From a virus: DNA of 54,993 nucleotides. The first letter of the stretch is position 1. Every line of letters begins with the position of its first letter. Position numbers and translations under genes: made by a program. Shown here piece by piece: positions 1 to 54,993 of this stretch. The notes beneath the pieces are model-generated. The model saw nothing but the letters and a program-made list of their open reading frames with translations, did no database searches and had not been told where the DNA came from. The DNA is taken from IMG/VR virus record IMGVR_UViG_3300010883_000037, positions 1 to 54,993 of that record. One strand, given 5' to 3'.

Positions 1-576
1 ATACTGTAGCTTGTGAATATCGCCCAACATCACAAAATCGTAGCCCTTGAAAAATTCTACATCAACTTCACCTTCGATATCCCAGTTAATATCTGTAGTT
101 GATCCATTTACCCCGCCATGGAAAGTTGCAATATTAATTTCGCCCGGTACAGGTTTAACATTCTCCCATAACTCCTCATCAAAACAAGAAAAGACACACC
201 AATTATATCCCGGTATGCCTGTTGGGTAAGTGCCAGAGTCTTTATACAAAAATAAGTTGTCGTGTGCGAGGGCATTAATAATTGGTGAAATAGCATCTTG
301 ACGATGCTTGTTCATTATTAAGCCATCATGGTTTCCCAGAATGATGTGTGTAGGACAGATGTCTGCCATTTGAGTAAACCACCAACTAAGGCAGTCAATT
401 AACTCTGGCGATATTCCTTGCGTCTTAGAATGAACTATGTCGCCGCCTATAAAAATGGCGTCAGGTTCTAAAGACTTCACCTGCTCAAACATTTGAGTAA
501 ATGATTCTCTATACTCGTCGTGTCTTGTTAAGCCTCTCCAGTGTATATCACTGAGATGCACGCACTTAAAACTCAT
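1..576 (-). CDS. SbcD/Mre11-like (T4 gp47-type) recombination nuclease, 3' part missing
   Basis: The gene begins at ATG 576 and runs off the left edge, so only the first 192 residues are visible. The metallophosphoesterase signature motifs are in order: SDIH (residues 9-12), GGD with a following His (44-49), GNHD (81-84), HGG (153-155) and GDIHK (185-189). These are the metal-binding residues of Mre11/SbcD nucleases. In T4, gp47 pairs with the ATPase gp46 to process DNA ends for recombination-dependent replication, and the same role is inferred here. An AGGAG sequence at 583-587 lies 6 bases upstream and overlaps the stop codon of the primase gene, so the two are probably translationally coupled. 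The gp46/SbcC partner is not in the window and could lie beyond the left edge. A generic phage phosphoesterase is the alternative, but the motif spacing favours SbcD/gp47. Confidence 0.85.
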   Translation of the reverse strand, partial: MSFKCVHLSDIHWRGLTRHDEYRESFTQMFEQVKSLEPDAIFIGGDIVHSKTQGISPELIDCLSWWFTQMADICPTHIILGNHDGLIMNKHRQDAISPIINALAHDNLFLYKDSGTYPTGIPGYNWCVFSCFDEELWENVKPVPGEINIATFHGGVNGSTTDINWDIEGEVDVEFFKGYDFVMLGDIHKLQY

Positions 577-585
577 CCATAACTC

Positions 586-1560
586 CTAGATTACTGTCCC
601 GCTCCGGATGCTAGATATCAAGTTATACAGCCGATCTTCCACAAACCAATTTTGTGCTGAGCTTCTAATGGCTGAGAACTCTTTGAGCGACATGTCGCCG
701 ACATCTTTATTTTCCGGTATCGCTGCCATTCTTACAGAGATTCCGTACGATGATAGCATTTTAGCAATTTCATGAGACTTTTTTTGTGCGTCGGGATCTA
801 ACGCTACAACAGTCGGTGTTTGATTTACAACTATTTTCTTGAATAGCAGCGAGTCTATAGATAAGTGTGACCCCAGCAAACATGTAGAGTTCACATCACA
901 CTTGACTAAGTCAAAAGGGCCCTCAACCAAGGCTAGTTCTTTAGACCAATCAATGTTGATATCATTAAACACAACAGAGACTTTCGGCACACTAGCATTA
1001 ATGTACTTCATTCCGTTCGACTCATCAATTGATCTCCCAGAATAATAATTTAGACTTCCCTCCTCATCAAAAGAAGGAATAATCACTCTGCGACGGAATC
1101 TGCCAGTTGTACAAGTTCCCATACGATAATGCCATAGATCTCTTGCGCCAAGACCTCTCGTCTTGCAATAAGCTAGAGCAGCCCTGATATCAGGGTCACG
1201 TGCTTTCCCGATCATGGGCCCGAGAAGCTTAAACCCAGCGGGTATTTTAATTTTCGCTTCAACTTCAACTTCTTCTACATCATCAGAAAATAGCCTTGCG
1301 GCTTTACCTGTTAACTTCTTAATATCATCTAATCGAGACGGTGCGTATTTCTTATAAAGAGAGGTAAGCGACCGACCCTTAAGACCACACACCCAGCAAT
1401 GAAATCTTCCGTCATCTAAACGAATGACTAGCTTTTTCTTGCCAGAATTTGACTTACCACATTTGGGACACTTCACAGAGGCATTAATTTTATCTCTGCT
1501 TAGTTCGACTGCGCCGAATGTGTGTCTTAGTATTGATACTTTTTCAGATATAGTTGTCAT
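586..1560 (-). CDS. DnaG-type DNA primase (zinc ribbon plus TOPRIM)
   Basis: This 324-residue protein has the layout of a compact phage primase. An N-terminal zinc ribbon has CPKC (31-34) and HCWVC (54-58). A basic region (about 150-176, FRRRVIIPSFD and a GRS motif) matches the RNA-polymerase core of DnaG. A TOPRIM domain has EGPFD (203-207), DPD (245-247) and KDVGD (275-279). It would make RNA primers for lagging-strand synthesis, and its length is close to T4 gp61. I place the start at ATG 1560. The frame can be extended one codon to TTG 1563, but nothing favours it. No Shine-Dalgarno is visible, unlike most genes here. A sigma70-like promoter sits directly upstream, with its predicted transcription start at about the start codon. 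No helicase domain is fused, so a separate helicase must be elsewhere. Confidence 0.88.
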   Translation of the reverse strand: MTTISEKVSILRHTFGAVELSRDKINASVKCPKCGKSNSGKKKLVIRLDDGRFHCWVCGLKGRSLTSLYKKYAPSRLDDIKKLTGKAARLFSDDVEEVEVEAKIKIPAGFKLLGPMIGKARDPDIRAALAYCKTRGLGARDLWHYRMGTCTTGRFRRRVIIPSFDEEGSLNYYSGRSIDESNGMKYINASVPKVSVVFNDINIDWSKELALVEGPFDLVKCDVNSTCLLGSHLSIDSLLFKKIVVNQTPTVVALDPDAQKKSHEIAKMLSSYGISVRMAAIPENKDVGDMSLKEFSAIRSSAQNWFVEDRLYNLISSIRSGTVI

Positions 1561-1567
1561 CAAAACA

Positions 1568-1597
1568 ATTATATACCAGACTGTATCTAATGTTCAA
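1568..1597 (-). promoter_or_regulatory. Sigma70-like promoter before the primase gene
   Basis: On the minus strand a TTGAAC -35 element (1597-1592) and a perfect TATAAT -10 element (1573-1568) are separated by 18 bases. The -35 box overlaps the stop codon of the RuvC-like gene. Transcription would begin near 1561, immediately before the primase ATG at 1560, giving a leaderless or nearly leaderless message. The motif is seen directly; its activity is inferred. Confidence 0.5.
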
Positions 1598-2166
1598 GTT
1601 AAGAGACCTGCTCGGGCGATCACGTAGGCATCAGTCATATCGTACGTACGAGGGTCTAAAATAACCTGCCCTTTTCGGGGCCCAGATTTCATAGTCTTCA
1701 TGGGCCATTGCTGTGCATGTTCAATTTGTGTAAGGTCTTTGTCAACCCAGTCGAAAACCTGCTCTTTTGTGGGCTTACCACCGTTTCTCTTCTTAATGAG
1801 CTTAATGCCTATAGACTTTCGTGCTGAATTAACATTCAAAAAGATGGGTGGTATTTCGAAAACCTGCTCACTTAAATACGATACGATACCGTTGAATCTA
1901 GCTAATGTCGCCAGAGTTTTTGCTGAGCTTAAACCGGTCTTAAATGTCTGCAAGTTTTCTTCAATATAGATCACATCAATTTTGTGTTGTCCATTGATCA
2001 TCTGGAGGGCCTCTAAGACCTCCTGAGCCTTGCTGTAAGAACCGGAAAGCTTACTAAGGGGTATAAACCCAAGTTCAATGCACGAAACATTCTGCGTACC
2101 ATTCTGATGAATGACGCACCAACCAGTACAGGATGTGGAAATATCTAGCCCGAGTGCTATACTCAT
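1594..2166 (-). CDS. RuvC-like Holliday junction resolvase / RNase H-fold nuclease
   Basis: This 190-residue protein opens with the RNase H-fold strand GLDIS (catalytic Asp8) followed by CTGW. It continues with YIEEN (Glu69/Glu70) and ends with DMTDAYV (Asp176, Asp179). This Asp-Glu-Asp arrangement is the RuvC catalytic set for metal-dependent cleavage of branched DNA. In a phage it would resolve recombination and replication intermediates before packaging, the job done by endonuclease VII (gp49) in T4. The start codon overlaps the stop of the preceding structural gene by one base (TAATG), and GAGGAT upstream is a plausible ribosome-binding site. It is the first non-structural gene after the virion genes. 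A RuvC-fold nuclease of other specificity is possible. Confidence 0.82.
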   Translation of the reverse strand: MSIALGLDISTSCTGWCVIHQNGTQNVSCIELGFIPLSKLSGSYSKAQEVLEALQMINGQHKIDVIYIEENLQTFKTGLSSAKTLATLARFNGIVSYLSEQVFEIPPIFLNVNSARKSIGIKLIKKRNGGKPTKEQVFDWVDKDLTQIEHAQQWPMKTMKSGPRKGQVILDPRTYDMTDAYVIARAGLLT

Positions 2167-5100
2167 TAAAAATCTATCCTCATTCTAAATAGATAACCGT
2201 CAGAGTCGCGTTTTACACTTGGTTGAGCAAGATTTGCTCTGGCAATCACATTAAGATTCTCGTCATGTAAGTTAATGCCGGTAATGTAAGTAAACTGATC
2301 AGCGTTCTCTGTATCATGAGAAGTGGGCGCGTATGGCTTCCAGTTAGGATTAGATGATGAATTCACATTTCCCTTGGGGCATGGAATATTAACTTCTAAT
2401 ACATGAATGTTGTGTTCACCCTCAAATTGGAGGTTCCATTCATCTTTTCCAAAGAATGGGATGTTTGGTGACTTGATAACTGTAATACCTTCTTCGTAGA
2501 GCACTGCACCGACAGCATTCCATTTAGCATGCGGGCCCTCGCAATCTGCTCTATAGAGGCCACCTTGACCGTTGTCCCGGAGCTTCATTTTTACCGCTCC
2601 GCCGGAGCCAGTCAAGTTAGGGTCTTGTATTACATAAGTGTTGGGACGAATTCTATTTCCGTAGAAAAGATTAGAAGCATCAAAGAAGGCAACCTCATTG
2701 GACGAGTTATCTCGGGTTCTATTAAGAATAGTCAGTATGCTTCCCGGGGCTACTCCAGGTTCTTCTGGGCTGGAGCCTTCTAACTCGTTTAGAATTGTGC
2801 CCCTTGTATTGCTTGTTATGTCAATTAAACCTTCTGGTAATGAAGCTGTACTAACCATGTCGTTAAGAGTGATAAATCCATAGTTTCTAGTGCCAAAGTC
2901 ATTAACAAATTTATCTGTGTCGCTACCAGACAGGGGATTTAGAGAAACTACACCTGACGCTAACAACTCAAAGCCTGGCGAGAATTTTCCATTATCATTA
3001 GGCAGCACCGTTAGATTTCTTTTTCTAAGCGAAGGGCGTCTGTAGAGGAAAGTATTTGCTAGAAGAGCCTCTGACTCTTGTGTGGGTATTTCAGAAGATG
3101 TTAGATGGAATAAACGAGGATAGGTTCCTAAGACAAACTCTCTAGTAAAGTTAGGTACATTCAATTCTCGGCCGCCGATGCCAAAAGACATAGCAACGTT
3201 AAATGGGTCGTTTGTAATTGCTCGTGTAGACTGGAAGGGCGTTTGTAATACAGCACGCTCTTTAGACTCTTTGACAAAATAAGGCGGCAAATAGAATATC
3301 AAGTCTGCCGGCAAGACCGTAAGCCCTTGTTTAGACCCGGTTATAATTGTTGAAAGATCTTTGTATGAATTCCACACCCTAAGCTCATGTACTTCGGCAT
3401 TAAGAGGATGATCAAATTCATACTTTGCCTCATTAGGGTCAATATGCGTCGATTCTTGAGATGCACCATCCGGGCCGCCTGAATTAGCTCCGAAGAAACT
3501 AACTACACCATTTTCATAAGCAGCATTAACATTGAAAAACTGGGCTGTGAGAGCAGCACTACCGAGACCAAGCCTATCTGAATCTTGATTACCATCAAAG
3601 TAGTTGCCAATAAACAGGGCATCTGGATCACCATGCGGCGGCTCGAAGGACTGGGGCATTATGGATGCTGAAGGTATCGTAAATGTTGCATCTTGATTTC
3701 CGTCAATTGCAAAGTATCCCTTTCCATCGTTGACTGTTTTTCCGCCCCAAGATATAGCAACATGATGCCAATTATTCCGCTTAAGAGCATTATCAGATGT
3801 CAAATAGACATGTGACTGATCTTTGACTGTATTATCACCAGTCCATTTTGATGGTACTGTAAGCGATGCAACGCGGTGGTCGTTTTTGGGCGTCAAGCTA
3901 CATGAAGTCGGCATAATATCAGCTGACTGGCCCAGCTGCAAAAGTATTCTGTATTTGTCCGGATACCCGTTGATATCTTTAGAACTGCCTGTGACTAAAG
4001 ATACTGCGTATGAAGATGATAGATGAAAGAGCGTTCCGGCTTTCATTGGTGTGTTAGGTTGATCTGTAGTATATCTCGGATTTATCCAAAATTCGAATGT
4101 AAATGCGCCGGGAGAAGAGTATGGAAACTTGTCCGGGTCGAGTGTTTGTGCGGAGCCTGTTTGACATGGGTATATTAAAACCGATGTTGAAGGCACGTCA
4201 GATGAAGTAAAGAAATTTAGTGTATGATAGTTGGGATATGCCCAATGACAGCTGGAATACACATTTCTATAGTGAGGAAATAGAATATTCTTTACTACTC
4301 TTTTCCGCCCTGTGTCTTTAGTATCCTGAAAAGACGGTTCGAATCGAACTACTTCAACTCTTTTCTGCCTAACAGGCGAAGCAGACGACGAATTAACTAG
4401 AGAGACATATTCTTCCATGCCTTGAGAGATATTCATCCCTCCTGACACGTATCTTTTTCTTACATCAATGTCCACATCAGCTAGAGCCCAATGATCATAA
4501 TTTGCGCCACTATACTTCTTCTGAATCCATCTAAAATACCATGGGCCTGCATCTGACCAATTTGCTTCTATCGATGCAGTAACTGGCGTGATTACGCCTG
4601 CTGTAGTTTGGGCAACAGAATGAGAGTGTATAAGACTCCAGTCATCAGCTAGTCCGGACTTGCTTCTTTCGAAATATAAAACTTCACCACCACCCCCGGA
4701 AGACGCTGGATCTTCTGGGATGTTGGTCATCAAGTCTGCAGTTCCTTGCTGTCCGCCTGGACGAATAGAACCACTGTACATATATGTGTATCTTATCTCA
4801 ACATCGGGTAGAAATTTTCTATCATCGTATGTCCCACCGTAAGAATTACTGGTAACAAGATACCGAGACGGTGGGGAATCACCTTCTGAGGCTGCATTAG
4901 TATAGCTTAGATCTTCAGAATCTATTTGTCCTGCTTCCCCAGTACCACGAAATACCAACATCATCGATGGGTAGGGCTTAAGATAGTCGCCGTTTGGGGC
5001 CCTTAATTGGGCATCTTTTCCCACCTTCATTAATGATGCAGTGCTAAAATATGACCAGTCCATGAAATCAGATTTACTTAGACTATTAGATCCAGTATAA

Positions 5101-5390
5101 AAGCTTGATGTCACAGAAGCTGTCGTATAAAATACAGACTGATTTGTGGCAGTACTAGGGCTTGTATCACGGATGACACTAACCCTTAGGTCTTCGATAT
5201 CAGCTATACCGAATGAGTCGGCACCGTAGTCTTCTAGCGGTGCTGCTTCCTTTTCAATAGTGCTGGCACGAGAGAAAATCTTGAGAGACCCTGTCGTTCC
5301 GCCATTTGATGACGAAGAAAACGTCCGAAATGGGTTTGCGGTGAGGGTAAAGTGCTCAAGGTTGTCTATTGTGATCGGTATAATTGCCAT
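2166..5390 (-). CDS. Large virion protein with reelin-like motif, LamG domain and conserved C-terminal signature
   Basis: This is a 1074-residue beta-rich protein with no signal peptide. Residues about 230-310 form a module ending in the reelin-like pattern RWIQKKYSG...DHWALADV (286-306). Residues about 425-680 look like a LamG/concanavalin-type jelly-roll: FTFEFWI (430-436), WHHVAISW (541-548) and a closing HELRVWN strand (668-674). The last ~40 residues carry INLHDENLNVIARANLAQP, ending in RMRIDF, a signature shared with the neighbouring 416-residue protein. This suggests a virion surface or tail-associated protein; LamG folds often bind carbohydrate, but the ligand here is unknown. The Shine-Dalgarno before ATG 5390 is weak (GGCGG), and an in-frame stop just upstream leaves this as the only start. 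Confidence 0.72.
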   Translation of the reverse strand: MAIIPITIDNLEHFTLTANPFRTFSSSSNGGTTGSLKIFSRASTIEKEAAPLEDYGADSFGIADIEDLRVSVIRDTSPSTATNQSVFYTTASVTSSFYTGSNSLSKSDFMDWSYFSTASLMKVGKDAQLRAPNGDYLKPYPSMMLVFRGTGEAGQIDSEDLSYTNAASEGDSPPSRYLVTSNSYGGTYDDRKFLPDVEIRYTYMYSGSIRPGGQQGTADLMTNIPEDPASSGGGGEVLYFERSKSGLADDWSLIHSHSVAQTTAGVITPVTASIEANWSDAGPWYFRWIQKKYSGANYDHWALADVDIDVRKRYVSGGMNISQGMEEYVSLVNSSSASPVRQKRVEVVRFEPSFQDTKDTGRKRVVKNILFPHYRNVYSSCHWAYPNYHTLNFFTSSDVPSTSVLIYPCQTGSAQTLDPDKFPYSSPGAFTFEFWINPRYTTDQPNTPMKAGTLFHLSSSYAVSLVTGSSKDINGYPDKYRILLQLGQSADIMPTSCSLTPKNDHRVASLTVPSKWTGDNTVKDQSHVYLTSDNALKRNNWHHVAISWGGKTVNDGKGYFAIDGNQDATFTIPSASIMPQSFEPPHGDPDALFIGNYFDGNQDSDRLGLGSAALTAQFFNVNAAYENGVVSFFGANSGGPDGASQESTHIDPNEAKYEFDHPLNAEVHELRVWNSYKDLSTIITGSKQGLTVLPADLIFYLPPYFVKESKERAVLQTPFQSTRAITNDPFNVAMSFGIGGRELNVPNFTREFVLGTYPRLFHLTSSEIPTQESEALLANTFLYRRPSLRKRNLTVLPNDNGKFSPGFELLASGVVSLNPLSGSDTDKFVNDFGTRNYGFITLNDMVSTASLPEGLIDITSNTRGTILNELEGSSPEEPGVAPGSILTILNRTRDNSSNEVAFFDASNLFYGNRIRPNTYVIQDPNLTGSGGAVKMKLRDNGQGGLYRADCEGPHAKWNAVGAVLYEEGITVIKSPNIPFFGKDEWNLQFEGEHNIHVLEVNIPCPKGNVNSSSNPNWKPYAPTSHDTENADQFTYITGINLHDENLNVIARANLAQPSVKRDSDGYLFRMRIDF
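4473..4541 (-). other. Reelin-like motif in the 1074-residue virion protein
   Basis: This segment encodes residues 284-306, with a WYFRWIQKK strand followed by DHWALADV. The same pattern occurs in the 3561-residue protein (34411-34482) and the 1791-residue protein (43570-43640). It resembles the RFRWIQ...WAIDHV pattern of animal reelin repeats, known to me from family knowledge. Homology is not proven. Confidence 0.5.
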
Positions 5391-5420
5391 GTGCCGCCGT
5401 CATCTTGTTCATAATCCATT

Positions 5421-6671
5421 TTAGAAGTCTAGGCGAACACGGAATGTAACATCCCGCTCGTCATTCTTCTCAATGGGCCTTGAAAGTTTTGCGACAGCTA
5501 GCAAATTACCAAATTCATCATGTAAACCGATAGTTGTTGGGAACGAGAATGATCTTTGCGAATCTTCCTGTCCCGCGTCGATGACTCGAAGCCGTCCGGA
5601 CGCGTTGGTATAGGTCGGATTTGTAGAGTAGTTAAACTCATCAGCAGTTGCACGGCAAAACACTAGAGTCGAGTTGATTGTTGTTACATTCTGAAACGTC
5701 ATTGCTGTTAATGTACCGGATGAGAATCTCGATGAAGCAATATGATCTGTGACATCGTCAATAGACGCTGATACCAAAAAGTCTGGAATGTACTTTGCCT
5801 CTGGGTTTCCTGAGGAGGGATGGCCCACGATCATAGTGCCCGTAGGTAGTGTCCCATCGGGTGAATAGGCATTCATCGCATCGATTGTGCCTGACACATG
5901 CTGGGATCCAGAGATTATTTTGTTAAGGTCAAATACACATGTGCCCTGATCGTAAAAAATCAGTCCAACTCGTCGAGCAGTATTAGTTGCTGCAACAATA
6001 TTTGCAACGTCTCCTCCGAACGTTCTTCTAGTATTCGTTGCTGCACCGATATCTGTAAAGATAACAGAGCCTGACTCACTGGTAACGTTGAGGGTCGGAC
6101 GTGCAGGTGCAGTTGTGACTTCATGACGAGACATAGTTCCTGTCTCGTAGAACCTCATTGCAAATGTTTCTTTCTTTATTTTGTCTCTTGCAAATAGTCG
6201 CTTGAACGAAACAAAGAGCGCGTTATCGATTCTATTAGTTGTATCTGCGTCTCCAAAGGGAGCAGAAAAAGAAGAATCTGAGTCACCTAAAAGATTTTTA
6301 GCAAACTGTCTATAAACGTCTACCTTCTCTCTCATCTGCACAGAAGAAGACGCAAAAAGAAGCTTTCCTGCTGAGTCTTTACCCGTTGAGGCATTCTGAA
6401 CAGTTGTACCTGATTCAAAAAGACCCATGGTGACATCAAAGATGGGATTAGCAGTCTGGAGTGTATAATCTTGATCATACACAGTCTGGAATAGCGATGA
6501 CGTTACTCCTGGCCCTACACCACCCGTAACGTATACTTGATAAGTTCTTCTAGTAGCAGACCCAGAAACATCCTCTTGGATGATGTCTACTAACTGATTT
6601 AGCGTTGAGCGTCTAACTTTAATATCTTCTGGGGATATCCGCTTAAAGCTACCACCTGTAAGTTGTGCCAT
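5421..6671 (-). CDS. Virion structural protein with conserved C-terminal signature
   Basis: This 416-residue protein has no enzymatic motif. An N-terminal segment (SLFQTVYDQDYTLQTANP, about residues 59-76) and the C-terminal run IGLHDEFGNLLAVAKLSRP, ending in FRVRLDF, look like conserved structural signatures. The C-terminal run, and an upstream VGLIFYDQG...FNYSTNP region, align with VGAVLYEEG...NSSSNP in the next gene (2166-5390), so the two proteins share a C-terminal domain. A clear GAGGAAA ribosome-binding site precedes ATG 6671. It lies in a run of virion genes and is most likely a tail or baseplate-associated component. The exact role is unknown. Confidence 0.65.
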   Translation of the reverse strand: MAQLTGGSFKRISPEDIKVRRSTLNQLVDIIQEDVSGSATRRTYQVYVTGGVGPGVTSSLFQTVYDQDYTLQTANPIFDVTMGLFESGTTVQNASTGKDSAGKLLFASSSVQMREKVDVYRQFAKNLLGDSDSSFSAPFGDADTTNRIDNALFVSFKRLFARDKIKKETFAMRFYETGTMSRHEVTTAPARPTLNVTSESGSVIFTDIGAATNTRRTFGGDVANIVAATNTARRVGLIFYDQGTCVFDLNKIISGSQHVSGTIDAMNAYSPDGTLPTGTMIVGHPSSGNPEAKYIPDFLVSASIDDVTDHIASSRFSSGTLTAMTFQNVTTINSTLVFCRATADEFNYSTNPTYTNASGRLRVIDAGQEDSQRSFSFPTTIGLHDEFGNLLAVAKLSRPIEKNDERDVTFRVRLDF

Positions 6672-6700
6672 TTGTTTCCTCTACCTCACATAAACTAATA

Positions 6701-7417
6701 CTAAGACGACGGTCTAGTAATTGTAACGTTAAAATCTTTTCTAAAACCTGACTGATCACCGATGATTGAAACAACCGCGCTAATCGTATTCTTATTGCCC
6801 AGATTGCCATATATCGTAAAGATAGTGTCATCTAGTCCGGACTGCAAAGCCATAGTGAACTCTACAATAGCACCGTTCTTTGTGTTTGTACTAGTTCTTT
6901 GAACTGTGTAAGATGCTACTCTTGTTGAAGACTCAATATTAAAGGGAGTCTTGTTTTGAACTGTAACAAATCTATCAGGAACTGTTACAGTGAATGATGT
7001 ATCTGATACACCATCTGGGATTTTCGTTTCCCCTTCGATCGTTTGCTCAAACACAACACGACGTGTTGTATTAGTCGTCGTCGTGAACGGCACAACGTTG
7101 CCAGACAATCCGGAGGTACCTTCAATTGAAACCTTGGGAAGTCGTACAACAGTAGGATCGGGTAAACTAAGCATCCGATGCTTTTGTGCGATACTTGATT
7201 GTGTCTGGGCTTCAAAAATCGGTGTATTCTTAATGATTTTTTCTTTGCCTACAGTTCTACCAAACTTCTCAATTATTGTATAGTCAACTTCATCGTCTGA
7301 AAGCGAGAAAAACGCTATCCGGAAGTCACCCTTATTGGCGGCCAAAAACTCTCGGCCTGTGTCTGTTAAAACTGCGTCGACGATAATATTATTTGTAGAG
7401 TGGTCTAGAAAACCCAT
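6701..7417 (-). CDS. Virion protein with 'LTDxGR' N-terminal module
   Basis: This 238-residue protein starts MGFLD and continues VDAVLTDTGREFLA, then DFRIAFFSLSDDEVDYT. The same framework (LD, ILITDEGKRQA, KIHYATFTD) begins the 315-residue protein at 16125-17072, so the two share an N-terminal module of about 45 residues. The C-terminal half (about 140-238) is Thr/Val-rich and beta-like. The start is ATG 7417, with AGGGGTG as ribosome-binding site. It sits downstream of the longest intergenic gap in the window. A structural role is inferred from context. Confidence 0.6.
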   Translation of the reverse strand: MGFLDHSTNNIIVDAVLTDTGREFLAANKGDFRIAFFSLSDDEVDYTIIEKFGRTVGKEKIIKNTPIFEAQTQSSIAQKHRMLSLPDPTVVRLPKVSIEGTSGLSGNVVPFTTTTNTTRRVVFEQTIEGETKIPDGVSDTSFTVTVPDRFVTVQNKTPFNIESSTRVASYTVQRTSTNTKNGAIVEFTMALQSGLDDTIFTIYGNLGNKNTISAVVSIIGDQSGFRKDFNVTITRPSS

Positions 7418-7530
7418 GTGTCACCCCTGCTTTGCCTCAATTAAATATATTGCTCTATTGCTTACCGGTAAATACGAATTTATCATTTACGGTTCTTTAT
7501 TTCTAAATGTCTTGTTTGAGAAGAAATTTA
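7418..7530. other. 113-base intergenic region with imperfect hairpin and repeated TGATAAATT
   Basis: This is the longest gap between genes. On the minus strand it contains an imperfect hairpin (7464-7493): ACCGTAAAT pairs with ATTTACCGGT, with one bulged G and an 11-base loop. The sequence TGATAAATT occurs at 7533-7525 and again at 7485-7477; the first copy overlaps the upstream stop codon. TGATAAATT loosely resembles the T4-type late promoter core TATAAATA. There is no U-tract on the minus strand after the hairpin, so it is not a standard terminator. A promoter or RNA-processing site is possible. Confidence 0.3.
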
Positions 7531-9441
7531 TCATGTATCAGACAGCCCCGGATTCCTCTTGCCTGTATTAAGTGATAAGTTTCTTCTCATATTTCTGTAT
7601 GTGTTGTTTCTATGCAACCAACCCGGGTCCCTTTTAATTTTGTCTTCGATTTCAAGTGTTACTATCTTAGACTTTTGACGGTCTAAGTTTAGGATTTGTA
7701 TTTTGTAAGAACCCTTGTCAGACGTTGTAGTCAAAAATTTCTGGTCATATCCTTCACTGCTTTCTATCTTTAAGTATTCCGGATCAAAATAAATCCTCAT
7801 CATCTGATGATTACTATCAAGCATTACGTCTTCAGTTAATCGTACTGTGTTTATATTTTGTGCTTCAGTTGGACTAATAGAGAAATTAGGATATTGTTTC
7901 GGCGCGCCTGGCGGAGAAATAGAAGCTAACTCTATCTTATTTTCTAATTGATTAAATTTCACGCGGGTTTGTGCTCCATAGTTTGAAGACAAATTATGTG
8001 CGTCTACAGACACCACTGTGTAAATATAGTTTGCAGACCGATCGAATTCAGCGTCTACATATGCTGTATAACTTCCGTCTAGACGTAAATTAACATCCTC
8101 AGGTATTTTCTCTGTCATCGGCCATTTCTTTATACTGTTATTAAAGTCATACTGAGCTAATAGAGTGAAAGGATCGTTAATTGTTTTTCTTCTAAACACC
8201 TGGAACTTCTTGACATCTCGTTGGGGTGTTACTGGAAACTGCCAATCGATCATTAAACTATTAGTGTCATAGTCATATCTATAAAAAATACCATCGGGTG
8301 GTGGTGGCGGAACACGCTCAATACATTTTATTATTGTTTGAGGCGAAGGTCTAGACTTAATTAAGTAATACGTCAGATATATTCCAGACTGACCTCCAGG
8401 TGCATCTTCAAAAGTAGAACGAAGAAGAGTTACTGAGCTTACTGTGTATGTGTAAGACGCGCCGTACTTAATCTTAGAGTCAATTGCCTTTGATGAGTTT
8501 ACCCCGTCTAAAAAGATCGATTCCTTCTTTTTTCTTGTACCGTCATCAAGTATCTCCCATTTATCAATAATATAGCCGCAGGTTCCTGCTCTTGGCTGGA
8601 AGTGTCTAGACACTTTACGAGGCCTCGACAATGACCTAATCTCCGGGTCATAATCCAGCTCCATATTAATTTCAGGCCTCGTCTGTGAGCGCGCTTTAGT
8701 CTGGACCTGCTCATATTGTCTTTGAGCTATTAGCGAGTCATAACACCCCGGAGAGAACGGACTAGAAGCTACTCTTTTTTGAACATCAGCTAAAAATTTA
8801 TCCGGAATTTGAACATTAAGAACTAGCGATGCCTGATCTGTTAGGTCATTTGTTACTATTTCTTCGTCAATAGAGTTGACATAAGCTACACCCTCTTCCG
8901 TTTTATCTGATAACAGCCGAAGAATCATGTCTCCAGTAACATCTGCAGGTGTCTCATCATTTAGAATAGCAGCCAAGTCTGTTTGGGAGAACTCTGAAGC
9001 TAATGTTTCATTTTCTAGACGGTATCTAATGGATTGTTTTGTAAGTCTTTGCAAACGTTTCATCATGTCGGAGTCTTCAATCGCGATTGTTGACATAAAT
9101 TTTACTGCAACGTTTGATTCTGTCTGATACCTGTTGTATCTCCCGCACATTCGTGTAACATACTTTCTCTGTTCAGCTAGACGGGAAAAATATTGCCATT
9201 CGCCGCTGAAGACTCTTTTAATATCTAGCACAACAAATCGTGGAACTTCTCGCTCCAGCGTTCTATTGTCAATTAGAGCCTGGGTCTGGGCAGAAAGATA
9301 CCCGAAGGCACGCCTGGGCTTCCCCGATTCGTTGACCCCCTCGTCCGGAACAAAGAAGTTATAAACAAATCTTGCTTCAAGCTTTTCGGGATCAGGTACA
9401 TCAGCCGAAACTGCTTCCCTAGACGGAAATGTCGAACTCAT
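7531..9441 (-). CDS. Virion protein with fibronectin type III-like domains
   Basis: This 636-residue protein has a mixed N-terminal half and a beta-rich C-terminal half. The region encoded at about 7990-8590 has two fibronectin-III-like units. The first has GYIIDKWEI followed by YTYTVSSVTL. The second has LMIDWQFP, FQVFRRK and then YIYTVVSVDA. The same two-unit arrangement is present in the 1002-residue protein at 13225-13945. A PPPPPDG linker separates the units. ATG 9441 has an AGGAG ribosome-binding site. A structural or adhesive role in the tail is likely; I cannot match it to a named phage protein. Confidence 0.6.
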   Translation of the reverse strand: MSSTFPSREAVSADVPDPEKLEARFVYNFFVPDEGVNESGKPRRAFGYLSAQTQALIDNRTLEREVPRFVVLDIKRVFSGEWQYFSRLAEQRKYVTRMCGRYNRYQTESNVAVKFMSTIAIEDSDMMKRLQRLTKQSIRYRLENETLASEFSQTDLAAILNDETPADVTGDMILRLLSDKTEEGVAYVNSIDEEIVTNDLTDQASLVLNVQIPDKFLADVQKRVASSPFSPGCYDSLIAQRQYEQVQTKARSQTRPEINMELDYDPEIRSLSRPRKVSRHFQPRAGTCGYIIDKWEILDDGTRKKKESIFLDGVNSSKAIDSKIKYGASYTYTVSSVTLLRSTFEDAPGGQSGIYLTYYLIKSRPSPQTIIKCIERVPPPPPDGIFYRYDYDTNSLMIDWQFPVTPQRDVKKFQVFRRKTINDPFTLLAQYDFNNSIKKWPMTEKIPEDVNLRLDGSYTAYVDAEFDRSANYIYTVVSVDAHNLSSNYGAQTRVKFNQLENKIELASISPPGAPKQYPNFSISPTEAQNINTVRLTEDVMLDSNHQMMRIYFDPEYLKIESSEGYDQKFLTTTSDKGSYKIQILNLDRQKSKIVTLEIEDKIKRDPGWLHRNNTYRNMRRNLSLNTGKRNPGLSDT

Positions 9442-9442
9442 A

Positions 9443-12400
9443 TTATTCTCCTAACTCCACTTCACAGTAGTATCCGTTGATATCAAATTCGTCGGCATCT
9501 CGAGCATACTTGACTGACTGCTGGTATGTTCCTTGCTCGTCTATTTCGAAATGATCAGGGGCTAACACAACAGTAAATATTCTATCAAACATTGATGGGC
9601 TCAGTATTCTAGTTTGTCTAGTAATAGGGCCCAAAACTCCGGAGGAGCTTTGAAGTACTATGTCTTCTATCTTTGATCTGCTAAGAACAGGTGGTTTTAT
9701 AACCTGCTCTATGACACCGTACTCATTCATCTGTTTTATCATTTGAGGGCTGCAAAGGGATTTCAGTTTATTTGAATGTTTTAATTTATAAAAGTCTCTA
9801 TTACCCAAGATTGTTACATCCTCAAATGCTCTTGATATTTGAGTTGTAGAGAAACCCAACAGCCTTCTAATAGATTCTATTTTTGTGAAAGCACGAAGGG
9901 CCTTATATCCCTCTATGTCTATTACATTTTCTTGTAGTGAGTTGAAGAACAAAAATCCGGATTCAGAAAGATCTATACCCGCTAATTCTCTCATTATGAT
10001 TCTAAAGAGGTAGCTTTTAACATGATTTTCTAAAACAGAAGTCATTGTTGGATCAGCATCAATGAGATCTAATCCCAAGCTCTGGTCTACTATGACGCCG
10101 CTTGTAATCCTAGAAAACATAGTTGTTTCAACAATTTCTGATAGTGTTTGGTCTTGAGCTGTTTCATCATCAGGTGGCTCGATTGTTATACCATCTGGAA
10201 GAATAAAAAGCTCAGTGTCAAATTCATACTGGATTGGTTCAAATGTGATGCCCCTATAGAGTTCTTCTTCTCTATACATCGTTATTAACACCCTTGAAGC
10301 ATCCGGATCTGCAGCAAAGGGCACAGACTCTGTTGTTTCCTGGGGGGATGCTGCAAATTTTGGCTTTCTTAAGTTTCTCATCATTCCAACAGGAAAACCA
10401 ACAGACAGAGCTAGGCCTCGTGTTTGATCAGATAAATCGCTAGAATTTGCTAATATATCAACAGCAAGTCGCTCGCTTTGTGATGTGGTAAAGTTCAATT
10501 CTGTCTGGAAGGGTTGTTCTTCATCCAGGTCTGATCTGTAATAATCCACCAACTTGAGCGACACTTGATCTCTTGTTAAGCACTTAAGTGACTCTCTTCC
10601 TGCAGGTGATCGGGCTATTCTTATAAGACCCGATTTAGTATCATCAGCTACCTCAGAAAGATCCAAAGAAGCTGCGTCTTTTACTGTCAGCACATCAAAA
10701 AGCTCGTTAACAACATTATTGCACCTTGAAACTTCTTGTGTAATAGCCTGGAGATTTGACAAAGTGTACTTTACAAATCTTCTATGTCCCGACACTGACT
10801 TGATCAAAGACACTAAGTCGCCGGCTGTAGCACCATTAGGGCCTAGAGCTGTATTACTGTCAACACCTTCAATGGCCAGGGCACCGCCTTCTTCTGTAAA
10901 GAGGGCATCCAGATCAGATCCGGCTTGGGCTGCTGTTACCAGGACTTCAACAAAGTCTCTAAGCTTAGCTGATTTATCAGGATCCCAGCCTACTTTTAGT
11001 TTATTGCTAGAAGTAGATGTTGTCGAAGCTGTGCCGTGTCTTTTAATATCAATGCAGATGAACTCTTTGACTAGAGTTCGCATTATTTCATAAATACAGG
11101 CAATTATTGTGTTGTCATCAAATTGATTGTAGCGTGTGTAACCATCATTATCCAGATAAGACGCGCTAGCACCGTCTCTTTCAGCTAAGTTCATTGCCTC
11201 TCTTTGCAACTCTCTTGATATTTGCACAAAAGATTCGAATGCAGACATATCCTCAGGATCGTCTGCAGTTATAAGCGACGATACATACTGTGATGATGTT
11301 TGATTACTGGGATAATTTGTATTACCTGATCCCCACCCTCCTGACCAGATCGATGATAGAATAATTTTACCCCTGGCTGCGCTAATAGAGGAATTAATAA
11401 CATTTGTGGAGCTCGGTTTATCTTGCTCTGCCTTACATCTTGTTGGGATATAGTAATCATCTTCTAGCTGTAGATCTAGTTCTTCGCGAAATCTCATTCC
11501 TAAGGCATAGCTGGCGTCTAGCATTTTCCATCGAGAACTATAAAAGGCTTTTCCACATGTAACGGAATCAGACTTGGAGAGCATAGCTGTTGAATAGCTG
11601 GTTATTGTAGGCACGTTCCCTGAAGCGGCTTTTTCTGAAAGATATGAAGACACCTTAAACAACTCTGTTAGACATCTTATTACGATGCCATGAGGCGTCA
11701 GCGGTGTTTCTTGATCTAACGACAAAAGATCATTCATGTATGTTGAAACATCTTCTGTTGCAGCAACAAGACCTGTTGCAAACTCATCAAATGTATTGGG
11801 GCCTCCATTTTCCGGGAATCTTAGCGGCGCTTCAACAAAAAAGTCAGCGCCTGAGACATATTCTGTTTCCCCGCCGTCGTCAGATATTTGGGCTGTCTCA
11901 AAAGGAAGGACAATATGCTCTCCTGCTGCTTTTGAGCCCACAGCTTCATTTAATACCATGAAGTCAGCTAAGCTTCCAGCTGCTGTCTGGTCTGTTAAAA
12001 CCTTTCCAGCGCCGGTGAAGCTTCCCCCAAGTGCATACTCTAGTGGATCTGCGCCGGTGGACCCAAATCTTGTGCCTAAAGATGTGCCCAATGTTCTCCC
12101 AATACCCGCGGAAACTGTTAGTTCATTATAAAGAATAGTTGATAAAACTCTAACACGATCCATTCCTGATGTTATAGTCATTACTCCTGGCAGGGCTTTT
12201 TCGAGGCCATGTGACAAGGGTCTATTATCGCTTCGGCTTTTACTACCTACAGTTTTAGTAGTTACTCGATGACTATTGTCACCTTCCGGGGCGTATGCAG
12301 CGTAGGACACAGCACCTAAGTCAGTTCTTGCGTTAATTGACGCGGGTAGCAGTGTAGGATAATGTCGCTCAATAGAATTCTTGAGTTCCCGAACAAGTGT

Positions 12401-13117
12401 ATGATACAGCTTTGTATTGCTAAAGTTCGATACACTCGTCTCTTGAAATCCACACTTTTGAATGATAAAATCTTCAATAGTGTCTGGATACTCATCTAAG
12501 CTTCCATCTGACGGTAGAGCTTCACCTTCTGCAATTTCTTTTGCAATAGATGTGATAGTACTGGAGTTGTGACGTACATCCAATGCCGCGGAGACGCTAT
12601 CAATTGCTGACCTTAGCTGTGCCAGTGCGTTGATATCTACTAAAATTTCTTCATCAATAAAAGACTGATTCTCCGATAGCTTTGTATACAAGCCGCCAGG
12701 GTCTTCTTTTTGTATTTCGGACCATACTAAATTGGCATTTGCTATCTTAAGAAATCTCTCGAATCGTCGGGTGTCTAAAAGTCCTTGCATCCTCTCAGTG
12801 TCACGAAAAGAAAATAAGGGCGTCTTCGCAATGATTTCCGGTCTTTTGTCAGATACACTAGCGTCAGACATTAGATTATTGACTGAGCTACCACCTTGAA
12901 TTGCTACTCTGACGGCTGCTGACTGTGCTTCGTCAGAGTCTTCGACAGGTGGTGCGTTTAGTGTTCCTTCCAAGCCTGTTACAGAAACTACGTTGCCTGT
13001 TGCAGTTTCCATTTCTTCGCCAGAAGAAGATACGGGCCGGTCGACCTCCCAGGATGCTGATGGCAGAGATTGTGTGCTTACAGAAGAGAGGCGCATTACT
13101 GTGGTTGCTAATTTCAT
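9443..13117 (-). CDS. Very large unrecognised virion protein
   Basis: I recognise no domain in this 1224-residue protein. It opens with a Ser-rich, acidic stretch, contains mostly helical-looking acidic sequence through the middle, and ends YYCEVELGE. There is no signal peptide or obvious membrane segment. Its ATG overlaps the stop of the preceding gene by four bases (ATGA), with AAGGT 5-9 bases upstream, so it is probably translationally coupled to the 1002-residue protein. Its place among structural genes on one strand suggests a virion component; other roles cannot be excluded. Confidence 0.5.
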   Translation of the reverse strand: MKLATTVMRLSSVSTQSLPSASWEVDRPVSSSGEEMETATGNVVSVTGLEGTLNAPPVEDSDEAQSAAVRVAIQGGSSVNNLMSDASVSDKRPEIIAKTPLFSFRDTERMQGLLDTRRFERFLKIANANLVWSEIQKEDPGGLYTKLSENQSFIDEEILVDINALAQLRSAIDSVSAALDVRHNSSTITSIAKEIAEGEALPSDGSLDEYPDTIEDFIIQKCGFQETSVSNFSNTKLYHTLVRELKNSIERHYPTLLPASINARTDLGAVSYAAYAPEGDNSHRVTTKTVGSKSRSDNRPLSHGLEKALPGVMTITSGMDRVRVLSTILYNELTVSAGIGRTLGTSLGTRFGSTGADPLEYALGGSFTGAGKVLTDQTAAGSLADFMVLNEAVGSKAAGEHIVLPFETAQISDDGGETEYVSGADFFVEAPLRFPENGGPNTFDEFATGLVAATEDVSTYMNDLLSLDQETPLTPHGIVIRCLTELFKVSSYLSEKAASGNVPTITSYSTAMLSKSDSVTCGKAFYSSRWKMLDASYALGMRFREELDLQLEDDYYIPTRCKAEQDKPSSTNVINSSISAARGKIILSSIWSGGWGSGNTNYPSNQTSSQYVSSLITADDPEDMSAFESFVQISRELQREAMNLAERDGASASYLDNDGYTRYNQFDDNTIIACIYEIMRTLVKEFICIDIKRHGTASTTSTSSNKLKVGWDPDKSAKLRDFVEVLVTAAQAGSDLDALFTEEGGALAIEGVDSNTALGPNGATAGDLVSLIKSVSGHRRFVKYTLSNLQAITQEVSRCNNVVNELFDVLTVKDAASLDLSEVADDTKSGLIRIARSPAGRESLKCLTRDQVSLKLVDYYRSDLDEEQPFQTELNFTTSQSERLAVDILANSSDLSDQTRGLALSVGFPVGMMRNLRKPKFAASPQETTESVPFAADPDASRVLITMYREEELYRGITFEPIQYEFDTELFILPDGITIEPPDDETAQDQTLSEIVETTMFSRITSGVIVDQSLGLDLIDADPTMTSVLENHVKSYLFRIIMRELAGIDLSESGFLFFNSLQENVIDIEGYKALRAFTKIESIRRLLGFSTTQISRAFEDVTILGNRDFYKLKHSNKLKSLCSPQMIKQMNEYGVIEQVIKPPVLSRSKIEDIVLQSSSGVLGPITRQTRILSPSMFDRIFTVVLAPDHFEIDEQGTYQQSVKYARDADEFDINGYYCEVELGE

Positions 13118-16100
13118 GTCTTACCTTTACTCCTATCAGCAACACTTATAGAGCGCTTATCTTTTCCTCCGCCCGATCTTGCGTTAACTTTCATAAGCTT
13201 GGACCATAGCGACTTAGACATGTCTCTAGATCTGGCCTTCGTTGTCTCAGTAGAAGCTTCTGATCTCGTATAGTCTGTATACACTATTCTGACAAAGTAG
13301 TTAATATCACCAACTTCGCCTGATAATTTTCTGTCAGGAAAGTTATACGTGCCACTTCCTCTGCCAGATCTGTATCCGATAGGTGCCACGACCCCCCTGT
13401 AGCGTGCGTAGACAATGAAGTGATCTATTCTAGCTAGGTCGCCTGAGCACTTCCAGCTAACAATATTATATCCCCTTTTTGTTCTATAGGACTTAACTCT
13501 TTCAACCACCGGGCGGGAGGACGGCATTTTTACCTCTAGTGAAAGTTCAATTCCTGTTTGCCCCTTTTGAAACTGTGCATTTACACTTGTTGTTCTGCTG
13601 TCTTTTAATTCTGTGTCGCTCGGCAGGGATGGGAAAACACCAAATGATGATAGAAATCTCTGAGAAAGCGTTTCAATTGAGTCTGTAGCTGTATCTAGCA
13701 CAGAAGGATTTTGAACCACAACCTTGGTTAGTGCATCTTTGAACAAAGTTTCTGGAGGTCTTAGACAAAGCTTGGCGACGTATTTATAAGACCTACCTGA
13801 TAGGGGTGCTGACACATTGTTTCGCTTTCTAGACCTTGTGTTGTCGGTAAATGTTCCCGGTCTTCGTAGACCAAAGCTTTCGCGGCGGCCGGACTTCATA
13901 TCCAGCCTCTCAATAACATACGCGGCAATATCAGAGACTCTATTTCTGTCGCTTCGAACTTCATCAATAAATGCTTGCTCAACACCGGCCGAGGCTAATA
14001 TTTTCGAAACTGCTTCGACACCGTCATCTGTGGGTGACGCGGAAAGTGTAAAAGAAACGCTTGACTGTGTTGCTTTTTTGCTATATCTTGAGCCGGCTGT
14101 GCTGTCTTGTTCGTCGGCTCCTGTCTCTGTTCTTACTTTTAAGTTTCCTATTTCAGGGCTTACTAGAATGTCTGTTCGAGGCCTTATATGACGTATTAGT
14201 TCATCGCCGTTGCCTAGCTCCTCTGGCCCTCTTTCCAATCTAAAAATGCACTGATAGCGGTACTGTCTAAAGGGCTCAACATTTGTATCTTCAAATAATA
14301 CTTTTGAAATTGACCCCTCTAGCGTTGTCATTGTCGCACCTGTTCCAATATTCGGTACAACATAATGAGGTCTATCAGAATTCGATGTATAAGAATCAGA
14401 AGTCAGGTCTTCTCTTATGAGGCGAAGGGCGGTCACACCTGCAGGTATGTTAGTTACTTCTATAGCTATTCTATCTCCAGCGTTCATAGCATGAATACTG
14501 CAGTTAAGTCTATTAGTAGAAGAGTTCGACGCGATACCAGAGATTGGTTGAAGACCTGGAACAACAACAGAACCGTACTCATCTCCTTCATCTCCCAGAG
14601 GGCTGGCGGAGATGGCTCGATACATTATAACATTGGGAGAAATGTTATCTGCATCTGCATCTTCAAATATTTCCAAGCCCATGTCTTGAGTGACGTTGAT
14701 TTTTGCAATTTCCTCATAGGGAATATTCGTGTCTTCAGAATTTGGATTTAGAGTTTTCTTTTCTATTATGATCTGGGTTGCAACAGGATCATTTTGCTGC
14801 AAAGTTAAATAATTTCGACCGCGCATTTGTGTTCCTTTTCCAATAGAGGGTGCAACTTCAGGAGTTAGGAATTCAGTGAGCATTTCTTTATGGCCGATAG
14901 TATATACTTTCGAAAAACTGGGCGCATTGTCAATAGCAGATATAAGCTGAATCTCAAAGTAGATTTGATCTTTAGCACCCGTTCTGGGAATTTGAACGTC
15001 TATTTCTCTTTCAAATTCAATGGCTCTTGACTCAAAAGACATGATAACAGGTGACTCAGCCTTGATCTTCTCGGGTGATTTGCGTGGAATAGTTATGTTT
15101 ACTAAGGAAAGTGCTGAGATCGTTGGAGTTTTAAGTCTGGGATTGCTTAGAGTGGGAGTTGCTGCAGCTGCTGTCACAGATCTGCCCTTCACAGACATTC
15201 TTTGGCCCACATTTCTTCTAGTTCTCTCACCTGACGATGCTTTTTTTCTAGATGATCTATTCATCTTTGAAGAGCCCCTAGAAGTATCTGATGAACTGCA
15301 GCCTGACCTCTGATCTTTCAATGTGTCTATTGGAAATCTAGATGACGCTGAAACTGTTGGGTCGATCCCATCCTTAAAGATAGCGTCCATGGATATCTTG
15401 AGTGTGCTAGCTGATGTTCGCTTTCCTGATGTTTCTTTCTTGCTTATTGACCTGGATGTGATCCCAGAAGGTGATGATATAGTCATACTTCTAGCAGTTG
15501 CTGTATCTATAGCAACCCTTCCTTCAGGTCGAACTGAGCGTGCGCTTAAATCCGCCTTTTCTCTTGATATAAATTCATAGCGGTCTCTTTTGGATCGGGC
15601 TTCTCTCCTTTCTCTTTGTTCAGTTGCCCTATACTTCGAATAATTCTTTAGATCTTCCCTGCTCATTGCAGGCCCTAGCGATATTTTAGAGTAGCCTATA
15701 ATATTCTTACCTAATGTTGGTGCGAAAGAAGACGAATCAGACGTAGCATCAGCAGAAAGAGCAGCAGGATTATCTGACGCGGATTCCGCTTTATCTGTCG
15801 GCTTTTTTCGTGCCCTAATCATTTGACGAATGTCTTTTGGGCTAGCATTCCTTGTTTTTCGTAGTACTTTTTTCTCTGGAGGTCTTTCAGCATACACATT
15901 TACTACGACAGCATTGAGATTATTAGTGAGGGCAAGGAGGGAGTTCACAAAAAACTTCAGCTCATAGACAAAATCTCCTTTTGCTGATAATACTCCTTCT
16001 TTAGGGTCCCTGGTATTGGGAACTTCCTCAATATCTTCTAAAACTGCCAGACCTTGCTCATCATCAATGAACAAAATGTCGTCGAATCTTGATTTCTTAA

Positions 16101-16122
16101 TTTCATCTCTGTCTATCTTCAT
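13114..16122 (-). CDS. Large basic virion protein with C-terminal fibronectin-III-like region
   Basis: This is a 1002-residue protein. Residues about 80-330 are unusually rich in Ser, Lys and Arg, with many RS/KK pairs, and are probably disordered. The remainder is beta-like. The C-terminal part (13225-13945) has two fibronectin-III-like units: AYVIERLDM with YKYVAKLCLRPPE, then YNIVSWKC, FIVYARYRGV and YFVRIVYTDY. Both align with the 636-residue protein. The ATG at 16122 sits close to the upstream TAA, with only a weak GGAT ribosome-binding site. The basic region could contact DNA, RNA or an acidic partner protein; this is speculation. Confidence 0.58.
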   Translation of the reverse strand: MKIDRDEIKKSRFDDILFIDDEQGLAVLEDIEEVPNTRDPKEGVLSAKGDFVYELKFFVNSLLALTNNLNAVVVNVYAERPPEKKVLRKTRNASPKDIRQMIRARKKPTDKAESASDNPAALSADATSDSSSFAPTLGKNIIGYSKISLGPAMSREDLKNYSKYRATEQRERREARSKRDRYEFISREKADLSARSVRPEGRVAIDTATARSMTISSPSGITSRSISKKETSGKRTSASTLKISMDAIFKDGIDPTVSASSRFPIDTLKDQRSGCSSSDTSRGSSKMNRSSRKKASSGERTRRNVGQRMSVKGRSVTAAAATPTLSNPRLKTPTISALSLVNITIPRKSPEKIKAESPVIMSFESRAIEFEREIDVQIPRTGAKDQIYFEIQLISAIDNAPSFSKVYTIGHKEMLTEFLTPEVAPSIGKGTQMRGRNYLTLQQNDPVATQIIIEKKTLNPNSEDTNIPYEEIAKINVTQDMGLEIFEDADADNISPNVIMYRAISASPLGDEGDEYGSVVVPGLQPISGIASNSSTNRLNCSIHAMNAGDRIAIEVTNIPAGVTALRLIREDLTSDSYTSNSDRPHYVVPNIGTGATMTTLEGSISKVLFEDTNVEPFRQYRYQCIFRLERGPEELGNGDELIRHIRPRTDILVSPEIGNLKVRTETGADEQDSTAGSRYSKKATQSSVSFTLSASPTDDGVEAVSKILASAGVEQAFIDEVRSDRNRVSDIAAYVIERLDMKSGRRESFGLRRPGTFTDNTRSRKRNNVSAPLSGRSYKYVAKLCLRPPETLFKDALTKVVVQNPSVLDTATDSIETLSQRFLSSFGVFPSLPSDTELKDSRTTSVNAQFQKGQTGIELSLEVKMPSSRPVVERVKSYRTKRGYNIVSWKCSGDLARIDHFIVYARYRGVVAPIGYRSGRGSGTYNFPDRKLSGEVGDINYFVRIVYTDYTRSEASTETTKARSRDMSKSLWSKLMKVNARSGGGKDKRSISVADRSKGKT

Positions 16123-16124
16123 TA

Positions 16125-17072
16125 TTAATCCATAACTACTGTAAATAGATTGACAAACGTCGACGCTCCGTAAGCATCTTGATACATTTTACCCAAGAAA
16201 AATACTCTTTTTCCAGGAGAATAGGGATCCTCATCAGAAAACTCTCCGAAATCGATAATTGCCAGCTTTTGTATGCCATCAGGTCTAAATTCGAACGGTT
16301 GCATCATAAGATTGTTATCACGAGAAGTCTCTGTAAACTCTATGTCTACATAGTCTCTTCCCTCTAGTTCTGTCATCAGATCTTGTATTGTGAGCACTTC
16401 CTTCTGGTTCCAATTGACATAATTACCTAGCAGACCCCCAGATTCTTCGCCGGCTCGTGGCAGATTTTTTGGAGGAAGGTACTTAAAGTTAGGCATATGA
16501 GAAAGGCGTCTATCTTGAAAGAGGCTTTCAACAGAATCAAGCGGGGCTACCTTTATACCGTCCTCGCGAATCGGGGAAGAATCAGATACAGTAAACTTGG
16601 CTGTTTGTGGGCTTATATCAAACCCAGATGTATCAGAAAATGGGTCGTTTTGTCCTAATATTTGCTGGTCTGTGAAGTTTTTTGTTACATCAGCGATGAT
16701 CTCATTTGCTTTTCCCGTAAACTGACTTCCTGTCAGGAACACGCTTACAGTATCAGCAGCAGAACTCAGAGATCCAGAAGCGATATTTGTTCCTGCTAAG
16801 TCAAAGTCAGCTGTCTTAAAAGACTTGATTACACCGTTTTCTAATGTCTCAATGACAATCTGATCTTGCTGGCGGCTAGCACACTCAAAATAAATTCTAT
16901 TAGTGGCGTCGTCTACAACTCTGTCAGATCCGGTTTCTTCTCTATAAAATGCATGTCGATCTGTAAATGTGGCGTAATGAATCTTTAGTTCACCCATAGA
17001 TGCCTGGCGTTTTCCCTCATCTGTGATGAGTATATCCATAACCCTTTGTTTACTATCTAAAATTCCAGCCAC
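16125..17072 (-). CDS. Virion protein with 'LTDxGR' N-terminal module, GTG start
   Basis: This 315-residue protein begins at GTG 17072, supported by AGGA a short distance upstream. It starts MAGILD with the module MDILITDEGKRQA and KIHYATFTD, matching the 238-residue protein at 6701-7417. The middle holds Asp/Ser-rich beta-like sequence. The C-terminus ends FFLGKMYQDAYGASTFVNLF. No enzymatic motif is visible. The paired occurrence in one virion operon suggests two structural components that share an attachment or assembly module. Confidence 0.6.
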   Translation of the reverse strand: MAGILDSKQRVMDILITDEGKRQASMGELKIHYATFTDRHAFYREETGSDRVVDDATNRIYFECASRQQDQIVIETLENGVIKSFKTADFDLAGTNIASGSLSSAADTVSVFLTGSQFTGKANEIIADVTKNFTDQQILGQNDPFSDTSGFDISPQTAKFTVSDSSPIREDGIKVAPLDSVESLFQDRRLSHMPNFKYLPPKNLPRAGEESGGLLGNYVNWNQKEVLTIQDLMTELEGRDYVDIEFTETSRDNNLMMQPFEFRPDGIQKLAIIDFGEFSDEDPYSPGKRVFFLGKMYQDAYGASTFVNLFTVVMD

Positions 17073-17083
17073 GTCTATTCCTA

Positions 17084-17305
17084 TTAATAAAGTATCTTTT
17101 TAAGATTCTTGATATGCGTATCAAATCTGCAACACTCTGATGACAAAAATTCTACTGCTCGCATCCTGGCCTGATCATCTGAGTCATCAAATATAAACTT
17201 GAATTTCCCAGATGGATACCTGCCGGCGTCGAGCAAGTTAAATCCCTTCAACATTAGATACGCCGCAATAGCGAGATCAGACGTTTCGTATGTTTTATTA
17301 CTCAT
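17084..17305 (-). CDS. Small DUF5659-like protein
   Basis: This 73-residue protein starts MSNKTYETSDLAIAAYLMLK, followed by GFNLLDAG, KFKFIFDDSDDQ and a C-terminal LKKILY. The TSDLxxAAYLxxKGF...F(I/V)F pattern resembles small DUF5659 proteins found in phages and mobile elements. A GTG at 17311 is in frame, but AGGAG lies at proper spacing before ATG 17305, so ATG 17305 is the better start. It is the only small gene inside the structural block. Its function is unknown, and the family match rests on my recall of the motif. Confidence 0.6.
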   Translation of the reverse strand: MSNKTYETSDLAIAAYLMLKGFNLLDAGRYPSGKFKFIFDDSDDQARMRAVEFLSSECCRFDTHIKNLKKILY

Positions 17306-17334
17306 TTTCACTCCTAAACATAAATATCGCTCCC

Positions 17335-17348
17335 TTCAGCTCACTGAA
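17335..17348 (-). other. Small hairpin over the stop codon of the 596-residue fibre gene
   Basis: On the minus strand TTCAG and CTGAA form a perfect 5-bp stem around a TGAG loop, and the TGA stop lies inside it. It is too short and lacks a U-tract, so it is not a convincing terminator. It could affect coupling to the small downstream gene. Confidence 0.2.
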
Positions 17349-19131
17349 CAATTACAACAACAGCGTCATCACGTTCTAGTTGAAACTTAATAGAAACATC
17401 TGTGTTATTTCCTAATAATGTGTAATCTCGGGCACTTCCCGAAACCATTAGTTGACCGTTAACGTACAAGTCTATCCTTTTCTCATTATAACTGCCCGAA
17501 CTGAAAGAGGCACCCTCAATTGTCAAAGCTGCTGAATTTGTATGGGATTCTGTTACGTGATAAACAGTCTTAATTCTCTCAATTTTAAGTTGTAGCTTCC
17601 CTGCGTTTGAATCATCCAAGACGATACCGTCGACGCCCACCAGCACCCTTTCAGCACTAAGATCTGAATTGGTGTTGTACGTAACGTATGGCGCTGTAGT
17701 GGGTGCTCCACCGCCGGCGCCACCGAGTGTTCCTGACGTTATAACATTTGTATGAATAATGTCTGATTTAGAAAGATCGAATCCAAACTTTACTTCAGAC
17801 TGCCCTGTTAGTGTATAATCAGCGTCGCCACCTGTTACTTGTCCTGATGTGCCTGAATATAGTATCATGCCGTTATACACAACATCTATAAGATTGGATG
17901 AATAGTGGCCTAATCTAAAGTTTGTGTTGGCAGTGCTAAATGCAGCCATGGCGGCATGGGATGATGTTACTGCATACGAAGATTTATTTCTTGTTGTCGC
18001 TATTTGAGGAGTAGCATCAATTGTCACCTGTCCTGAAGACGCTGTTGTTATTGTAATATTTTCGCCTGCAGAAAGATAAGCCTCGCCAGACGCTAGCCTC
18101 GTTAGTGATCCTGTAATATTTGTGACTGTAAGGGTGTTTGAAGATGCATTAAACGTAAAGTTTCCGTCACCCCCAAATGAGCCGTTATTATTAAACTGTA
18201 CCTGTGTAGTAGATCCACCTGGAGAACCACCGCCTGATGACGCGATGGTTATTTGACCGTTTGATGCAGACGTAATTGTCACATTATTTCCTGCATTCAA
18301 GTATGATCGTCCATCAACTAAAGTTGTCAAAGATCCTGAAAGGCCTGCATTAAACTTAGTAGCGCCCGAGAATACTGAGCCTGTCAGAGTTGCGACGATA
18401 TCGTCATCAATAGAAAACTCACCCGATGCTGCAATAAGAACAGAGCCGTCGGTGCCTGTTGTTATAGAGACATTACTTCCGGCTCGTAAGAAAGAATTTC
18501 CGTCTGAAAGCTGTGTAAGTGACCCTGTAATTGTGGTAAAATTACCTGCGGTACTTAGATAATCACCGACGTACAGGTAAGCATCGATATACCTTGGATT
18601 AGTTGAATGATCACCGGTGCCAACAGGATCTTGCTGAAAGAATACACCGTTAAAATAGTCTAGATTCCAGTCTCTTGCGTCTAAGATAGGAATTTGAGTT
18701 TGACCACTACCTGTATGATATACTGCTCCTTCATAGCCTACAGAAAAGGAGGGTGGTATTAATTGAAGCGCACCGCTAGTAATATAAATAGCCTGCCCAT
18801 TGATATACGGATATGTCCCCTTTTTGGGATTTAGCGACTGTGCTTGATAGTCATCAGGTAGATGTAAAGAGAATCCATGACGGCCGCTAACTGAGTCTGT
18901 TCCTGCAATATACGATGCTGATAGTCTTAGTTTTTCAACAGCACCGTTTGTAATACTATAAAGTGAACCACCGGGGCTGATGGGGATATTTTGACCAAAA
19001 ACAGTATTAGCAGAAACAGTAAGGCCTGAGGGCAATCCTTCATTGGCAAGCCCTTTGTCGTTCGACGTGTGTGCCTTGCCTGCTAATTTCTTGAGAGATA
19101 TTAACCTCTCTGTTTTTGCGTCAAATGACAT
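17341..19131 (-). CDS. Short tail-fibre-like protein, paralogue of the 1866-residue fibre
   Basis: This is a 596-residue protein. Residues 1-195 are closely similar to the N-terminus of the 1866-residue fibre (shared LISLKKL, GKAHTSNDKGL, GRHGF, LPDDY and DARDW...DYFNGVFFQQDP). This is a likely common attachment domain. Three copies of the ~30-residue fibre repeat (GSLT..L..G.SYL.AG.N.TI...S.GQ.TI) follow at 18012-18530. The C-terminal ~190 residues form a different, beta-rich tip that ends VVVIVQ and does not match the C-terminal domains of the other two fibres. AGGGGTAG precedes ATG 19131. This fits two fibres docking on the same site with different tips. Confidence 0.72.
   Translation of the reverse strand: MSFDAKTERLISLKKLAGKAHTSNDKGLANEGLPSGLTVSANTVFGQNIPISPGGSLYSITNGAVEKLRLSASYIAGTDSVSGRHGFSLHLPDDYQAQSLNPKKGTYPYINGQAIYITSGALQLIPPSFSVGYEGAVYHTGSGQTQIPILDARDWNLDYFNGVFFQQDPVGTGDHSTNPRYIDAYLYVGDYLSTAGNFTTITGSLTQLSDGNSFLRAGSNVSITTGTDGSVLIAASGEFSIDDDIVATLTGSVFSGATKFNAGLSGSLTTLVDGRSYLNAGNNVTITSASNGQITIASSGGGSPGGSTTQVQFNNNGSFGGDGNFTFNASSNTLTVTNITGSLTRLASGEAYLSAGENITITTASSGQVTIDATPQIATTRNKSSYAVTSSHAAMAAFSTANTNFRLGHYSSNLIDVVYNGMILYSGTSGQVTGGDADYTLTGQSEVKFGFDLSKSDIIHTNVITSGTLGGAGGGAPTTAPYVTYNTNSDLSAERVLVGVDGIVLDDSNAGKLQLKIERIKTVYHVTESHTNSAALTIEGASFSSGSYNEKRIDLYVNGQLMVSGSARDYTLLGNNTDVSIKFQLERDDAVVVIVQ
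18012..18530 (-). repeat. Three fibre repeats (~30 residues) in the 596-residue fibre
   Basis: Three units follow the pattern GSLT(x)L(x)2G(x)SYLxAGxNVTIT(x)2SxGQVTI. The order is GSLTQLSDG, GSLTTLVDG and GSLTRLASG. They are spaced irregularly and separated by variable linkers, so they are protein-level rather than exact DNA repeats. Confidence 0.75.
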
Positions 19132-19143
19132 CTACCCCTCTTT

Positions 19144-20832
19144 TTATAACCAAGCGACTGTTATTGAATCAATATTACCTGTCCATGTTTTATCTGCAAC
19201 AATTCTTATAAGAATATACTCGCTAGCACCAACTGATTGTGTTCCAAATGTTCCACTATTAGCTGCATTTAGTGAGCTATCCAGAGATCCGACCAAACAT
19301 CCGGCGTCGTCACCGTTTTGACCAGTTTGAAAGGCAGCAGCGATATCCATCCACCCAGTGGAGAAGCCAGATGAAGTCTGTGGGATCTTCGCGTGGACTC
19401 TTAAGTTATTACCACTGGCCAAAGAAGTACCCGCGGTGACAATTGTTCCTGTTCCATTTATGGTTACAGAAAAGTCAGTTTTAGATCCTCCAGATGTATT
19501 CTGGAACCATCTGGTATAGTGCCTGATTGTATTAGAGACATTTGTATAGTTCGGATTGCCTGTTGGTGCTGCTAACGATCCGCCGTCGCCAGTAGATCTA
19601 AAATCACCAGAGTTGCCTGTATTTGCAGGCGCTACTAGCTTTCCATTATACACAGCCAAGCCAGTATTATGTCCTGCATCAGCGCCGGCCATGCTTATAG
19701 TACTGTCCCAAGCATTACCGCCTGCAATGACTGAAGCTTGATTAGCGAAGCTTCCCGATATCAGACGTTTTGCTTCTCCATTGAAGCTCTCCGCGAGGGC
19801 TGAAGAGTCATCTGTTGAAGTAAAAACCAATAGTGCAGATGATGTAGAAGTAGAAGATGTTATATTACCATGGACTGGATGATGAACACGGCCGCTAGCT
19901 GCTACTGTGTAAGATGTACCTCCCGGGACAGACGCAGCATGACTAAAGTTTAGTGTACCTGTTACGTAGATTTTGTGATCGTAAGCTGCAGTAATACTAG
20001 TATCTAGGTTGGGCAGTGCCATAGAAGCTGCTGCTGCACTTCCATTTGTGACTCCAGATCCAGAGACATGAACTGACGTTATAGTACAGTTAGTTGTTGT
20101 TGGGAAGGACACCGCATTGTTATTTTCACTATAGACATATTTGTAAACATTAGATCCAGTAACAATAAAGTCTGCCTTTGGGCTTATGAAATACTTGATT
20201 CCAGACTGTGAGTACGTTGTATTACTTCTAAAGTTAACAATATCTTGTCCTCCCATCGTCACGGTAGCAGCAGCTCCGTCTGTATCATTTACCCACTCAG
20301 CATAGGTAGATGCTTCTATCGCCCCCGTAATTACATGTGTTACACGGACATAGTTATGACCCTTTCTTTGATTTGCTGCTTTAACAGTCCACGTTCCAGT
20401 CCTATATCTTCTAGACCATTCTGGAATTTCGTTTGCATCTCTTGATACAGAGGCTGCTGATATATTAAACCCAGAACCGGAGGCGCCTGATGTGTCTGCG
20501 TTGGCTGCAAAAGCGTTGTTTAGATCAAACGTATGAATTACGCTTCCGTTGACTTCAAGCTTAATTGATCCAGTGTGCGCGTTGCCCCCGCCGAAAGAAT
20601 TAGCTGGATAATTGTTTCCGGAAGCTGCGACTTGCTCATTAAGCTCTCCGGAGATATGTATTGCACCATTAAAAATACCCCGCCTATTGCTAGCTAGATC
20701 ATAATCAGCATTTACATTAACTGCACTGAATCCTGCTGCAGTGCCCACATTAGTGTAACCTGCTAGCGCCATAGATGAGCCAAAGCTAAGGGATGCGTCT
20801 ATGCCAGAATTGTTGCAATCAATTTGGCTTAA
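19144..20832 (-). repeat. Second copy of the ~560-residue fibre C-terminal domain
   Basis: This encodes residues about 1305-1866. It starts LSQIDCNNSG, passes ELNEQVAAS, NYPANSFGG, KLEVNGSVIH, RYRTGTWTV, NYVRVTHV and YAEWVND, and ends TWTGNIDSITVAWL. It aligns along its length with the copy at 20850-22524 and with the end of the 1383-residue fibre. Confidence 0.75.
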
Positions 20833-23800
20833 ATCAGGGGCTACATTAATTGCTCCTTCAGCACCAAACGTTACTGTAACTGTGTCTAGATTTCCGGACC
20901 AGTCGTCGTCCGCCTCTACTTTCATTACCACCCACTCATTATTAGGAATGGAGGCAGTTCCGAATGAAATATAGTTTGTAGCGCTGGCTAGTGTTGAGTC
21001 GCCTGCTCCTCCACTGGGGGCTGCGCCTCCTGCGCGGTTTGCTACAGTATTGTAGGCGAAAGCAGTTTTTGCATCTAGCCACTCAGTAGTTCCAGGATGC
21101 TTAAAAAATACTCTAGCTGAAGTTCCGGAGAGGCCGGAGCCTTGTGCTACCAGTGAAGTGCTAGTACCTGCTGTAACCCATCTTAGATTATTAACAGCAG
21201 CACCTGATGTATTTTGGAATTTTCTATAAAATGTCCTGATTCCTTCTGGCGTTGATGAATAGTTTGGATTTGAAGGCGACGGACCGTTTGCATATCTCCA
21301 GTCGCCGGCGGGAGCTTCTAGTCTACCAACGGTGTATTGAAGGCCGTCTGCGTGGCCTCCGGAGCCTGACATATGAATTGCAGAATTCCAAGCGTTAGAT
21401 CCACCTGTAACATTGACTTGAGTATCATATGAACCACTCTGCATTCTGTAGGTCTCTCTCTGGAAAGTCTCAGATAGTACAGTAGATGTATCTGACAAAT
21501 TATAGAGTAAGAGGTTGCTAACAGAAGCACTTCCTCCCGAAGCAAGGTTTGATTTCAGAGGATGTGATACGTTAACACTTGCAGTTGCTGAACCTCCCAC
21601 CATATAGTTTGCTGTGAGAGAATTTGATGCTGTTAAGTGAAGCTCCTTTGTATGTGTATCGCCGGCGCCGGTATTAACAGTTGGCTTAGACTGATCTGCT
21701 AGCGTGAATGAAGCGCCTGAATTGGTTGCACCACCTGTCGCTTCGTTAAAAGTGATATCATTGGTGTCATACACATATTTGTAGGCATTTGATACCCTGG
21801 CAAGGTAGGATAAGGTTCCATTTTGGTAATACTCAACGCCTGAAAGCTTTATGTTTCCTGCCCCTGTGAACGAGAGGCTGTTTCCTGCTGCACTTAGTGC
21901 ATTACTGTTATCGTCGTTAACCCACTCAACATAGTTTGTGGCTGTTGTAGACCCGGATCTTACGTGTGAAACACGCATGTAGTTCCAGCCTCTTCTTTGA
22001 TCAGCGGTTGCAACAACATATCTTCCAGTTCTATGCTTAAAGCTGGCAAATGTATTTCCATTTTCAAATGTACCATTAGTTGGTGCTGATAAATTGGTGA
22101 AGCCAGAACCGTTTCCATTTACCTCTGTATCAGATCCTGCGCCTGATGATCCTGCGCCTACTGATCCTACTGTTAGGTCAATTTCATGAAGTGTAGCACC
22201 ATTAACTTCAAGCCTTAGTACACCATCATCTGCATCTCCAAAAGAGTTTACTGGGAAATTTGTTTCAGATCCTTGCATACTAATTACAGCGTCTTCATTA
22301 AGATCTCCTGTTATAGCTTGCGAGCCATTGAAAATAGCTGCCCTAAGGTTATTTCCGGATGTTGCTGTTGCGTAAGCTCCATTTACATTGACGGCTGCTC
22401 CGATTCCGGCGGAAGCTGCTACATTTGCATACGCCGGCGAGGCTGATGATTGGTCATTACTTGCGCCAAATGATAGAGACGCATCAGTTCCGTCAACGTT
22501 AACATCGATATCATCAAGGGTTAAAGCCGGAGGAGGCGCTAGAGCCTTGAGTACTTCATTAAATCTATCAACTGCTGTACCGACTGTAGTTTTTGTCGAA
22601 AAGTCAGTATAAAGACCGTCAGCATAGTTTCCGTCTTCAGCCGGTCCAATAGTGCCTGTCAAAGCGATGGATCCGGCGCCCAAGTTTTGGACGATCCCTA
22701 AGTTCTTGTAGTCAATACTTGAGACACTACCAATTGATATCGAACCCGAAACTGCAGTTAACGACGCGCCGGCTGAGGCTGCAATAGTTATTTGTCCGTT
22801 TGAGGCAGAAGTGATGGTTACATTGTTACCCGCAGACAAGTATGATAATCCGGCTTGTGTTTTCGTCAAAGACCCAGTTAGCGCCGGTGCTGATATTGCC
22901 CCAGTAAACGTAGAGCCAGATACTGTAGCAACGACACGATCATCTATAGCCACCTCAGAGGCATCTATTACCAAACCCCCTGCAGACTTAAGGTCAACGC
23001 TGAAAGATGTCCCAGTGAGATCCAGGCCATTCCCTGCAGTATACAGAGTATTAGTGTCTGTAGACGATATTGTTATCTGGCCATTTGAAGCAGATGATAT
23101 TGTGGTATTAGCACCCGCGACCATATAAGACTTGCCATCAGTTAACTGGGTGTGTGAACCGCTTATGCCACTAAACGCATGTACGTCGTTCAAGAATTCA
23201 ATAGATCCCGTATACTGATGGAGATCATCTGTAGTGTTACCAAATTTGGTGGACCCACTTTTGAATATAATACTAGACGATACCAGGGTTGACTTGAGCT
23301 CGTATACATGGAGTGTTCCGGAAACCCTTATGTCCTGTTTGAAATCTACGTCGCCCGTGAAGGTCGTACCTGATCTCATAGCTACAGCGCTACTGTCAAC
23401 CGTGAATACTGTGCCGCCTAGATTTAATCCAGAGCCCGCTGTATAAGTTGTATTAGTGTCTGTATAGTTTCCGGCATGGATATCTGTGCCGCCTTGATTT
23501 GAAGTCCAGTCTATATGTTCATTTGCAACGAATCCGGTCAGACTATCATGATTAAAGTCAGAGTTTGTATACGTTGTATTTGTGTCTGTAGAGGTAATCG
23601 TCACTTGACCGTTCGATGCAGAGGCGATCGACACGTTTGAGCCGGCAACAAGATAAGATGTTCCGTTTGATAGCTTACTTAGTGAACCAGAGAGACCTGC
23701 ATTAAACACTTGTTTTGAAGTGAATGTATTTGATCCAGTAGTTGTTGCTATTAATGCATCATTTATCCCTACTGTAAGCGCGCCAGTATTCCCGCCTCCT

Positions 23801-24744
23801 GTCAGGCCTGAAGTTACTGTTACTGATGTCACATCTCCTACGTTTCCTACAATTGTCACCTGCCCATTAGAAGCGCTAGAGATAGAAATTCCGGTGCCTG
23901 CGACGAGATAAGATTTGCCGTCAGAAAGATGATGCAGCGATCCTGAAAATGCTGGGGCAGAAACTGCACCCGTAAATGTGGAACCTGAGATTGTTGCGAC
24001 TATGTCATTGTCAAGGCCCATAGTAACAGAGCCGCCGGCGCCTCCGTCGGTGATTGTTAATCCTGCGCCTGGGTTTAGGACTCGCTCATTTTGTAAAGAA
24101 GCAGTTGCTGCTAGAACAATATATTGTGCGCCGGTGTCTCCGCCCGATGTATTGGAGACAACTTTCGAAAGAAAATCGCCGACGTAGACAAAGGCATCCA
24201 CATATCTCGGATTTGACGCGTGATCTCCAGTACCTGGCGGATCTTGCTGAAAGAATACACCGTTGAAATAATCTAAATACCAGTCTCTAGCATCGAGAAC
24301 TGCAATTGCTGTTTGACCGCTTCCAGTATGATACGGACTTGCTTCGTAGTCTGTGCCGAAAGATGTGGGTATTAACTGCAAAGACCCGCTAGTTATTTGA
24401 AGACTTTGGCCGTTCAAGAACGGATATACACCCTTTAGAGGGTTTGAAGAGTTTGCAACATAATCATCTGGGAGCTTTAGTTCAAAGCCGTGTCGACCGT
24501 CAGATGTGTCAGATCCCTGGATATAAGAGGCAGAAAGCCGAAGATACTCAACAGTCCCTCCGGAGATACCATATAAGCTCTTTGTTGGTCCACCAGGTAC
24601 TGCTTCACCAAAAACTGTCTCTGATGATAGAGTTAAGCCTGAGGGTTTTGACTCATTAGGCAGCCCCTTATCATTAGAAGTATGTGCTTTTCCAGATAGT
24701 TTCTTAAGTGATATTAGTTCTCTGGTTGTTTCGTCGATTGCCAT
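19144..24744 (-). CDS. Long tail-fibre-like protein with duplicated C-terminal domain
   Basis: This is an 1866-residue protein. Residues 1-193 are the attachment-like domain shared with the 596-residue fibre. Four ~30-residue fibre repeats lie within residues 268-656. IGPAEDGNY and VGTAVDRFNE (698-730) form a conserved connector also found in the 1383-residue fibre. Two copies of a ~560-residue beta-rich domain follow (about 741-1300 and 1305-1866), each running from DDID/SQID-C-like through NFPVNSFG/NYPANSFG to W(S/T)GN. One copy of this domain ends the 1383-residue fibre. GAGGAAA precedes ATG 24744. The distal domains are the likely receptor-contacting parts. No catalytic or autoproteolytic motif is recognised. 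Confidence 0.75.
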   Translation of the reverse strand: MAIDETTRELISLKKLSGKAHTSNDKGLPNESKPSGLTLSSETVFGEAVPGGPTKSLYGISGGTVEYLRLSASYIQGSDTSDGRHGFELKLPDDYVANSSNPLKGVYPFLNGQSLQITSGSLQLIPTSFGTDYEASPYHTGSGQTAIAVLDARDWYLDYFNGVFFQQDPPGTGDHASNPRYVDAFVYVGDFLSKVVSNTSGGDTGAQYIVLAATASLQNERVLNPGAGLTITDGGAGGSVTMGLDNDIVATISGSTFTGAVSAPAFSGSLHHLSDGKSYLVAGTGISISSASNGQVTIVGNVGDVTSVTVTSGLTGGGNTGALTVGINDALIATTTGSNTFTSKQVFNAGLSGSLSKLSNGTSYLVAGSNVSIASASNGQVTITSTDTNTTYTNSDFNHDSLTGFVANEHIDWTSNQGGTDIHAGNYTDTNTTYTAGSGLNLGGTVFTVDSSAVAMRSGTTFTGDVDFKQDIRVSGTLHVYELKSTLVSSSIIFKSGSTKFGNTTDDLHQYTGSIEFLNDVHAFSGISGSHTQLTDGKSYMVAGANTTISSASNGQITISSTDTNTLYTAGNGLDLTGTSFSVDLKSAGGLVIDASEVAIDDRVVATVSGSTFTGAISAPALTGSLTKTQAGLSYLSAGNNVTITSASNGQITIAASAGASLTAVSGSISIGSVSSIDYKNLGIVQNLGAGSIALTGTIGPAEDGNYADGLYTDFSTKTTVGTAVDRFNEVLKALAPPPALTLDDIDVNVDGTDASLSFGASNDQSSASPAYANVAASAGIGAAVNVNGAYATATSGNNLRAAIFNGSQAITGDLNEDAVISMQGSETNFPVNSFGDADDGVLRLEVNGATLHEIDLTVGSVGAGSSGAGSDTEVNGNGSGFTNLSAPTNGTFENGNTFASFKHRTGRYVVATADQRRGWNYMRVSHVRSGSTTATNYVEWVNDDNSNALSAAGNSLSFTGAGNIKLSGVEYYQNGTLSYLARVSNAYKYVYDTNDITFNEATGGATNSGASFTLADQSKPTVNTGAGDTHTKELHLTASNSLTANYMVGGSATASVNVSHPLKSNLASGGSASVSNLLLYNLSDTSTVLSETFQRETYRMQSGSYDTQVNVTGGSNAWNSAIHMSGSGGHADGLQYTVGRLEAPAGDWRYANGPSPSNPNYSSTPEGIRTFYRKFQNTSGAAVNNLRWVTAGTSTSLVAQGSGLSGTSARVFFKHPGTTEWLDAKTAFAYNTVANRAGGAAPSGGAGDSTLASATNYISFGTASIPNNEWVVMKVEADDDWSGNLDTVTVTFGAEGAINVAPDLSQIDCNNSGIDASLSFGSSMALAGYTNVGTAAGFSAVNVNADYDLASNRRGIFNGAIHISGELNEQVAASGNNYPANSFGGGNAHTGSIKLEVNGSVIHTFDLNNAFAANADTSGASGSGFNISAASVSRDANEIPEWSRRYRTGTWTVKAANQRKGHNYVRVTHVITGAIEASTYAEWVNDTDGAAATVTMGGQDIVNFRSNTTYSQSGIKYFISPKADFIVTGSNVYKYVYSENNNAVSFPTTTNCTITSVHVSGSGVTNGSAAAASMALPNLDTSITAAYDHKIYVTGTLNFSHAASVPGGTSYTVAASGRVHHPVHGNITSSTSTSSALLVFTSTDDSSALAESFNGEAKRLISGSFANQASVIAGGNAWDSTISMAGADAGHNTGLAVYNGKLVAPANTGNSGDFRSTGDGGSLAAPTGNPNYTNVSNTIRHYTRWFQNTSGGSKTDFSVTINGTGTIVTAGTSLASGNNLRVHAKIPQTSSGFSTGWMDIAAAFQTGQNGDDAGCLVGSLDSSLNAANSGTFGTQSVGASEYILIRIVADKTWTGNIDSITVAWL
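20850..22524 (-). repeat. First copy of the ~560-residue fibre C-terminal domain
   Basis: This encodes residues about 741-1300. It has LDDIDVNVDG, DLNEDAVIS, NFPVNSFGD, RLEVNGATLHE, HRTGRYVVATADQR, NYMRVSHV and YVEWVND, and ends DDWSGNLDTVTVTFG. It is in tandem with the second copy. Confidence 0.75.
22777..23943 (-). repeat. Four fibre repeats (~30 residues) in the 1866-residue fibre
   Basis: The units begin GSLHHLSDG, GSLSKLSNG, GSHTQLTDG and GSLTKTQAG. Each continues (T/S)Y(L/M)(V/S)AG...ASNGQ(V/I)TI. They are separated by linkers containing TYTAG(S/N)GL(N/D)L or similar. Confidence 0.75.
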
Positions 24745-24769
24745 TTTGTCTTTCCTCTATAAACTTGTC

Positions 24770-26445
24770 TTAAACCCAACTAAGGGATATAGAACTGATG
24801 CTTCCTGTCCATGTTGCATCAGCTTCAATCATAACTAAAATATACTCATTATTTCTTACTGAATTTGTTCCAAATGTTACTTGATTAGTTGCGTTTAGTG
24901 AAGAATCCAGTGAGCCTACAAGACAGCCATCGCCGTCGGATGTTTGTCCCGTTTGATATGCTGTAGTCATGTCCAACCATCCTGTTTCAAAACTTGCGCT
25001 GCTTAGCGGTAGCTTAAATAATACGTGAATGTTGCCTGTGGACAAATTAGTTGCCCGGGAGGCTATTGTTGTATTGGCTCCGCTTAGTGTAATAGACGCG
25101 TCTGTCTTCGATCCGCCCGTCGTATTTTGAAAGTATCGATAGAAAGTTCTTGTGCCAGATACTGATGAATAATTGACATTATCAACAGGGCTATAAGTTA
25201 TAGAGCCGCCGTCTGATGTGCTTCTGAAGTCACCTGAGTATACACCTTGCTTGGGGGACACTAATGTTTCATTATAGTATATTAAGCCGTTCTCTTGACC
25301 TGTTACTGAGCCTGTTACGTGCTTTGTTGAACTCCACGTGTTATTAGAATCAGAGACACTTACCTGATTACTGTATGTTCCTGATATGACTCTATAGTTT
25401 TCTGCCCTAAACGTTTCAGAAGTAGCGGTCGATGTATTTGATAGATTATAGATCAAAAGACCGGCAATATTTCTAGAACCTGCAGATGATAGGCTTGACT
25501 TGAGTGGGTGACTTATATTAATTGCTGTTGTTATACTACCATTTATTAAAGATGCTGCTGTTACTGTTGCTGTCCCTGTAATGTGCAGTACTTTGGCTTG
25601 ATTTTCAGACGCACCAACATTGATCTGGGGCATGGCCTGTGCCGGCACACTACAGTTTGTTGTTGTAAATGTTATATTATTGGCTGAGTAAACATTTTTG
25701 TATGCATTGTAAACTCTAGCCCTATAGATTGCCGTTGCGCCTGTAAAGTATTTAACCCCCGACAAATAGGCTAAACCCGTAGTAGATACTGTGTCTAGCG
25801 CTTGGCCTTCTAGCGTTAACTCTTGACTATTGGAATCGTTTAACCACTCAACATAGTTTGTAGTTGTATCGGAACCGCTTATGTTGTGAATAACACGTGC
25901 GTAATTCCACCCACTTCTTTGATCAGCTATTCCGATTTGATACTTTCCTGTCCTATGCTGAAACAGGGCTAAAGCAGCAGCATCTTCAAATTTTGATGAG
26001 CCTGTTGCGCTTAGACTCGTAAATCCTGAGCTGTTAGAATTAATAGACGAACCCGATCCACCACCGGGAGTACCTGAGCCTACATGACCCAGGTCGCTTC
26101 CTGTCAACACAACTTCATGTATAACAGATCCATTCACTTCAAGCTTAAGTGATCCTTGGTCTGCATTTCCGAAAGAATTTGCTGGGTAGTTTGTTTGTGA
26201 GTTTGAATGTGTATTAGCAGCTACATCTTCATTCAGCTCGCCATCTATTATAGTAGCGCTATCAAAGACACCCTTTCTAAGATGATTGCCAGAAGAAGCT
26301 GCTGCATATGTCCCATTTACATCAATAGCAGAAAAACCAGCTGCAGTAGATGAGTTTGTATACCCAGAAGCTGCCAGACTACTTCCAAAAGAGAGTTCAG
26401 CTGACACGCCTGAATCATTACAGTCGATATTATCTAGAGCGAGAG
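24770..26445 (-). repeat. Third copy of the ~560-residue fibre C-terminal domain
   Basis: This encodes residues about 826-1383. It begins LALDNIDCNDSG and includes ELNEDVAANT, NYPANSFGN, KLEVNGSVIHE, HRTGKYQIG, NYARVIHN and YVEWLND. Its ending TWTGSISSISLSWV matches TWTGNIDSITVAWL of the 1866-residue fibre. Confidence 0.75.
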
Positions 26446-28921
26446 CAGCACCTAGAGCTAAAGATTTAAGAATTTCGTTGAATCTATCAATTGCTGTGCC
26501 CACCCTGGTTGTTTGAGCAAAGTCTGTAAATAGACCATCATTATAAACGCTGTCTTCTGCCGGCCCGATTTGAACTCCAGTATCTGAAATATCTAAGGTC
26601 ACGAAACCTGACGATCCTGTGGTTATTTTAAGGCTGTTTCCTGCCCTTAAGAAAGCTGTGCCATCAGATAAGTGTGTTAATGACCCACTCAATCCTTTTG
26701 AAAATTTAGTCGCACCGGTAAATGTGGTACCAGAAACAGTAGCAATAATGTTATCATCAATTGTCAACTCTGTTGAGTCTATTTTTAGACCGCCAGAATT
26801 CTTCAAGTCCAATACAAATGATGCACCATCTAGATCTAAGCCATTTCCGGCAGTGTAACTAGTTCCGCCGACGCCGGCTGATGTGGCAATGGTTATCTGC
26901 CCAGTAGTTCCTGACGTTATTGTGACATTGTTTCCCGCAACTAGATAAGACTTACCATCTGTTAGGTGTGTCAAAGACCCAGAAAGACCTGCTGTGTGCT
27001 TGGTCGCGCCGGTGAATGTTGATCCGGATATCATTGCGACTGTGTTATTGTCTACACCCAGAGTGAGAGCTCCTGATGTTCCGCCGCCTACTAAACCTGT
27101 TCCTGCTGTAACGGCTGTAATATCACTGTCTGAGTGTATCGTCACCTGGCCGCTGGTGCCTGTTGTTACAGTTACAGCCCCTGAGCCCTTTATAAACGAA
27201 ATACCAGACGTTAGATTTGTTAGTGACCCAGTAAGTCCTTGATTAAACTGAACACTGCCGGCGAATACCTGTGAGTCTGTTGTAGCACCAACTGAAGCAG
27301 GTGACGTTAATAGAGAGTTTCCGTAAGCTGCTGTAGATGCATTATAATAATATAAAGTGTTCGGTGTTGCTTGATTTGTTACCAGCTGAACATAAGCGCC
27401 TATCACACCCGGAGTGCCTGAAGAGGTCACACCGTTGGTATACTCAGCTCCCGAGTTGTGTGTTCCGTCTGAAGTGGTGCTAAATCTTAAGACTTTCCCT
27501 GAATTAGAAGAAGCACTTACATCAAAGTAATACACACCACTCTTTGAGGCTGAAATTGCTGGGGCAGAAGTTCCGTCCAGTACGAATTTATTTCCTGATG
27601 CAGCTACAACAATATTTGCTCTTAGTGAAAATTGATAGCCTGCAACTGCTAGACCTGCACCTGCTGTGTATGAGTTGTTTATTGATGCGTTTGATGCAAT
27701 AGTTACTTGACCATCAGAAGCAGTAGTTATTGTTATATCACTGCCGCCGGCAATAAATGATTTTCCAGAAGTCAGGGAAGTCATTGATCCCGTTAAGCCT
27801 GCATCAAATTGGACACCGCCTACAAACGTAGACCCGGAAATAGTCGCAATAAAACGATCATCAACGATTAACTTATTAGATAATACTGAAAGTCCTGTCC
27901 CTTGAATGTCGCTTGGGTTAACAACAAGCTGATTATTGGAAATCCCTATTCCTCTGCTTGATGCAATGTTTACCTTAAGTCTATCGCTGCCGTCATCAGC
28001 AAGTCCTAAGCCCGCGATATCTGATGCTTCAAAAGCTAACTGACCGGAGATGATCTGGAGTCCGGCAGACGTTTTAATATCAGCAGAAAATACATTTCCT
28101 GTTAGACTGACTCCGTTGCCAGATGTGTATGTTGTATCTGTGTTTGTATCAGTTGCAGCAATTGTTACAGAGCCAGCTGAGTTTTTTGTTATTTGTACAT
28201 TACTTCCAGCAATAAATGCATCGGATCCATCTGACAGTAGTTGGTGCTTTCCTTTAATTTCGCCTGAAAACGTATTGATTCCTGAAAACGTATTGGTTGA
28301 TGCTAACAACGGAACAGTAGACGTATTGACAGCAACTGTGAATGCATTGCCGACGCCCCCATCGGTGACGCTTATTCCAGGCCCCGCAGTGAATACCCGT
28401 TCATTATTGAGCTCTGAAGTTGCTGCTAGAACTAGATACTGTGGATCTGCAAATGCTGAGCCAGCGCTCTGAACATCTGCAGTAATTGTTATAGCGCCAT
28501 CAGATCCTGTTGTGACAGACATTCTGTCGCCAGCTTTAATATACGAAGTCCCATCTTTCAAGTGGGTATGTGATCCGGAAATATTTGTAGCTGCTATTGT
28601 ACCCACCAAAGATAGCTCTTTAGTTGTTGTATTATAAGATAAACTGCCCTCTGCATCGGCTACAAATATTGGTTTTCCATCGAAATATAACTTTCCAGAC
28701 TTGTTATAGAGGGTGGTGGATGTGTTAGAAGGAGTCTCTGGATTTATTTTAATTCCGCCCTCTACAGTCAGGGCACTTCGTAACCCCTTTGCATCTAGGC
28801 CCACAGACATTGGATTTGGGAAAATAATGCGGTCGACATTTCCGTCTCTGCCCACGCGAATGACCATCCGGTCTTGCTTTTTCAGTTGGCTTAGCGAGAA
28901 TTTTTTAGTTGACTTAGCCAT
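24770..28921 (-). CDS. Tail-fibre-like protein with fibre repeats, cupredoxin-like insert and shared C-terminal domain
   Basis: This is a 1383-residue protein. Its N-terminus (MAKSTKKFSLSQLKKQDR) differs from the other two fibres, so it probably attaches differently. Six ~30-residue fibre repeats lie within 26596-28579. A domain of about 90 residues (about 450-539) with VYYFDV, LRFSTTSDGTH, AEYTNGV and TPGVIGAYVQL resembles a domain I know from marine phage fibres. The connector IGPAEDSVYNDGL and AIDRFNEILK is followed by one copy of the ~560-residue C-terminal domain (about 826-1383), ending TWTGSISSISLSWV. AGGGGA precedes ATG 28921. It lies directly downstream of the giant LamG genes and is likely part of the host-recognition apparatus. 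Confidence 0.75.
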   Translation of the reverse strand: MAKSTKKFSLSQLKKQDRMVIRVGRDGNVDRIIFPNPMSVGLDAKGLRSALTVEGGIKINPETPSNTSTTLYNKSGKLYFDGKPIFVADAEGSLSYNTTTKELSLVGTIAATNISGSHTHLKDGTSYIKAGDRMSVTTGSDGAITITADVQSAGSAFADPQYLVLAATSELNNERVFTAGPGISVTDGGVGNAFTVAVNTSTVPLLASTNTFSGINTFSGEIKGKHQLLSDGSDAFIAGSNVQITKNSAGSVTIAATDTNTDTTYTSGNGVSLTGNVFSADIKTSAGLQIISGQLAFEASDIAGLGLADDGSDRLKVNIASSRGIGISNNQLVVNPSDIQGTGLSVLSNKLIVDDRFIATISGSTFVGGVQFDAGLTGSMTSLTSGKSFIAGGSDITITTASDGQVTIASNASINNSYTAGAGLAVAGYQFSLRANIVVAASGNKFVLDGTSAPAISASKSGVYYFDVSASSNSGKVLRFSTTSDGTHNSGAEYTNGVTSSGTPGVIGAYVQLVTNQATPNTLYYYNASTAAYGNSLLTSPASVGATTDSQVFAGSVQFNQGLTGSLTNLTSGISFIKGSGAVTVTTGTSGQVTIHSDSDITAVTAGTGLVGGGTSGALTLGVDNNTVAMISGSTFTGATKHTAGLSGSLTHLTDGKSYLVAGNNVTITSGTTGQITIATSAGVGGTSYTAGNGLDLDGASFVLDLKNSGGLKIDSTELTIDDNIIATVSGTTFTGATKFSKGLSGSLTHLSDGTAFLRAGNSLKITTGSSGFVTLDISDTGVQIGPAEDSVYNDGLFTDFAQTTRVGTAIDRFNEILKSLALGAALALDNIDCNDSGVSAELSFGSSLAASGYTNSSTAAGFSAIDVNGTYAAASSGNHLRKGVFDSATIIDGELNEDVAANTHSNSQTNYPANSFGNADQGSLKLEVNGSVIHEVVLTGSDLGHVGSGTPGGGSGSSINSNSSGFTSLSATGSSKFEDAAALALFQHRTGKYQIGIADQRSGWNYARVIHNISGSDTTTNYVEWLNDSNSQELTLEGQALDTVSTTGLAYLSGVKYFTGATAIYRARVYNAYKNVYSANNITFTTTNCSVPAQAMPQINVGASENQAKVLHITGTATVTAASLINGSITTAINISHPLKSSLSSAGSRNIAGLLIYNLSNTSTATSETFRAENYRVISGTYSNQVSVSDSNNTWSSTKHVTGSVTGQENGLIYYNETLVSPKQGVYSGDFRSTSDGGSITYSPVDNVNYSSVSGTRTFYRYFQNTTGGSKTDASITLSGANTTIASRATNLSTGNIHVLFKLPLSSASFETGWLDMTTAYQTGQTSDGDGCLVGSLDSSLNATNQVTFGTNSVRNNEYILVMIEADATWTGSISSISLSWV
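26596..28579 (-). repeat. Six fibre repeats (~30 residues) in the 1383-residue fibre
   Basis: The units begin GSHTHLKDG, GKHQLLSDG, GSMTSLTSG, GSLTNLTSG, GSLTHLTDG and GSLTHLSDG. The second and fourth are the most divergent. The cupredoxin-like domain is inserted between the third and fourth. Confidence 0.72.
27305..27570 (-). other. Cupredoxin-like domain, metal ligands apparently lost
   Basis: The segment encodes VYYFDV, LRFSTTSDGTH, AEYTNGV, TPGVIGAYVQL and LYYYNASTAAYGN. Related marine phage domains, as I recall them, end YYC..H..MG, the Cys-His-Met ligand pattern of blue-copper proteins. Here those positions read Asn, Thr and Tyr. The domain boundary is approximate. Confidence 0.5.
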
Positions 28922-28934
28922 CTACTTTTATCCC

Positions 28935-31900
28935 CTAATCTAGACCAATGTCGATTGCTATGCTAACCTTTTCTGCTGTATCAGGCTGTTGACTTATTCT
29001 ATCAAGAGCATGCCCATCTCTGTAGGGCATTGATGAAGAGCAAAAGATATCTAAGTTTGCGCTGTTAGTAGACATAGGATCAGTTGCCCGGGCTCCGTTT
29101 GAGCCTCGCTCAACAAACGAAACAGATACTACTCCTTCTTCCAGACCGTCTTCTGTAAAGAATCTCGTAAAATTACGTTGCTCAAGCATGTCTCTAATGT
29201 GTCCAAAGTTATCTCTTCGGTAAACAGCAGACGAAAACTTAGGCAGAACATTGGCCAGCCCATACCGGAAGCCTCTTATTATGACCCCCTTGGTCACTAC
29301 AAAAGTATCATCTGCTCCGTAGCCTACTTCATTCATTCCGGTTGATTTCCAGAAGGGAAGCTTGGGAAATTTATAGCTTCCGTCTCCGGAGCCAAATAGC
29401 ACCTTTGCGAAGAAATTGGCATTATCTTCGAATAATGATCCGTACACTGGATTATTGTAACCACCAAACTGAATTTCCGCTAAGTGTTCACCTGTCTTTC
29501 CATGACCGTGATCATTTGTTATAATTGCATATGAGGAAAAGTTAGGGTCAGGAAGACCATCAGAACCTGCCTGATTTGCAGCATCTTTAAGGAGACCAGG
29601 GTGGTCAATAATATTGAGCATATCTGTAGAAATTGTACTAATATTTGGTGTGACAGAACCAAACGTTGCTGCAGGACCCCCAAGACCGGGAACAGTTATA
29701 CTTCCTGTAATATTGGCGAGCCACACATGTACCAGCTGCTTTGTTCCAGTGTCTACAGAACCAGATGCACTTGGGGCAAATACGTCCTTTGTTTTAAGGC
29801 CTGCTGTTCTTGTGGCAGAGCTATAACGAGGTTCGAATGGAAATGCGCCAAACCAAGCTGACCAAACTTGATCATTAGGGCTAATATCAGTATTACTTCC
29901 TGTGGCGACTTTCGGATGACCAAGGACTAATGCTGCGCCCCTTGTGTTTGTAATGTTCCCGTGAGTACCAAAAGATGGGCTGAACAGTCTTTTTTGATCA
30001 ATTTTCAAAAGATCAGAAATATCTGGTAGCATTGAATCGTACCAACGCTCTCTAGAATCAGCCACTCTTACGCCCCTTAAGAAACCGGATCTCTTTTGAT
30101 AGATTCGCGCTGTGTTGCTCTTGGGCCCTAATGCATGGTTTCCAGATGAGTGCCGGCTTACAACTTTTCTGTGAGATGAAATATGAGCTAAAGTTCCAAA
30201 TGTATCTTTAGAAATACCTCGAAGCATTGCGCCTGTTACATGATTATCTAGATAGGTTCCGCTGTGAAACATCGGTGGGTCTGTGTCGTATTGATCGAAG
30301 ACTTCAGCACCAAAGTGTAGGGCCTCGTGGATCGAGTTACTAGTCAGGGGTTGATTTGAAGTATTAACAAATTCTTCTTTTTCATCCCGAAGCACTGATC
30401 CATACAAGACGATCTTTCCAACGCCCTTGTGTATTTCAAATGTCCCACTGGGCTCTGTAATTGCATGGTGAACCATAGAACCGGTTCCGATGGGTGTTTG
30501 CCAACCGAAGACTAGTTTATCTCCTGGCATGATAAGATAAGGTGAAACCAAACTATCTTCTGCAGATTGTGATACCACATACGTCTGTGTGTTGTTGTTA
30601 ACAGAGTATGATAGATCGAATGCTCCATACTCACCACCGAAGGGAGCTCGACCGCTCATAAGTCCTGTTCCGCTACGCCCTCCGCCCCATGACAAGACTA
30701 TATCATCATTAAGATTGTCTCCACCAGAAAAGTTTGTACAAGACCAGCTATTATTGGATCCATCTCCGCCTCCAGCGGGTAATCCATTATAGTTTACCCT
30801 TGTTGTTGTATTCCCTTCAATTCCGCCACGTTTCTGTGACATTGTAAATGACAAAGCGTTAGTAGAGCCAGTTGTGCCCAAAGAGATGCCTGACGTAAAG
30901 TTGCCCGCCGGTGTGGATGCTTCCCCTCTAGCAGCTCTTGCAATTGTTTCATACAACATAGAAGTTATAGTTTTTAGATCATCTGTTGTCGAGAGGCCCC
31001 CTATATTAATAGTCCACTGACTGATGTTTGTATTCCACTTGATTGGTCCATCAGCGGCGCTGTTGAAGGCATACGCGGAGCCCTCTGTTCCCGTTAGCAT
31101 GTTTATCGCATCGAATCTAAATGTTACTGAGTCTTGTGTAGTATCTGTTATTGTAAGGGTCTGGCCGGCGTATGGTAAGCTGCTTGTAAAGGCCAACACA
31201 CAGCCGGCCTGAGTATTGCCAAAGAAGTCTCCTTCTGCTTTGAAGGTTGTTATAGAAGGGTTGACTTTGGGAGATCTTACGGGCATTGCCAGCGACATTC
31301 TGCGTCGTTTAGACCCTGCGTGCAAGGGTTCTATAGCAAAATTTCCCTGCCTAGACTCATGAGGCACTATAACTGTGTCAAGTCTTGCCCTTGGGTCAGG
31401 TACGTAAGATTCAAAATCCTGTTCATCGAATCCTGAAGTAAAAACACCGTATCTTCCAAACGTCACCAAGTCTCTAATAGTATCAATATACTGAGGCTCA
31501 TCTGTTTTAGCTGGGGGCGCTAGATAAAATTTAGACGGAATTGATGCTGTATAGTGAAAGTCTTGAGGTCTTTTGGCACCATCGACTACAGTGATAACAT
31601 CAACTTTATTTGAAATTGCATCCGGAAGGCATGCCGTTCTCTGATTAAGCATGAAGAAGGTCGGTGTGGGTGAGTTAATATACGCATGTTGGTTATAACC
31701 CCCGGCTGATCCATAGCTTCCAGTACCTACTGAGCCACTGCCCCCTGTCCGAATATCTATAGAAGACGACTGGTGGACTGAGGCTTCAAATTCATATACT
31801 ATTTTTTCTAGAAGAAACGGTCTGTCAATATAGTCTGATGCATTTAGATACTGGGACGATGTCGCATGAAATTTTGCATGAAACGGAAATCCAAATGTAG

Positions 31901-34900
31901 ATACTGGGGTTGAAATGCCTCCGTCAACAAAGACATATTTTCCCTGATTGTTTGCATTGGGCGCCTGAGCACCTGCCACCGATCCCTCTGATTTTGCCAC
32001 CATCATTCCAATAGATGGGCTAAACCCTATGTAAGTTTTGTCTAGCCATTGTCTAAATCCAGAGTATGATGCAGGTTCCCCGTCGATGGATGATGCGCTT
32101 ACAGAATAAACAGAAGCTTGAACAAGAGAAGATGAAAGATGTGACCAAGATGGATCATATCCAACTGTTACAGCTGCGTTGTCAACAATTGGTCTTGCAC
32201 CTTGTGGCTGCCAATATGAACCTGTGCCCGGAAAACCAATTGGCTCCCAGGCCTTCTTTTCAAAGTTGAAGTAGGCCATTGAAGAGCCGGTGACAATATG
32301 ACCATGAAGAGTTGTACTTTTCTTTGGCGCAATATCAATTTCTATTTTTCTCTTGGACCATAAAGGGCCATGGAGGCCAAGACCGACAAGTGATGGAAGT
32401 GTGCCTGTGGAGTAAAACTCTTGATCTTTTTCTGTATCTGTAGTGAAAAAGTCATCGGAGTCAGCATGCATTTCTGACCCAAAGGCTGCATACCTATAAG
32501 ATTCATCAAATGGGGAGATGCTCTCATCTTTCCAGTAGTGCTTAATTGGTTCTGTAAGAATATTCTTATGGGCTGATCCTGATACTAACATATCTGGGAC
32601 AGCATTGGGGGTCGGTTGTGAGGACCTTATAGTTCGGTGACCAGGCTCGAGGCGATAAGGAAAAACCACCTTGGGAGACGCTGTTCCTCCTATAAATTTT
32701 CCTGGAATTATCGCCCTTATTTTTCTTCTTAACTTAGGCCTGGCATTTTTTCGACTATTTTTAATGAGCGTGTTACCCTCAGTACCTGCCTTTGTCTGCT
32801 TAAGCAACACTGCTTCTTTCTTATTGCTGATATCTGCTTTAATTCCAAAGCCGGAGCAGCTATTTATAACAGCTACTAGAGTCTTAGCAACTTGTGCAGG
32901 TGTCCTGTCATTATGGATAGCTACTTCAATATTCCCCTTTGATACTATTGTCCCATAATTGAACTCGAACCGCTTTGTTCGGCCGGCCCAGTCTACTAAT
33001 TGAATCCATGTGCCGTCTCGGGGTCTTCCCTTGAATAGGATCTCTGCTTTTGCGTAAGGGTCATGAAAAATTTGTTCATTTGAAGCATCATAAAAAAGAT
33101 TGTATCTTCCTGTAAAGTCGCTATCACCGAATCGACTAATTGTCGGATACTGATGATTTAGTGCATCATGCTCACGAATTGTCACACGAGGAGGATGCGA
33201 CATAAAACCAGATTTGGGTGTGAATGTTCCGTCTTTAGCACCGTATAGCGCGTTGATTTCCTCGTCAGTTAGGCATCTTCCCCAGAAGGCAATGTCATCA
33301 AAGGCAGCACGAGGTGATCGGCCAGCTAGATGGTGTGTAAAATTAGTTAAAGTGGACCCGGCTGGATAGTCAAATCCATAAGGGTATGACTTTTTAGCGA
33401 AGTAGTTAAGAAGCTGTGGGGGTGTTCCCAAATACATTGCGTCAACAGGAACAAGCGGTCCACGAGGAGCCTGGAATGTCCTGAAGCCTCCGGAGAAGGC
33501 ATCGGTTGAAGGGAAGTATCCTCCTGATGCAGCACTACTATTAGTTTGTAGCCACGATGATAGTGTTACTGCTTTATACGCACTGTCAACGGCTTCTATC
33601 TTTGCTGCTGTTGTTGTAATACCTGGGACTGCTTGTTCTAGTGTTACTGTGCTACCCAGAGATGACGACGGGAGTGCTTTAACACCTATGGTTCCCGTAA
33701 TGTACATCATATTGATAACTTCAGCTGTTCTTGCAGCAACCTTATTGATAACAGCAGCAGTAGAAGACCCAGAGGTGATGCCGGAGATATCACCGATTGG
33801 TATTGTTCTACCTGCTAAGTCTGCCCAGCCCAAAACAGACCAACCAGTGGATCCGGTAGTCGGCGAACCAAATTTACTATTTTGGATTGGTGAAGTTATG
33901 GGAATTGGAGCTGCGATATTAGCAGATGAAACGGTGAGGATATTAGCAGAACTGTCGTCGCCAGTCGATTGACTTCCGCTTATGTTAGAATAGTCTAGAC
34001 CCCACTTGATAGCAGCTCGGTAGTCGTCTATGCTAGAAACCCCTTTAACACCCAGGCGCCAATGAGTTTCGTTTCCTGATAATCCAAAGTTTTCTATACG
34101 AACAGAAGAATGAGGATGTAAGCCGTATTGCAAGCTTATGCTGTCATCAGTATTTCCTTGTGCTGTGCTGGAAGCGGTTAGCATCAAGCCAGCTGAGGTT
34201 GTTGAATTAATTCTTCCAATCGGGCTTTTGAGAGTTAATGTCACTATATTATTGTCTGTATCTTGGGTGCCTATTATCTCCGATCCGTGACCATTCGTCC
34301 CAGTGATTGAAGTAATAAGATTTGCCCAAGTTCCATCAATATCATTGGCAATGGGAACGTCTACAACACCTGAGGTGTTCTGAAAATAATTAGCAGTTAC
34401 ACCCTGGAGTGTGATATCACATAGTGCCCATTGATCATAGTTCCAGCCCGAATAGCCTCGCTGAATGATTCTGACATAGTATCCGGATTGATAACCACCG
34501 GCGGGGCCGCCATTACCGCCCAACAGACCTGCATTAATTTTAGCCCAATTACAGTAAAATGAATAGTGACGCCACTTCTGTTCATCATGTCTATCGTATA
34601 CAGGGCCTCCGCTAGTTTCAACGGATTGAGGCCCTGTTCCGGAAACATAATGTTTTATGCCGTGTGTCCTATTTGTCCCTGCGAGAAGGGTTGTGACAGA
34701 TGCTCCGGAGTAACCTTGCACACTATATTCTGGGCTGTACCAGGTTATTACCGGTGGGGACGCATTGTCCGGGATTCCGATCTGGACGTGTATCCCTTCA
34801 TCGGTATCTGGTCTTTCACGCATGCTGCTATGAATTGTTTGTTGTGCTTCTCCACTCTGGGATCCCGGCCAGGCCTTGAATTGAACCCAACAATCAGACG

Positions 34901-37900
34901 TAAATTTCTCTGTGCACTGAATATAGCGTTCACTTCCAAATCTAACCGCCCAGGCGGCGTTGGTGGATGGCTCCGATGGAGTGGCGAACAAAAGAATCGG
35001 TTGTGCCTGGGGTATTGTTCCCATAGCAGCGCCCTTATTATAGTATCCACCGGTCCTGGGGTCGAGCATGCCGGTTTCATAAGTACCTGTCATGATACGA
35101 TTCATATCAGATCGAACAAAGCTATAAGCCGGCTGCGCTGTTAAAGCGGCACCAACATTAGTTTGAGTGCCTATCTTAAAGTAATTTGACAAGCTAGAAG
35201 TAGAATGTAGTGCAGTTAATACTGATTTTTGGGCGCTGCTTTTCGAAAGCGCGCGAGTTGCGGTTGCAAACTCAGGCTGAAGACCTCCTGAAAAATCTTC
35301 GTGGGTTGTCGCGTCGCCGCCGCTGCCGCCTATTACAACGGCAGTGTTTCCCAGCTTCGCTGCCGAAGCGCCGGCGCCACCATGTCCTATATTGACTTGA
35401 GTTAACCCGATTGTGTCAGCATCATTTCGAGTTGAATTAATCATCAAGTCGCCATTATACCTTGCTAACAATATTGCTTCATGAAGAAGCAACGTAAGGC
35501 TTGCTGCGCTTTTGACTCCGGAGACATCAACTGTATAGGCAGATGAAGTGGAGTTCGCGGCGGCTTTTGAAACTCCGCCGGATGATCCATATGTGGTAAA
35601 GTCAGTTGAATCCACCGGGGATGTGAATGTTGTGCCGTCGTAGGGCGTTGTGTATAGACCGAAAGTTGTTGCTGAAATCACATCTATATAATATTTTTTA
35701 TTATTGAGCTCAGTCATGCCGACAACATCTGTAATCCAAATTTGATGCCCATCGGACAGGCCATGGTTTTCAGCGGTTGTAACAACTGCCGGGGAGGCCT
35801 TTGTGATTCCTGAGATATTTCCGTACCCGGTGCTGTCGCCCACGAGGGCTGTGTACGTGAAGATCACAGTTCCGGAGACGATTTGAGCATTATCTATCAA
35901 TGTAAGAGTGTGATTCGCTAGCTGGGCCGCTGTGCGATTATTACAGTCTATAGTCGTAGAAGCTTTTGCCCCAGAGAACCTGTAAGTCTTTGTTGTTAGG
36001 TTCGGTGTAGTAATTCTTAAGAATTGACCGGGCTCAGGGTTGGACCCTGTGTTAGAGAATAAGCCTCCGTATCTAATGTGAACTCTTGCTAAGTCATCAT
36101 AATTTGGACTAACTTTCTGGACTCGATTTTCTGATCCGTCTTCGAATATAGCCGATCCTACATTTGTAGACCCTGAGTGCACTGTATCCACTAAGAAATT
36201 TGCTGTTGCGTCGCCCTGACCATACGGCCAAGGGCCGGTCTGACCCGGAACATTAACAGACCATGTTGCCAGGTGATTGGCAAGAGTAGCTGCTGTAGAA
36301 TAAGCACCTGATACCACAGAGATAGATGCTGTTGGCACCAACCCAGCAATATTTTGTCTCCATGGAGGACTACTGGTCGTATCATATCTTATATAGACAT
36401 GTCGCAATGATCCTGTGGCTTGAGCAACCGCATGCAGTGCATATCCTGTATCAGGACTCGTCTTGAACGTTACATGGCCTTTTGAAGGCTCAGCCCTTGG
36501 GATCTTTCTAAGATCTTGCCGGCGGCCGTTGATAAACATCTTTGGAGCAATCGGTGATGACTCGTCTTTCAAGTCAGAAGAATGTAAACCATATTCATTT
36601 ATATTAGATCCAGTAGGATAAACAACAGCAACGTGGGTCCACACATCTTCTGGGAGAGGCTTTGATGTTCTCCACTCACTTTGCTCTGTCACTGCAGAGG
36701 ATCCTGAATAATGTGTTGATAGCCAGGAAAGTGTATTATGCTTATCAGTGCCTGGTTTAGATAACACTCGGAGCGATAGGCCTGTTGCGTCCTCTCCGCC
36801 GCCGCGTACGTGTGTGCCGTCTGTTTTGTCTACAGCACCTCCCCCGATATAATCGTGTGGATCAGAATAGGCGCCGGTGAGGGCTGTAAAGATCGACTTG
36901 GCAATAAACTTGTTCTTAACAACGCTCTTACCGCCTCGAATATCGCCGGCGCCTCCTTCGAGTGGGCCGATATTCATTGAAGCAGTAGTAATTGTGATCA
37001 AAGCACCTGCAGCGCCAACTGGTTTCACAGTTGTTATTTTGCCATTGTTTATAGATGTTCCGGTCGAGGTAAAATTAAATACCTCAGAAACTGCTGTAGC
37101 AGACAATGTTACAACAGCATCTGTAACTGTTGCGTCATGGAAGGGCATCGAGTGGAGGATGGATTTAATTTCGGCTGCGATATCATTAACAGACTTGGAC
37201 CCAAGGTGTATCGTCGCAGTTTGAGCGCCATCAGAGAAGGGGTAGAGCCCACTATCCGAGGCCCACTTAGTATCACTAGTTCCGCCTGCAGAAGTAAATG
37301 TTATAGTAAATGTCTGCGATTCTTCATAATGATTCTTTGTTGTTACGATTAATGTCTCTGCCCACGCGGGTACTGAAACTACAGTTAGAGTTTGTGATGA
37401 AAGCTTATAGTTTGACAGGGCAGACAAGTCTTCGGTATCAAAAAAGTTTGATCCGCCTGAAGCTCTGTAACCCTCTTCATGAAAAGCTGTTCCCGCCGGT
37501 GTGGTATTTCCATCGTCACCTCCGAGAGTTTGCTTCAAACCAACTCTCCCCCAGTTGACTGACAACTCATTTCCACTATAATACTTTTGGCCGGACGAGT
37601 CTGTGTTGGCTTTACCCTTATCTACACCCGTTGTCTTTAATTTACCGGCCCACCTATGTGATCTGCCACCTGTAAAGGCAACAGCCCCGGAGGAGGCTGA
37701 TCCGGTGGCACTGTTATATTGTGTTCCTGGGATTTCTGTGTGATGATCATCGCGGTGACCGGCGCCCTTGACTTCAATTGCAGAGCCTGAGTCGCCGGCG
37801 ATAGTGATTGTCGTATTACCCAATGGGCCTGATCTGTATTGGGTCAGATCTATTGAAGGTGTGGCAGCTTCAAAATTCTGCACAATAAAATTAATTGCGC

Positions 37901-39620
37901 TGTTACTGTCCGCGGTGTTCTGTGTGACTGCCCACGAGGCTCTCGTCGCTGTGGTTGCATTGGCCGCAGCCCCGTCCGGGCCTAACCACGATATGTTTCT
38001 TCGACCGGTAGGACCATACGAGTTGCCCTGTGTTTCCCAGCTGAAATACTGTGAGATGGTACTGGCAGAGATATCGACACCGTTAATACCACCGGTGGTG
38101 TATACCAGCTTATAAAAAGCATAGTAGAGATAGTTTGCTATTCTGTAATCGTAATGGGAGTCTGTTAGATATCCATTAGAGTCATCGTAAGAGACATCTA
38201 GATTGAGCTGGACTGTATTTGAACCCAGACTTCCTGCGGTGGGATCAGTCATTCCGGCGCGCCACTGTGTCTCAGTAACGTTGCCGAAAGATGGTTTATC
38301 TGACAGCTGTGTACCTGCAAGTGATGTGGCACCATCATTCTTAAAATATAGTATTAGATTGTATGTGTTGTTGCCCTGTGTCAGAACTATTGTATATTTT
38401 GCCCCGTCTGACGGAAGTTTCCCCTTGTTGGTTGTGCCGCCATCCGCCTCTCCTGTGCCGATGATAATCCTTAATCCGGATCTGATCGACGGCGCCAAAC
38501 TATGCGGAAACACACCATGACCGCTGCTATTGGCGATACAGGATCTGAGGCTGTCTAGTGCCGCTTGAATATCAGCTGCTGTTGTTGAACCCGCGTTGAC
38601 CACAGCAAACTGGTTACTAGCGAGAGTTTCTGAGGCTTTGGCAGTATATACGACTGATTTGCCTCGGTGGGATATCAATGTTATCGTTGAGTTTAGCGCA
38701 GGAACTTTTCTAAAAGTTATTCGAGCCCTGGCTTGACCACCACCACCTTGATCTGCTAATACAACCTTGATATACTCAGTGTCGTTGTATGTGTAAGACG
38801 GTTTGATGTTTAGATCGCCGTTCCCGTAAGCAAGATTAATCGCACTATAGACCGCTGATGCTACATCTGCGCCCTGAACATAGCTTGAGTAACTACCCAG
38901 ACCTACTGTATAGCTTGTGGGACTATTTCTAACATTTCCGCCGCTATACTCGTCGTAAGTAAACGTTACAATATTACCAGCTGTATCTCTTAAGATAATA
39001 GTTTCGGCATGCAGGTGTGATCTGTGATCAGTTGCAAGATATATGTAACCAGAGGCTTTTGCCTGCACGTCGATTGAGTAAGATCCGGTAACTGGGTGCA
39101 TCTTTACCCAGCCGGCGAAGGTCATTCCTGATTCGTATGTTTCTCTATGCGGGAACGGACGCCCAGGAATACTAGATAAGTCTCGAGCTAACTGTCGAGG
39201 TAGTTCAATTCTTTCAGATGATCCTGAGCCAAAGTCTACACACCTTAATTGATTAGAATCTTTTGGTGATACCGCAAGTATACTAACAGCACCGCCCAAA
39301 ACATCTTCCGACTTAAGCGGATTATTAAACGAATAGGGCGACGTGATCGCGGTTCTGGTAGGTGTAGGCTTCCCTTCTAAAAGACGCTCTTGATAATCGG
39401 GCATCGATCCTGATGACACTAAGCCATAATATCCGTGCCCGGAGGAGTCTTCGACCCTTAAGCTATGTGATTGACTTAAGTTAACTTCATAGGGCTCTTC
39501 AAATCTGTAGAACGCTAGCAGCGACCCAGAATGATGCTGATATAAACTTCCTCCCGCCATAAATGACGATGTCAGATTAAGCTCTGATTTGTTATTTCTT
39601 CCTCTTCTAAAAGTAGGCAT
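28935..39620 (-). CDS. Giant multidomain virion adhesin (3561 residues) with dispersed LamG segments
   Basis: This is the largest gene in the window at 10.7 kb. LamG-type segments are seen at FAGWVKMHP (168-176), LSLRVLSKPG (about 947-957), WTHVAVVYP with MFINGRRQDL (about 991-1035) and DDIAFWGRCLTDEEINALYG (about 2107-2127). Between them lie repeated beta modules, an FCCH-like domain (about 1267-1341) and a reelin-like motif (about 1713-1737). The C-terminal ~250 residues include GFRYGLANVLPKFSSAVYRR, RDMLEQRNF and a TNSANLDIFCSSSMPY run, which I associate with the ends of giant tail proteins in marine phages. The ATG overlaps the upstream TAA by one base. GGAGG lies 12 bases before it, which is longer than usual spacing. 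It is probably a peripheral baseplate or host-contact protein. Confidence 0.72.
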   Translation of the reverse strand: MPTFRRGRNNKSELNLTSSFMAGGSLYQHHSGSLLAFYRFEEPYEVNLSQSHSLRVEDSSGHGYYGLVSSGSMPDYQERLLEGKPTPTRTAITSPYSFNNPLKSEDVLGGAVSILAVSPKDSNQLRCVDFGSGSSERIELPRQLARDLSSIPGRPFPHRETYESGMTFAGWVKMHPVTGSYSIDVQAKASGYIYLATDHRSHLHAETIILRDTAGNIVTFTYDEYSGGNVRNSPTSYTVGLGSYSSYVQGADVASAVYSAINLAYGNGDLNIKPSYTYNDTEYIKVVLADQGGGGQARARITFRKVPALNSTITLISHRGKSVVYTAKASETLASNQFAVVNAGSTTAADIQAALDSLRSCIANSSGHGVFPHSLAPSIRSGLRIIIGTGEADGGTTNKGKLPSDGAKYTIVLTQGNNTYNLILYFKNDGATSLAGTQLSDKPSFGNVTETQWRAGMTDPTAGSLGSNTVQLNLDVSYDDSNGYLTDSHYDYRIANYLYYAFYKLVYTTGGINGVDISASTISQYFSWETQGNSYGPTGRRNISWLGPDGAAANATTATRASWAVTQNTADSNSAINFIVQNFEAATPSIDLTQYRSGPLGNTTITIAGDSGSAIEVKGAGHRDDHHTEIPGTQYNSATGSASSGAVAFTGGRSHRWAGKLKTTGVDKGKANTDSSGQKYYSGNELSVNWGRVGLKQTLGGDDGNTTPAGTAFHEEGYRASGGSNFFDTEDLSALSNYKLSSQTLTVVSVPAWAETLIVTTKNHYEESQTFTITFTSAGGTSDTKWASDSGLYPFSDGAQTATIHLGSKSVNDIAAEIKSILHSMPFHDATVTDAVVTLSATAVSEVFNFTSTGTSINNGKITTVKPVGAAGALITITTASMNIGPLEGGAGDIRGGKSVVKNKFIAKSIFTALTGAYSDPHDYIGGGAVDKTDGTHVRGGGEDATGLSLRVLSKPGTDKHNTLSWLSTHYSGSSAVTEQSEWRTSKPLPEDVWTHVAVVYPTGSNINEYGLHSSDLKDESSPIAPKMFINGRRQDLRKIPRAEPSKGHVTFKTSPDTGYALHAVAQATGSLRHVYIRYDTTSSPPWRQNIAGLVPTASISVVSGAYSTAATLANHLATWSVNVPGQTGPWPYGQGDATANFLVDTVHSGSTNVGSAIFEDGSENRVQKVSPNYDDLARVHIRYGGLFSNTGSNPEPGQFLRITTPNLTTKTYRFSGAKASTTIDCNNRTAAQLANHTLTLIDNAQIVSGTVIFTYTALVGDSTGYGNISGITKASPAVVTTAENHGLSDGHQIWITDVVGMTELNNKKYYIDVISATTFGLYTTPYDGTTFTSPVDSTDFTTYGSSGGVSKAAANSTSSAYTVDVSGVKSAASLTLLLHEAILLARYNGDLMINSTRNDADTIGLTQVNIGHGGAGASAAKLGNTAVVIGGSGGDATTHEDFSGGLQPEFATATRALSKSSAQKSVLTALHSTSSLSNYFKIGTQTNVGAALTAQPAYSFVRSDMNRIMTGTYETGMLDPRTGGYYNKGAAMGTIPQAQPILLFATPSEPSTNAAWAVRFGSERYIQCTEKFTSDCWVQFKAWPGSQSGEAQQTIHSSMRERPDTDEGIHVQIGIPDNASPPVITWYSPEYSVQGYSGASVTTLLAGTNRTHGIKHYVSGTGPQSVETSGGPVYDRHDEQKWRHYSFYCNWAKINAGLLGGNGGPAGGYQSGYYVRIIQRGYSGWNYDQWALCDITLQGVTANYFQNTSGVVDVPIANDIDGTWANLITSITGTNGHGSEIIGTQDTDNNIVTLTLKSPIGRINSTTSAGLMLTASSTAQGNTDDSISLQYGLHPHSSVRIENFGLSGNETHWRLGVKGVSSIDDYRAAIKWGLDYSNISGSQSTGDDSSANILTVSSANIAAPIPITSPIQNSKFGSPTTGSTGWSVLGWADLAGRTIPIGDISGITSGSSTAAVINKVAARTAEVINMMYITGTIGVKALPSSSLGSTVTLEQAVPGITTTAAKIEAVDSAYKAVTLSSWLQTNSSAASGGYFPSTDAFSGGFRTFQAPRGPLVPVDAMYLGTPPQLLNYFAKKSYPYGFDYPAGSTLTNFTHHLAGRSPRAAFDDIAFWGRCLTDEEINALYGAKDGTFTPKSGFMSHPPRVTIREHDALNHQYPTISRFGDSDFTGRYNLFYDASNEQIFHDPYAKAEILFKGRPRDGTWIQLVDWAGRTKRFEFNYGTIVSKGNIEVAIHNDRTPAQVAKTLVAVINSCSGFGIKADISNKKEAVLLKQTKAGTEGNTLIKNSRKNARPKLRRKIRAIIPGKFIGGTASPKVVFPYRLEPGHRTIRSSQPTPNAVPDMLVSGSAHKNILTEPIKHYWKDESISPFDESYRYAAFGSEMHADSDDFFTTDTEKDQEFYSTGTLPSLVGLGLHGPLWSKRKIEIDIAPKKSTTLHGHIVTGSSMAYFNFEKKAWEPIGFPGTGSYWQPQGARPIVDNAAVTVGYDPSWSHLSSSLVQASVYSVSASSIDGEPASYSGFRQWLDKTYIGFSPSIGMMVAKSEGSVAGAQAPNANNQGKYVFVDGGISTPVSTFGFPFHAKFHATSSQYLNASDYIDRPFLLEKIVYEFEASVHQSSSIDIRTGGSGSVGTGSYGSAGGYNQHAYINSPTPTFFMLNQRTACLPDAISNKVDVITVVDGAKRPQDFHYTASIPSKFYLAPPAKTDEPQYIDTIRDLVTFGRYGVFTSGFDEQDFESYVPDPRARLDTVIVPHESRQGNFAIEPLHAGSKRRRMSLAMPVRSPKVNPSITTFKAEGDFFGNTQAGCVLAFTSSLPYAGQTLTITDTTQDSVTFRFDAINMLTGTEGSAYAFNSAADGPIKWNTNISQWTINIGGLSTTDDLKTITSMLYETIARAARGEASTPAGNFTSGISLGTTGSTNALSFTMSQKRGGIEGNTTTRVNYNGLPAGGGDGSNNSWSCTNFSGGDNLNDDIVLSWGGGRSGTGLMSGRAPFGGEYGAFDLSYSVNNNTQTYVVSQSAEDSLVSPYLIMPGDKLVFGWQTPIGTGSMVHHAITEPSGTFEIHKGVGKIVLYGSVLRDEKEEFVNTSNQPLTSNSIHEALHFGAEVFDQYDTDPPMFHSGTYLDNHVTGAMLRGISKDTFGTLAHISSHRKVVSRHSSGNHALGPKSNTARIYQKRSGFLRGVRVADSRERWYDSMLPDISDLLKIDQKRLFSPSFGTHGNITNTRGAALVLGHPKVATGSNTDISPNDQVWSAWFGAFPFEPRYSSATRTAGLKTKDVFAPSASGSVDTGTKQLVHVWLANITGSITVPGLGGPAATFGSVTPNISTISTDMLNIIDHPGLLKDAANQAGSDGLPDPNFSSYAIITNDHGHGKTGEHLAEIQFGGYNNPVYGSLFEDNANFFAKVLFGSGDGSYKFPKLPFWKSTGMNEVGYGADDTFVVTKGVIIRGFRYGLANVLPKFSSAVYRRDNFGHIRDMLEQRNFTRFFTEDGLEEGVVSVSFVERGSNGARATDPMSTNSANLDIFCSSSMPYRDGHALDRISQQPDTAEKVSIAIDIGLD
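30805..31165 (-). other. Recurring beta module near the C-terminal part of the giant protein
   Basis: The module starts QTLTITDTTQDSVTFRFDA, passes GLSTTDDLKTITSMLYETIA and ends MSQKRGGIEGNTTT. It shares the outline 'ligand-like TDxxxxxVxFxF, then a helix with AI/ET, then GxEGNTxx' with 32765-33020 in this gene and 41280-41580 in the next. Confidence 0.5.
32765..33020 (-). other. Recurring beta module in the middle of the giant protein
   Basis: It reads TWIQLVDWAGRTKRFEFNYG, then TPAQVAKTLVAVINSCSGF, then LLKQTKAGTEGNTLI. The strand-helix-strand order and terminal GTEGNT match the other modules of this type. A Lys/Arg-rich linker follows. Confidence 0.5.
34411..34482 (-). other. Reelin-like motif in the 3561-residue protein
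   Basis: It encodes YYVRIIQRGYSGWNYDQWAL followed by CDI. This aligns with RWIQKKYSG...DHWALADV of the 1074-residue protein and RFIQKKFSM...DNWALSEL of the 1791-residue protein. Confidence 0.5.
35600..35822 (-). other. FCCH-like beta-barrel domain in the giant protein
   Basis: It encodes ISGITKASPAVVTTAENHGL, then GHQIWITDVVGMTELN, then YYIDVISATTFGLY. The pattern 'ITxAxPAVVTTxxxHGLxxGxxVxIxxVxGMxELN' is that of the FCCH-type domains (named after part of ubiquitin-activating enzyme E1) that are common in phage structural proteins. Confidence 0.65.
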
Positions 39621-42600
39621 TACTTTTTCAAACCTCCAAACGCCAACGAATCTGTACCAACGTCAATATTATTATTGTACTCGTAACCAGCTGTCGCGGA
39701 AACATGATCTCTAGAAAGAAGATCTTGTGCAGAAACATTTGATTTCATAAGCGCAGCAACTAACGGTTTAGAGGACAGCATATCCGGATCTTGTATTAGC
39801 GACATCTCATAAATAGCCTTTACTGAAGTTGAGTCGAGTAATCCTTGATAAAAGGCGACCTCAGAAAGAGGATTCTCTACAAAGATACTCGGCATATACG
39901 AGCTCCACGCAGAATAAGATGACAAACCTGCGATTTCTATTTTATGTTTGCTTTGTTGTGTATTTTTGCCCATAGCTTGGTATCTAGATCCTGCGCCAGA
40001 AGTTCCAGCGCTATAATGACTTATAGCATTACTATTATCGGCTGCGTAAGTACTAGAAACATCTTCCCCATCGATATACATCTTGAAGTGCTCATGCGGA
40101 CTGCCATCGACTGTCACAGGGTCGACGTTGATATAATAATTAGTACTCTGATCATAATATACCCCAGCTTGTCCTGTGAAGTTGGTCGTCGTAAAATAAT
40201 CATTACTAATATTGTCTGATATCCATGCCCATCTTGGCGGTCCCGCGTATTGCTGAACTAACAATATAGGGCCGGCCCCTCCGGTAACAAGTGTCTCCGG
40301 CGAAGCGGCATATCCTGTGTTGGTGGTTGTGTCGCCTTCATCGCCGACGGCATCGCCGGCAAATTGTAGTTCGTGTGGGCTACTGCCAAAATTGATGATA
40401 TTACTACCCCCACTATTAGCAAAATAAGACCCAGACGCAGCCGTGTACGTGTACGCGTGCACGTTGAGCGTTTTGTCTCTCCAAGAGTACTCGTCGGTGT
40501 CAAGAACATCGCCGTCTTGGTTGAGGTCATGTTGATTATGGGGTGTGACGTTGTTGATTGTTGACGCTATTCTTTGTTTGATGACATCTATTGTAGCTAC
40601 ATTAGAGAGGTCGGCACCGTCGGCGGCTCCGCCGACTTTGTCACTGTACTGAATCCCTACATTAATGTAGAGAAATTGGCCGGCGCAGAATCTGCCGTCT
40701 GTATATGAGTTATCATTCTTGAATTTGAAGTAAACGTAGTTCCCTGCAACATCTGTGATAACAAAGTATTTGTCGTCAAGTGATGTTAGATTATTAGTCT
40801 TGATTTCAATCTTTCCCACACCTTTTTTCTTAGGAATGTTTTCATTGTGTGTTAACGTAGAATCGATGTCTCCATCGTACGACACTGTCCAGTGATGCCA
40901 TTTGCCATCGGTCATGGCGTTTACCATCTTGACATTGCCATAACCATTACCTGAGTTATGTCCGTAAAATCTTCTGAACAAGAAACTATAATTGGTTGGG
41001 TAGCTATCGTTGTCAAACAGGTAAAAGTATATGTACTGGTATGAATACGTGTCATAGTCATATCCTGTGAATCTTATGTTCCAGTTTCTGGACCCGTAGT
41101 TTGAAGCACCATTAACATCTCCGGCGTCATATGACTGTGCCAAGTAGAAGTTTCTATCTCCATCGCCCTTCATCCAGAAGCTTAGGGTAAATGCGCTGTC
41201 TCTATGACCTATTGAGCCTGTTGCAAACTTGGTAGCTGCTATACCTCCGCCTCCTTCGTGCCCGCTGGTGAGAGTGCCCAATGACTCCGATATTGAAGCA
41301 GTCGCCGCCATGACTGAGCCCTCAATATGACTTACCAATCTCACTGTATCTTGTGCTGCGCTGCTTAAGGAAGATAGCGATCCAGAGAGCGCGCCTATTT
41401 TCAGTGTGCTGTCATTAACTGCCTTCGCTATGGCTGCTGCGCGTTGTGAAGTGGTTGAAAGCCCGCTAGTATTAATTGCAGTTTTTCCGGCGGCGACGCC
41501 GTTATCTGAAGGATCAAACTCAAATATCACAGAGGTTGAATCAGAGTCTGTTAATGTGAATGTATGACCGTCAGAAGGCGTTCCTGTTACTCTTAAATAG
41601 TGTTCTGGAAGTTTATCTCTATTACCTGAATATCTTCGATCAGGCCCTAATGTTATAACAGACGGGAATGTCATACCTGTGGCAGCATTAACTTTTACAG
41701 AGCCCGCGCCTTGTGAACCGATAAATGGGCTTTCTCCATCGTATGCAAACGATCCTTGAGTCACAGCATTGACTGAAGTATTGGATCTCTTTGTTACTGT
41801 AGACGATCCCATAAACGAATGATGAGATACTAAGTTAGACATAGCTGTATCTGCTGTTGTGAAATAAGCAGGCGACAATTCAGCGTGCCCTTTTCCTACA
41901 GTTCCAGAGGTTGCTATGCCGGCGGTGTTTTGATAAATTGATGCAGATGAAGTGACGGCGGAGTAAAGTGTTGTATTAACTGACTTGAATGTGGCATTAA
42001 GCGTCGTCGTATACGATTCATCTGAAGCAGCGAAAAGATCCGCTGCATCATTGATACCCCTTACCCTTAGTATGGTATCAGATGCGTCATCGAAAGCCCC
42101 TACAGTAGCATTAGAGGGTCCCACAAAGCCTTGCATTTGTATGGGCGCGATATGTGACTTACCGTATGTACCCGATATACCCATTGCGACCCAATCTTCA
42201 TATGCCTCGACGGGTACTTTGTCGCCTGTCTCAGAGTCAACGACAACTTCTAGAACTCTTTTCTTTACACGATCTGCATTGTCTAAAATATCTAAACCAA
42301 AGACTTCAACACCATCAAAGTAAGAGTCGTTACCTTTGATCAAATGACGGCGTCGCTGTCTCAGAAATCCTTTGCCTCCAGCAAAATTATATGTACCTAC
42401 TCCATTGACTAACTCATTACCCGGGGTCGCGTCGGTGCCTGAAGCTTGATTGATTGTTATATCATCACCTCGTTTTCCAGAAATATCCGCTGTTAGACGT
42501 ATTCTAAAAAACTTTGCTTCATAACCACCCAATGTACCGGTGATTACTCCGCCCAAGGCTTTGGCACTCACACCAAAGTTTGATGTTGTGTCCGTGCCTC

Positions 42601-44995
42601 TGTGAACATTAGCGTTAAGTGTACCGTTGATTGCATCTACAATATCGTCTCTTAGCCTGGCAGCTACTGATACTATATTCGCATCAGCTACTTTTTGCCA
42701 AGCTGCGTGCCCTGCAATAACGGCTGCTGGGTCTTCAGCGTAGGAGTAATCATCCCATCCGTAAGACGACGAAGACCATCCTGTCCAATGCTGTGGCCCA
42801 ATTGCAATTTGCCGATACTTGGCGTGGGGGGTGAGATTAACATGATGTGAATCTGTGCCTGTAATCACACCGCCCGGATGATTATGTAGCAGGATCGTCA
42901 TATGACGGCCGTCTTTGGATGCTACAGATGTGCCAGCAAGCAATTCACTTTTTGTTAGATACTCTCGACCTGCAGGGATTTGATATGACGGTACAAAGAA
43001 TTGAATTGCGGAGCCGGGAGGCGGCAAGTGTGTTCCATCTCTATGATCAGTGCCGCGGGCAAGAGAGGAAGATATTGGAATTATGAGGTAATTACTGTCG
43101 CCGGCGTGGAGCTTGTTAGGCGCTGGGAGCTTTGTAGTTCTGACTGACCTCTTTCTGTACTCCTGTGAGATGGTATCTGACTGTCGATACACATCAGTCA
43201 AGGTCATGTCTGCCTTGATTCCTCGTGCTGTATAGGGTAACTGTATGTTTGATCGATCAGCAACAGATCTAATTGGGAATGGCTCTAACACACCATCCAT
43301 AAGCCCTTGATCAGAAGCGTCAACCATCATCGCAGGGATATCAATCGTAAGCGGATCCTGCATTATGATCTCAATTGGATTGACTGTTGCTGTATCCTTA
43401 AACAGCGTGCCGTCTTGGTAGACGTCTGTCATTCCTAAGTCTCTATCATCCCAAAAGTGATTGGGAGCGGTTCTGACTCCAGACTGATTATTAGTCGGAT
43501 CTAACACAACCCTGCTGCGCTCTGACAGCGGTTGGACTGAGTCCTGCTTTCTGGTATTTTCTACAACAAAAAGCTCACTTAGCGCCCAATTGTCGCCGGC
43601 GGACATTGAAAATTTCTTCTGTATAAATCTAAAGTACTTTGGTCCAGTCCAGCAATTAATTGAAGATGTTATGGCTGTAGAAAACCCAGATGTAAAGTCG
43701 CTAGATAAGTGATAGGTCAGAGTGCTCCAAGAACCTGTAAGACCTGAATTGCTTACTTCTAGATAAACACCTTCAGCTTTGTCTGGCTTTTCACCGGTGA
43801 AATCAGAAGACCATGTACCACTTCGTATCTTGTCGCCCTCTGTGCTGTTAAACGGTGCCTTTAATAGTCTATACTTGAGATTGACGTTCTTGCCGCGGGT
43901 GCCGTACCTTTGAGTTGACTGGAGATATCGATACTGTGGAACTAGATCCTTCCCAGCATTCCCTGACACGAAGTCTTTGCCTGTGAACAGATAATGTGTT
44001 GTCTCTCCAGATCTTGTGTTTGCTGTGAAGAGTGACCTTGTACCTATTAATCCGCTAGAGTTAGTGAGGAAAAGAACTGTGCGCGCGCCGTCAAAGCCTG
44101 AGGCAGACATGTACGTCGACGGCGCAGAGCTTGAGGCATAGATTGTCTGGCCACCCGAGCCTTCTTTTATACCGGTTCCTGCAGCAAGATCGTATCCATC
44201 AAATAGTGATCTTGTTCCGATCAGTGTTCCCACATCGTTTTGTGTAATTGTTAGTGTATCAGACTGACCGTTGTCATAGATGTTTGATGCCGGAATTGTG
44301 CTAGAGAACGCTTTGACTGGAATTCCATAGTCTCTAGATCCGCTATTGATTGCTTCAACCAGCCGGGATGCTAGAGATCCTGAGTTAACTACAGAAAGAC
44401 CAGAAATACCGACAGTAAAGTGATTTCCTGCTAGCTTAGATGAAGCCGGACCGCTTCGTTCCATTACTGAAGCAGAGCTAACAAACATAAACCGGTACTT
44501 GCGATGATGTGGATTAGCAGCGTCTTCGAACTCTATATACGACCCATTGATATCTGACGCAGAAATTGCAGCATCATTTGCCCTAAAGAGTCTTATGGTT
44601 CCTGAGCCTATCGAGGGTGCCAGTAGACCGTGGAGTTCATCAGCATTTTGATTAAATGATGATGAGTAAACTATTGTTCCTGAGTATATCGTTTTCGATG
44701 AGATACCCATGTTCAAAGGTGATTCATTATCATCAAAAGGTGTCTCGCCAAAGATGATTCTTCCGTCGCGAACCTTAAGCAAGTCATTAATGGGTTGCGG
44801 CTTCATCCCCACGTGCATGTACAGATCATCAATAGACCTGACATTGATGCCTTGACGATAGCGATCTACTGCATTTGATCCCGAGAATTCTTCCGGGTAC
44901 ACTACGATAGCAGCGCTTCCCTTTTGAGACGGGTACGTTCTGTTACCTTGTACTGCTGTTCCGGAGAGAGGCCTTGTCCATAATTCTGTAGACAT
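39620..44995 (-). CDS. Large LamG-containing virion protein (1791 residues)
   Basis: The N-terminal ~450 residues are beta-rich, with modules ending in TITQNDVGTLIGT-like strands. A reelin-like motif (RFIQKKFS...DNWALSEL) lies near residue 452-475. A middle region contains TLTDSDSTSVIFEFDPS and repeated Ser/Thr-rich modules. A LamG domain starts at FTLSFWMKG (about 1264) and WHHWTVSYDG (about 1363-1373), resumes at HFKMYIDGED (about 1634-1645), and closes at VAFYQGLLDS (about 1711-1722), leaving a ~255-residue insertion between YDG and the next strand. GAGGTATTAAG precedes ATG 44995. Its TAA overlaps the next ATG by one base. It probably works with the flanking giants in the baseplate periphery. 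Confidence 0.7.
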   Translation of the reverse strand: MSTELWTRPLSGTAVQGNRTYPSQKGSAAIVVYPEEFSGSNAVDRYRQGINVRSIDDLYMHVGMKPQPINDLLKVRDGRIIFGETPFDDNESPLNMGISSKTIYSGTIVYSSSFNQNADELHGLLAPSIGSGTIRLFRANDAAISASDINGSYIEFEDAANPHHRKYRFMFVSSASVMERSGPASSKLAGNHFTVGISGLSVVNSGSLASRLVEAINSGSRDYGIPVKAFSSTIPASNIYDNGQSDTLTITQNDVGTLIGTRSLFDGYDLAAGTGIKEGSGGQTIYASSSAPSTYMSASGFDGARTVLFLTNSSGLIGTRSLFTANTRSGETTHYLFTGKDFVSGNAGKDLVPQYRYLQSTQRYGTRGKNVNLKYRLLKAPFNSTEGDKIRSGTWSSDFTGEKPDKAEGVYLEVSNSGLTGSWSTLTYHLSSDFTSGFSTAITSSINCWTGPKYFRFIQKKFSMSAGDNWALSELFVVENTRKQDSVQPLSERSRVVLDPTNNQSGVRTAPNHFWDDRDLGMTDVYQDGTLFKDTATVNPIEIIMQDPLTIDIPAMMVDASDQGLMDGVLEPFPIRSVADRSNIQLPYTARGIKADMTLTDVYRQSDTISQEYRKRSVRTTKLPAPNKLHAGDSNYLIIPISSSLARGTDHRDGTHLPPPGSAIQFFVPSYQIPAGREYLTKSELLAGTSVASKDGRHMTILLHNHPGGVITGTDSHHVNLTPHAKYRQIAIGPQHWTGWSSSSYGWDDYSYAEDPAAVIAGHAAWQKVADANIVSVAARLRDDIVDAINGTLNANVHRGTDTTSNFGVSAKALGGVITGTLGGYEAKFFRIRLTADISGKRGDDITINQASGTDATPGNELVNGVGTYNFAGGKGFLRQRRRHLIKGNDSYFDGVEVFGLDILDNADRVKKRVLEVVVDSETGDKVPVEAYEDWVAMGISGTYGKSHIAPIQMQGFVGPSNATVGAFDDASDTILRVRGINDAADLFAASDESYTTTLNATFKSVNTTLYSAVTSSASIYQNTAGIATSGTVGKGHAELSPAYFTTADTAMSNLVSHHSFMGSSTVTKRSNTSVNAVTQGSFAYDGESPFIGSQGAGSVKVNAATGMTFPSVITLGPDRRYSGNRDKLPEHYLRVTGTPSDGHTFTLTDSDSTSVIFEFDPSDNGVAAGKTAINTSGLSTTSQRAAAIAKAVNDSTLKIGALSGSLSSLSSAAQDTVRLVSHIEGSVMAATASISESLGTLTSGHEGGGGIAATKFATGSIGHRDSAFTLSFWMKGDGDRNFYLAQSYDAGDVNGASNYGSRNWNIRFTGYDYDTYSYQYIYFYLFDNDSYPTNYSFLFRRFYGHNSGNGYGNVKMVNAMTDGKWHHWTVSYDGDIDSTLTHNENIPKKKGVGKIEIKTNNLTSLDDKYFVITDVAGNYVYFKFKNDNSYTDGRFCAGQFLYINVGIQYSDKVGGAADGADLSNVATIDVIKQRIASTINNVTPHNQHDLNQDGDVLDTDEYSWRDKTLNVHAYTYTAASGSYFANSGGSNIINFGSSPHELQFAGDAVGDEGDTTTNTGYAASPETLVTGGAGPILLVQQYAGPPRWAWISDNISNDYFTTTNFTGQAGVYYDQSTNYYINVDPVTVDGSPHEHFKMYIDGEDVSSTYAADNSNAISHYSAGTSGAGSRYQAMGKNTQQSKHKIEIAGLSSYSAWSSYMPSIFVENPLSEVAFYQGLLDSTSVKAIYEMSLIQDPDMLSSKPLVAALMKSNVSAQDLLSRDHVSATAGYEYNNNIDVGTDSLAFGGLKK
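43570..43640 (-). other. Reelin-like motif in the 1791-residue protein
   Basis: It encodes KYFRFIQKKFSMSAGDNWAL followed by SEL. It is preceded by a segment (YLEVSNSGLTGSWSTLTYHL) comparable to YFERSKSGLADDWSLIHSHS before the motif in the 1074-residue protein, so the shared unit is longer than the motif alone. Confidence 0.55.
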
Positions 44996-44996
44996 C

Positions 44997-47900
44997 TTAA
45001 TACCTCTTCAATTCAGCAATAAACTGCTGTAATAAAATTTGGCCCTTCAAGCCGTGTCTATCGTTTGGTCCAATGTACATATCATGTGAGTTATAATGAA
45101 ACTTTGCCCTTTCTAGCATGTGCGATTCTATCACGAAATTTATTCCAAGAAACTTTGTTTTTCTCGGAACCATCATTTCGATCATATTTCCAATCGTTCC
45201 GTCAAACCATCTGAAGAACTCAAAGAACTTTGGCAGGTTAAGTTTTTGTGTAAGTCTATTAAAGTAAACATCTCTCAGATTTTCCATATCCGGATAATCC
45301 GGGCTAAATTGTAACTCTGGACCACCAATAAAATTGTCTAGAGCATCAAGTGTTCCAAATATATTAATGATGTCTTCATTTAGCGCTTGTGTTAAAGATA
45401 TCTCTATGCTAAATCTGGTATCATCTCGAGGGGACTCATTGGCAGGAATTGAGTAAAGCGGCGCAAAACTAACTCCGTGGAGATCAACCTTCTCTCGTGC
45501 CTTAAAACTTCTAATTCGAACCTTATTGCCTGTCTTGGCTTGATCGAAATTTGGAGACAACATCGCAAAGTCCCACATCTCTGGGGCTATAATCCTGGTC
45601 GAAGTTTGAAATCCTGAGCCTGAAAGGTGAAAATTGTTTTGGCTGAAGTCAAAGATCTTTATTGTGCCGTCAGCAGCTGACTTAGTAACAGGCTGATCAA
45701 ATGATGCGTCTAGACGGAGCCTTTCGAAAGAACCTGTCATATTTTTAATAAAGTTGAAGTTTAGTTTAGGATTTATAACACCCAATGATCTGTAGTTAAG
45801 AGTGTGCTCTCTCGTCTCTCTTTCAGTTAACCCCTTAGACCAAAATCTTACTTGAGCTACACGCCCGCCGAAGAATGTTTCATTATTCAACATCGTCGCT
45901 TTGTCCCAATAATTTAGAGACCCGAACGAGTTACCGTCATTTCCGTAAGAAGTGCCCGAAGCAAAAGTCAATCCTTGGTTTCCAATTGCAAAGAACGATC
46001 CGCTAGCGTTATATGTGCCTGTCAAAACTTCGCAGACATTTATTAAGCCTGCTTTGTGATCATCTACCCACTTGGTATTAGTACTGTACTGACTTAATTT
46101 TCCATTCTTAACCTTACCAGCTCTTAAGAAGTAAGACGAAGACCAGGTTGATCCTGTCATATCATTTCTTACGCGTCCGAAAGATACATGCCATTTTTCG
46201 CCATCGAATACATCAGCACCTGTTAGAGGCAACTGGAATACTGGGCCGTTGACCTGTGGGCGCATGAATAGCGTTAATGATCCTGTTGTTTGTGTATCTA
46301 GAGAGCCAGAAAATGCAATAAGATTGGCCCACATACGATGACCTATTGCCCCCTGATCTACTGGTCCTGTTGATCCTGTCGTGCTAAATCTTACTAAACT
46401 CTGGGTTACAAAGTTATCAATCCCTGTCTCACCTTTTTGTGGGAATCTATAGTATCCTTCGTAAGACCAAGACCCGGAGGTTAGAAGGCCGTCTTGTTTA
46501 TCAGACCTGAATGGCTTTTCCTTAAAGACGCCCGCGTGGATGTTGCCGTTTGGTGCGGATCCGTAGACAAGCTTGTTCTCATGTGCACTTAGCTTCCTGC
46601 CCCAGACAGCCCAGTCTGATATCGCACCTGTTAGATAAGCTCTATTCAATGCTGGATCTGAGTCTCCATAGACGCTTCCTAATCTAACGCCGTGCTGGAA
46701 AGAACCTGTAGATGCTGCACTATAAGTTCCTGTTGTTACTGCAGATATATTTTCTGTTAGAAGGGCTCCGTTCAAATAGAGGTTCATGCCGTTGGCACCT
46801 TTTGAACCATCATATGTTGCCATGACGTGATGCCACTTTCCTACAACATTGTTTATATTACTGTCGCCTGTCCAGCCCGGGATGTACTGTGCTGTCTTTC
46901 TTAAGTAGTTAGCATGACTGTTGCCATCGAATATTTCAAATGCCAGTCCATTTTTTCCAGGATGAGAATTCTGAGCATTACCAGCTGTTCTAGATGCTGT
47001 AACATAAAGGCGCATTCCCAATCTTGAAACAACAGCATCAATTGTTGCAGAAGCCGGCGTGCCCATGGGCTGGTCAGGTCTAAACGGCGCGCCGAATGAG
47101 CCTGTCCCGATCTGGAAAAGTCCTTGATTAGTTCCTGTGGCTAATAGCTTGAACCAACCCCCAACTGAGATCGGTGCATCATTTCCGGCGCCGTCTGACA
47201 TGGACAGGTGGAAACTAGAAGACACCCACTCAGATGTATTTTTACTAGGGTCTCTATTGAGTAGAACAGACTTCATTCTACCGTGAGTATCGCCTACATA
47301 TTTTGTGAAGGGTGTGCTATCTGAAAGCACTGCGCTTCGTTTATCAGATGCCGGGGTTGGTATTTTTTCTAAGCGGCCATTGACATTTTGTCGCCTGCCA
47401 TCGGTTTCATCAAAATGATATGTTGCATCAATATCATCACCTACTACTATGCCATCGTGTCCTCCGGCGGATGATGTCGTGTAAACAGAGTCCATCTTGA
47501 TCTTATGGGGGCGCCAGTGATAAGCTAAGTCAGCTTTTCCATTTTCGCCGGCGTTATAGCCCGGATCAAATAGCTTGTCAAACCTGACTGCTCTATTTCC
47601 TACAGGTTGTGGCTGCCCGGGTTCGTCGCGATCTGTTAATAGAAATGGTGACTGAACAAACGGGCGCTTGGACATCTTGCCAGTGTGATGTCTTACTCCA
47701 GTATCTTTAGCATACGAGCCTGAGAAGACTCCTAGCGCATTCATTTCTGTGTAGGCATCGCGGACGTCAGTTATGTTTCTTGTCGGAGCGCCTCCAAACT
47801 CTCTAAATCTAAACGTGCGGTCAGGGTTAATACCCATATTACGCATGAAGACCTTGATGCTGTGTATTGTACCCTTAGACTTTACTAACTCTGATGTATC

Positions 47901-49715
47901 AGAAAGTATTCTTCTCCAGATAGTATTCTGAATTTTTTGGAGAGAGTTGGAGGATACTTTTGGCTCTATTACATGACCGCGCTTGCCAATAAACTGATCT
48001 AGCGATGCTTCCGGGAACATTTCTGGTAATGTGAAACCATAATACTGGGCGAAGAATGGTAAGAACGTATCAGCAATAGTGCCTTCTTCTACCCTGTCTA
48101 CGTGCATCAATCGTCCAAATTGGTCGATAAACATCTTTAGCTCATCAAAGTACTTAGCCCACGTAAATAATAGAGCAGCCATAATTTGAGGAGAACCAAC
48201 TTTTCCTCCGCCTGGAAAATCTTGATTGTAGCCATAGGGATCGCCCGTACCGCCCAATTCATCATGCTGAGAAAACCCTTCAAATAAAGCTGATTCTTCT
48301 AGATAATGCTTTGGAATAAGTTTTGTTATCTGATTGGGGTTATTTGTGTCGTACAGCGCGCCTGAAGTCAATAAGTCAGAGTTGAGATCCAAAAGGGGTA
48401 TATAAGTTGGAAAGAGGACTGGGCTGTCACTAGCATCCTCTAACAATACTGGGTTTTTCAATCCTTTGGTTTCTCTAGATGATGAATGAAAATTAGTTAT
48501 CGAAGCATGTAAGGAGTTGCCTGAATAGTCTAAAACTGTGGCATTCCCTTCATATGATCCCGTTGGCTCATTAAACTTATAGTATAGCTTGAGAGATTTT
48601 CTTGGGCTTACATTTGTCCAGCGCTCTCGCTCAAGGCCGCGGGGGTTTCGAGGCGCATGCCACAGTCTGAACTCATCCATAGATCCCGTAAACTGTTCAG
48701 TAAATGATAGGGATAAAGAATTTGGCTGTCCAACAGATCCGGAAAAGATATGTTGACTGCCAGAGCCTATTGTGAGTGGCTGATCTTGAAACCCAAAATC
48801 ATACATCTCAACTGTATCAGAACCCGTCACATATTTTGCGTCTTTGTATAACTGTATCTGATGAATTCCGGGTACTCTGTTAAACTGCGCACAGACATGA
48901 GACCACTTACCTTTCTGTAGCTTCATCGATGAGCTAGCATGCATCGTGCCGGAAGACACAATCATCTGTAGCGTGCCGGATGGCTCAGTCAACGGAGTAT
49001 TCAACAGATACACACCAACGCCCTGGTGTATTCCTCCACCTACTGCGCCGGTGGGAGTTAATTCCGATGTCCTTTGAAACAATACTTGGTTTCCATACGG
49101 AAGTGTTCTGGAAGCTCCTGCATGTACGTACTCATTCGCAGCGTTGTAAGCATCAGAACTAGACGGAATATAAATGTGGAACTCAAAGCCTATTGTCTTG
49201 TTAGTACCTGGATCAATTACAGGGCCGCCTGTCTTGTCTCGAGACAGTGCGGGCATGAATAAGCCGGCTGAGTCTTTGATTTCTAAATAATGGTTTATTG
49301 CTGTTCCATCATTTTCATATCCTCCGAAATGGAGGGCTGCCATGTGCTTCGGAAATTTCTGAAATATCCAGTTTTCGAAACCGGTGAGTGAGTCCATAAA
49401 GTCAATTGCTTCTCCTCGAGAACCATCAAAAGGATAGTAGTTAACAATCCTCTCAAATGCAACGTTAACCTTAGACTCTGCTGAATTAAAAAAAGTATGA
49501 TTTTCAAACTTGGACCAATCTATGGGCAATTGTTGAGTTGACTTTAATGGTGTACCAGGCGGATCATTTCTAAACGATCCTGTTGTGCTGGTCATTGAGC
49601 CGCTTAAAGATGCACCGGTGATATTTTCTATAGTAGATCTTCCTCCGGTCAATGCTCGTACAGTTGACGGAGTAAAAAGTGCTGTCTTTTTTGTGAAAGT
49701 TTTCTTTCTTGCCAT
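44997..49715 (-). CDS. LamG-rich baseplate protein with gpI/gp7-like segment (1572 residues)
   Basis: LamG domain 1 has WSHVCAQFNR near residue 267 and FRLWHAPR near 350. At about 588-633 the protein reads IQNTIWRRILSDTSELVKSK then GTIHSIKVFMRNMGI, like the 'KGT..SI...L...GI' core of P2 gpI-type tail proteins. LamG 2 has WHHVMATYDG and MNLYLNGALL (about 958-985). A third LamG-like region ends VAQVRFWSKGL (about 1300). The C-terminal ~170 residues include PDMENLRDVYFNRL and KFFEFFRWFDGTIGNMI, followed by PRKTKFLGINFVIESHMLER. The gene follows gp25- and gp6-like genes, matching the P2 order W-J-I and the T4 order 25-6-7. The start overlaps the upstream stop (TAATG), with weak ribosome-binding sequence. 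Confidence 0.72.
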   Translation of the reverse strand: MARKKTFTKKTALFTPSTVRALTGGRSTIENITGASLSGSMTSTTGSFRNDPPGTPLKSTQQLPIDWSKFENHTFFNSAESKVNVAFERIVNYYPFDGSRGEAIDFMDSLTGFENWIFQKFPKHMAALHFGGYENDGTAINHYLEIKDSAGLFMPALSRDKTGGPVIDPGTNKTIGFEFHIYIPSSSDAYNAANEYVHAGASRTLPYGNQVLFQRTSELTPTGAVGGGIHQGVGVYLLNTPLTEPSGTLQMIVSSGTMHASSSMKLQKGKWSHVCAQFNRVPGIHQIQLYKDAKYVTGSDTVEMYDFGFQDQPLTIGSGSQHIFSGSVGQPNSLSLSFTEQFTGSMDEFRLWHAPRNPRGLERERWTNVSPRKSLKLYYKFNEPTGSYEGNATVLDYSGNSLHASITNFHSSSRETKGLKNPVLLEDASDSPVLFPTYIPLLDLNSDLLTSGALYDTNNPNQITKLIPKHYLEESALFEGFSQHDELGGTGDPYGYNQDFPGGGKVGSPQIMAALLFTWAKYFDELKMFIDQFGRLMHVDRVEEGTIADTFLPFFAQYYGFTLPEMFPEASLDQFIGKRGHVIEPKVSSNSLQKIQNTIWRRILSDTSELVKSKGTIHSIKVFMRNMGINPDRTFRFREFGGAPTRNITDVRDAYTEMNALGVFSGSYAKDTGVRHHTGKMSKRPFVQSPFLLTDRDEPGQPQPVGNRAVRFDKLFDPGYNAGENGKADLAYHWRPHKIKMDSVYTTSSAGGHDGIVVGDDIDATYHFDETDGRRQNVNGRLEKIPTPASDKRSAVLSDSTPFTKYVGDTHGRMKSVLLNRDPSKNTSEWVSSSFHLSMSDGAGNDAPISVGGWFKLLATGTNQGLFQIGTGSFGAPFRPDQPMGTPASATIDAVVSRLGMRLYVTASRTAGNAQNSHPGKNGLAFEIFDGNSHANYLRKTAQYIPGWTGDSNINNVVGKWHHVMATYDGSKGANGMNLYLNGALLTENISAVTTGTYSAASTGSFQHGVRLGSVYGDSDPALNRAYLTGAISDWAVWGRKLSAHENKLVYGSAPNGNIHAGVFKEKPFRSDKQDGLLTSGSWSYEGYYRFPQKGETGIDNFVTQSLVRFSTTGSTGPVDQGAIGHRMWANLIAFSGSLDTQTTGSLTLFMRPQVNGPVFQLPLTGADVFDGEKWHVSFGRVRNDMTGSTWSSSYFLRAGKVKNGKLSQYSTNTKWVDDHKAGLINVCEVLTGTYNASGSFFAIGNQGLTFASGTSYGNDGNSFGSLNYWDKATMLNNETFFGGRVAQVRFWSKGLTERETREHTLNYRSLGVINPKLNFNFIKNMTGSFERLRLDASFDQPVTKSAADGTIKIFDFSQNNFHLSGSGFQTSTRIIAPEMWDFAMLSPNFDQAKTGNKVRIRSFKAREKVDLHGVSFAPLYSIPANESPRDDTRFSIEISLTQALNEDIINIFGTLDALDNFIGGPELQFSPDYPDMENLRDVYFNRLTQKLNLPKFFEFFRWFDGTIGNMIEMMVPRKTKFLGINFVIESHMLERAKFHYNSHDMYIGPNDRHGLKGQILLQQFIAELKRY
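47818..47950 (-). other. gpI/gp7-like segment inside the LamG protein
   Basis: Residues about 588-633 are helical-looking, with WRRILSDTSELVKSKGT and HSIKVFMRNMGI. This pattern corresponds to the part of P2 gpI-type proteins that links the baseplate to fibres. The assignment rests on motif and gene order. Confidence 0.5.
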
Positions 49716-51256
49716 TATCCGTCCACTCTAAATCTTGTTCCGGCGTCTTCGATGATCGTTTCGCTTCCACGATCAATAACAAGAAATTCGAACTTGTAAG
49801 TTCTGCCGGAAAAGAGATTGTTCATTCTTATTTCAAAGAACATTCCGTCTTTATCTGAAGATACTCTCGTTCCGTTTTTATTTCTTTCGAATGGAATTAA
49901 CACATCTCCAGAGTTGACGTCTCTTACACGATAGTACACTTCATCAAATACAACGCTGTCTCTTGCGTATGGTACCTTAGACGAGGTCAATCTATCATTG
50001 TTAAGATCACGACCAAAAACTCTTATTTTTTCAATGTTGCTATGTCTATAGGCAGACCCTAGATTTGTTATTCTAAGACCCGGTTTTCTAGACACAAAAT
50101 TTCCACTTGTTCGAACCGGTGACATGATTTTGAGTGAACTGGATAAGAAACCAATTGTCTCATCGACTGAACTCCAAATCGTATCAAATGTCAACGATCC
50201 GCTGTTAACTGCAAACTGATGAACGGTGCTTCCGCCATCAACTACTGTACTCTCACTAAACGGTATACAAAAACTAGCAGAGTATACGCCGGCTGATCCA
50301 TCTCCTGATGTTGATCCTGTGTGCATGGAAGCAGACACAGTCAACGAATATGATCCTGTCTTTAATAGAAGGTGCATACAATTTGTCCCAACTAACGGGG
50401 TCAATCCTGAGCCAGATAGCACGTTATGTGACGCGCCTCGTCTATAGTTGTTTAGAAATAGAGTTCCGGTCGCATCAAAAAAGAAAGAATTATGATGATC
50501 ATTCATAGTATCATCAAACGAAATATGCAGCATCGGTTGACTGTATCTATTCGCGCTGTGTCTCGAGGAAAATCGTTTAACAAACCTTGTTTTAGTATCT
50601 GTCTCTTCTGTTCCTGAGAACGCCAGGCGCCATCCCATATCTGGTAACTGCTCTGTAATTGTTGCAGAAACTATTTTGGTCACATCCATTGTAAGGTCTT
50701 CTATTCCAGTATTAAACCACTGTGTAGTGAATAGATTCTCAACCCCGGAGCCTACACTTCCGGATTCTATTATGTCTAAGTTATCTGAACCCAAAAGGCC
50801 GGCGGACTCTGCACCGGTCGTATTCCATGGGTAAACTGTTCCGCCGCTGTATGAAGCTGTCACAAAATTTGCGACATCCAGATCAGAAAAAGAATTAACA
50901 TCTCGTCCAACACCTTCATCCCAACTTTGAGACATTGGGTGGAGGATTAAATTAAAGTTAGAGGGGACAGCTTGACCAGCTGCTATATTCTTCATCTTAA
51001 GCGTGCACTTAAATGATGGGCTGGTGATATCTAGAATTGAAGATGTAAGCTCACGAACTTGGAATAAATCAAATTGAAGGAGTGCCTTAGACAGTTCTAT
51101 TGGATCCGTGGTTCCGCTCAAAGTAGACTCTGAATACAGCTTGAACAAATCTAATGTTCCGGCTCTGCCTACATTAGCATCTTTTGCACGAAATGAACCG
51201 TCAATTATCTTGTTGGTTATGTATGTGTCTTTGCTAGATGTCAGTACTAAGTACAT
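49715..51256 (-). CDS. DNRLRE-like beta protein next to baseplate wedge genes
   Basis: This is a 513-residue protein. The N-terminal ~150 residues have the pattern of DNRLRE-type beta-sandwich domains: KDTYITNK near the start, ALLQFDL (about 63-69), an NLILHPMSQSWDEGVG strand (about 102-117) and repeated beta strands. The C-terminal part is also beta-rich, with an ending YKFEFLVIDRG...TRFRVDG like an immunoglobulin-type strand pair. AGGAG precedes ATG 51256. It sits between the gp6-like wedge protein and the LamG/gpI protein, and overlaps the latter's start by one base. A baseplate-associated structural role is likely, possibly connecting wedge and fibres. Confidence 0.62.
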   Translation of the reverse strand: MYLVLTSSKDTYITNKIIDGSFRAKDANVGRAGTLDLFKLYSESTLSGTTDPIELSKALLQFDLFQVRELTSSILDITSPSFKCTLKMKNIAAGQAVPSNFNLILHPMSQSWDEGVGRDVNSFSDLDVANFVTASYSGGTVYPWNTTGAESAGLLGSDNLDIIESGSVGSGVENLFTTQWFNTGIEDLTMDVTKIVSATITEQLPDMGWRLAFSGTEETDTKTRFVKRFSSRHSANRYSQPMLHISFDDTMNDHHNSFFFDATGTLFLNNYRRGASHNVLSGSGLTPLVGTNCMHLLLKTGSYSLTVSASMHTGSTSGDGSAGVYSASFCIPFSESTVVDGGSTVHQFAVNSGSLTFDTIWSSVDETIGFLSSSLKIMSPVRTSGNFVSRKPGLRITNLGSAYRHSNIEKIRVFGRDLNNDRLTSSKVPYARDSVVFDEVYYRVRDVNSGDVLIPFERNKNGTRVSSDKDGMFFEIRMNNLFSGRTYKFEFLVIDRGSETIIEDAGTRFRVDG

Positions 51257-51266
51257 TTACAAACTC

Positions 51267-53114
51267 CTATGACGCTGTCCCAATGATGTCATGTTCTAAA
51301 TATTTCATTTCGAATATTGACCCTGGAGGACCTACTATCATTCTATTCTTGGTTGCGTTCTTAAAATTAAATGATGATGAGCCATACGATCGGCCCTGGA
51401 TTGTGCCTATAACTGGCTTTACCTCTAAGTTCATAAGCGAAACGACTCCGTGCGTGTTAATAATAATATTGACAAGGTCGTCCAGGACGATCGGCTGATC
51501 GATTTGAAAGTTATCTATTGACAAGACTTCAGAAAGCTTTTTAATTACTGTATCTACTACTGCTGTTTTATTGACATCAGGTGCTGTAAGTATTCCGAAT
51601 TTGACGCTGAAGTTCACCACTTGTGTGTCGAGAATGTCCATTGCGTCTGATATTAGCCTGAATTCATTTAGATACGTGCTTAAATTTAGCTTAAGCGCAT
51701 CCGGAGCAACATCGAGATACCCATCTTTGTCTCGTGTGGCTACAAATATTTGTGTAGACAGCGGATTGGCCGGGTTAGCTCGAATACCTGCTCTAAAGAC
51801 TCTTCCAAATTTAGAGGGTAAAGTATAAATGCGTGTTAGCATGTCCTGCTTAGTAACAATTCTTGACTGCATTTGTCTTGCAGCGGGTGCTCTTCTTCTA
51901 AGCTCATCAACTGTTGGTCCTTTATCGCCTCCCCTAGCTGCATATTTGTTTTTAACATCTATCGAAGATCTCACAAAGTCTGCTTGAGTAGCTGTTGGGT
52001 TTCTTCTAAACTCCATGTGTAACACCCTAACAAATCGAATTGACTCTGCAGAAACATTGTGTGAAAGACCGCCGCCGGATCTATATGATACCTTAATTTT
52101 TGTATTTCTTGGCGCAATCCCTAGGGTGTGTGTTTCTAATAAAGACTGTGGGTCTATTGCGAATCGAGGGAATGTTGTCTTGCCGTATAGGTCTAAAGAC
52201 AGCTTGCTTGGATCCGGGATTATGTCGTCATCAAACGTATCAGCGTTACCAGATCCGAACTGAATTGTTGTTAGCTTTGTACGAGGATCAAAATTTGCCA
52301 CATACCGGTGTGGGCAAGGAGCAACTTCTAAGTTCATGGGTACGAGATTTCCGTCGTCATCAATGTTTAGTATTCCCTTGAAGACTGTGTCTTGTGATAA
52401 AGTCTCTACTTGATAGTATTTGTTTCCTTGACTATCTGTGATGCTCATGATATCAGTTACATTAACGTCTTTAATAACAATCTTTCGAAAGGGCACATGT
52501 GATGTGCCTATTGTGAATGTCTCTATAGACTCATCCCCAGAGACACACAGACCCTCTCTAGACAAAATATACGTCGCAGGAGTGCCGTCGGCATTAGTCT
52601 CCGATACTGTTAGGCGCGCCCTATAAATACCTTGGTCATCTTTCTCAGCAAAGTCAATATCCTCAACAAGATTGAAAGTAATACCGTCTGCACTTTCTAA
52701 AATTGTGCCTGCCATTGTAACAGGAAGTGTTTTATGGACGGGCTGATAATTTCCGGCTGAGGCCTTTTCGGCAGGAACCTCTACATAAAAACGAATCTTA
52801 ACTGATGCGGGAGCCGATCCTGAAATTTTAACGCCGGCGGCCCTGAGGTGTCGAAGAATATTGGCATTTTCAACTGCTGTTAATGGATTTAACTCATTAA
52901 ATTGATGGTCTAGATAGAATGACATAGTGTCACCTATCATTGCTGCCATATCTAAGAAGAGACCTCCCATGGATGCCTCAGTAAAGTCCTGTATCTTGTC
53001 AGGAAAATATGTCCTGGCATACTGCAAAAGTTCTGCACGGAATCCGTTAAAATCTTTTGCTAAAAAGTTACGTACTTTTTCTTTTTTGATTCTCTTTTTT
53101 ACGTCTATTCCCAT
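51267..53114 (-). CDS. gp6: gp6/gpJ-like baseplate wedge protein
   Basis: This is a 615-residue protein, near the 660 of T4 gp6. The N-terminal region has RTYFPDKIQDFTEASMGGLF, LDMAAMIGDTMSFYLDHQFN and ANILRHLRAAGVKISGSAPA, matching the start of Baseplate_J/gp6 proteins: a helical segment followed by 'L..lA...Gv...ga.pA'. The middle holds beta sequence and the C-terminal part a mixed domain. In T4, gp6 forms the ring of wedge dimers around the hub. AGGAT precedes ATG 53114. It lies immediately downstream of the gp25-like gene, as in T4-type and P2-type clusters (W then J). Confidence 0.8.
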   Translation of the reverse strand: MGIDVKKRIKKEKVRNFLAKDFNGFRAELLQYARTYFPDKIQDFTEASMGGLFLDMAAMIGDTMSFYLDHQFNELNPLTAVENANILRHLRAAGVKISGSAPASVKIRFYVEVPAEKASAGNYQPVHKTLPVTMAGTILESADGITFNLVEDIDFAEKDDQGIYRARLTVSETNADGTPATYILSREGLCVSGDESIETFTIGTSHVPFRKIVIKDVNVTDIMSITDSQGNKYYQVETLSQDTVFKGILNIDDDGNLVPMNLEVAPCPHRYVANFDPRTKLTTIQFGSGNADTFDDDIIPDPSKLSLDLYGKTTFPRFAIDPQSLLETHTLGIAPRNTKIKVSYRSGGGLSHNVSAESIRFVRVLHMEFRRNPTATQADFVRSSIDVKNKYAARGGDKGPTVDELRRRAPAARQMQSRIVTKQDMLTRIYTLPSKFGRVFRAGIRANPANPLSTQIFVATRDKDGYLDVAPDALKLNLSTYLNEFRLISDAMDILDTQVVNFSVKFGILTAPDVNKTAVVDTVIKKLSEVLSIDNFQIDQPIVLDDLVNIIINTHGVVSLMNLEVKPVIGTIQGRSYGSSSFNFKNATKNRMIVGPPGSIFEMKYLEHDIIGTAS

Positions 53115-53119
53115 AAGTT

Positions 53120-53602
53120 TTATCCTGCTGCGTATAGAAGCACTTCAATCGCTCTTTGTTTGTTGTCTATTTGTGGTACACTATATGTTACCCTAATTGC
53201 TATTTTTCCCATACTGTTACCATCATTTTTTTCTGTCATTGGCTCAAAGTCTTTAAGCGAAACAAAGGGCATGTACTTCTTTACGGATCTAGAGATCCTT
53301 GCCATTGCTTTCATATCACCGTCTTCAGAGCCAATTTCAAATAATAGCTCAGTTAAGTTGGCCCCAAAATCATAATGCCCTAGCCGTTCTCCCCAATTTG
53401 TCATAACCATGTTTCGAAAGTTATCTGCGATGGCATCAGGATAACTTTTATGCATGGCGAGGAAACTATCGTCCCCTCCGTATGAGAGCGGAGTCTTAAT
53501 TCCGATAGGCAATTGTTCTATTTCGGCAGCTGCTTCATTTGAGTGAAGATCAACGTCTAGATTCCCCACAGATTGGAAACTATATTTTTTTACGTAATTC
53601 AC
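53120..53602 (-). CDS. gp25: gp25/gpW-like baseplate wedge protein, GTG start
   Basis: This is a 160-residue protein, close to T4 gp25 (132) and gpW-type proteins. The conserved block NFRNMVMTNWGERLGHYDFG followed by ANLTELLFE (about residues 82-110) is the gp25/gpW 'N....L.TN.GER....DFG..L...LF' signature. It nucleates sheath contraction and links wedge to sheath in related phages. The start is GTG 53602, with GGAG six bases upstream. No ATG in this frame fits. The gene ends a few bases before the gp6-like gene, so the two are probably co-translated. Confidence 0.88.
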   Translation of the reverse strand: MNYVKKYSFQSVGNLDVDLHSNEAAAEIEQLPIGIKTPLSYGGDDSFLAMHKSYPDAIADNFRNMVMTNWGERLGHYDFGANLTELLFEIGSEDGDMKAMARISRSVKKYMPFVSLKDFEPMTEKNDGNSMGKIAIRVTYSVPQIDNKQRAIEVLLYAAG

Positions 53603-53664
53603 AATATGCTCCAGTACATCTACTATCCATTGCTAAGTATAATCTGCTCAAGGTTTTCGATGAA
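53603..53664. other. 62-base gap before the gp25-like gene
   Basis: I see no hairpin or convincing promoter here. Short open frames that begin with ATG in this gap end within a few codons or are out of frame with the gp25-like gene. Confidence 0.4.

Positions 53665-54993
<1,329 letters not shown>

Follow-up and report, generated by a model that had tools for sequence, protein, structure and literature searches.

A LamG-type jelly roll probably split by two giant in-frame insertions in a tail-region protein of an uncultivated virus

Do LamG-like motifs that lie hundreds of residues apart in a giant viral protein belong to several domains, or to a single one opened by insertions? The question is raised by a protein of 3,561 amino acids, P in the following (Table 1). 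The analysed window is the whole IMG/VR record of an uncultivated virus, 54,993 bases with nearly all genes on the minus strand. Two baseplate wedge genes near P show that it covers the tail/baseplate region of the virus, most likely one with a contractile tail. The nearest named phages for the wedge protein were one Microcystis and one Flavobacterium phage with ~32 % identity. Three consecutive proteins of 596, 1,866 and 1,383 aa (17341-28921, minus strand) have a common recurring motif of the type GSLTxLSDGxSYLxAGxNVTITSxSNGQVTI, recognized by eye.

Table 1 Features of P, in order of residues, and baseplate wedge genes; positions refer to the window
Feature	Residues of P	Positions	Strand	Content or evidence
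Split-LamG gene, N-terminal LamG and conserved C-terminal core		28935-39620	-	ORF, 3,561 aa
LamG piece 1	1-176	39093-39620	-	N-terminal arm, strands LLAFYRFEEP 34-43, QLRCVDFGSGSSERIELP 124-141, FAGWVKMHP 168-176
Insert 1	~177-903	36912-39092	-	In hairpin after FAGWVKMHP; no LamG signal
Beta module copy, insert 1	203-295	38736-39014	-	Module profile E 2.4e-6
Beta module copy, insert 1	299-369	38514-38726	-	Module profile E 2.3e-12
Beta module copy, insert 1	518-616	37773-38069	-	Module profile E 2.1e-7
LamG piece 2	~904-1041	36498-36911	-	SIFTAL, GLSLRVL, LSWLSTHY, WTHVAVVY, MFINGRRQDL
Insert 2	~1042-2054	33459-36497	-	After MFING strand; 4.9 bits with LamG profile
96-residue segment, insert 2	1259-1354	35559-35846	-	Lacking in L110; P 1258/1355 corresponds to L110 999/1005
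Beta module, larger part, insert 2	~1352-1446	35283-35567	-	Module profile positions 30-110, 31 bits
LamG piece 3	~2055-2127	33240-33458	-	VDAMYLGTPP and DDIAFWGRCLTDEEINALYG
Conserved C-terminal core	2135-3561	28938-33218	-	Common also to relatives without LamG
Two beta module copies, core	2192-2293 and 2810-2967		-	Module profile
Baseplate wedge gene 1		51267-53114		PHROGs 'baseplate wedge subunit'
Baseplate wedge gene 2		53120-53602		PHROGs 'baseplate wedge subunit'

The initial annotation had read FAGWVKMHP, GLSLRVLSKPG (947-957), WTHVAVVYP (994-1002), MFINGRRQDL (1028-1037) and the motif of piece 3 (2108-2127) as strands of one LamG domain separated by two large insertions. All these motifs are present in P. 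It had further stated that no other strong candidates for the missing strands lie beside the pieces; such strands were nevertheless found adjoining them when P was read by eye against the relatives L017 and L110, namely the two upstream strands of piece 1, AKSIFTALT (~907-915) and VDAMYLGTPP (2059-2068). The two insertions thus stand, whereas their sizes, previously given as ~770 and ~1,070 residues, are revised to ~727 (177-903) and ~1,013 residues (1042-2054), with borders uncertain by a few residues at either end. The end of insert 1 was set at a strand, residues 906-914, in a model of P 1-1045.

A LamG profile built only from the domains of unsplit relatives matched P with 26.6 bits in three ordered, non-overlapping pieces: residues 8-182 (profile positions 5-131), 975-1043 (166-221) and 2104-2131 (251-278). 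Among 538 shuffled versions of P the maximum score was 9.3 bits, reached in the 283 shuffles of 8-mer blocks; the best of the 255 residue shuffles had 3.8 bits. Single pieces scored 14.4, 11.7 and 20.9 bits, the inserts alone -4.4 (insert 1) and 4.9 bits (insert 2). All parts of the LamG domain occur in the correct order: the collinear pieces cover both ends and the middle of the profile, and the gaps between them are filled by the strands named from the comparison to L017 and L110. Direct scans of P with Pfam, PHROGs and NCBIfam did not reveal LamG. PF13385 gave one sub-threshold piece (36606-36734, PF13385 positions 55-91) with 18.4 bits versus a cut-off of 27.6, as expected for an interrupted domain, and the only family above its cut-off in the Pfam protein scan was an FCCH-type domain at 1276-1345. 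Homology points to one interrupted LamG-type fold, a reading that stays short of a Pfam-level call.

Searches of IMG/VR with P as query yielded no match, and with an alignment of P and L110 only the contig of L110 itself. Relatives were gathered via the baseplate wedge protein (75 loci) and the gene following it (80 loci), and the blocks of P behind the LamG were common to 70 proteins in these loci. Thirty-one relatives with the same core carry a single uninterrupted N-terminal LamG of about 250-320 residues, the core starting at residue 232-321; some further relatives lack the LamG, and their core starts at residue 2-17, e.g., in the 914-aa protein of L049. PF13385 was matched at E <= 0.01 by all 21 contiguous relatives tested (21/21; best E 1.8e-23). 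In L017, the closest unsplit relative, the LamG is a separate gene of 442 aa with the same order of parts packed into 424 residues. Its residues 1-124, 260-283 and 371-424 align to P 1-134, 978-1000 and 2107-2160, with E-values of 1e-7 for piece 1, 0.13 for the middle part, which is weak alone, and 3e-16 for piece 3 (46 % identity). L110, an independent contig of a sister phage with 57 % overall identity, has the three LamG pieces as in P with another spacing, thus the split layout is not an artefact of a single contig.

Intermediate forms were present in the pairs L112/L008 and L113/L010. As in P, their LamG stands ahead of the same core and is split in two loops by the ~110-residue module that also occurs in P; they differ from P in shorter inserts and in the position of the first one, which follows the first strand instead of the FAGWVK strand used in P and L110. 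The second insert follows the 'YVNG/YING' strand in the intermediates and the 'FING' strand in P and L110, hence the loop after the NG strand was used in both lineages. The border between LamG and core shifts from residue 371 in L017 over ~604 in L112/L008, ~734 in L113 and ~1820 in L110 to ~2105 in P. Since relatives hold the same fold in one piece, a comparison of related genomes shows the steps of this expansion directly.

Some gene arrangements in this group deserve mention. At L115:2079-7563 (minus strand), equivalent to L017:18012-21840 (plus strand), one gene codes for the LamG head (442 aa) and the next, one base away, for the core (1,384 aa); in the window both are joined in a single gene, a fission or fusion at the border of LamG and core. 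In L112 a stop separates the head (844 aa) from the core (1,882 aa). The 1,791-aa protein next to P (39620-44995, minus strand) has a LamG of its own (residues 1256-1379 and 1627-1732), in which an interruption of ~247 residues separates WHHWTVSYDG from FKMYIDG and lies just before the 'YIDG' strand.

Structure prediction had been named in the initial annotation as the way to check the assembly of the segments; it gave one jelly roll for the L008 protein, and for P a low-confidence model with LamG-type matches spanning pieces 1 and 2. The AlphaFold2 model of the N-terminal 660 aa of L008 forms a single jelly roll across both inserts. Residues 64-626 of the model were matched by single jelly-roll domains with Z 12.6 and 172 aligned residues (rmsd 3.8); carbohydrate-binding modules of family 40 reached Z about 11.7. 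Block means of pLDDT were about 56-91 at the LamG strands 281-360 and around 390-400, and pLDDT was 82-86 in the strand after the second insert (601-620); the N-terminal part of the model is unreliable, as most other rows of the alignment had their first strand at residue 85, not 42. The model of P 1-1045 had a mean pLDDT of 38 and a pTM of 0.33, with the highest values at the LamG strands 166-174, 945-1001 and 1025-1040. Its best structural match was the LamG domain G2 of agrin (Z 7.7, 98 aligned, range 40..1037), followed by LamG-type domains of pentraxin, PAPP-A, Gas6, perlecan and SHBG with Z <8. With Foldseek alone, this model had no match at E <0.001. The alignment was chosen to place the two key tryptophans of the unsplit relatives on W171 and W994 as invariant columns, while other row sets, for which MAFFT moved the first key strand to residue 545, 786 or 994, were discarded; the model is therefore not independent of the homology argument, and it supports the assembly without proving it because its input already bridged the gap. 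Clostridial toxin binding domains among the PDB matches have the jelly-roll fold in common, nothing more.

Taken as a whole, the N-terminus of P is very probably one LamG-type jelly roll with strands from residues ~34-176, ~904-1041 and ~2055-2127 and with two in-frame loop insertions. The one-domain proposal of the initial annotation gained support in that each segment supplies a complementary part of the profile, relatives hold the three parts contiguously and the L112/L008 and L113/L010 forms are intermediates. If instead three separate LamG-like domains were present, each complete and too diverged to be seen fully, every segment should lie within a contiguous domain of its own. No such domains were found, and hardly any of the profile is matched by the inserts. 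Partly hidden beta sandwiches are possible, and a very weak extra signal of the LamG profile exists in insert 2 (1510-1592); at 4.9 bits, it was not accepted as a second LamG. The pieces represent different profile parts without repeats, the stretch from N-terminus to core holds a single LamG in the relatives and never three, and in L110 the three pieces recur at other distances, which makes three domains very improbable.

A LamG broken by the insertions could also have left pieces that are remnants and no longer form the fold, and the low confidence of the P 1-1045 model would agree with this. The pieces are, however, far better conserved than the inserts. Between P and L110 the identities were 60, 58 and 71 % for pieces 1, 2 and 3, in contrast to 35 % for insert 1 and 43 % for insert 2, with 73 % in the core; dN of the LamG pieces was 0.24-0.38 with dS near saturation. 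Such conservation between two phages with nearly saturated silent sites indicates that the LamG pieces are maintained, and all key LamG strands are kept in both proteins, so decay to remnants is highly unlikely. Removal of the inserts after transcription or translation, as introns or inteins, would restore a plain LamG and explain long inserts at constant sites. Positive evidence for such a process was not found: no Rfam family lies over the P gene, a Pfam scan to E 10 revealed no intein or Hint family, the frame is open across >1,700 insert codons and the modules of the inserts occur outside LamG, too. We regard splicing as scarcely conceivable here and retain a single LamG fold with two insertions.

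The initial annotation had the spaces between the pieces filled by beta modules. The inserts are indeed partly made of a module of ~110 residues, and other beta domains are also present. The module was first seen as the insert of L112 and L113 and then made into a profile, which found ~80 occurrences in the fetched proteins. P has three copies in insert 1, one in insert 2 and two in the core, and the neighbouring 1,791-aa protein has two (150-260 and 1135-1244). Compared with Pfam the module belongs to no accepted family (DUF7496 with E 0.0095 was below the cut-off), and it had no match in phage records. A stretch of insert 2 resembles a reelin-type region of a 1,074-aa protein with E 2e-6 over 25 residues. 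Weak matches to reelin subrepeat B were observed at 2166-5390 (E 0.003) and 39620-44995 (E 0.0015), both on the minus strand, and their motif Y-x-R-x-I-Q-K...W-A-L recurs in insert 2 at ~1715-1739. DNA repeats at the insertion borders were not found.

Insert 2 itself seems to be interrupted. The FCCH-type domain PF16190 at 1276-1345 (35586-35795, minus strand) scored 36.1 bits versus a cut-off of 29.5. L110 is without the FCCH segment at the site of P 1259-1354 and its surrounding beta module is whole there, so the segment was probably inserted within the module. The comparison with L110 suggests a third level of nesting, FCCH inside the module of insert 2. In P, the part of the module that precedes FCCH was not securely recognized on its own by the module profile. 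FCCH-type domains are of the type found in eukaryotic E1 enzymes, and the region in P also resembles a part of pelagiphage tail tubular proteins. An assignment of P as ubiquitin-activating enzyme E1 (TIGR01408) was rejected with 18.1 bits versus a cut-off of 750, as P has only the small FCCH-like part in common with it.

With the Laminin_G_3/concanavalin A-like lectin domain (PF13385) the head of P shares the profile of the unsplit relatives, the strand order and, in the modelled L008, the jelly roll, but it is interrupted twice. Inserted domains have a median length of 115 residues, their hosts one of 199 residues (PMC13114784). The SI3 insertion in the beta' subunit of RNA polymerase, with 284 aa in E. 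coli and 640-690 aa in cyanobacteria, resembles P as a large multi-domain in-frame block in a conserved fold with graded expansion among relatives and with nesting (PMC13114784). Host fold and function of SI3 are different, and P has two affected loops, larger blocks and a place in a viral tail-region protein. A description of a split LamG of this kind in phages was not found in the open-access literature. Large nested insertions are thus already known, while the size of the inserts in P, the reuse of a loop and the graded series look new.

We propose that in-frame insertion placed ~727 residues in the hairpin behind FAGWVKMHP and ~1,013 residues in the loop behind the MFING strand. Both blocks would be partly built of the ~110-residue module that is scattered over the tail proteins of this virus group, together with other beta domains. 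The jelly roll most likely closes over the two blocks, which would project as appendages and add reach or extra binding faces; the three-piece assembly within P itself we infer. The conserved core is linked to the baseplate and can occur with or without the N-terminal LamG head, so the LamG of P is probably located on the tail periphery, in contact with the host surface. Folds of the LamG type typically bind glycans. For P, fold family and the place of the optional head beside baseplate genes suggest that host-surface glycans may be bound. At about even chances, the LamG of this virus group would be a growing platform, into whose loops the mobile module and other domains were inserted repeatedly, in at least two lineages and in part inside one another (FCCH in beta module in LamG), so that an adhesin head grew from ~300 to ~2,100 residues by accretion, not by tandem addition.

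Domain insertion is common, but as a rule the host is larger than what is inserted. In P, two loops of a ~300-residue fold seem to accommodate ~1,740 extra residues, which spreads the strands of the fold over almost 2,100 residues. Such domains escape standard domain annotation, as P has no Pfam LamG above the cut-off. The relatives present a graded series from no LamG over a plain LamG and one or two modules to giant inserts, which makes it possible to test the folding of a jelly roll whose strands are separated by ~1,000 residues, and the ways in which host-contact proteins grow in phages.
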